DNA from: Clostridia bacterium
GTDB taxonomy: Bacteria > Bacillota > Clostridia > Christensenellales > Aristaeellaceae
DNA: 32,396 bases
NCBI GenBank assembly: GCA_017396845.1
Contig: JAFQKQ010000122.1
Span: 1-32,396, forward strand
Direction of reading: 5' to 3'
Shown: positions 1 to 32,396 of the stretch, piece by piece
Layout of the letters: every line of letters starts with the position of its first letter
Position numbering within the stretch: the stretch's first letter is position 1
Position numbers and translations under genes: made by a program
The notes under the pieces: generated by a model
What the model saw: only the letters and a program-made list of their open reading frames with translations
What the model was told of the DNA's origin: nothing
Database searches by the model: none

Positions 1-26
1 ACAAAATCGAAAGGGTGTGATTCGTG

Positions 27-392
27 GTCCCACCCCGCATGGGGTGGGTGGATTGAAATTTATTAAAGGGAGAGGAAACGAATGATTCCCGGAGTCCCAC
101 CCCGCATGGGGTGGGTGGATTGAAATTTGTCAACGTCTGTGTGTAACTATGGGACACAGGTCCCACCCCGCATGGGGTGGGTGGATTGAAATTGGCCAAG
201 GCGCTCGGTTGCAATACCGATGACGTCCCACCCCGCATGGGGTGGGTGGATTGAAATTACGAAGACATTAAGAGCGCAGAGAGATATTATGGTCCCACCC
301 CGCATGGGGTGGGAGGATTGAAATGCGAAGCGTATTCTGCCAGCATTAGTGCTGATTGGTTCCACCCCCGCACGGGGTGGGTGAATTGAAAT
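27..392 (+). CRISPR. CRISPR array, type I-C-like repeats, trailer end
   Basis: Six repeats start at 27, 94, 160, 225, 292 and 359. Each is 33 nt (the last 34), begins GTCCCACCCC and ends GGATTGAAAT. The five spacers are 34, 33, 32, 34 and 34 nt. Each repeat holds a perfect 8-bp stem (CCCACCCC/GGGGTGGG) around GCAT. The GTC start, GC-rich stem and GGATTGAAAY end are the pattern known for type I-C arrays, which also sets the orientation: transcription left to right, leader on the left. The first four repeats are identical. The fifth has one change (GGGAGG for GGGTGG), and the sixth has several changes plus one extra base, as expected at the old, leader-distal end. Whether bases 1-26 are a cut-off spacer or part of a leader cannot be told. 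No cas gene is in the window, so the subtype rests on the repeat alone. Confidence 0.96.
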
Positions 393-581
393 CATAGCCT
401 CAGTTTTTGATTCTCTTTTCCGAATCTCGTTTCGCAGGGATATGACAAGAGAAATTTGGCGGGGGGGGTGCTTTGTTTTACGCTTGTTACGGTTCCGTCT
501 AAAAAAATTCGAATTATCGTGATGTGGAGTTGACAATGGTATAGTATTATAAATGGTATCCGAAGCAAGGTGGGATTTTAT
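393..581 (+). other. Intergenic region between CRISPR trailer and ABC exporter
   Basis: No gene is seen here. There is a run of nine G at about 461-470, then an AT-rich stretch. A consensus-like TTGACA lies at 530-535 and is followed by AT-rich sequence (540-554), but no good -10 box sits 16-18 bases downstream, so a promoter for the exporter is only suspected. The ribosome site AAGGTGG (567-573) lies 8 bases before the ATG at 582. Confidence 0.4.
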
Positions 582-3197
582 ATGCTGACTTTAAGTAATA
601 TCCATAAGCATTACGATACCGGTGCAGAGAAGGTGACTGCGCTTAAGGGTGTGTCTGTTTCCTTCAGGAAAAATGAGTTTGTTTCGATCTTGGGTCCGTC
701 GGGCTGCGGAAAGACGACGCTTCTTAATATCATCGGCGGTCTTGATCGGTATGACGACGGAGATATGTCTATCCGAGGAAGGTCTACGAAGGAGTACAGA
801 GACCGCGACTGGGATGCATACAGAAACCACTCTGTAGGCTTTGTTTTTCAGACCTACAATCTGATTCCTCATCAGACGGTGCTTTCCAATGTGGAAATGT
901 CGCTCACGCTGACCGGCGTTTCCAAGAAAGAGCGCAGGCAGAGAGCGATTGAGGTGCTCAATCGCGTAGGGCTTTCCGATCAGCTGAACAAGAAGCCTTC
1001 GCAGATGTCCGGCGGCCAGATGCAGCGTGTAGCGATTGCAAGAGCGCTCATCAACAATCCGGATATACTTCTGGCGGACGAACCTACGGGTGCGCTTGAC
1101 AGCGAGACGAGCGTTCAGATCATGGAGATTCTGAAAGAGATCGCCAAGGATAAGCTGGTCATCATGGTTACACACAATCCGGATTTGGCCAATGAATATT
1201 CTACGCGCATCATCCGTCTGCTGGACGGCCGTGTGGTGAGCGACAGCGCTCCGGCGGAGGAAGAAACGGAGATTGCGGACGAAGCGGTCAGCAAGAAAAA
1301 ACCCAGCATGTCCTATTTTACGGCGCTGGCGCTGAGCTTGAATAACCTGCTCACCAAGAAAACGCGCACCATCCTTGTTTCCTTTGCGGGCTCCATCGGC
1401 ATTATCGGAATTGCGTTGATTCTTTCCATGTCTACCGGTGTTCAGGAGTATATCAACCGCGTGGAGGAGGAGACGCTGTCATCCTATCCCATTACGATTA
1501 CCGGCGAATCGCTGGATACGAGCAGCCTGATCGAAAGCATGATGGGTCAGGCGGCGGAGAACGCAAACCGGGAAGAGGGCTATATCTATTCCGGTGAAAT
1601 TATGACCGATCTTTTCTCCGCGATGCTGAGCGAGGTGGAGGAAAACGATCTGCCGGGCTTTAAAGCGCGCATCGACAACGACGAATACTTCCGGTCGCTT
1701 GTAAGCGGCGTTTCCTATAAATACAATATGGACCTGAATATCTGGTCGAAGGATCTTGCCGGCGTGCCGCTTCAGGTAAACCCCAGCAACGTTCTTGAAA
1801 GCATGACGGGCACCGTTATGAGCGGAGAAACCAATATGATGATGTCCACCATGAACCAGATGAGCTCCACCTTCGGCGGCAGAAGCATGAATGTATGGAC
1901 GGAGCTTATGAACAATCAGGAGCTTCTGAATCAGCAGTACGACGTAATTGCCGGTAAATGGCCGGAGGAGAAAAATGAGGTTGTGTTGGTGGTGAATTCC
2001 GATAATACCATCAGCGACCTTACGCTGTACACGCTTGGGCTTAAGCCGCAGGAAGAGCTGGACGATATGTTCAAGAGCATTGTTTCCGGCGGAAGCTTCA
2101 CGCTTGAAAAGATTAAGTATTCCTATGATCAGCTTTTGGATCTTACGTTCCAATTGGTGCTGCCGACCGATTACTACCGCTATGACGAAAATCAGAACGC
2201 ATGGATTGACCAACGGTCGGATGCGGAGGCGCTGAACGCGATTCTTGAAAATGCGCTCACGCTGGATGTAGTCGGTATTATCCGTCCTTCGGAGGACAGC
2301 GTGGTGTCCGGTATGAACGGCGGTTCGATCGGCTATCTTTCTTCTCTCACGAAATACGTTATTGAAGGCGTGAACGACAGCGAAATCATGAAGGCGCAGC
2401 TGGCCGACACGGAAACCGACGTGTTTACCGGTCTTCCGTTTAAGGGCGCAGATGCCGCGCCGACGGCGTTTGACATGAGCACGCTGACCGAGCAGCAGAA
2501 GGCGATGATCGCACAGATGTCGCCCGAACAGCTTCAGATGATGATGGCGAAGTACATGCCCGCCGCTTCCGACGCTACGCTGGAAGATAATCTGTATCTG
2601 CTTGGCGCATCGGACGAAACTGCGCCCTCTACGATCATCATCTATCCCAAGGATTTTGAAGCCAAGGAAGAAATCGAGCGTTACATCGACGCATACAACG
2701 CCGAAATGGAAGCGGCAGGCAAGGAAGGCAGCGTTATCAGATATACCGATTACATCGGAATCATGCTTTCGGGCGTTACCAATATCATTAACGCCATTAC
2801 CTATGTATTGATTGCGTTCGTAGCGATTTCTCTGGTGGTTTCCTCCATCATGATCGGCGTTATCACCTATATCTCCGTACTCGAGCGCACCAAGGAGATC
2901 GGTATACTGCGCGCCATGGGCGCATCCAAGCGCGATATCTCCCGCGTATTCAACGCCGAAACCACCATTATCGGCTTCCTTGCGGGCGGTCTCGGCATAT
3001 TCGTAAGCTGGGTGCTGGTGTTCCCGATCAATGCCGTTATCGAACACTTCTCCGGGATTGCCGGCATGGCGATTCTTCCCGGAAACGGCGCGGCAATTCT
3101 CGTTGCCGTAAGCATTTTACTGACCCTGATCTCCGGTCTGATTCCTTCCCGCCTCGCAGCGAAGCGCGATCCCGTGGAAGCGCTCAGAAGCGAATAA
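582..3197 (+). CDS. ABC exporter, ATPase fused to FtsX/MacB-type permease
   Basis: An 871-residue fusion of a nucleotide-binding domain with a MacB/FtsX-type permease. Visible motifs are Walker A GPSGCGKT (38-45), the signature MSGGQ (142-146), Walker B LLADEP (about 163-168) and the switch histidine in MVTH (198). One membrane segment follows at about 264-284, then a very long extracytoplasmic region (about 285-735). Three more membrane segments come at the C-terminus, with the typical ERTKEIGILRAMGAS coupling stretch after the first of them. The family moves lipids, peptides or drugs, or acts mechanically, rather than importing nutrients. With no TolC partner expected in a Gram-positive-type cell, tripartite efflux is unlikely. 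ATG 582 is preferred over the upstream in-frame GTG at 570 because AAGGTGG lies 8 bases before it. It is monocistronic, with a terminator directly after. The substrate is unknown. Confidence 0.92.
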   Translation: MLTLSNIHKHYDTGAEKVTALKGVSVSFRKNEFVSILGPSGCGKTTLLNIIGGLDRYDDGDMSIRGRSTKEYRDRDWDAYRNHSVGFVFQTYNLIPHQTVLSNVEMSLTLTGVSKKERRQRAIEVLNRVGLSDQLNKKPSQMSGGQMQRVAIARALINNPDILLADEPTGALDSETSVQIMEILKEIAKDKLVIMVTHNPDLANEYSTRIIRLLDGRVVSDSAPAEEETEIADEAVSKKKPSMSYFTALALSLNNLLTKKTRTILVSFAGSIGIIGIALILSMSTGVQEYINRVEEETLSSYPITITGESLDTSSLIESMMGQAAENANREEGYIYSGEIMTDLFSAMLSEVEENDLPGFKARIDNDEYFRSLVSGVSYKYNMDLNIWSKDLAGVPLQVNPSNVLESMTGTVMSGETNMMMSTMNQMSSTFGGRSMNVWTELMNNQELLNQQYDVIAGKWPEEKNEVVLVVNSDNTISDLTLYTLGLKPQEELDDMFKSIVSGGSFTLEKIKYSYDQLLDLTFQLVLPTDYYRYDENQNAWIDQRSDAEALNAILENALTLDVVGIIRPSEDSVVSGMNGGSIGYLSSLTKYVIEGVNDSEIMKAQLADTETDVFTGLPFKGADAAPTAFDMSTLTEQQKAMIAQMSPEQLQMMMAKYMPAASDATLEDNLYLLGASDETAPSTIIIYPKDFEAKEEIERYIDAYNAEMEAAGKEGSVIRYTDYIGIMLSGVTNIINAITYVLIAFVAISLVVSSIMIGVITYISVLERTKEIGILRAMGASKRDISRVFNAETTIIGFLAGGLGIFVSWVLVFPINAVIEHFSGIAGMAILPGNGAAILVAVSILLTLISGLIPSRLAAKRDPVEALRSE

Positions 3198-3218
3198 GCA
3201 TATCGCCTCATATCATTG

Positions 3219-3246
3219 CGCCGCAGATTTCTGCGGCGTATTTTAT
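3219..3246 (+). terminator. Rho-independent terminator of the ABC exporter gene
   Basis: The stem CGCCGCAGA/TCTGCGGCG (3219-3227 with 3230-3238) is followed by TATTTTATT, 21 bases after the stop codon. Confidence 0.85.
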
Positions 3247-3347
3247 TGCAATTAATGTGCGAATAAAACAACGATAATATACGCGAGATATATATAGGAA
3301 TTTGGAGTCACTTTCGTAATTTTTTGTATCCAAATCGACATAAAGAC

Positions 3348-3376
3348 TTGATTTTGCAATAGTAATGTATTATAAT
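3348..3376 (+). promoter_or_regulatory. Sigma-A-type promoter of the SH3 protein gene
   Basis: TTGATT (3348-3353), a 17-base spacer and TATAAT (3371-3376). The predicted start of transcription, near 3383, falls after the upstream ATG at 3382, which supports translation from ATG 3424. Confidence 0.8.
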
Positions 3377-3423
3377 GCAATATGTATGAATGTAAAACGA
3401 ACATATGCGAAAGGCGGAAAGTC

Positions 3424-4953
3424 ATGAAATTGAAAAGATTGATTGCACTGTCCCTGGCGCTGCTTACTTTTTATTTGGGTTCCGTTGCCTGCGCCGCTAC
3501 GGTGAGATGGGTGGCGGTAGTAACGTCGAGAAGTTCGGTGTATGCTTCTCCCGACTATTCGTCCAAGAAGCTTGGTACGCTGAATAAAAATCAGTCTCTG
3601 GCGATCATCGAATCGAAGGACGGCTGGAGCAAGGTAGAGCTCAACGGAAACGTAGGCTTTATGCCGTCGGGATATCTGAAGCGTACGACAAAGAGCATGT
3701 ATGTGTGCAAGCCGTATATGACGATCTTTGCTTCCAATAATGCCTCGAGCAAGAAGCTTGACGTATGCTATTACGGCGAAAAGGTGAATCTGGAAGCCAC
3801 CAGCGGCAACTGGGCGCGCGTGACATGCGGAAAGGTTACGGGCTTCTGCGATTATTCCTATCTTACATCAACCAATCCGAATAATATGGACAAGACCGTG
3901 TATACGCAGAGCGACAATATAAAAGTATATTACGGCCCCGATACCTCCACTGGCGCAATCTGTACGGTGAAAAGCGGCATGAAGCTCGTATTGACCGCTA
4001 TATATAAGGATTCCTGGTGCAGGGTGAAAAACGGCTCGGCCGTAGGTTTCATTCAGAAAAAATATCTGGATACGTCCCTTCCCAAGAAGGCGGAGGAGTC
4101 CTTAGATGTTACCGTATACACGCAGAAGGACAATTTAAAGGTATACGAAAGCGCCAGAACGTCTGCAAAGGTAATAGCTACGGTGAACGCCAATATGAAG
4201 CTCGTATGCACCCAAATTATCGACAACACGTGGTGCAGGGTGAAAAACGGCTCGGCGGTCGGATATATTCAGAAGAGCTATCTGGATACGAAGAAAGCGG
4301 ATCATCTGAATACGATGACGAAAACCGTGTATACGCAGAAGGATGATATTAAGATCTATGCCGACGCCAGCACATCCTCAAGCGTGCTTATGACGGTGGA
4401 TCGAAATCAGAAGCTCACCTGCAAAGCCGTGCTCGATGATACCTGGTGCCGCGTGCAGAGCGGCTCGAAATACGGCTATATCCATAAATCCTATGTTGGC
4501 ACGAGCAAGGTAAACGCGTACTCTACCGAGACGCCTGCTGTCGGAAAATCCAAAGCTGCCGACTGGTGGACAAGCGGCATCGCTTCCAAATTTGCAAGGG
4601 GCGAAACAGCCATAGTTACGGATGTCGCCACGGGTATTTCCTGGCGCGTGTACAGAGGCGGCGGAACCAATCACGCCGACGTTCAGCCCTTTACCGCCGA
4701 GGATACTGCGGCTATGAAAAAGGCTTGCGGAAGCGACTACGGCACCTGGCGCAGAAGGGCGATTTGGGTGACGGTAGACGGGCAGAAATATGCCGCTTCC
4801 ATGAACTGCATGCCTCACGGCGACGGAAGCATCCGAAATAATAATTTTGACGGACACTACTGCATTCACTTTACCAACAGCCGTACGCATGGAACGAACT
4901 CCGTTTGCTCCCTCCATCAGGCAGCGATTAGGAAAGCGCTCGCGGCGGGATAA
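3424..4953 (+). CDS. Secreted protein with five SH3-type repeats and a His-rich C-terminal domain
   Basis: A 509-residue exported protein. Residues 1-24 form a signal peptide (basic start, hydrophobic core, ACA cleavage site). Five bacterial SH3-type repeats of about 60 residues follow (about 26-357). The last three are closely related to each other, sharing TVYTQ at the start, WCRV in the middle and GYI/GFIQK..YLD at the end. Such repeats usually bind cell-wall peptidoglycan. Residues about 375-509 form a separate domain with conserved-looking polar motifs (GGTNHADVQP, NCMPHGDGSI, HYCIHFTNSRTHG). I have an impression of similar domains at the end of SH3 proteins in clostridia but know no assigned function. 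The clustered His, Cys and Asp suggest metal binding or hydrolysis, which is inference. ATG 3424 follows the ribosome site AGGCGG and gives a clean signal peptide; the upstream ATG at 3382 does not. Confidence 0.88.
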   Translation: MKLKRLIALSLALLTFYLGSVACAATVRWVAVVTSRSSVYASPDYSSKKLGTLNKNQSLAIIESKDGWSKVELNGNVGFMPSGYLKRTTKSMYVCKPYMTIFASNNASSKKLDVCYYGEKVNLEATSGNWARVTCGKVTGFCDYSYLTSTNPNNMDKTVYTQSDNIKVYYGPDTSTGAICTVKSGMKLVLTAIYKDSWCRVKNGSAVGFIQKKYLDTSLPKKAEESLDVTVYTQKDNLKVYESARTSAKVIATVNANMKLVCTQIIDNTWCRVKNGSAVGYIQKSYLDTKKADHLNTMTKTVYTQKDDIKIYADASTSSSVLMTVDRNQKLTCKAVLDDTWCRVQSGSKYGYIHKSYVGTSKVNAYSTETPAVGKSKAADWWTSGIASKFARGETAIVTDVATGISWRVYRGGGTNHADVQPFTAEDTAAMKKACGSDYGTWRRRAIWVTVDGQKYAASMNCMPHGDGSIRNNNFDGHYCIHFTNSRTHGTNSVCSLHQAAIRKALAAG

Positions 4954-4994
4954 TGTTTTCACGTTTGTGACATATTTTCGTTTAAACGCTCCGC

Positions 4995-5023
4995 TTGTCA
5001 TTTCCGTGTATATTTGCTATAAT
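4995..5023 (+). promoter_or_regulatory. Sigma-A-type promoter of the two-gene membrane-protein operon
   Basis: TTGTCA (4995-5000), a 17-base spacer and TATAAT (5018-5023). Transcription would begin near 5030, which argues for the start codon at 5058 rather than 5037. No clear terminator is seen between 4954 and this promoter. Confidence 0.8.
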
Positions 5024-5057
5024 AGTATGCACTTAAATGACAGCGGAGCGTGATTTT

Positions 5058-5819
5058 ATGCCAAATACCAAAATTACGAAGCAAAAATGGAAGGACCACT
5101 ATTCTTATTCCAAAAAGATATATTTTTTTGGTATTCTGGTTGCCGTCGGCGTAGCCAGCCTGATATTTTCCGTTACGAGATATATCCCGGATAATGCGCA
5201 TGCCGTTTTGATCCAGTTTGTCGACGCATATATAAACACTACCAATCTGGAAGAGGATATTCAGCCCCTGCTCGAAATCGGACAGGAGTATGATGAAACG
5301 CTTGAAGAGATTCAGTTCCTTTCGATCAACTATACCGGCGAGGGAACGAGCGAAAACGATTATTACGGCGCTCAGGTATATTCTGTTCAGATCTATGCCG
5401 GAGACAACGATATATTCATTCAGAATGAAAAGCTTACGCAGAGCATGATCGATCAGGGCTTTTTGATGCCGCTGGAGGAGCTGGATGAATTCGCGGCGTT
5501 CAATGCAAAGTATCCGGACGCGGTGCTTTGGCGGGAGGAGCCCAGCGAAGAAGGGGAAGAAGAGGACGAGGACGCGCCTGCGAGGCCTGTTCACGCGTAT
5601 GCGGTGGATATATCCTCCATGTACGGGCTTGCCGAGCGCGGCGCATATGATATGCGCGAAAAATACGCCGGCATAATGGTGACGAGTGAAAATGCGTCTA
5701 CATCCTTCCATGTACTCTCGGAGATGTTTGAATACTTCAAGCCCTCCGAGCCCATACCCGTTCAGGAGAATGCCGAGGAGGCAATCGATGAAACGCAGGA
5801 GGCGGTGACCGAGCCGTGA
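5058..5819 (+). CDS. Unknown single-pass membrane protein with acidic outer domain
   Basis: A 253-residue protein that I do not recognise. A short basic, aromatic N-terminal tail leads into one membrane segment (about residues 19-39). An acidic domain of about 200 residues, predicted to face outward, follows, with a very acidic linker (SEEGEEEDEDAP) near the middle and an acidic tail. No catalytic motif is visible. ATG 5058 is chosen because AGCGGAG (5042-5048) lies 9 bases upstream and the promoter leaves almost no leader for ATG 5037. The gene overlaps the next one by 4 bases (GTGA), so the two are co-translated and probably work together at the membrane. Confidence 0.75.
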   Translation: MPNTKITKQKWKDHYSYSKKIYFFGILVAVGVASLIFSVTRYIPDNAHAVLIQFVDAYINTTNLEEDIQPLLEIGQEYDETLEEIQFLSINYTGEGTSENDYYGAQVYSVQIYAGDNDIFIQNEKLTQSMIDQGFLMPLEELDEFAAFNAKYPDAVLWREEPSEEGEEEDEDAPARPVHAYAVDISSMYGLAERGAYDMREKYAGIMVTSENASTSFHVLSEMFEYFKPSEPIPVQENAEEAIDETQEAVTEP

Positions 5820-6310
5820 AAGCCGTAAAGCAGCAGATCGGAAAAGAAGGGCTTTCTTCTGTATTGGGGCTTGCCGTGATCGTCGTATCGCTGATTATTC
5901 TTCTGGCTGCTTCGTTTTTCTTCAGATATCTGTCTTCGCTCGGCGTTGCCCCTCTGATTACGTCTACGGGCTTCTGGCTGGTGGGCGGTATCGTTGCGGC
6001 TTACGTATTTCACAGATATGTGATATCCTATGTTTATACGCTGGACGGCGTAAAGCTGATTGTAGAGCGCGTGTTTTCCAGAAAGCCGAGGTTCATGCAA
6101 CAGATTCTGCTTCGCGAAATTGTGTTCATCGGACCGTTGGAAACGGCAAAGGAGAAATACCGGATCGAAGCAAAGCAGAAGGCCGTAAGAAAGCAGGAAA
6201 AAATCGAAGAGAACGCGATTGTATACAAAAGAGACGGAGAAATGCGCGCGCTGATCATTCAGCCGAAGGCAGAACTGCTTGAAGCGCTTAAGGAGCTTAC
6301 GAAGAAATAA
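5816..6310 (+). CDS. Unknown small membrane protein, two membrane segments and a basic cytoplasmic tail
   Basis: A 164-residue protein starting at GTG 5816, inside the stop of the gene before it (GTGA overlap). AGGAGG at 5797-5802 and GGTGA at 5804-5808 precede the start. Two hydrophobic segments (about residues 12-35 and 43-62) are followed by about 100 residues rich in Lys, Arg and Glu with alternating beta and helical character, likely cytoplasmic. The arrangement of two membrane helices and a beta-containing tail recalls small PH-like membrane proteins, but I see no motif that proves it. Its partner carries the outer domain, so together they could form a sensor or a wall-associated complex (inference). 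A terminator follows 11 bases after the stop. Confidence 0.72.
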   Translation: MKAVKQQIGKEGLSSVLGLAVIVVSLIILLAASFFFRYLSSLGVAPLITSTGFWLVGGIVAAYVFHRYVISYVYTLDGVKLIVERVFSRKPRFMQQILLREIVFIGPLETAKEKYRIEAKQKAVRKQEKIEENAIVYKRDGEMRALIIQPKAELLEALKELTKK

Positions 6311-6321
6311 ATAGGGATAGG

Positions 6322-6352
6322 AACCGCTGCAGTAATCTGCGGCGGTTTTGTT
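6322..6352 (+). terminator. Rho-independent terminator of the two-gene operon
   Basis: The arms AACCGCTGCAG and CTGCGGCGGTT around TAAT (one G-T wobble) are followed by TTTTGTTT. Confidence 0.85.
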
Positions 6353-6444
6353 TCGGGGTGCGTAATTTTCGTAATATGGCTCGTTTTTTTGATCTTAGAA
6401 AAATATACAGGCCATATTTCGGGCGGCTTCAAAAACGAAAAGCT

Positions 6445-6493
6445 GCGCAAAAGAAGAATCCGTTGATTTACAAGCCTCTTTGCGCCCTTTTTT
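6445..6493. terminator. Possible bidirectional terminator
   Basis: The arms GCGCAAAAGA (6445-6454) and TCTTTGCGC (6477-6485) are followed on the plus strand by six T (6488-6493). On the minus strand the flank reads AGCTTTTCGTTTTTG. It could end the minus-strand iron transporter transcript after it passes through the repeat at 6498-6660. The loop is long (about 22 bases), which weakens the call. Confidence 0.4.
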
Positions 6494-6497
6494 GTTA

Positions 6498-6660
6498 CGC
6501 CCGTCAGCGCAAAGCGCCGCCGGGTACGCTCGGCGATTTTATAAATCGCTCTCGCTAGTCGGCCTTCAGCCGACCTCAATTCCGCCCGTCAGCGCAAAGC
6601 GCCGCCGGGTACGCTCGGCGATTTTATAAATCGCTGTCGCCAGTTGGCTTTCAGCCGATC
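6498..6660. repeat. Tandem structured intergenic repeat, two copies of about 78 bp
   Basis: Two copies (6498-6575 and 6583-6660, period 85 bp). The first 53 bases are identical and the remainder differs at a few positions. Each copy can form several hairpins: GCGC/GCGC around AAA, CGCCG/CGGCG, GCGATTT/AAATCGC around TAT, and GTCGGC/GCCGAC around CTTCA. In copy 2 the last stem is GTTGGC/GCCGAT, so it is kept by wobble pairs. The placement between genes and the stacked hairpins resemble REP/BIME-type or small non-autonomous elements. No coding function is credible, although both copies share an open frame on the minus strand. Confidence 0.85.
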
Positions 6661-6770
6661 TACGGGAGGGAGCATACGCCTGAGCGGCTGAGGAATTCGT
6701 TCTTGCTTGGTTTATCATACGCAAGCAATGGTTTAAGCGTAGATTTCTTTGGGCGTCGAACATGTCATCG

Positions 6771-9050
6771 TTATCCCATTCCTCCCGCCATTTTAAGAAC
6801 AAACGACAGTGCGAGGCATATAAACCATGCAAGGCCCGTCTGAAAAAACGCCGTAAACAGCGCCCATCTTCCGCCGAGCTCGCGGCGGACGGCCGAGATT
6901 GCGGCGGCGCAGGGAGTGTAGAGGAGGCAGAATACGAGGAAGATGAGGGCGGAGGAGGGTGTGAACAGCTGATCGGGGGATGCGCCCGAAGAAGATGCGA
7001 GCACGGAAAGCGTGCTCACTACGTTTTCTTTTGCTGAAAAGCCTGTGATGACGGCGGCACAGATTTGCCATCTGTCGAGGCCGAGGGGTCGGAATATGGG
7101 GGATAAAATGAGGCCGATATGCGCAAGCAGGCTTGTTTCGGGATTGTCTGCTATGTGAAGGCGCAAGTCAAACCGCATGAGCGTCCAGACGATCAGCGAG
7201 GTCAGGAATATGATGGTGAAGGTTCGTGCGAAAAAATCCTTGAGCCTATGAAAACAGTCTTTGAGTACATTTTCCATAGACGGCATTCGGTAGAACGGAA
7301 GCTCCATCAGAAACGGCGACGGCGAACGGTTTTGAAACACGCATCCGGAAAGCATTATGACGGAAATTCCGAGAATGACAGAAAACAGATACAGGCCGAT
7401 GATTACGAAAACGCTGCCCTTTGGGAAAAATGCGGATGCAAAAAGCGAGTATATCGGCAGCTTTGCGGAGCAGCTCATAAAGGGCGTGAAGAGCACGGTG
7501 AGTATCCGTTCGCGCTTATCGGATATTGTTCTTGAAGATAGAACGGCGGGAACCGTGCAGCCGAAGCCCATGAGCAGGGGAACGATGCTTTTTCCGGACA
7601 AGCCGATTTTGCGCATGGGCTTGTCCATGATAAACGCGATGCGGGCCATGTAGCCGCTGTCCTCCATAAGCGACAAAAAGAAAAACAAAAGCAGTATGAC
7701 CGGCAGGAATCCGAGTACGCTGAACGCACCGGAAACAGCGCCGTTTACGATCAGAAGGCGAAGCTCATTATGTACGCCGAGGGCTGTAAGCAGATGATCG
7801 GCGGCGCGCGACGCAATAAACAGACAGTGAGAGAATGAATCCGACAGACGGCTTCCCAGGGGACCGAAGGCGATAAAAAAGATTACGAGCATGATCGCAG
7901 AAAATATGGGAATACCCGTGTATTTTCCGGTCAATATGCGGTCAATTCTTTTGCTGCGCGATTGATTGAGGCTGTCCGGTGGATAGAATACGGTGTTTGT
8001 CAGTATTCTTTGTATAAGAAGGCTTCGCATTTCGGAAAGTATGTCGGATGCGGGCTTTCCCAGCTTGCTTTCGAGCGCTTGAACGGCGTTTTCTGCAAGC
8101 TTCCGCTCGCCTTCCGAAAGAGTGAGATCATGTATGGCCTTTTCGCCGCTTTCCAAATATCTTTCTGCCAAGAACGCAGACGGAAGATGTGCATTATTGG
8201 CGGCGCGGGAAAATATGTCCGATACCGTTTTCAGGCATTGATCCGCTTCCGGTTTTTTGAAATCCGCCCATATGCTTTTTCTTATAAAGCCGGATTGGCT
8301 GATTTCGTGAAGCGCACGCGCTTCAAGTTCTTTTACGCCTTCGCCCGTTAATGCGGATATCGGAATGACGGCGGCGGACAAATGCGTTTCCAAAGCCTTG
8401 CAATCAATTTTGCCGCCGCTTTTTTTCAGTTCATCCATCATGTTGACGGCGATGACTGTGGGAATGGAAAGAGACAGAAGCTGCATGGTCAGATTCAGTC
8501 CCCGCGGAAGGGCGGCTGCGTCTACGATGTTAATGATGCAGTCGGGTTTTTCACAGAGCAGATAGCGCTCCGTTACGATTTCCTCCGGAGAATAAGCGGA
8601 GAGCGAATATATTCCGGGCAAATCCGTAAGCACTGCCTCCGGATGCATGCGCATGGGCGCGTCCTTTCGTTCAACCGTTACGCCCGGAAAATTTCCCGTT
8701 TTCATCCGCTTGTTTGTCATGCGGTTGAACAGCGTGGTTTTTCCGCAGTTCGGGTTTCCGATCAGCGCGATATGAATGCTTTTTCCCGCCTTTTCGGGCG
8801 GTTTTTGGTTGCTTTCTATCGCATCTGTTTTTTCAATCTGTATTTTTTCTGCATCATGTTTGCGGACGGCGAGTTCGGACCCGCTTACATGAATTTCAAG
8901 CGGATCGCCCAAGGGCGCGGTTTTGATCATGGTAACGCGTGCGCCCGGAATCAGCCCCATATCCATTATGCGCCGGCGAAGGGCGGTATTTTTCGTATGT
9001 ATGCTTTGAATTCTGGCGTCGTCATTTATTTCCAATTGATCTAAGGTCAA
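6771..9050 (-). CDS. feoB: FeoA-FeoB fusion, ferrous iron transporter
   Basis: A 759-residue Fe(II) importer of the inner membrane. Residues 1-75 are a FeoA-type SH3-like domain (DMGLIPGARV). A GTPase domain follows: G1 GNPNCGKT (98-105), G3 DLPG (143-146), G4 NMMD (203-206) and a G5-like SAL. A helical regulatory region comes next, then the polytopic channel with the conserved FMSCSAKLPIY and ENVVSTLSVL stretches. FeoA fused in front of FeoB is common in anaerobic Firmicutes. The start is TTG: GGGAGGG lies about 7 bases upstream on the minus strand, and the FeoA domain begins right after it. A weak promoter (TTGAAA, 15 bases, TAGAAT) may lie at 9091-9117. I see no convincing Fur box. No separate feoA or feoC is adjacent. 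Confidence 0.96.
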   Translation of the reverse strand: MTLDQLEINDDARIQSIHTKNTALRRRIMDMGLIPGARVTMIKTAPLGDPLEIHVSGSELAVRKHDAEKIQIEKTDAIESNQKPPEKAGKSIHIALIGNPNCGKTTLFNRMTNKRMKTGNFPGVTVERKDAPMRMHPEAVLTDLPGIYSLSAYSPEEIVTERYLLCEKPDCIINIVDAAALPRGLNLTMQLLSLSIPTVIAVNMMDELKKSGGKIDCKALETHLSAAVIPISALTGEGVKELEARALHEISQSGFIRKSIWADFKKPEADQCLKTVSDIFSRAANNAHLPSAFLAERYLESGEKAIHDLTLSEGERKLAENAVQALESKLGKPASDILSEMRSLLIQRILTNTVFYPPDSLNQSRSKRIDRILTGKYTGIPIFSAIMLVIFFIAFGPLGSRLSDSFSHCLFIASRAADHLLTALGVHNELRLLIVNGAVSGAFSVLGFLPVILLLFFFLSLMEDSGYMARIAFIMDKPMRKIGLSGKSIVPLLMGFGCTVPAVLSSRTISDKRERILTVLFTPFMSCSAKLPIYSLFASAFFPKGSVFVIIGLYLFSVILGISVIMLSGCVFQNRSPSPFLMELPFYRMPSMENVLKDCFHRLKDFFARTFTIIFLTSLIVWTLMRFDLRLHIADNPETSLLAHIGLILSPIFRPLGLDRWQICAAVITGFSAKENVVSTLSVLASSSGASPDQLFTPSSALIFLVFCLLYTPCAAAISAVRRELGGRWALFTAFFQTGLAWFICLALSFVLKMAGGMG

Positions 9051-9064
9051 GCGCTTTCCCTCCC

Positions 9065-9392
9065 GATGCTGTTATTTTGATCGGCTATTCATTCTATTGT
9101 GAAGACGCCTTTTTCAATGCCCTAAGTCTTCGGAAATTTGCATGCAATGGCTTTTTTGATGAGCATGATACTTTTGTGGGCACCGCAGACCGGAATGGCC
9201 TAAAACAGCGCCGTGGATCTATTGGCTTTGAATTTGAAGGATGTCTGCCGGGACGTTGTGGATAGACAATGTTAGATTATGTACGGTGGATCAGGCGCTT
9301 TTGTAGACTTAAACGCTATTTGTGCGAATCTTTGGAATTGATAAATGATTCCTACGATAGAAACCAAATAAAGTTTTAAAATTCTTTTACAA
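9065..9392. other. Intergenic region between feoB and the broken resolvase
   Basis: No solid gene is seen. The right half is AT-rich. A minus-strand TTGAAA/TAGAAT pair (9112-9117 and 9091-9096, 15-base spacing) could be a weak feoB promoter. A 36-codon plus-strand frame (9269-9379) reads like protein (basic, Arg/Leu-rich) but has no good ribosome site. It may be chance or a leftover of a mobile element. Confidence 0.35.
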
Positions 9393-10062
<670 letters not shown>

Positions 10063-10145
10063 TTAGCTGCTGGAATGGCTGTTTACATCTTGATCACCTA
10101 CCGCATAATAATTTTGTGCATATCATATGTATTTTACATTACTAC

Positions 10146-10198
10146 ACATTTGATTAGTGTTTTTTACCCGCATGATTTCTTTTTTACCAATCAAATGT
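10146..10198. repeat. Inverted repeat upstream of the resolvase
   Basis: The arms ACATTTGATTAGT (10146-10158) and ACCAATCAAATGT (10186-10198) match at 12 of 13 positions when one is reversed, with a 27-base loop. The pair sits 150 bases upstream of the resolvase start in an AT-rich stretch. It could be a recombinase site or an end of an element, but its function is unproven. Confidence 0.45.
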
Positions 10199-10241
10199 TT
10201 ACTAAAATATCATCGGGAGCATGCGGCAGGAGGAAAATCCG

Positions 10242-10383
10242 ATGGACACGAAAAAAACGAAATAAAGAACACATGGATGAACGCGGCTGGACGATATATG
10301 AGATGTCCAAGCGTTCCGGGCTTGCACAAACCGTTTCCGAGGCAGGCATAGCAAAACCGCTCGCTGCCGTTCGTGCGATTTAG
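10242..10383 (+). pseudogene. Remnant of an XRE-family (Cro/CI-type) regulator
   Basis: AGGAGG (10228-10233) sits 8 bases before ATG 10242, a normal gene start, yet the frame stops after seven codons. Removing one A from the seven-A run at 10251-10257 gives MDTKKRNKEHMDERGW and then TIYEMSKRSGLAQ. This is the start of a helix-turn-helix domain of the XRE type common in clostridia. After SGLAQT the homology ends where the recognition helix should be, and the frame closes at 10383. The gene is therefore both frameshifted and truncated. It lies next to the broken resolvase, which suggests that both come from one decaying mobile element. Confidence 0.7.
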
Positions 10384-10529
10384 TATGCGTTATCAATACG
10401 GATGCGGAAATGAAAGCTTCTGTATCGGTCTTTTTTCTTTAATTCTTTGATTTTCGCTGCTGCGATAAAACGGCGGTAACAAGCGGGTGATATGCTTATA
10501 TCAATTACAACGCATATGGAGGCTGAAAT

Positions 10530-11147
10530 ATGAAGGTGCTGATCATAAACGCAAGTCCCCGAAAGAACGGAAATACGTCGTTATCGCTTACTCAGATGGA
10601 GAAGGTGTTTCGGTCGGAAGGGATCGAATGCGAAACGCTTTCCATAGGCTCCATGGATATTCGCGGCTGCGTGAGCTGCGGATATTGTTCAAAGCATGGC
10701 AAGTGCGCCTTTGACGATATTGTAAACGAAGCGGCGAAGAAATTCGAAGAGGCGGACGGGCTTGTGGTCGCGTCTCCCGTTTACTACGCCATGGCGAACG
10801 GAACCATATCGTCCTTTCTGCAAAGGCTCTTCTATTCCTCCGATTTTGACAAGACCATGAAGGTCGGCGCAAGCGTCGCCGTCGCAAGGCGCGGCGGACT
10901 TTCTTCCACTTATGATGAGCTCAACAAATTCTTCGGTATTTCCGGCATGCCCATCGCATCCGGGCAGTATTGGAACAGCGTGCACGGCGGCGCGCCCGGC
11001 GAAGCCGAGCAGGATGCGGAGGGGCTTCAGGGCATGCGCACGCTTGCAAGAAACATGGCGTTTTTAATCAAGAGCATCGCGCTTGGCAAAAAAGAATTCG
11101 GACTTCCTGAACGGGAGAGATCGATATACACCAATTTCATCCGCTGA
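10530..11147 (+). CDS. Iron-sulfur flavoprotein / NADPH-dependent FMN reductase family
   Basis: A 205-residue flavodoxin-fold protein. The N-terminal INASPRKNGNTS is the FMN phosphate-binding loop, and SPVYYAMANG is the second flavin-contacting loop. Cys47, Cys50, Cys53 and Cys59 (CVSCGYCSKHGKC) form the compact C-x2-C-x2-C-x5-C motif that ligates a 4Fe-4S cluster in the Isf family of anaerobes. It probably acts as a soluble electron-transfer or quinone/oxidant-reducing protein; the partner is unknown. The ribosome site TGGAGG (10517-10522) precedes ATG 10530. It stands alone, with no obvious partner. Confidence 0.88.
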   Translation: MKVLIINASPRKNGNTSLSLTQMEKVFRSEGIECETLSIGSMDIRGCVSCGYCSKHGKCAFDDIVNEAAKKFEEADGLVVASPVYYAMANGTISSFLQRLFYSSDFDKTMKVGASVAVARRGGLSSTYDELNKFFGISGMPIASGQYWNSVHGGAPGEAEQDAEGLQGMRTLARNMAFLIKSIALGKKEFGLPERERSIYTNFIR

Positions 11148-11294
11148 CGGGCAATCCCAATCGTGTTTTCCGGAAATTCCTTCAAAAATCATACGAAAAT
11201 CATCCGAATGGCAAAATTGTGATGTATGCTGTAAGAAAAGCTGCGAAAAATTATCGTGCGCGGTGTTATGAAAGCCTGAAGGGGATTTTCGTTC

Positions 11295-12074
11295 ATGAAG
11301 AAGACGTTTTCCAAAACTGTGACGCTTCATTATGTAAAACTCATTTTTCGCTCTCTGCTTCTGGCGGCGGCGCTTTCTGTGTATATATACAATCGCCTGA
11401 ATAAAACCGGACAATACTTCGGCGGCTTTGAAAGCAATAAGGTGCTTTTGTGTATAATCTGGCTGGTGTTTATCGCCGAAATGTTCATGCGCTTTTTCCC
11501 GTCCAGGCTCGAGAGCATGGGCTGCCAGAAGCAGTTTTCAAAAAACTATATTGAGATTGAAAACCGCCCGCAGAAGCCGACCGCGCAGCCGTGGCTGGTT
11601 ACGTTTTCCGTCGCCGCCGCGTGGATCGCCCTGAACGCCGTAATCGGCGTATTGTATTATACCGGCCTCATCGACGGCGGAATTCTGCTTTTGATTTCGC
11701 TTGCGTATTCGGTGTGCGATGTGGTGTGCATATTGTTTTTCTGCCCGTTTCAAACCTGGTTTATGAAGAACAAGTGCTGCGGAACCTGCCGCATATACAA
11801 CTGGGATTACGCCATGATGTTTACGCCGCTGGCGTACATTCCGAACATATTCGCCTGGTCGCTTCTGGGCGTGGCGGTGGTGCTGCTGATCAAGTGGGAG
11901 TATACGTACAGAAGATACCCCGAACGTTTTGTGGATAAGTGCAACCGCGCTTTATCCTGCGCCATGTGTCAGGAAAAACTGTGCCATCATAAGCGCCAGC
12001 TTCAGGGCTTTTTAAGGAGCGGAAAATTCAATTTGGTGGGCAATCAGCTGATGAATGAAAAGAATACAAAGTGA
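11295..12074 (+). CDS. Cys-rich multi-pass membrane protein of unknown function
   Basis: A 259-residue protein with about five hydrophobic segments (near residues 15-31, 50-66, 102-121, 128-150 and 181-200). It has two cysteine clusters: CCGTC (161-165) in a loop after the fourth segment, and Cys216-x5-Cys222-x2-Cys225-x4-Cys230 in the C-terminal tail, with a HH pair following. The second pattern resembles an iron-sulfur or zinc site, so a membrane redox role is possible (inference). I do not recognise a named family. AAGGGGA (11279-11285) lies 9 bases before ATG 11295. The gene sits 147 bases after the flavoprotein, which could supply electrons, but a shared transcript is not proven. A terminator follows. 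Confidence 0.8.
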   Translation: MKKTFSKTVTLHYVKLIFRSLLLAAALSVYIYNRLNKTGQYFGGFESNKVLLCIIWLVFIAEMFMRFFPSRLESMGCQKQFSKNYIEIENRPQKPTAQPWLVTFSVAAAWIALNAVIGVLYYTGLIDGGILLLISLAYSVCDVVCILFFCPFQTWFMKNKCCGTCRIYNWDYAMMFTPLAYIPNIFAWSLLGVAVVLLIKWEYTYRRYPERFVDKCNRALSCAMCQEKLCHHKRQLQGFLRSGKFNLVGNQLMNEKNTK

Positions 12075-12080
12075 CAACAA

Positions 12081-12120
12081 CCGGAGCGGCAGGATGAAGA
12101 ATCGGCGGCTCCGGCTTTTT
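12081..12120 (+). terminator. Rho-independent terminator after the Cys-rich membrane protein
   Basis: The arms CCGGAGC (12081-12087) and GCTCCGG (12108-12114) are followed by CTTTTT and more T. Confidence 0.75.
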
Positions 12121-12126
12121 GTTTCA

Positions 12127-12155
12127 TTGTACATTTCGGTTATGCGTGATATAAT
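12127..12155 (+). promoter_or_regulatory. Promoter of the DUF3795-like/nitroreductase/UPF0178 operon
   Basis: TTGTAC (12127-12132), a 17-base spacer and TATAAT (12150-12155), directly after the preceding terminator and 31 bases before the start codon. Confidence 0.7.
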
Positions 12156-12186
12156 AATTGCAGCAAGTATATGCGGAGGGATACGG

Positions 12187-12462
12187 ATGATAGAGACAAG
12201 GTGCGGACTCATTTGCGCCGAGTGTGAGTATCAAGAGCAATTCAGCTGCAAAGGCTGCATAAACACGCACGGAAATCCGTTTCACGGGGAATGCCCGATA
12301 GCGGTATGCTGCGAAGAAAAAGGGCTTGTTCACTGCGGAGAATGCGCGGATTTTCCGTGCCCGCTTCTCATTCAATACGCAAACGATCCTCAGCACGGCG
12401 ACACGCCGCCGGGCGCAAGGATCGAAATGTGCAGAAAATGGGCTGAAAACGATCTGAAATGA
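12187..12462 (+). CDS. Small Cys-rich protein, DUF3795-like
   Basis: A 91-residue protein packed with cysteines: CGLICAEC at 6-13, CKGC at 21-24, then Cys36, 41, 42, 50, 53 and 58, and one near the C-terminus. The pattern and size fit the DUF3795 family, which is widespread in anaerobes and presumed to bind zinc or an iron-sulfur cluster; its function is not established. GGAGGG (12175-12180) is 6 bases before ATG 12187. An in-frame extension to 12055 would cross the terminator and the promoter, so it is rejected. It is the first gene of a likely three-gene operon with a nitroreductase, which hints at a redox or stress role. Confidence 0.85.
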   Translation: MIETRCGLICAECEYQEQFSCKGCINTHGNPFHGECPIAVCCEEKGLVHCGECADFPCPLLIQYANDPQHGDTPPGARIEMCRKWAENDLK

Positions 12463-12475
12463 CTGGGGGATAAGT

Positions 12476-13009
12476 ATGAAGGCTCTGAATGCGATTGAAA
12501 ACCGTCACAGCTATCGGGGAAAATTCAAAAATACGCCCGTTCCCAGGGACGATCTGATTGCCATCATGCAGGCGGGTCTTTCCGCGCCGTCCGGCTGCAA
12601 CAAGCAGACGACGAGCCTGATTGCCGTCGACGATCTCGAGGTTCTGAATAAGCTTCGCGGCGTGATCGATCCGCCGATTGCCGATACCGCGCCCGCCGCG
12701 ATCTGCGTGCTCACGCGAAAGATCATCGCTTATCGCGACCGCAGCTTTTATGTGCAGGATTATTCGGCTGCGATTGAAAATATGCTCATCGCCATCACCG
12801 CTCTCGGCTATCAAAGCTGCTGGTACGAGGGACATCTGACGGATACGGACAGAATCGGATATAAAATGGCGCAGATACTGAATGTGCCGGAGGAATACGA
12901 GCTGGTTTGCATGCTGCCGGTGGGCGTTCCCGATGAGGAAGTAAAAGGTCCTAAGAAAAAGGCGTTTGGCGAAAGGGCGTATTTCAATGCGTTCGGCGGC
13001 GGGGAATAG
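12476..13009 (+). CDS. Nitroreductase family FMN-dependent oxidoreductase
   Basis: A 177-residue protein of the nitroreductase fold. RHSYR (10-14) is the FMN phosphate-binding motif, APSGCNKQ (about 37-44) is the second flavin contact, and ALGYQSCWYEGH with the later LPVGVPDE are conserved core elements. It would reduce nitroaromatics, quinones or related compounds with NAD(P)H in the cytosol; the natural substrate is unknown. It begins 13 bases after the DUF3795-like gene and abuts the following UPF0178 gene without a gap, so it is in an operon. The ribosome site is GGGGGAT. Confidence 0.9.
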   Translation: MKALNAIENRHSYRGKFKNTPVPRDDLIAIMQAGLSAPSGCNKQTTSLIAVDDLEVLNKLRGVIDPPIADTAPAAICVLTRKIIAYRDRSFYVQDYSAAIENMLIAITALGYQSCWYEGHLTDTDRIGYKMAQILNVPEEYELVCMLPVGVPDEEVKGPKKKAFGERAYFNAFGGGE

Positions 13010-13471
13010 ATGAAAGAGGGTATGTTTAAAATTCTGGTGGATGCGGATGCATGTCCGGTTGTCGGGATTATCGAGAAGGCGGCGGAGGAAAGAGGCGTTC
13101 CGGTTACGCTTCTTTGCGATACGAATCACGTGCTCTTTTCCGATTACAGCGATGTGCGTGTCATCGGCGCGGGCGCGGACGCGGTGGATTTTGCACTGAT
13201 CAACCTATGCAAAGCGGGGGATATCGTGGTTACGCAGGATTACGGCGTTGCTGCGATGGCGCTTGGCAGAAACGCTGAAGCGATCCACCAAAGCGGCATG
13301 ATTTATAACGAAGACAATATCGACCGGCTTTTAATGGAAAGGCATCTTGCGAAGAAGGCGAGAATGAGTGCGTCCAAGCACCATATGAAAGGCCCTAAAA
13401 AGCGGACGAATGAGGATGATCTCAGGTTTTTGAATGCATTTTGCCGATTGCTCGACATGAAGCTGAAATGA
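13010..13471 (+). CDS. UPF0178 (YaiI/YqxD, DUF188) family protein
   Basis: A 153-residue protein. ILVDADACPV (8-17) is the family hallmark, with conserved Asp residues likely binding metal in a PIN-like or Toprim-like fold. GAGADAVDFAL, DIVVTQDYGVAAMAL and the basic KKARMSASKHHMKGPKKR stretch also fit. The molecular function is not established; a nuclease-type activity is the common guess. It starts at ATG 13010, directly after the nitroreductase stop. An alternative start at ATG 13022 would match family N-termini but has its purine-rich site too close. No clear plus-strand terminator follows. Confidence 0.93.
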   Translation: MKEGMFKILVDADACPVVGIIEKAAEERGVPVTLLCDTNHVLFSDYSDVRVIGAGADAVDFALINLCKAGDIVVTQDYGVAAMALGRNAEAIHQSGMIYNEDNIDRLLMERHLAKKARMSASKHHMKGPKKRTNEDDLRFLNAFCRLLDMKLK

Positions 13472-13775
13472 CGAAGGGTTAGAAGGGATCGGACAGAGCC
13501 TTGCGGCAAACCAGACAAACACGAATTTTTCAGCCGCTTACGCGTAAGCCTTTTGTCTGAGGTCACCTGAAAGCCGACGGACGGAGTGAAAAAAGGCCGG
13601 CAAGCCTCTTGTCGGCCGACGAAGTTAACCTTTTTGCGTTTTTTGTTTTTGCGGCAGTCCCTGTCTGCGAAGCAGACGGAGAGGGCGCTTGTATTTTGAA
13701 ATAAAATGCTTATGTCGGCGCATTCCGCGTAACGGCGGCCTTTTCGAATTACGGCATTTAGGACGGCGATTGATA
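13472..13775. other. Intergenic region with hairpins, no gene
   Basis: About 300 bases without a credible gene. It contains a small palindrome CTTACGCGTAAG near 13538, a strong hairpin at 13595-13617 with its U-tail on the minus strand, a T-rich tract at 13629-13650, and a perfect GTCTGC/GCAGAC hairpin at 13663-13677. Low-complexity T and G patches suggest decayed sequence. Confidence 0.5.
13589..13617 (-). terminator. Minus-strand terminator-like hairpin with no minus-strand gene before it
   Basis: The arms GGCCGGCAAG (13595-13604) and CTTGTCGGCC (13608-13617) enclose CCT. Read on the minus strand, six T follow (13594 down to 13589). No minus-strand gene is seen upstream up to 14937. Confidence 0.5.
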
Positions 13776-14420
13776 ATGAAAGACAAACCGATTCTCTCTG
13801 CGCTTTGTCATTACGACCGGCTGATCGATTTGGATAACGATCCGTTTTGGGATGAGGGCGCGCTCAGGGAATATATGGACGGATGGGACGGCGATGCGTT
13901 TATCCGTTTCGTATCCGGCGCGAAGCGCGGACGAGCGCTTGAAATCGGCGTGGGAACCGGCAGGATGGCCGCGCGGACGGCGAAGTATTTTGAACGCCTT
14001 GCCGGAATTGATATTTCCGAAAAGTCGGTTGCCCGTGCCCGGAAGAATCTTGAGTACATCGGAAATATCGAGCTGATCTGCGGCGATTTTCTTGCGCATT
14101 CGTTTTCGGAAAGGTTTGACTGCATATATTCAACGCTTACGTTTATGCATATTGAGGACAAGGCGCGGGCGGTTGAAAAAGCGGCGGCGCTGCTTATGCC
14201 CGGCGGAATTTTTGTTTTGTCGCTTGACAAGGGCAGGGATGAATGGATCGATATGGGAAAGTGGAAAACGCGCGTGTTTCCGGACGATCCTGTGCGGATG
14301 AAAACGCTGATGGAGACAAACGGGCTGATTGTAAAAGAAATCTTTGAAACGGAAAGAGCATATATACTGACGGGTGTTATGGAAGCGCCGTTCAATTTTC
14401 AGAATCGGTATGCGGTATAA
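13776..14420 (+). CDS. Class I SAM-dependent methyltransferase
   Basis: A 214-residue protein. The SAM-binding motif I ALEIGVGTGR lies at 54-63, an acidic residue follows in AGIDIS, then CGDFL, FDCIYSTLTFMHIEDK and LMPGGIFVLS, all typical of small-molecule or protein methyltransferases with the Rossmann-like fold. The acceptor substrate is unknown. ATG 13776 is preferred over the longer frame from 13689 because methyltransferase similarity begins here and the upstream stretch is Arg-rich with no family match. The ribosome site is weak (TAGGA). It is probably transcribed alone or with the small gene that follows 55 bases later. Confidence 0.87.
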   Translation: MKDKPILSALCHYDRLIDLDNDPFWDEGALREYMDGWDGDAFIRFVSGAKRGRALEIGVGTGRMAARTAKYFERLAGIDISEKSVARARKNLEYIGNIELICGDFLAHSFSERFDCIYSTLTFMHIEDKARAVEKAAALLMPGGIFVLSLDKGRDEWIDMGKWKTRVFPDDPVRMKTLMETNGLIVKEIFETERAYILTGVMEAPFNFQNRYAV

Positions 14421-14475
14421 TTCTTCCCGTCAGAGGAAATAAGACCGCTTTTACTATACTGAAGAGGTGATAGAT

Positions 14476-14865
14476 ATGTTCAAAATGAAACTGGAATTTA
14501 CTGAGAGCAACAAGGAGAATATGGAGGAAATCAACCGCATACTCGGTGCGGGCCGGTACGAAAGCGTTTCCATCGAGGATAACCAAGGCTGTCTTATAAC
14601 GGTACGAAATGGCGAAGGCGCGGTGATCGACCGTTTCTACGGCTTTGAAAATGTGACGTTTGCGCTTGAAAGTGCAGGCGACGGAAAGGGACATCATTAC
14701 CAGATGGACACGGCGGTGTTTGATATATGTGAATTCAACGGCACGGAGTTCAACCGCCTCTGGTCGAGCATGCACCCGGACAGGGTGATGCGCATAATGA
14801 TGGAGATTCAGTATGAAAGTGCGAATGCGAAGGCGTTCGTCGTGCTTCATATGGACAGGCGCTGA
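14476..14865 (+). CDS. Unknown small cytoplasmic protein
   Basis: A 129-residue soluble protein without signal peptide or membrane segment. It is acidic, with mixed alpha/beta character (MKLEFTES at the start, VVLHMDRR at the end). No family is recognised. ATG 14476 follows GAGGTGA (14464-14470) at 5 bases; the GTG at 14467 lies inside that ribosome site and is rejected. The coding pattern and clean start support a real gene. It ends 2 bases before a very strong bidirectional terminator. Confidence 0.75.
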   Translation: MFKMKLEFTESNKENMEEINRILGAGRYESVSIEDNQGCLITVRNGEGAVIDRFYGFENVTFALESAGDGKGHHYQMDTAVFDICEFNGTEFNRLWSSMHPDRVMRIMMEIQYESANAKAFVVLHMDRR

Positions 14866-14867
14866 GC

Positions 14868-14929
14868 AAAAAAAGCGGGCTCCTTCCGGATTTGCTGGAA
14901 TTTGCAAACCGGAAGGAGCCCGCTTTTTT
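14868..14929. terminator. Bidirectional terminator between converging genes
   Basis: A perfect 15-base stem (GCGGGCTCCTTCCGG, 14875-14889, with its complement at 14909-14923) is flanked by seven A on the left and six T on the right, so it works on both strands. It separates the plus-strand small gene from the minus-strand LacI gene. Confidence 0.95.
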
Positions 14930-14936
14930 ATGCGGA

Positions 14937-15959
14937 TTATCTTGCCGCGAGACTTAGGGAGCCTCGGAACATGACGCTTGACATGATGTAGCTTACTTCG
15001 CTCGGCGTATTCGGATAATCGATCAGGAAGAGTATGCGCTGAGCAAGTCTGCGCCCGATGGCATGCGTCTGAACATCGGTGGTGGTGATTTTTCCTGCTA
15101 CGCTTTCGAATTCCTGGCTGTTGTCAAAGCCGGTAAGCTCGAACCTCTCCGGAAGCAGGCGTTTGGTTTCGTTCAGATGATGCATAACGCACTGCGCCAC
15201 AAAGTCGCTGGCGCACACGAAGCCGTCCGGGATTTCGCTCATGTGATCGAGAAAATCGCCGATTTCCTCGCGGTAGCGGTTCATATTGATGGGTTTTACG
15301 AGGGAAAGGGCGGGATCGGGCTTGAAGCCGAGCGCCTGATGCGCACAGAGAAACCCCTGATACCGATCGGCATTTGTCTGCGCATAGTGCGGATCTCCGA
15401 TAAACCCCAGCCGTGTTCTCTTGGTCTCAAGCAGCCGCCTTGTGATTTCGCTCGTTGCGCTTAAGCCTTCCACCAGCACAAGATCTCCGTTCAGCCTTTG
15501 GAAGGGAACGCCCGGAACGGTGTCCAGAAATACCTTGGGCATGTTGAGCTGCGCAAGCTGCATAAGAAGCTTTTCGTCGTACACATTGAGTACAATGACG
15601 CCGGAAACGTTTTCGAAGGCCGCCGGCATGCGGTAATCGTCATGAGCGGCGCTCGGAAGGCAGGTATACATCAGATCCACATCGTGCCTGGCGAGCTCGA
15701 TTGCGATATTGTGGATGATGTTCATCCAGAATACGGACGATTCCATTCGCGCCACTGCTACGGAAACGCATTTTCTGTGCGGGTGCGGACTATGGGGTTC
15801 TCCTTGGGCTCTGTCGATGATGCCGGCTTCGCAGGCGCGGTCGAATATGCGCTTTCTAACCTCGTCCGACACGCCGGGGCGGTTGTTCAGCGCCTTCCAT
15901 ACGGTTGTCCGGGATACGCCCATCATGTCGGCAAGCTCCTGAATACGGATGTTGGCCAT
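14937..15959 (-). CDS. LacI-family transcriptional regulator
   Basis: A 340-residue repressor. Residues 1-50 form the LacI-type helix-turn-helix and hinge region (IRIQELADMMGVSRTTVWKALN, shown here in part, then RPGVSDEVRKRIFD). The rest is a periplasmic-binding-protein-like effector domain, for example GLSATSEITRRLLE, LGFIGDP and DGFVCASDFVAQ, ending near FRGSLSLAAR. The effector is probably a sugar or sugar phosphate. AGGAAAGGTG precedes ATG 15959 on the minus strand. It is the second gene of a minus-strand pair with the isomerase (47-base gap) and lies beside the divergent sugar-uptake cluster, which it most likely controls through the GAACCGGTTC palindrome. The neighbour relation supports this; it is not proven. 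Confidence 0.94.
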   Translation of the reverse strand: MANIRIQELADMMGVSRTTVWKALNNRPGVSDEVRKRIFDRACEAGIIDRAQGEPHSPHPHRKCVSVAVARMESSVFWMNIIHNIAIELARHDVDLMYTCLPSAAHDDYRMPAAFENVSGVIVLNVYDEKLLMQLAQLNMPKVFLDTVPGVPFQRLNGDLVLVEGLSATSEITRRLLETKRTRLGFIGDPHYAQTNADRYQGFLCAHQALGFKPDPALSLVKPINMNRYREEIGDFLDHMSEIPDGFVCASDFVAQCVMHHLNETKRLLPERFELTGFDNSQEFESVAGKITTTDVQTHAIGRRLAQRILFLIDYPNTPSEVSYIMSSVMFRGSLSLAAR

Positions 15960-16006
15960 ATTTCACCTTTCCTGCTGGCAAATGCGAGCGTTGAATTGCG
16001 TGTTTA

Positions 16007-16849
16007 TCAGACGAACTGACGGATGAACTTATGTGCGGCGCGAAGGGCGGAAAGGTTTTCTTCCATGCCTTCAAATTCATAGGAAACTACGCCTTCGTAA
16101 CCCGCGTTCCTGAGCGTCTCCAGGCAGATTCTGACCGGCACTGCGCCATGACCTGCAACCGTTCCGCGAAGGAAGGTGCCGTTTCTGGAGGTGAACCAGC
16201 CGTCGCCGGGATTGTCGGAGGTGGAGGGCTTTACGAGGAAATCCTTTACGTGTACGTGGAAGGCATATTTGGAAGCGATCGGAACGGCTCTTAAGGGATT
16301 GTCGTCCGCGCACAGGAAGTTGCCCATGTCGATCAGCCAGCCGTAGTTGGGATGGTTTACGGTGAGGATCAGCTCTTCAACGCGCTCTGCGTCCTGAAGA
16401 ATGTAGCCGTGGTTTTCGGTGCAGGTCTTAATGCCGAGGGTTGCGGCGTACTCGGTGACCTCGCGGATCATGGGAGCCATGATTTTCACGGCTTCGCGCC
16501 AGCTCATTCCCTCTTTGAGGCTCCAGCATGCATCGTGGCGAAGCACTTTCGCGCCCAGAATGGCGGCGATGTCGAGCTGCTTCTTTACGCGCTCCACTTC
16601 GTTTTCGCGGTTCAGGAAATCTGCGCCGATGGTGTATGCGGCGATGGGGAGGGAAAGAGAATCGGCGTAGGCGCGGATTTCTTTCGCCAGTGCTTCTACG
16701 GAATCCGCCTTCTGAACATCGGTCGAAAGATCGATAAATTCGATGGCGTCAAAGCCGATTTCCTTGGCGAGCTTCATGATGTCAAAGTAGTTAGCGCCCG
16801 TTGCGCGCATGTAGGGGGAAAAACTGTAGGAGGATACGCCAAGCTTCAT
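16007..16849 (-). CDS. Sugar phosphate isomerase/epimerase (TIM-barrel, AP-endonuclease-2-like fold)
   Basis: A 280-residue enzyme of the xylose-isomerase-like TIM-barrel superfamily. The predicted metal ligands are in place: Glu in TENHGY, Asp in WLIDMGN, His in HVHVKD and Glu in SYEFEG. Members isomerise or epimerise sugars, inositols and keto-sugars; the exact reaction cannot be read from sequence. ATG 16849 has AAAGGAG 9 bases upstream and gives the usual MKLGVSSYSF start; the GTG at 16873 is rejected. It is cotranscribed with the LacI gene from the promoter at 16994-17022 and probably processes the sugar brought in by the divergent transporters. Confidence 0.92.
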   Translation of the reverse strand: MKLGVSSYSFSPYMRATGANYFDIMKLAKEIGFDAIEFIDLSTDVQKADSVEALAKEIRAYADSLSLPIAAYTIGADFLNRENEVERVKKQLDIAAILGAKVLRHDACWSLKEGMSWREAVKIMAPMIREVTEYAATLGIKTCTENHGYILQDAERVEELILTVNHPNYGWLIDMGNFLCADDNPLRAVPIASKYAFHVHVKDFLVKPSTSDNPGDGWFTSRNGTFLRGTVAGHGAVPVRICLETLRNAGYEGVVSYEFEGMEENLSALRAAHKFIRQFV

Positions 16850-16884
16850 ATGAGATTGCTCCTTTCCATTCACATGTTCACTTA

Positions 16885-17046
16885 ATTATGTTTACATTTT
16901 CAGGCCAACAAGCGAATGCGGCGCTGCCTTTTGCGCATGCGCGGTGGTTAACGCGTAAAAAGCGCGGGGCAGAGGCTTTTTCGTGTTACTCTTATGATAA
17001 CTAAAATGTCGTCAATTGTCAATAGATAAAATTACATTATGTTTAC
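16885..17046. repeat. Paired 11-bp direct repeat in the divergent control region
   Basis: ATTATGTTTAC occurs at 16885-16895 and again at 17036-17046, on either side of the minus-strand promoter. Both lie in small imperfect dyads (ATGT..ACAT and ACAT-T-ATGT). They may be sites for a regulator, but the evidence is only the repeat and its position. Confidence 0.35.
16994..17022 (-). promoter_or_regulatory. Promoter of the isomerase-LacI operon
   Basis: On the minus strand TTGACA (17022-17017), a 17-base spacer and TATCAT (16999-16994). Transcription would start near 16987, giving a leader of about 138 bases that carries one ATTATGTTTAC copy. Confidence 0.75.
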
Positions 17047-17169
17047 TACCGCCCGGGCGATTTTCGAACAATTATGACGTAAAAAGTTGCAATGCTGAAC
17101 AAAAGTCATATAAACGGGAAGGATGTGCCTCATTTTTTGAAAGAATTTTATGAATTATGAAAAATCCTA

Positions 17170-17197
17170 TTGACAAACAGGCGTATGCTGATATAAT
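17170..17197 (+). promoter_or_regulatory. Promoter of the sugar capture and uptake operon
   Basis: TTGACA (17170-17175), a 16-base spacer and TATAAT (17192-17197). Both boxes are perfect. Transcription would start near 17204, about 95 bases before the first start codon. Confidence 0.88.
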
Positions 17198-17248
17198 AAA
17201 GTTACTCAGAGAAGTTACGAATTTAGATAACATTCCGATAAGGCATGT

Positions 17249-17258
17249 GAACCGGTTC
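17249..17258. promoter_or_regulatory. Candidate LacI-family operator
   Basis: GAACCGGTTC is a perfect 10-bp palindrome with a central CG, the hallmark of LacI-family operators. It lies about 45 bases downstream of the predicted transcription start and before the ribosome site, where a bound repressor could block elongation. A LacI gene is about 1.3 kb away on the other side. Binding by that protein is inferred. Confidence 0.6.
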
Positions 17259-17297
17259 GTCTGAGAGGTTAACAAATTAAAGGAGGAAACGTGAACT

Positions 17298-18713
17298 ATG
17301 AAGAGACTGTTGACCTTGGTACTGGCAGTTGCCATGCTGCTGACCCTGGCGCCCGCAGCGTTCGCGCTCAATGAGAACGGCTATGATCTGCAGGGCAACA
17401 CTGTAATCATCCGCCTGTGGGATAACGTAAATCCCTATGCCGAGGATGTTACCGACGTTGACAAGGCCGAGTGGCTGCCCCGCTACGAAGCAATCAAGGA
17501 AGCTTATAACTGCGAATTCGAGTTCTATACCTCCACTTCCGAGTGGGATGATATGCCTGCTGAGTGGATTATGTCCGTATCCGGCGGAACTCCCGCCTGG
17601 CACGTAACCAACAACCTGTCCTCCATGTGGGCGATGAACCTGGCTGCCAACGGCGCGCTGGCCGACATCTCTGCCGGTCTTGCCGAGCTCGACATGCCCC
17701 AGCTGTTCAAGGATGCCGGCATGGTAGGCGACGCCCGCTACGGCTTCATCACCGGTTATCCGGGACCGGAAGGCCTCGTATTCAACCGCCAGATGATCCT
17801 CGACGCCGGCATGGAATATGATCCCGGCGAGATGTTCGCCATGGGCAAGTGGGATTACGAATCCTTCTACGCTTACATGGTAGAGCTTCAGAGCAAGCTC
17901 CCCGAAGGCCACTACGCCTTCTTCATCGATCCCAACTACTGGGGAATCTTCGCGCCTCCGGCCAACGGCGGACAGATGGCGGTACATTCCGACTTCACCA
18001 TCGGCCTGACCAGCGACGAGTACATCGAGACCTTCGAGCTTCTTGAGAAGCTGATCGCTGCCGGCTGCTGCCGTCCCGCGAACGTAACCGATTCCGGCGA
18101 TCCCGACTACTGGGGAACCCCGGCTGCCACCTTCGACGTAGGCGTTGAGGTTGCCATGACCCACCGTGCCGGCTGGCAGATGGGCGGCCTGAACTCTAAC
18201 GGTCTCGATTGGGGCTACGTACCCTATCCGTGGGGCAGCGGCACCACTCTGGCTGTTGAAGGCGACTACACCAGCCTCCAGAACTACTACGGCACCTACT
18301 ACGATCTGGGCCTCACCGGCGCAGTTCTTGAGGGCATCGAAGTTGCATACCCCGGCATGGAAGCCGAGTATGTTGAGAAGGCTCTCGTTAACCTGATCTA
18401 CGACCTGCTCTGGACCGAGGAAGCGAAGGCCGAAATCGCTGCCATGGCGAGCGAAGACTTCGTACTCGAGCCCGAAAGCCAGTTCGCCGACGAGCTGTCT
18501 GCCGAGCTCCACACCTGGGTAAAGATGCACACCAAGTTCAACCCCATCGCCAACCTGCAGAATGCCGGCCTCGGCAACAGCTACGGCGGAGAGGTAACGC
18601 TCTATGGTCTTACCCGCAAGCCCTTTGACGATGGAACTTCCGTACGCTCCACCTTCGAGGCGGCCGTTCCTGAGATCGAAGCCAGCTTCCGCGATGCAGG
18701 CTATATCGACTAA
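17298..18713 (+). CDS. Extracellular sugar-binding protein (family 1 solute-binding)
   Basis: A 471-residue exported binding protein for a CUT1-type ABC importer. Residues 1-23 are a signal peptide with an AFA cleavage site. There is no lipobox cysteine, unusual for a Gram-positive-type cell, so it may be released or held by another part. The mature protein is acidic and rich in aromatic residues (Trp and Tyr clusters such as DPDYWGTP and LQNYYGTYYDLG), as in oligosaccharide-binding proteins. AAGGAGG (17280-17286) precedes ATG 17298. Codon use is strongly biased (AAC, CTG, GTA), suggesting high expression. A stable hairpin follows, before the next gene. Which of the two permease pairs it serves is not clear. 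Confidence 0.88.
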   Translation: MKRLLTLVLAVAMLLTLAPAAFALNENGYDLQGNTVIIRLWDNVNPYAEDVTDVDKAEWLPRYEAIKEAYNCEFEFYTSTSEWDDMPAEWIMSVSGGTPAWHVTNNLSSMWAMNLAANGALADISAGLAELDMPQLFKDAGMVGDARYGFITGYPGPEGLVFNRQMILDAGMEYDPGEMFAMGKWDYESFYAYMVELQSKLPEGHYAFFIDPNYWGIFAPPANGGQMAVHSDFTIGLTSDEYIETFELLEKLIAAGCCRPANVTDSGDPDYWGTPAATFDVGVEVAMTHRAGWQMGGLNSNGLDWGYVPYPWGSGTTLAVEGDYTSLQNYYGTYYDLGLTGAVLEGIEVAYPGMEAEYVEKALVNLIYDLLWTEEAKAEIAAMASEDFVLEPESQFADELSAELHTWVKMHTKFNPIANLQNAGLGNSYGGEVTLYGLTRKPFDDGTSVRSTFEAAVPEIEASFRDAGYID

Positions 18714-18736
18714 TTCCTACGCGCACCTGAATATAC

Positions 18737-18764
18737 CGCGAGACGCCGTAAAAGGCGTCTCGCG
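18737..18764 (+). promoter_or_regulatory. Intercistronic hairpin after the first binding-protein gene
   Basis: A perfect 11-base stem (CGCGAGACGCC, 18737-18747, with 18754-18764) encloses GTAAAA. No T run follows, so it is probably not a full terminator. Such hairpins after binding-protein genes protect the upstream mRNA and lower downstream expression, which would fit the need for excess binding protein. Confidence 0.7.
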
Positions 18765-18813
18765 TAGCATGTTTTATGGATAACAATATTTCAATCGAAA
18801 GACGGGGGACGAG

Positions 18814-21681
18814 ATGGCGAAACGCTGGATAGTATTCATCATTGCTTTGCTGGTATTGGCGGCGGCGCCCGTGCTGGCAGAGGGTTATGAAGCGTACAGT
18901 ATACAGCATGCTTCAGCGCCGTACGCCAAGGGGGATATCGTAATTCAGGCATCTGAGTTCACATCTTCCGACATGAAGGATGCGTCCGTCTTGGAAGACG
19001 GAACGCTTCTGACGGGAGAAACGGGATATGTGGAGTATGCCTTTGAAGTACCGGAAGATGCGCTTTACACGATCACCTTCCGCTATTTTCCCGGCGAAGG
19101 AAGCGGCGGAGACATTTTAAGAGCCATATACATCAACGGTCAGCTGCCCTTTGAAGAAGCGGCGGAGCTGACGTTTTCGCGTATGTGGAACGATTCCAAC
19201 AGGAATTACAAGCAGGCGAAGGGAAATCAGCCCTTCCCCTCTCAGGTTCAGACGCCCGAATGGCGTGATTACACTCTGAGTGATTCGCAGGGCTATATTG
19301 CCGGCGATTTCAGCTTTTTCCTTCCTGCGGGCGCAAACACGCTTCGCATTCAATCATTGAACGAGGGTCTGATTTTGGACACGATCACTCTTTCCGCGCC
19401 CAAAGAGATCCCCACCTACGAAGATTATATTACTTCTCTTCTTGAAAAAGGAGCGAAGTATTCCGATATGGAAGCGGTGAAATATCAGGCGGAGGACGCG
19501 GCGCTGAAGTCCGGCCCCAGCTTCTATCCTGTAAACGACCGCACGTCGCCCAAGAGCGAACCGTATCATCCGTCCAATATTGTGCTGAACTGTATTGGAG
19601 ACACCGCGTGGAACGAACCGGGCGAATGGATCGCCTGGGACGTAGAAGCGCCGGAAGACGGGCTCTACCGCGTCGTCCTCCGCTTTAAGCAGAGCGATCT
19701 TCGCGGATTGTACGCGACGAGAAAGTTCACCATCGACGGCGCCGTTCCCTTCAAAGAGGCGGCCGACCTGAGATTCTACCACAGCGGCAAGTTCCAGGTG
19801 GAGCCGCTCAGGAGCAGCCGCACGGATCCGACCGATAAAAAGGAAGAAACGGTCGAATTCTGGTTCTACATGGAAAAGGGCACGCACAGAATTTCGCTCG
19901 AAGTAACCCTGGGTGAAATCGGCGCGATTCTTAAGGATATTGACGAGCAGACCGCGCTCCTCAATAACCTGTACCGTCAGGTAATTGCAATTACCGGTAC
20001 GCAGCCCGATACCTACCAGAGCTACCAGCTGTTTACCCGTGTTCCCGAGCTTAAGCAGAGCATTACGGACAGAAAGGCCGATGTAGAGGATATTCTCGAG
20101 CGCCTGACCGCGCTGACCGGCTCCGGCAGCGAGCGCACGGCTGCGCTTACCCGCCTTCTTTCCATGATGGACGAACTGATCGAATCTGAGGATCAGTGGC
20201 CCAAGCGCCTCTCCGCATTCAAAGAGTGCATTACCGCCATGGGTAAGGCCGTGCTCGATTTCAAGGATCAGCCGATGAAGATTGACTACATTCTTCTGGT
20301 TGGTCAGGAAGAGCTCGACATCCGTCCCGACGGCAATTTCTTTGAGCGCATCTGGCACATGATCCGCGCGTTCTTCGGAAGCTTCTTTAACGATTACAAC
20401 GTAGGCGACAGCGCCATCGACAGCTCCGCCAAGGAGATCGACGTATGGCTCTCCACCGGCCGCGACCAGTTCGAGGTCATTCGCCGCCTGATCAACGAGA
20501 GCTTCGAAGACCAGACGGGCATTAAGGTCAACCTGCGCCTGATCAACGCGGACGTGCTTCTGCCCTCTACCTTCACCGGAAACGGTCCGGACGTTGCAAT
20601 TCAGATCGGCAACACCGCGCCTGTCAACTTTGCCTTCCGCGGCGCGGCGCTCGATCTTAAGCAATTCAGCGATTACGAAAAAGTAATCAAGAACTTCCTG
20701 CCGGCGGCAATGGAGTCGTTCTATTATGAAGGCGGCTGCTACGCGCTTCCCGATCAGATGAGCTTCCCGGTACTGTTCTACAGAACGGACATTCTGAACG
20801 AACTCAATCTGAAGGTTCCCGAGACCTGGGAGGATCTGGTCGCGATGATTCCCGAGCTTCAGAGATACAACATGGAGCTCTACCTCGACACCAACCCGCC
20901 CGCCACCATGGGCGCAAGCCTCTCGATGGGTTCCTCCGTTCCGATCAACACCGTATTCCTCTCCAGGCTCTATCAGACCGGAGGCAACCTGTACTCGGAA
21001 GACGGAACCGAATGCCTGCTCAACGAAGAAGCGGCAAATACCGCATTTAAGTGGTGGACGCAGTTCTACACGCAGCACGGCTTCCCGCGCGATATTGACT
21101 TTGTCACGCGCTTCCGCCTGGGCGAAGTTCCCATCGGCGTAGTCGACCTTTCCACCTATACCCGCCTTGCCGTATCCGCGCCTGAAATTCGCGGCGTATG
21201 GGGCATCGCACAGGTGCCGGGTTCCCGCGCGGCAGACGGCTCCGTCGTTCGTTCCACGCCCTGCGTGACCGGCGGCGCGATGATCATCAAGAACGCGGTT
21301 GAACTCAACGATACGAAGGAAGAAAGCTGGGAGTTCATCAAGTGGTGGACCAGCGGCGACACCCAGACCCGCTACGCGCTTGAAATGGAAGCGGTTCTCG
21401 GTCAGGCCGGCAGATACCTGGTTGCCAACCTCGATTCATTCGAGACGGTTGAATGGCCGCTTGAAACCAAGCAGGTTTTGAACGACGCGCTTACCACCCT
21501 TCGCGGAATTCCGCAGATCCCCGGCGGATACATCACCGGACGCTACCTGAACAACGCGTTCGTGACCGTTATCACCAATTACGAGAACGCAGCCGATACC
21601 CTGTACGAAAGCGTCGAACTGATCAACGAAGAAATCGACGCCAAGCGCAAGGAATTCGGACTGGACGAAATTAAAGAGTAG
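18814..21681 (+). CDS. Fusion of two carbohydrate-binding-like modules with a solute-binding domain
   Basis: A 955-residue exported protein. Residues 1-22 are a signal peptide (PVLA cleavage). Two related beta-sandwich modules follow at about 38-193 and 220-373; each has GYVEYAFEVPEDALY or EWIAWDVEAPEDGLY, an I-N/D-G turn with PF, and a late AGANTLRI or KGTHRISL strand, as in CBM6/CBM35-type modules. A helical spacer (about 375-535) leads to a family 1 solute-binding domain (about 541-945; GPDVAIQIGN, RGAALDLKQF, MIPELQRYNMELY). The layout suggests a binding protein that docks on a glycan while delivering oligosaccharide to the permeases. No lipobox cysteine is seen. The ribosome site is GGGGGAC. 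It is the first gene after the hairpin and is followed 17 bases later by permease genes. Ligand unknown. Confidence 0.87.
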   Translation: MAKRWIVFIIALLVLAAAPVLAEGYEAYSIQHASAPYAKGDIVIQASEFTSSDMKDASVLEDGTLLTGETGYVEYAFEVPEDALYTITFRYFPGEGSGGDILRAIYINGQLPFEEAAELTFSRMWNDSNRNYKQAKGNQPFPSQVQTPEWRDYTLSDSQGYIAGDFSFFLPAGANTLRIQSLNEGLILDTITLSAPKEIPTYEDYITSLLEKGAKYSDMEAVKYQAEDAALKSGPSFYPVNDRTSPKSEPYHPSNIVLNCIGDTAWNEPGEWIAWDVEAPEDGLYRVVLRFKQSDLRGLYATRKFTIDGAVPFKEAADLRFYHSGKFQVEPLRSSRTDPTDKKEETVEFWFYMEKGTHRISLEVTLGEIGAILKDIDEQTALLNNLYRQVIAITGTQPDTYQSYQLFTRVPELKQSITDRKADVEDILERLTALTGSGSERTAALTRLLSMMDELIESEDQWPKRLSAFKECITAMGKAVLDFKDQPMKIDYILLVGQEELDIRPDGNFFERIWHMIRAFFGSFFNDYNVGDSAIDSSAKEIDVWLSTGRDQFEVIRRLINESFEDQTGIKVNLRLINADVLLPSTFTGNGPDVAIQIGNTAPVNFAFRGAALDLKQFSDYEKVIKNFLPAAMESFYYEGGCYALPDQMSFPVLFYRTDILNELNLKVPETWEDLVAMIPELQRYNMELYLDTNPPATMGASLSMGSSVPINTVFLSRLYQTGGNLYSEDGTECLLNEEAANTAFKWWTQFYTQHGFPRDIDFVTRFRLGEVPIGVVDLSTYTRLAVSAPEIRGVWGIAQVPGSRAADGSVVRSTPCVTGGAMIIKNAVELNDTKEESWEFIKWWTSGDTQTRYALEMEAVLGQAGRYLVANLDSFETVEWPLETKQVLNDALTTLRGIPQIPGGYITGRYLNNAFVTVITNYENAADTLYESVELINEEIDAKRKEFGLDEIKE

Positions 21682-21698
21682 AGGAGGGAGAGGCGAAA

Positions 21699-22631
21699 AT
21701 GGCAAAGAAGGCAAAACCGGAACACTATATTTCGAAGTTCGAATATGGCCTTAAGCAGGCGAAGCGCTATCGTCTTTTGTACGTTATGCTCCTTCCCTAC
21801 ATGCTCTGCTTTACCGCGTTCACCATCATCCCGGTAGTAGTTTCGATCTTCTTCAGCTTTACGCAGTTCAACGTACTGCAGCCGCCGGAGTTGATCGGCT
21901 TTGAGAACTACATTCGTCTGTTCCTGGACGACCCGATCTTCCTGAAGTCCGTAAAGAACACGCTGCTCCTCGCCGTCATCATCGGCCCCTTCGGCTATCT
22001 GTTCTCCTTCCTGATGGCATGGCTTCTGTGCGAGCTTCCGCCGAAACTGCGCACGGTTCTTACGGTTATCTTCTACGCGCCTTCCATCTCCGGAAACGCC
22101 TACGTAATCTTTACTCAGCTGTTTTCCGGCGACGCGTACGGCTTCGTCAACTCCCGCCTTCTGAATCTGGGCATCATCACCGAGCCCATTTTGTGGCTGA
22201 GAGATGAAAAGTACATGATGCTGATCGTCATACTCGTATCCATCTGGATGAGCCTTGGCGTAGGCTTCCTGTCCTTCATCGCAGGTCTTCAGGGCGTTGA
22301 CCGCGCGCAGTACGAAGCGGCCGAAGTCGACGGCGTTAAGAACCGCTGGCAGGAGCTTTGGTACATCACGCTTCCCAACATGATTCCGCAGCTGCTCTTC
22401 GGCGCGGTCATGGCGGTTACGAACGCTTTGGCGGTAGCGGATGTAACGGTAGCCCTGAACGGCTTCCCGTCCACGAACTACGCGACGCATACCATCATCA
22501 ACCATTTGAACGATTACGGAATCATACGTCTGGAAATGGGCTATGCCTGTTCAATAGCCGTTTTGCTGTTCTTCATGATGCTCTTCATCAACAAGGCGGT
22601 ACAGCGTATGTTAGAAAAGGTGGGCACGTAA
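21699..22631 (+). CDS. Sugar ABC transporter permease, MalF-type (pair A)
   Basis: A 310-residue integral membrane protein with six predicted helices. The EAA loop that contacts the ATPase is present as YEAAEVDGVKNRWQELWYIT. It belongs to the CUT1 branch of the binding-protein-dependent permeases. AGGAGGGAGAGG precedes ATG 21699. It directly abuts the next permease gene (stop, then ATG) and follows the CBM-like/binding-protein fusion by 17 bases, so that fusion is its most likely binding partner. No ATPase gene lies in the cluster. Confidence 0.94.
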   Translation: MAKKAKPEHYISKFEYGLKQAKRYRLLYVMLLPYMLCFTAFTIIPVVVSIFFSFTQFNVLQPPELIGFENYIRLFLDDPIFLKSVKNTLLLAVIIGPFGYLFSFLMAWLLCELPPKLRTVLTVIFYAPSISGNAYVIFTQLFSGDAYGFVNSRLLNLGIITEPILWLRDEKYMMLIVILVSIWMSLGVGFLSFIAGLQGVDRAQYEAAEVDGVKNRWQELWYITLPNMIPQLLFGAVMAVTNALAVADVTVALNGFPSTNYATHTIINHLNDYGIIRLEMGYACSIAVLLFFMMLFINKAVQRMLEKVGT

Positions 22632-23585
22632 ATGAAAAAGCAGAAGCTCACGAAGAATCAGAAAAAGATGCAGCGCCTTCAGAAGCAGGCGCTCAAGGGA
22701 CAGAAAAAGATTTATCATTCCAAGTTTGCAAGAATGATGACCAACAGCCGCTCCAACCGCTCCTTAAGCGGAAGCATCGTGCTTCTGGCGTGCCTGTTTG
22801 CACTGTCTCTGGTTATGCTCTTCCCGGTTGTATTCATGATCTCAAATGCATTCAAGCCCATCAACGAGCTGTTCATTTTCCCGCCGAAGCTGTTTGTTAT
22901 TCAGCCTACGCTGGACAACTTCCATGACCTGAATGAACTCCTCGCCGATTCGCTGGTGCCGTTCTCAAGGTACATCTTCAATACGCTCTTTATCGTTATC
23001 TTCGGCGCTATCGGGCACATCGTTCTGGCTTCCATGGCGGCATTCCCGCTTTCGAAGTTCAAGTTCCCCGGCAGCAAGCTGATGAGTGAAATGGTTGTCA
23101 TGTCGCTTATGTTCTCCAGCGCGGTTACCGCGGTTCCGAACTATGTGATCATGAGCTATCTGGGCCTGGTAGACAGCTACTGGTCCGTGATTCTGCCCGC
23201 GCTTTCGATGTCTCTGGGTCTGTTCCTGATGAAGAACTTCATGGAGCAGGTTCCCACTGCCTTGATTGACGCGGCCTCCATCGATGGAGCGAACTACTTT
23301 ACCATGCTGTGGAGGATCATCATGCCGGCGGTTAAGCCCGCATGGATTACGCTGTTCATTGTGTCGTTCCAGTCCCTTTGGGGAGCGACCGGTGCGAACT
23401 TCATCTACACGGAGAACATCAAGCCCCTGCCCGCCATGCTTTCTCAGCTGACCGGCTCCGGCGTTGCGAGAACGGGCGTTGTTGCCGCGACCTCGCTGCT
23501 CATGTTCATCGTGCCTGTAATCCTGTTTGTGATTTCACAGTCCAACGTACTGGAGACCATGGCGACCTCCGGTATTAAAGAGTGA
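22632..23585 (+). CDS. Sugar ABC transporter permease, MalG-type (pair A)
   Basis: A 317-residue membrane protein. A long, very basic N-terminal tail (about 45 residues, rich in Lys, Gln and Arg) precedes six predicted helices. The EAA loop reads IDAASIDGANYFTMLWRIIM. It pairs with the MalF-type protein encoded immediately upstream with no spacer. The ribosome site AGGTGGG lies inside the end of that gene. The ending MATSGIKE is shorter than the usual GAVKG-type C-terminus. Confidence 0.94.
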   Translation: MKKQKLTKNQKKMQRLQKQALKGQKKIYHSKFARMMTNSRSNRSLSGSIVLLACLFALSLVMLFPVVFMISNAFKPINELFIFPPKLFVIQPTLDNFHDLNELLADSLVPFSRYIFNTLFIVIFGAIGHIVLASMAAFPLSKFKFPGSKLMSEMVVMSLMFSSAVTAVPNYVIMSYLGLVDSYWSVILPALSMSLGLFLMKNFMEQVPTALIDAASIDGANYFTMLWRIIMPAVKPAWITLFIVSFQSLWGATGANFIYTENIKPLPAMLSQLTGSGVARTGVVAATSLLMFIVPVILFVISQSNVLETMATSGIKE

Positions 23586-23597
23586 GGAGGGTGAATC

Positions 23598-25052
23598 TTG
23601 ACGAAGCGATTGATTTGCCTGCTCCTGGCGCTGATGACGCTGTTCTCCTGCGCATTGGCGGACGGACGAAACGGAAGCAGCAATTACCTGTACACGCCGT
23701 ATGAGGAGATCATTCCTGCGCCGCCTGCATATACGCTGAAGTATTCGCTCACGGCAAGGGATTATCCCGAGATTGATTCGCTGGACAACCTGGTGGATAT
23801 CTACGTGGATGACGATGCGGTTTATATTCTCTGTGCAAAGCGCCTTCTGGTGCTCGAAATGGATCTTTCCCTTCGGAAGGTCCTGACCGGCTACAAGGAC
23901 GCGGAAGGAAACGAGGTTGCTCTTGACGGATGCAGCGGCATCACTGTAACGCCTGAAAAGGAAATCTACATTACGCAAAGCGAAAAATCTCAGATCCTCA
24001 ACTTCAATCCCGATTACTCGCTTAAGCGCGTAATGGGCCGTCCCGAAATCATCGGTTATGACAACGTGAAATACCGCCCGACCAAGATGGTCGTAGACGC
24101 GGCCGGACGCCTCTACGTAATTTCGAAGGGAATGTACGAGGGCATTCTGGAGCTGAATGCGGACGGTACCTTCACCCGCTTCTTTGGTGTAAACGAAGTT
24201 ACCTTCACGCCCTGGCAGCTGTTCTGGCGCATGTTCGCAACGAAGGAGCAGCGCGCAAGACAGTCTCTGTGGCTCCCGAGCGACTTTACCAACCTTTGCA
24301 TCGACCAGGACGGCTTCCTGTTCGCCACTCTCATGGCGGATGATGAGATGACGGTCAAGCGCCTGAACGCGAAGGGCCAGAACATCATCAAGGTGGACGC
24401 CGAAAAGCCCTATCCGCAAGGAGATCTGTGGACGAACGAATCGGGCTTTGGTATTCCCACCGGAAAAAGCCAGTTCATCGCTGTTGATGTAAACGATTTC
24501 GGCGCATATGTGTGCCTGGATTCCACCCGTTCCCGCGTGTTCTGCTATAACGAAGATCACAGCCTGCTCTTCATTTTCGGCGGCCCGGGCGACCGCGAAG
24601 GCTACTTCCGCAATCCTGTGGATGTAAGCTTTGTGGGCGAGTACATCGTGGTTCTGGATGCGCTTGCGCAGTCCATCGAAGTGTTTGCGCCTACGCAGTA
24701 CGGTAAGGTTCTGATGAACGCCGTAAAGCATCAGTATCTCTACGAGTACGATGTGGCCGCGAAGTACTGGGAGGAAGCGCTCACGTACAATCACAACCTC
24801 ACGCTCGCATACTCCGGCGTAGGCAGAATGCTGCTCCGCTCGGGCGAGGAAGAGGAAGCGATGGAATATCTTAAGATGGGCGACGATCGAAAGTACTACG
24901 ATAAAGCCTATGAAAAGGTGCGCACTGCAACCCTGCGCGAATACTTCGTGCCCGGTATCTGCGTGCTTCTGGGGCTGATTGCACTCAGGATCGTATATAA
25001 GGTCGTTAAGAAGATCGTAAAAAACAAGAGAAAGGATCGTGCAAGGATATGA
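23598..25052 (+). CDS. Membrane-anchored NHL-type beta-propeller and TPR protein
   Basis: A 484-residue protein starting at TTG 23598, supported by GAGGAGGG just upstream. A signal peptide (about 1-21; LFSC could also serve as an imperfect lipobox) leads to six or so NHL-like blades (about 60-380), for example SGITVTPEKEIYITQ, PTKMVVDAAGRLYVIS and FRNPVDVSFVGEYIVVLD. Next come a TPR-like helical pair (YWEEALTYNHNLTLAYSGVG, about 385-440), one membrane helix (about 448-466) and a basic cytoplasmic tail. The propeller would sit outside the cell. NHL propellers bind proteins, RNA or glycans. Its place between two permease pairs suggests a scaffold or sensor for the uptake machinery; this is inference. 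It overlaps the next gene by 4 bases (ATGA). Confidence 0.85.
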   Translation: MTKRLICLLLALMTLFSCALADGRNGSSNYLYTPYEEIIPAPPAYTLKYSLTARDYPEIDSLDNLVDIYVDDDAVYILCAKRLLVLEMDLSLRKVLTGYKDAEGNEVALDGCSGITVTPEKEIYITQSEKSQILNFNPDYSLKRVMGRPEIIGYDNVKYRPTKMVVDAAGRLYVISKGMYEGILELNADGTFTRFFGVNEVTFTPWQLFWRMFATKEQRARQSLWLPSDFTNLCIDQDGFLFATLMADDEMTVKRLNAKGQNIIKVDAEKPYPQGDLWTNESGFGIPTGKSQFIAVDVNDFGAYVCLDSTRSRVFCYNEDHSLLFIFGGPGDREGYFRNPVDVSFVGEYIVVLDALAQSIEVFAPTQYGKVLMNAVKHQYLYEYDVAAKYWEEALTYNHNLTLAYSGVGRMLLRSGEEEEAMEYLKMGDDRKYYDKAYEKVRTATLREYFVPGICVLLGLIALRIVYKVVKKIVKNKRKDRARI

Positions 25053-25714
25053 CGCAGGTAACGGAACGCGTAAAGCATGCGGCGAAATGGCTGTACGGGA
25101 ATTTCTGGTTTTTTCCGACAAAGATCCTGATGCGCCCCTTCAAGAGCTTTGATCAGCTGAAATTCGAGAAGAAGGGAAGCTATGCTTTCGCCTTTTTCGT
25201 ACTGATCCTGGAAGCTCTAATCAGCATCATGAACTTTGTTTACAAGGGATTCCTCATCAATTATGAGGACATCTATCAGGTGAACAGTCTCTACCTCATA
25301 CTGACCGTACTTTTCCCGGTTGTTCTCTTCGTAGTTGGCAACTGGTGCGTGACGACGCTGATGAACGGCAAGGGCAAGCTTGGCGAAATCTTCCAGGTGA
25401 CGATGTACGCCATGTTCCCGATGTGCATTCTGCAGCTTGTGGCGCTTTTCCTGAGCAACGTACTAATTCTGGACGAAATGACCTTCGTCTACGCGCTTCA
25501 GACGATCGGCGCAGTGCTGCTGGCTGTGTACGGCTTCATCGGCCTTACTGTTATTCATGAGTACGGTCTGGGTCAGTGCATTGCGGCGCTGCTTCTCACG
25601 GTCGCTGCAATGATGATACTGGTATTCATACTGATGCTGGTATTCGCGCTGGTCGCCGACGTATGGGATTTCGTAACCGTTGTCAGCAAGGAACTGATGC
25701 TGAAATACTTCTAA
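25049..25714 (+). CDS. YIP1-family-like integral membrane protein
   Basis: A 221-residue protein with five hydrophobic segments after a soluble N-terminal stretch of about 45 residues that includes LMRPFKSFDQLKFEKKGSY, a start typical of YIP1-type proteins (the RPF..F motif before the first helix). The function of bacterial YIP1 proteins is not established. It is translationally coupled to the propeller gene (ATGA overlap), and the order propeller, YIP1, DUF5696-like protein and permeases suggests one membrane assembly. Confidence 0.82.
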   Translation: MTQVTERVKHAAKWLYGNFWFFPTKILMRPFKSFDQLKFEKKGSYAFAFFVLILEALISIMNFVYKGFLINYEDIYQVNSLYLILTVLFPVVLFVVGNWCVTTLMNGKGKLGEIFQVTMYAMFPMCILQLVALFLSNVLILDEMTFVYALQTIGAVLLAVYGFIGLTVIHEYGLGQCIAALLLTVAAMMILVFILMLVFALVADVWDFVTVVSKELMLKYF

Positions 25715-25743
25715 AGAACGCAGATTCGGAAAGGAGGCGCAAC

Positions 25744-28227
25744 ATGCGCAGAATGATTTCGGTCATCCTCCTGGCGATTGTGCTGATGAACGCCATCAGC
25801 GCATGCGCATACGAAATGCGTGTTGAGGATGAAGGATTCACATTGATTGCCGAAAACGGCTCCAAGGCGCTTCTGATGGACGAAGAAACGCTTCAGCTGC
25901 GTTGGGTTGATCTCGCCACGGGCAAAACGTGGGATACCAGCGTAATGAACGGACAATCGGGCAACAGAACGATCAAGAGCCTTCAGAAGGCGGCGCTTCA
26001 GGTAACGTTTATCGTAAACGCCCAGAACGCCACCACCACCAACATGGACAGCTACACCTATTCCGTTCAGACCGAGGGCTTTGAGTGGCGCAAGATTGAT
26101 AACGGCGTTGAAATCGATTACACCATCGGCGACGACGCATACATCATCGACGACCTGCCCAAGGGCATTCGCGTAGACCGCTATCAGGCGCTGGCAGATG
26201 GCGCGGGCTGGTCGACGACCGAAGCGAAGGAATTCAGGGATAATTACCGCGCCGTAAAGATGGAAGGTCTGGATCAAGAGTACATGATCCGCGTAAAGGA
26301 TGATTCCCTGAGCGCGCTTCAGATCAAGAAGTTGTACAATGTCATCTTCTCAAGCGGTATCTACACCCAGGAGCACATGGAAGAGGACAACGCGACTGTG
26401 GGATATGTAAGAGAGTATTCTCCGGAAGTCAAGGTTACCGTTCGCTATCAGCTGGACGGCGACGATCTCCTCTTCACAATCCCCTGCGCTGAGATTGCCA
26501 ATACGCCCGATAACGAATTGGTATCCATCAGTGCGCTGCCGTATTTCCTGTCCGCCGACAATACACAGGAAGGTTTCATCTTCGTGCCCGATGGTTCCGG
26601 TGCGCTGATCAACCTGAATAACGGCAAGCTTTCCTCTACCGCATACTCCATGCGCGTATACGGAAACGATGTGCTTGTAAACAGCGACGATTATGTATCC
26701 GAACGCGACGACATTGCGCTTCCGGTATACGGCATCAAGCGCACCGATTCCGCCATGCTCGCCATCATTGAAGAGGGCGAGGAGATTGCTTCGATTTACG
26801 CCAACATCTCCGGCCGCAGCGACGAGTTCAACCGCGTTTCCACCGATTTCCTGATCAGGGAAATTGAGAACGTGGCGCTCGCAGGAAATGAGAGCGTTAC
26901 CTCTCCCCGTTATTCGACCGATGTATATCAGGGCAATATCACGCTCAGATATAAGTGGCTGATCGAAGAGGACAGCGATTACGTCGATATGGCGAAGACG
27001 TATCGCGAGTATCTCGTTGGAAACGGCCTGCTCGTAAACAACGAAGCGGACGAAGACGCAGCTTTCTATATGGAAGTTGTGGGCGCCGCCAACAAGAACA
27101 AGTTCTTCCTCGGAATTCCCTATCAGTCGACCGTTCAGGCCACCACCATTTCGGAAGCAGATATCATTTACGATCTGGCGCGCGCACACGACGTGAAGAA
27201 TATCAAAATGATCTATACGGGTCTGTTTGACGGCGGAATCAAGAATTCCTCCCTCACGCGCCTGACGCTTGATAAGGATATCGGCTCTGAAAAGGAACTC
27301 AGGGAGCTCATGGAGAAGCTCGATGAAAACGGCGATATGCTCTATCCCGGTGTATACTTCGGCAGAGTGTATACCGACCGCGCCTTTAAGCCGCTCAGCG
27401 ATGCGGCGAGAAAGCACGACGGCGATCCCGCACAGGCATACGTGTTCGGCGAGCCCGTGTTAAAGCGCGCGAGAACCGAGCATGAGGGCTACTACGTTTC
27501 TCCGTTCTACCTTCCCGAGTACACCGAGAAGGCAATGGATGAATTCGAAGATCTGGGTGTGAAGGGTCTCAATCTTTTCGATCTTGGCAATACCCTCACG
27601 GGCGACCATAAGAGAAAAGAAAACCTGAGCCGCATTCATGCAACGCCGGTATTCGAGAACGCGCTTGAAACGCTCTCGGGCGAATACGAACTGATTCTGG
27701 ACACGCCGCTTCTGTATGCGTTCAGGTACGCCTCCGGCGCAACCAACCTGCTCCGCGGCGACAACGGCTTCGCCATCACCGATGCATCGATCCCGTTTGT
27801 TCAGTGGGTGCTCGACGGCAGCATGTCTTATTCCGGTGAAAGCTGGAATGCATACAGCTATCTGGGCTATCAGGAGCAGCTGCTCTGGGCGCTGGAAAGC
27901 AAGTCCAGCCCGCGCTTCACCTTCATGTGGGAGGATCCGTCGATCTTCGCCAACACCGCCGACGTCGACTACATGTCGAACTACTCCTCCAATTACTCTC
28001 AGGTAATGGATGAGGCATGTGCGCTGTACGAAGAATACAACGCATTCTACCGGAAGGTGAAGGACGCCAAGGTAGAACAGTATGAGATTTACTCCGTATC
28101 CCTTCGCAAGGTTGTCTACGATAATGGCGTAACGCTGTATGTAAACTACCTGGATACCGACCAGACTGCGGACGGAATCAAGGTTCCCGCGCTGGGATAC
28201 TATGTCGGAGAGGGGGATGAAGCATGA
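25744..28227 (+). CDS. Large secreted DUF5696-like protein, possible glycoside hydrolase
   Basis: An 827-residue exported protein. The signal peptide ends in ISAC, a good lipobox, so Cys21 may carry a lipid anchor. Residues about 25-330 are beta-rich (FTLIAENGSKALLMDEETLQ, DNGVEIDYTI) and resemble a galactose-mutarotase-like sandwich. About 400-740 alternates strands and helices like a TIM barrel (NIKMIYTGLFDGG, DENGDMLYPGVYFGR, GVKGLNLFDLGN, TPLLYAFRYASG, FTFMWEDPS). The end is a small beta domain (VVYDNGVTLYVNYLD). This order is seen in several glycosidase clans, and the protein resembles the DUF5696 family found beside such transporters. Activity is inferred; candidate acids are the Asp and Glu residues in the barrel motifs. 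ATG 25744 follows AAGGAGG at 6 bases; the longer frame from 25576 overlaps the YIP1-like gene and is rejected. Confidence 0.82.
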   Translation: MRRMISVILLAIVLMNAISACAYEMRVEDEGFTLIAENGSKALLMDEETLQLRWVDLATGKTWDTSVMNGQSGNRTIKSLQKAALQVTFIVNAQNATTTNMDSYTYSVQTEGFEWRKIDNGVEIDYTIGDDAYIIDDLPKGIRVDRYQALADGAGWSTTEAKEFRDNYRAVKMEGLDQEYMIRVKDDSLSALQIKKLYNVIFSSGIYTQEHMEEDNATVGYVREYSPEVKVTVRYQLDGDDLLFTIPCAEIANTPDNELVSISALPYFLSADNTQEGFIFVPDGSGALINLNNGKLSSTAYSMRVYGNDVLVNSDDYVSERDDIALPVYGIKRTDSAMLAIIEEGEEIASIYANISGRSDEFNRVSTDFLIREIENVALAGNESVTSPRYSTDVYQGNITLRYKWLIEEDSDYVDMAKTYREYLVGNGLLVNNEADEDAAFYMEVVGAANKNKFFLGIPYQSTVQATTISEADIIYDLARAHDVKNIKMIYTGLFDGGIKNSSLTRLTLDKDIGSEKELRELMEKLDENGDMLYPGVYFGRVYTDRAFKPLSDAARKHDGDPAQAYVFGEPVLKRARTEHEGYYVSPFYLPEYTEKAMDEFEDLGVKGLNLFDLGNTLTGDHKRKENLSRIHATPVFENALETLSGEYELILDTPLLYAFRYASGATNLLRGDNGFAITDASIPFVQWVLDGSMSYSGESWNAYSYLGYQEQLLWALESKSSPRFTFMWEDPSIFANTADVDYMSNYSSNYSQVMDEACALYEEYNAFYRKVKDAKVEQYEIYSVSLRKVVYDNGVTLYVNYLDTDQTADGIKVPALGYYVGEGDEA

Positions 28228-29156
28228 GTAATGGAGCGTTGGAAACGCGCGCGCCCAAAGAGCGCAGAAGAGGCTGGTATTACCGGCTGGGCTTCCCGAA
28301 AAAGAGGGCGCTGTGGGGAATTATCTTCCTGCTGCCGTGGATTCTTGGCTTTTTCCTTATGTTCTTGACTCCGATGATTGAAATGATCATCTACAGCTTC
28401 AACGATGTAGGAATCGTTGCCACCGGCGGCGTTTCAAAGGAATTTGTCAAGTTTGACAACTTCCATCAGGCGCTGCTTGTCGATGCGACGTTTGTGCCGA
28501 GCGTAGTTGAAACGCTGTTTGAGGCGGTTCTGTTTACGCCTCTGATCATCATCTTCTCTCTGATGTGCGCAATCCTGTTGAACGGCAAGTTCCGCGGCCG
28601 CGCAGTCGCACGCGCGATCTTCTTCATCCCGATCATCATGGCTACCGGCCTTATGATGGAGCGCGTTACCAACCTGTCCGGTCAGATGCTGGGCGAGGGT
28701 CAGGGCGACAACGTGTATGGCGCAGAATCCATTGCGCGCCTCGTCATGTCGATCGGTATCGGCAAGGAGCTCGTGCAGTATCTGCTGGATGCGGTGAACG
28801 ACATCTTTGAGATCGCTTCTATGAGCGGTATCCAGATTCTGATCTTCCTTGCGGCGCTTCAGGGAATTTCCCCGGCGCTGTACGAGGTAGCCAAGATCGA
28901 AGGTGCAACGCCTTATGAAACCTTCTGGAAGGTAACCGTTGTAATGGTAAGCCCGATGATTCTTACCTGTACGATTTACACGCTTGCCGACCTTTTCATG
29001 AGAAGCGAGATCGTGGATCTGGTATATACCATTAGCTTCAGACAGTCCCATTACGGACTGGGCGCTGCAATGAGCTGCGTATACATTCTGGTCAATGTTA
29101 TCGTAATCGGCGCAGCTGCCGGACTGATTCGGAAGGTGGTGTTCTACTATGATTAA
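28224..29156 (+). CDS. Sugar ABC transporter permease, MalF-type (pair B)
   Basis: A 310-residue membrane protein with six predicted helices after a basic N-terminus. The EAA loop reads YEVAKIEGATPYETFWKVTV. It overlaps the DUF5696-like gene by 4 bases (ATGA), so it is translationally coupled to it. It differs clearly from the pair A MalF-type protein in sequence, with a longer loop between helices (around NLSGQMLGEGQGDNVYG), so the pairs are not a recent duplication. Confidence 0.94.
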   Translation: MSNGALETRAPKERRRGWYYRLGFPKKRALWGIIFLLPWILGFFLMFLTPMIEMIIYSFNDVGIVATGGVSKEFVKFDNFHQALLVDATFVPSVVETLFEAVLFTPLIIIFSLMCAILLNGKFRGRAVARAIFFIPIIMATGLMMERVTNLSGQMLGEGQGDNVYGAESIARLVMSIGIGKELVQYLLDAVNDIFEIASMSGIQILIFLAALQGISPALYEVAKIEGATPYETFWKVTVVMVSPMILTCTIYTLADLFMRSEIVDLVYTISFRQSHYGLGAAMSCVYILVNVIVIGAAAGLIRKVVFYYD

Positions 29157-30144
29157 GAAGAGAAAGTACGAGCATATGGCGAAACCCTCCCTTCAGAAGA
29201 GGCTTAAGTCATTTGTCACCGGCGCATTCCGCTACCTTCTGATCGTATGTCTTTCCTACCTGATTCTTGCACCGATACTGATTAACCTGTCCACGGCGTT
29301 TACCAATCCGCGCGACTTGGCGTTCCCGTCTTCAATGTGGATTCCTGCAAGATTCTCCATTGAAAACTGGCATGTCAGCGGACTGATGCTGAATTACGGC
29401 AAATCCCTTCCTTATACGCTCGGATTTACCGCAATCATCTGCCTTTTGCAGACGGCAAGCGCTGTAATGGCCGGCTATACGTTTGCAAGACTTAAGTTCC
29501 CCGGAAGAAACATACTGTTTGCGCTGGCGATTTTCACCATCGTCGTTCCGCCGCAGATGTTCATGCTTCCGCAGTATCTGTTCTTCAAGGAATTTGATAT
29601 CCTTGGAATCTTCAGAGCCATTACCGGGAAACCGATTAACCTTCTGGGCTCCAGCATTTCTCTTTTCATACTGAATGCCTTCGGTATGGGTCTTAAGAGC
29701 GGTCTGTACATCTACATCTTCCGTCAGACCTTCCGCGCCCTGCCCAAGGAGCTGGAAGAAGCCGCGTACATCGACGGCGCAGGCTTCCTGAGAACGTTTG
29801 TGAGCATCGTGCTTCCCTCCGCGGGCGCCGGTATCCTCACTGTTGCGGTTCTCAGCTATGTATGGTCCTGGAACGATCCGTACTACGTACAGCTGTTTGA
29901 CAATACCAATGTCAACTTCCTGATGCTGGCCTTCAATAAGGCTACCGGCTCCGTAGACGAAGCGCTCGCCAGTATCTCCTCGAAGGTTCCCGTTACCTAT
30001 GCATTCCTTCTCAAGAACCCGGTATACGAAAGCGCCATCGCCAAGACGGCTGCGCTGCTCGTATTCCTGCCGCTGGTTGGTCTGTACATGATCGTACAGC
30101 GCAAGTTCGTTCAGGGCGTTGAGAGAAGCGGTATTGTAGGCTAA
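29149..30144 (+). CDS. Sugar ABC transporter permease, MalG-type (pair B)
   Basis: A 331-residue membrane protein. The EAA loop reads LEEAAYIDGAGFLRTFVSIV, and the C-terminus FVQGVERSGIVG is the classic MalG-type ending, which contacts the ATPase. It overlaps its MalF-type partner by 8 bases. It is the last gene of the uptake run and is followed by a double-hairpin terminator. Confidence 0.95.
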   Translation: MIKKRKYEHMAKPSLQKRLKSFVTGAFRYLLIVCLSYLILAPILINLSTAFTNPRDLAFPSSMWIPARFSIENWHVSGLMLNYGKSLPYTLGFTAIICLLQTASAVMAGYTFARLKFPGRNILFALAIFTIVVPPQMFMLPQYLFFKEFDILGIFRAITGKPINLLGSSISLFILNAFGMGLKSGLYIYIFRQTFRALPKELEEAAYIDGAGFLRTFVSIVLPSAGAGILTVAVLSYVWSWNDPYYVQLFDNTNVNFLMLAFNKATGSVDEALASISSKVPVTYAFLLKNPVYESAIAKTAALLVFLPLVGLYMIVQRKFVQGVERSGIVG

Positions 30145-30160
30145 TGAATTGAAACCGTTA

Positions 30161-30229
30161 CATCCGGGAAGCGTTCCCGGATGCATACCGAAAAACTCCC
30201 GGATCCATTTTGGATTTCGGGGGTTTTTC
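30161..30229 (+). terminator. Terminator of the sugar uptake operon
   Basis: There are two hairpins. The first has arms CATCCGGGAA and TTCCCGGATG (30161-30183). The second pairs CTCCCGGATCC with GGATTTCGGGGG and ends in five T (about 30196-30229). Confidence 0.85.
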
Positions 30230-30250
30230 TATGGAAAAATGCAATTTGTA

Positions 30251-30279
30251 TTGACAGACGGCGCCTGCTGAAGTATAAT
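30251..30279 (+). promoter_or_regulatory. Perfect consensus sigma-A promoter
   Basis: TTGACA (30251-30256), exactly 17 bases, then TATAAT (30274-30279). Every position matches the consensus, so strong transcription is expected from about 30286. Confidence 0.92.
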
Positions 30280-30306
30280 TCATAAAAACACAGGAGGATG
30301 CATGCT

Positions 30307-30405
30307 ATGTACGTTCATTACAACGGTATGAATATGCGGTTCGTTTCCGAAGCGATGGCTTGGCACGGAAACGGGCTCGCATTTGCGTACCGAAAAAAGG
30401 CGTAG
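30307..30405 (+). CDS. Mini-ORF of 32 codons, small protein or leader peptide
   Basis: AGGAGG (30292-30297) lies 9 bases before ATG 30307. The 32-residue product begins MYVHYNGMNMRFVSEAM, is rich in Tyr, Met and His, and ends in the basic YRKKA. A perfect promoter is just upstream and a terminator just downstream (30429-30462). The next gene is a methyltransferase. It could be a stand-alone small protein or a leader peptide that controls readthrough into the methyltransferase. ATG 30298 is in frame but overlaps the ribosome site. No homologue comes to mind. Confidence 0.6.
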   Translation: MYVHYNGMNMRFVSEAMAWHGNGLAFAYRKKA

Positions 30406-30428
30406 AGCATGTTTTTTTCGATAGCAAA

Positions 30429-30462
30429 GTGCGGGCGCAGTGATTGCGGCCCGCGCTTTTTT
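30429..30462 (+). terminator. Terminator or attenuator between the mini-ORF and the methyltransferase
   Basis: The outer stem GTGCGGGC/GCCCGCGC (30429-30436 with 30449-30456) has an inner GCA/TGC pair and is followed by six T (30457-30462). It lies between the strong promoter and the methyltransferase start, and I see no second promoter after it. Confidence 0.82.
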
Positions 30463-30484
30463 ATCTCGAAAGGAGGGGGGAAAT

Positions 30485-31273
30485 ATGCAGGAAAACAGGT
30501 TTCTTACGATGTTTTACGAGAATTACGACGAAGACGGAAGGCTTTTTAAAAAGTACGGGCGTGTAGAATTCGAAACGACCATGGCGTATATTAAGAAATA
30601 TTACAAGCCCGGCATGCGAATTCTTGAAATCGGTGCGGGCACCGGCAGATACAGCCGTTTTCTTGCCGGTATGGGAGCCCGGGTCGACGCAGTTGAGCTT
30701 GTGGAAAGAAATATCGAGGTGTTCAGGGAGAAATTGCTTCCGACGGACAATATCCGCATTTTTCAGGGAAACGCCGTCGATTTATCGATATTTCCGGACG
30801 GTACCTATGATCTTGCGCTGCTTTTAGGCCCCATGTATCACCTGTATGAGACGGAAGACCAGATACGGGCGCTGAAAGAAGCGTTTCGGGTGACAAGAAA
30901 AGGCGGAATTGTATTTATCGCGTACTGCATGGCGGACCCCAGCATTCTGCAGCACGGCTTTATAAAGGGCAACACAAGATTTTTAATTGAAAACGGGCTT
31001 CTGAATCCGGAGACGTTTGAAACGCATTCAAGGCCGGAGGACATATTCGAACTGTACCGGAAAGAAGATATCGAATTATTGAACGGTCACATTCAAGCAT
31101 CGCGCCTTCATTTCGTATCTGCCGACGGACTTACGAACTATTTCCGGGATACAATTGAAAACATGGATGATGAAACCTATGAGCTGTATCTTAAATACCA
31201 TCTTTCAATATGCGAAAGGGAGGATATGACCGGCTGGAGCAATCATACGCTGGATATACTCAGAAAGGAATGA
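30485..31273 (+). CDS. Class I SAM-dependent methyltransferase
   Basis: A 262-residue protein with motif I RILEIGAGTGRYSRFL (45-60), an acidic residue in AVELVERN, FQGNAVDLS, TYDLALLLGPMYHLYE and RKGGIVFIAYC, a standard SAM-binding Rossmann-like core. The C-terminal third is likely an acceptor-binding region; the substrate is unknown. ATG 30485 has AAAGGAGGGGGG upstream; the longer frame from 30440 would start inside the terminator hairpin and is rejected. It is followed 6 bases later by a GNAT gene, so the two form an operon. Expression probably depends on readthrough of the hairpin at 30429-30462. Confidence 0.9.
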   Translation: MQENRFLTMFYENYDEDGRLFKKYGRVEFETTMAYIKKYYKPGMRILEIGAGTGRYSRFLAGMGARVDAVELVERNIEVFREKLLPTDNIRIFQGNAVDLSIFPDGTYDLALLLGPMYHLYETEDQIRALKEAFRVTRKGGIVFIAYCMADPSILQHGFIKGNTRFLIENGLLNPETFETHSRPEDIFELYRKEDIELLNGHIQASRLHFVSADGLTNYFRDTIENMDDETYELYLKYHLSICEREDMTGWSNHTLDILRKE

Positions 31274-31279
31274 ACAAAT

Positions 31280-31840
31280 ATGACGCATGTAGGAACCGGG
31301 GAAATCAAAACCGCAAGGCTTACGCTTAGGCGATTTCGGGTAGAGGATGCAGAGTCTATGTATGAAAACTGGGCATCCGATGCGGAAGTGGTAAAATATC
31401 TCACATGGCCTGTGCATCCGAACAGCGGCGTTACCAAAATGATTCTTGAAAGCTGGACGAAGTTGTATGAGAAGGATGATTATTATCAGTGGGCAATCGT
31501 TTTAAATGAAAACGGAGATCGGCCGATCGGCAGCATCGCCGTTGTATCGCTAAGAGATGAAGTGGAAAAAGCGGAAATCGGCTACTGCATCGGCAGAAAA
31601 TGGTGGCATAAAGGGATTATGACGGAGGCGCTGAACGCTGTAATCGATTATCTGTTTAAAGAAGCGGGTATGAACCGAATTGAAGCGAGGCATGATCCCA
31701 GAAACCCGCATTCGGGCGGCGTAATGAAAAAATGCGGCATGACGTATGAGGGTACGCAGCGCGCATCGGACGTCAATAATCAGGGAAGGTGCGATGTAAG
31801 CTGGTATGCCATATTGGCCTCCGACAGAGAAAATGCATAA
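31280..31840 (+). CDS. GNAT-family N-acetyltransferase (RimJ/RimL type)
   Basis: A 186-residue acetyltransferase. The opening IKTARLTLRRFRVEDAESMY and the RPIGSIAV strand are typical of the RimJ/RimL subgroup. The acetyl-CoA pyrophosphate loop is RKWWHKGIMTEAL. NPHSGGVMKKCGMTYEG is the conserved C-terminal motif with the cysteine seen in many members. The target may be a ribosomal-protein N-terminus, an antibiotic or a metabolite; sequence does not decide. It lies 6 bases downstream of the methyltransferase and is likely cotranscribed. Confidence 0.92.
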   Translation: MTHVGTGEIKTARLTLRRFRVEDAESMYENWASDAEVVKYLTWPVHPNSGVTKMILESWTKLYEKDDYYQWAIVLNENGDRPIGSIAVVSLRDEVEKAEIGYCIGRKWWHKGIMTEALNAVIDYLFKEAGMNRIEARHDPRNPHSGGVMKKCGMTYEGTQRASDVNNQGRCDVSWYAILASDRENA

Positions 31841-31993
31841 CCGGCGCTTTCAAAGCCGCGTATGATGCGTTTACAAGGCACAATTTTTTCTTTCGGGAAT
31901 GGGTTCTATCAATATTTAACTCGGCTTACTTGATGGAATAATGTTTGTTTGATAAACTATATACTAAAATTTGAGTATAAGAGGGATGATTTC

Positions 31994-32396
31994 ATGGCAG
32001 CGCTGACTATGGACAAGCTGGTTGCACTTTGTAAAAATAAGGGATACATCTTCGCAGGCTCCGAAATTTATGGCGGCCTCGCCAACACCTGGGATTTCGG
32101 TCCTCTGGGCGTGGAATTCAAGAACAACATCAAAAAGGCCTGGTGGCAGAAGTTTGTACAGGAGAGCCCGTACAACACCGGTCTTGACTGCGGCATTCTG
32201 ATGAATCGTGAAGTATGGGTAGCCTCCGGCCATGTAGGCGGCTTCAACGATCCGCTCATGGACTGCAAGGCCTGCAAAGCCCGCTTCCGCGCGGACAAGC
32301 TGATCGAAGATTTCACCGGCGGCCAGGAGACCGGCGACGGCTGGAAGAACGAAGAGCTGGAAGCCTATATCAACGAGCATGATATCGTTTGCCCCG
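31994..32396 (+). CDS. glyQS: Glycyl-tRNA synthetase, alpha2 type, 5' part only
   Basis: The frame from ATG 31994 is open to the window edge (134 codons), so the gene is cut at its 3' end. The N-terminus is highly typical: GSEIYGGLANTWDFGPLG, then AWWQKFVQES, MNREVWVASGHVGGFNDPL, and CKACKARFRADKLIED. This is the dimeric, eukaryote-like GlyRS used by many Firmicutes. GAGGG (31981-31985) precedes the start. A promoter could be TTGATG (31930-31935), 17 bases, TAAACT, or the nearby TATACT (31960-31965). The 153-base leader shows no T-box motif. Confidence 0.96.
   Translation, partial: MAALTMDKLVALCKNKGYIFAGSEIYGGLANTWDFGPLGVEFKNNIKKAWWQKFVQESPYNTGLDCGILMNREVWVASGHVGGFNDPLMDCKACKARFRADKLIEDFTGGQETGDGWKNEELEAYINEHDIVCP

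Follow-up and report, generated by a model that had tools for sequence, protein, structure and literature searches.

Nine co-oriented genes in the 32,396-nucleotide stretch of DNA analysed here (the window) probably form one substrate-adaptable, two-half chassis for glycan uptake, a reading to which we assign a probability of roughly 0.58. The order of these genes is conserved far beyond the relatives of the window, in gut, soil and other Bacillota, and the carbohydrate-active enzymes (CAZymes) encoded in the flanks of the cassette make glycan uptake its very likely function.

The nine genes of the original prediction were all found on the forward strand between 17298 and 30144, behind the expected strong promoter and ahead of the expected terminator (Table 1). 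Similar TTGACA/TATAAT pairs also precede SBP1 in two same-genus orthologs (L070 and L074); the terminator, which folds strongly, was not listed by a pattern scan. The proposal of a single operon agreed with this layout and needed one correction: the 100-base gap between SBP1 and SBP2 contains an 11-pair stem-loop, and SBP1 may for this reason be expressed above the rest of the operon. The divergent regulator and isomerase were likewise recovered; a LacI-type gene adjoins the cassette in the same-genus loci L051 and L052 too, and a PF01261 protein lies near LacI in L152. The palindrome upstream of SBP1 stays a candidate LacI operator only, as near matches (≤2 mismatches) occurred at chance level, and no similar palindrome was found in the same-genus orthologs.

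Table 1. Features of the nine-gene cassette and its divergent neighbours in the window
Feature	Position	Strand	Evidence
LacI-family regulator	14937..15959	-	divergent from the nine genes
Xylose-isomerase-like TIM barrel protein	16007..16873	-	PF01261; divergent from the nine genes
Sigma-70 promoter TTGACA-16-TATAAT	17170..17197	+	12/12 consensus match
Palindrome with CG centre, candidate LacI operator	17249..17258	.	exact 12-mer once in window
SBP1, stand-alone solute-binding-type secreted protein	17298..18713	+	N-terminal hydrophobic stretch 4-22
11-pair stem-loop without U-tract, SBP1-SBP2 gap	18737..18764	+	RNA folding
SBP2: two CBM35/6-like domains, helical bundle, oligosaccharide-binding SBP domain	18814..21681	+	profile matches
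Permease A1	21699..22631	+	BPD_transp_1, EAA motif
Permease A2	22632..23585	+	BPD_transp_1, EAA motif
NHL-type propeller, TPR-like stretch, C-terminal membrane helix	23598..25052	+	weak NCBIfam match, alignment, helix 445-463
YIP1 domain membrane protein, 5 predicted helices	25049..25714	+	PF04893
DUF5696 (PF18952), secreted GH129/GH101-fold protein	25744..28227	+	
Permease B1	28224..29156	+	EAA motif; BPD_transp_1 below Pfam cut-off
Permease B2	29149..30144	+	BPD_transp_1, EAA motif
Rho-independent terminator	about 30190..30229	+	strong fold, z -5.0

Conservation of gene order across Bacillota, the check that the prediction had set for itself, was passed decisively in 133 DUF5696 loci. At all 122 loci that could be tested, the NHL and YIP1 genes immediately precede DUF5696, in 39 cases as a single fused protein, and B1-B2 come immediately after it at 123 of 123; the CBM-SBP gene, A1 and A2 stand upstream of NHL-YIP1-DUF5696 in 101 of 114 loci. 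Of 88 loci, 71 have a second SBP-type gene close to the cassette and 17 have none in view. The scan of genomes yielded the 80 loci closest to the query rather than a random sample. A further 20 loci came from 15 additional families; none was used in building the HMMs (the DUF5696 protein of one, L164, is 99% identical to that of a locus that was), and they showed NHL and YIP1 directly upstream in 20 of 20 cases and B1-B2 directly downstream in all 19 testable ones. A phylum-wide sample of 398 genomes contained 37 with DUF5696, that of the window included (about 1 in 11). The NHL profile matched (E≤1e-100) the same 22 of 60 genomes, again including that of the window, as DUF5696; SBP2 was found in those 22 plus one more, and in 28 of 28 DUF5696-positive phylum genomes searched.

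The component proteins are consistent with the two importers that had been predicted. EAA coupling loops are present in all four permeases (the BPD_transp_1 score of B1, 23.4 bits, is below the cut-off of 26.4), and SBP2, with a C-terminal SBP_bac_1/8 domain in Pfam, provides the polymer-type, oligosaccharide-binding protein expected of CUT1 importers. The proposed fusion with CBM-like domains fits weak profile matches of SBP2 to PDB chains bearing CBM35/6 (best E value 7e-7); the window protein has no Pfam CBM match at E≤0.1 and does not reach the CBM35 Pfam cut-off, and CBM_35 was matched in 16 of 39 family members (E≤0.1). In a fold search of SBP2, its SBP domain took up the matches listed. 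SBP1 has neither a Pfam match (E≤0.001) nor a PDB match. The one ABC ATPase found in the window (570-3197) is an FtsX-type permease fusion. Two MalK-type (OB_MalK) ATPases are encoded elsewhere in the genome and could pair with these permeases. The YIP1 protein scored 49.4 bits against PF04893 (cut-off 28.6); the NHL protein, with no Pfam match at E≤0.001 and one weak NCBIfam match to an NHL-type model (E 1e-4), appears from its sequence to carry a propeller and a TPR-like stretch.

The DUF5696 protein of the window matches PF18952 with 545.8 bits (cut-off 25.6; profile positions 2-612) and has the three-domain fold of GH129/GH101-type glycosidases. On one rival explanation, DUF5696 would act outside the cell as an exo-glycosidase and represent a new GH family, accompanied by two ordinary importers and an unrelated NHL-YIP1 membrane accessory. 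DUF5696 matches active enzymes of the GH129 and DagB types over its full length, which favours this explanation, as do the acids D613 (beta4), D653 and D680 of the window protein; D613 was placed by its position after the model strand 608-611 and its 17-residue spacing to R630 rather than by superposition, and EngBF, whose aligned Asp we take to be the catalytic one, has the same 17-residue Asp-Arg spacing in the alignment. Of 133 family members, 102 keep the beta4 Asp, 114 have an acid at position 680 and 92 have both. An Asp or Glu at 652-655 accompanies the beta4 Asp in 34 of 133, the window protein included. A mechanism like that of GH31/36 would be compatible with an Asp pair at beta4 and beta6. 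Against this, the beta4 Asp is absent from 31 of 133 otherwise ordered cassettes, with the acids at 613 and 680 both missing in 9, and a Glu at 653-655 together with the beta4 Asp, on a beta5 placement taken from a weak alignment, occurs in only 11. At these positions, on the same placement, the window protein reads D-T-P, that is, Asp and no Glu. Statements on beta5 are tentative because hhalign aligned DUF5696 to GH101 with low confidence: with a global setting the alignment was confined to the C-terminal end (probability 0.1%), and with a second setting it covered the barrel (probability 1%). A GH129 homolog for residue mapping was found in none of 299 phylum genomes, where the search had no match anywhere, and a single GH101 was found in 398; GH129 (PF11308) is not one of the two Pfam families of the window protein, and was absent among the best 25 of 34 families matched at E≤1 by 54 DUF5696 members. 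A single enzymatic specificity also sits poorly with neighbours for mannan, xylan and sialylated glycans, and overall we consider the purely enzymatic explanation unlikely for the system. We withdrew the reading of the window DUF5696 as a dead enzyme, since D613, D653 and D680 are all kept; this shifts a little weight from the chassis to the active enzyme, and this particular protein may simply be one.

The neighbouring genes vary by clade, so that the original idea of one dedicated substrate is incorrect for the whole system. Many cassettes adjoin GH26, GH130 and GH113 genes, and of the 76 loci that have flanking ORFs, 38 contain a member of the GH26, GH130, GH113, GH2-mannosidase or GH5 clusters (single-linkage clusters, one representative of each checked against Pfam), 5 of them in the clade of the window (L080, L084, L086, L090 and L102). 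With plant-glycan-type neighbours at half of the loci, a host-mucin reading for the whole system was set aside. GH130 and GH2-mannosidase would suit N-glycans too. Same-genus loci carry GH43, an esterase and a TIM-barrel isomerase; nearer relatives encode a sialidase-like BNR protein (L071) and a GH29 fucosidase (L071 and L072), and L079 a beta-galactosidase, a sulfatase, NanE-ROK and a fucosidase. These differing enzymes give no one answer for the window, and no particular substrate is supported for it because its 19 scanned ORFs, a subset of all ORFs, contain no CAZyme besides the GH-fold DUF5696.

In the chassis that we favour, half A would comprise SBP2, with its two CBM-like modules, and A1/A2, and half B would comprise SBP1, B1/B2, a surface-anchored GH129-fold DUF5696, the NHL propeller and YIP1. 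SBP2 would retain glycan chains at the cell wall, and the DUF5696 barrel would bind chain ends beside B1/B2, cleaving them in some members and perhaps in that of the window. The extracellular propeller, anchored via its TPR-like stretch and membrane helix to the five-helix YIP1 protein, would serve as scaffold or gate, and a shared MsmX-type ATPase encoded elsewhere would drive both permease pairs. That all nine proteins assemble into one monoderm cell-surface complex, a functional counterpart of SusCD with an often-dead glycosidase as receptor, an NHL-YIP1 gate and two permease pairs importing products of the glycan attacked by the neighbouring enzymes, is a tentative and rather doubtful extension.

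The halves might instead be importers that work independently, each taking up different products of one glycan, joined only by co-regulation and sharing no complex. Both halves possess a permease pair, and usually an SBP, of their own, and LacI plus one promoter would be enough for co-regulation; moreover, half A is not in view at L134, L165, L166 and L167 and stands alone at L189 and L193, so the halves can be separate units. The association of NHL-YIP1-DUF5696 with B1-B2 at every testable locus and the presence of SBP2 in every DUF5696-positive genome tested speak against mere co-regulation, which we hold to be less probable than its opposite by a clear measure. A sensing system, in which NHL-YIP1 and DUF5696 inform the cell of extracellular glycan and the importers are ordinary partners, would also suit the membrane-anchored propeller with its TPR-like stretch and the absence of the beta4 Asp from some family members; none of the nine proteins gave a match to a kinase, sigma or regulatory domain (E≤0.001; SBP1 and NHL have no Pfam match at all), and we regard sensing as improbable.

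The cassette looks like an undescribed general machine for complex-sugar uptake. In open-licence PMC literature we found no papers on DUF5696 and, within the portions of text available, no description of a DUF5696/NHL/YIP1 cassette, mannan-locus papers included; the available part of one known mannan-locus paper does not mention YIP1, DUF or permease, and the accessible texts on YIP1 with ABC or solute-binding proteins, GH129/GH101 with Paenibacillus, and CBM35-SBP fusions contained nothing on it. Wherever its neighbourhood is testable, DUF5696 occurs in this core, with enzymes for glycans such as mannan and xylan nearby. If the nine genes do encode one machine, it would offer a testable explanation of complex-glycan capture before import in wall-bound Gram-positive bacteria, a function for DUF5696 and bacterial YIP1 proteins, and a marker by which glycan-uptake loci could be recognized in the genomes of uncultured gut bacteria.

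CUT1 carbohydrate ABC importers consist of an SBP and two EAA-loop permeases that use a shared MsmX/MalK-type ATPase encoded elsewhere; the cassette has the SBP and the permeases in common with them and may share the separately encoded ATPase, but differs in its two permease pairs per operon, its CBM-fused SBP and its three additional non-ABC proteins in fixed order. Gram-positive polysaccharide utilization loci, such as those for beta-mannan in Roseburia (PMC6385246), combine a LacI regulator, an importer and GH genes. The cassette resembles them in this grouping, with GH26, GH130 and GH113 near many of its copies; unlike those loci, it is one fixed core reused with different enzyme sets. Among the scanned ORFs of the window there is no GH gene besides the GH-fold DUF5696; many related loci have such genes. 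DUF5696 departs from GH129, DagB (ZgGH129) and GH101 in its partial loss of the beta4 Asp, in the rarity of Glu at the likely beta5 acid/base position and in its location, at every testable locus, within an importer cassette. SusCD-type uptake in Bacteroidota pairs a fixed core with varying enzymes and couples surface binding to import; the cassette, which has ABC-type permeases and unrelated proteins in place of TonB and an outer membrane, shares this combination.

The layout of the nine-gene operon was examined, revealing nine same-strand ORFs at the positions claimed; neighbouring ORFs either overlap slightly or lie 0 to 100 bases apart. The strong promoter of the original prediction was borne out by a 12/12 match and by similar sequences before SBP1, the first binding-protein gene, in same-genus orthologs; the terminator placed at the operon end is likewise a strong fold. 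A stem-loop without a U-tract lies between SBP1 and SBP2 (the second binding protein), and SBP1 may therefore be made in excess. The hairpin behind the divergent LacI gene is likely the terminator of that unit; this and other features of the window are listed below.

Additional features of the window
Position	Strand	Feature	Details
570-3197		ABC ATPase-FtsX fusion	large
3382-4953		Five bacterial SH3 stretches in one protein	behind the ABC ATPase-FtsX fusion
6771-9050	-	FeoA and FeoB domains in a single protein	both named by Pfam
14850-14940	-	Very strong hairpin with U-run	z -9.5; behind LacI
30251-30460		Perfect promoter (12/12), then short ORF, then possible hairpin	immediately after the operon terminator; ORF of ~32 codons from 30309

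Gene order was compared across a pooled set of 133 loci, each with a different DUF5696 protein (five pairs with ≥95% identity: L084/L102, within L088/L089/L164, and L131/L137), comprising the window, 32 of the 34 relatives' loci, 80 loci from a genome contig scan and 20 from 15 further families. The scan loci, which come from Paenibacillus, Cohnella, Lachnospiraceae, Defluviitaleaceae, Oscillospiraceae and others, were the best 80 of at least 547 confirmed relatives, and are therefore the nearest loci and no random draw. Loci L051 and L052, copies of L070 and L074, were excluded, as were L066-L069, whose DUF5696 matches were weak and partial and which gave no NHL, YIP1 or DUF5696 match.

The conserved order proposed as a check was borne out across these loci. 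Using profile HMMs built from the window, the relatives' loci and the scan loci, which are also among the loci counted, NHL and YIP1 were located directly upstream of DUF5696 at 122/122 loci with room, the permease pair B1-B2 directly downstream at 123/123, and SBP2 with the permease pair A1-A2 (half A) upstream at 101/114. The 20 loci outside HMM building agreed (20/20 upstream, 19/19 downstream; L164 among them is nearly identical to L088). The 13 remaining loci had A2 split into two ORFs (L071, L170), the second A permease missing from its place with the remaining order intact (L054, L056, L060), SBP2 placed after B2 (L171, L174, L175, L179) or no half A in view (L134, L165, L166, L167). 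Downstream of the moved SBP2, both A1 and A2 were found in L182 and L183, only A2 in L180, and neither was resolved in L181. A second binding protein was in view at 71 of 88 loci and at 17 none was. The window's genome also carries a second, divergent eight-gene copy of the core (L044, G000:C54), whose DUF5696 is 26% identical and has Glu at the likely beta5 position.

DUF5696 matches at E≤0.001, above the family cut-off and at E≤1e-100 were detected in 30, 26 and 22 of 60 genomes, respectively (own included). In the phylum sample, labelled Bacillota after the named relatives, 37 of 398 genomes (own included) matched at E≤1e-40; copy numbers there are lower bounds because at most three candidates were scored per genome. 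The NHL profile matched the same 22 genomes as DUF5696, and SBP2 was found in all 22 plus one further (G016), as well as in 28/28 DUF5696-positive phylum genomes searched, out of 36 such positives other than the window's own genome. The G016 locus (L197, contig C12), a 759-aa SBP2-like ORF with no A1/A2 or DUF5696 match within the 19 kb fetched, is the sole exception to this co-occurrence among the 60 genomes. In two genomes, G099 and G121, some loci show half B with half A not in view (L165, L167) and others only half A (L189, L193), next to loci having both; L194 is complete, and in L186-L188 and L190-L192 the order holds up to the limit of the fetched stretch or contig. The halves can separate yet keep company.

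NHL carries a hydrophobic stretch at its N-terminus and a single membrane helix at its C-terminus, and YIP1 has five predicted helices. The two are separate genes at 83 of the 122 loci and fused at 39, and the fusion suggests that they act together; in five fused proteins examined, a first helix was followed by one further helix and by four or five more within the YIP1 portion. The four EAA loops of the permeases need an ATPase. Two MalK-type ATPases are encoded elsewhere in the window's genome, and ABC ATPase ORFs occur at 6 of 135 loci, a count that takes in the window's FtsX fusion; a CUT1-type gene (352 bits; L065, 4490-5743) adjoins the cassette, the only one so close.

A quick-method tree of 114 DUF5696 proteins placed the window's protein in a clade of 21 rows; the genes found at the loci of this clade, each at only some of them, are GH29, BNR sialidase-like, NanE-ROK, sulfatase, GH2, GH3, GH123 and GH130. 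A 46-row clade had a beta-mannan-type cluster member at 32/43 of its loci from the best-80 scan. Further neighbours were GH10 (L182) and GH106 (L167). The first downstream same-strand ORF of ≥200 aa that was neither cassette nor binding protein was scored at 83 of the 84 loci having one (L128 omitted); among the 25 commonest of 70 families listed, CBM65 (11), GH26 (10), DUF624 (6), CBM35 (5) and GH130 (4) led. The chassis is reused with different glycans.

Taken together, these genes form a conserved core, putatively for glycan uptake, that is apparently undescribed in the literature searched. Its components are of known kinds; what is new relative to that literature is the way the genes are combined and the loss of catalytic residues in part of the glycosidase-fold DUF5696 family.
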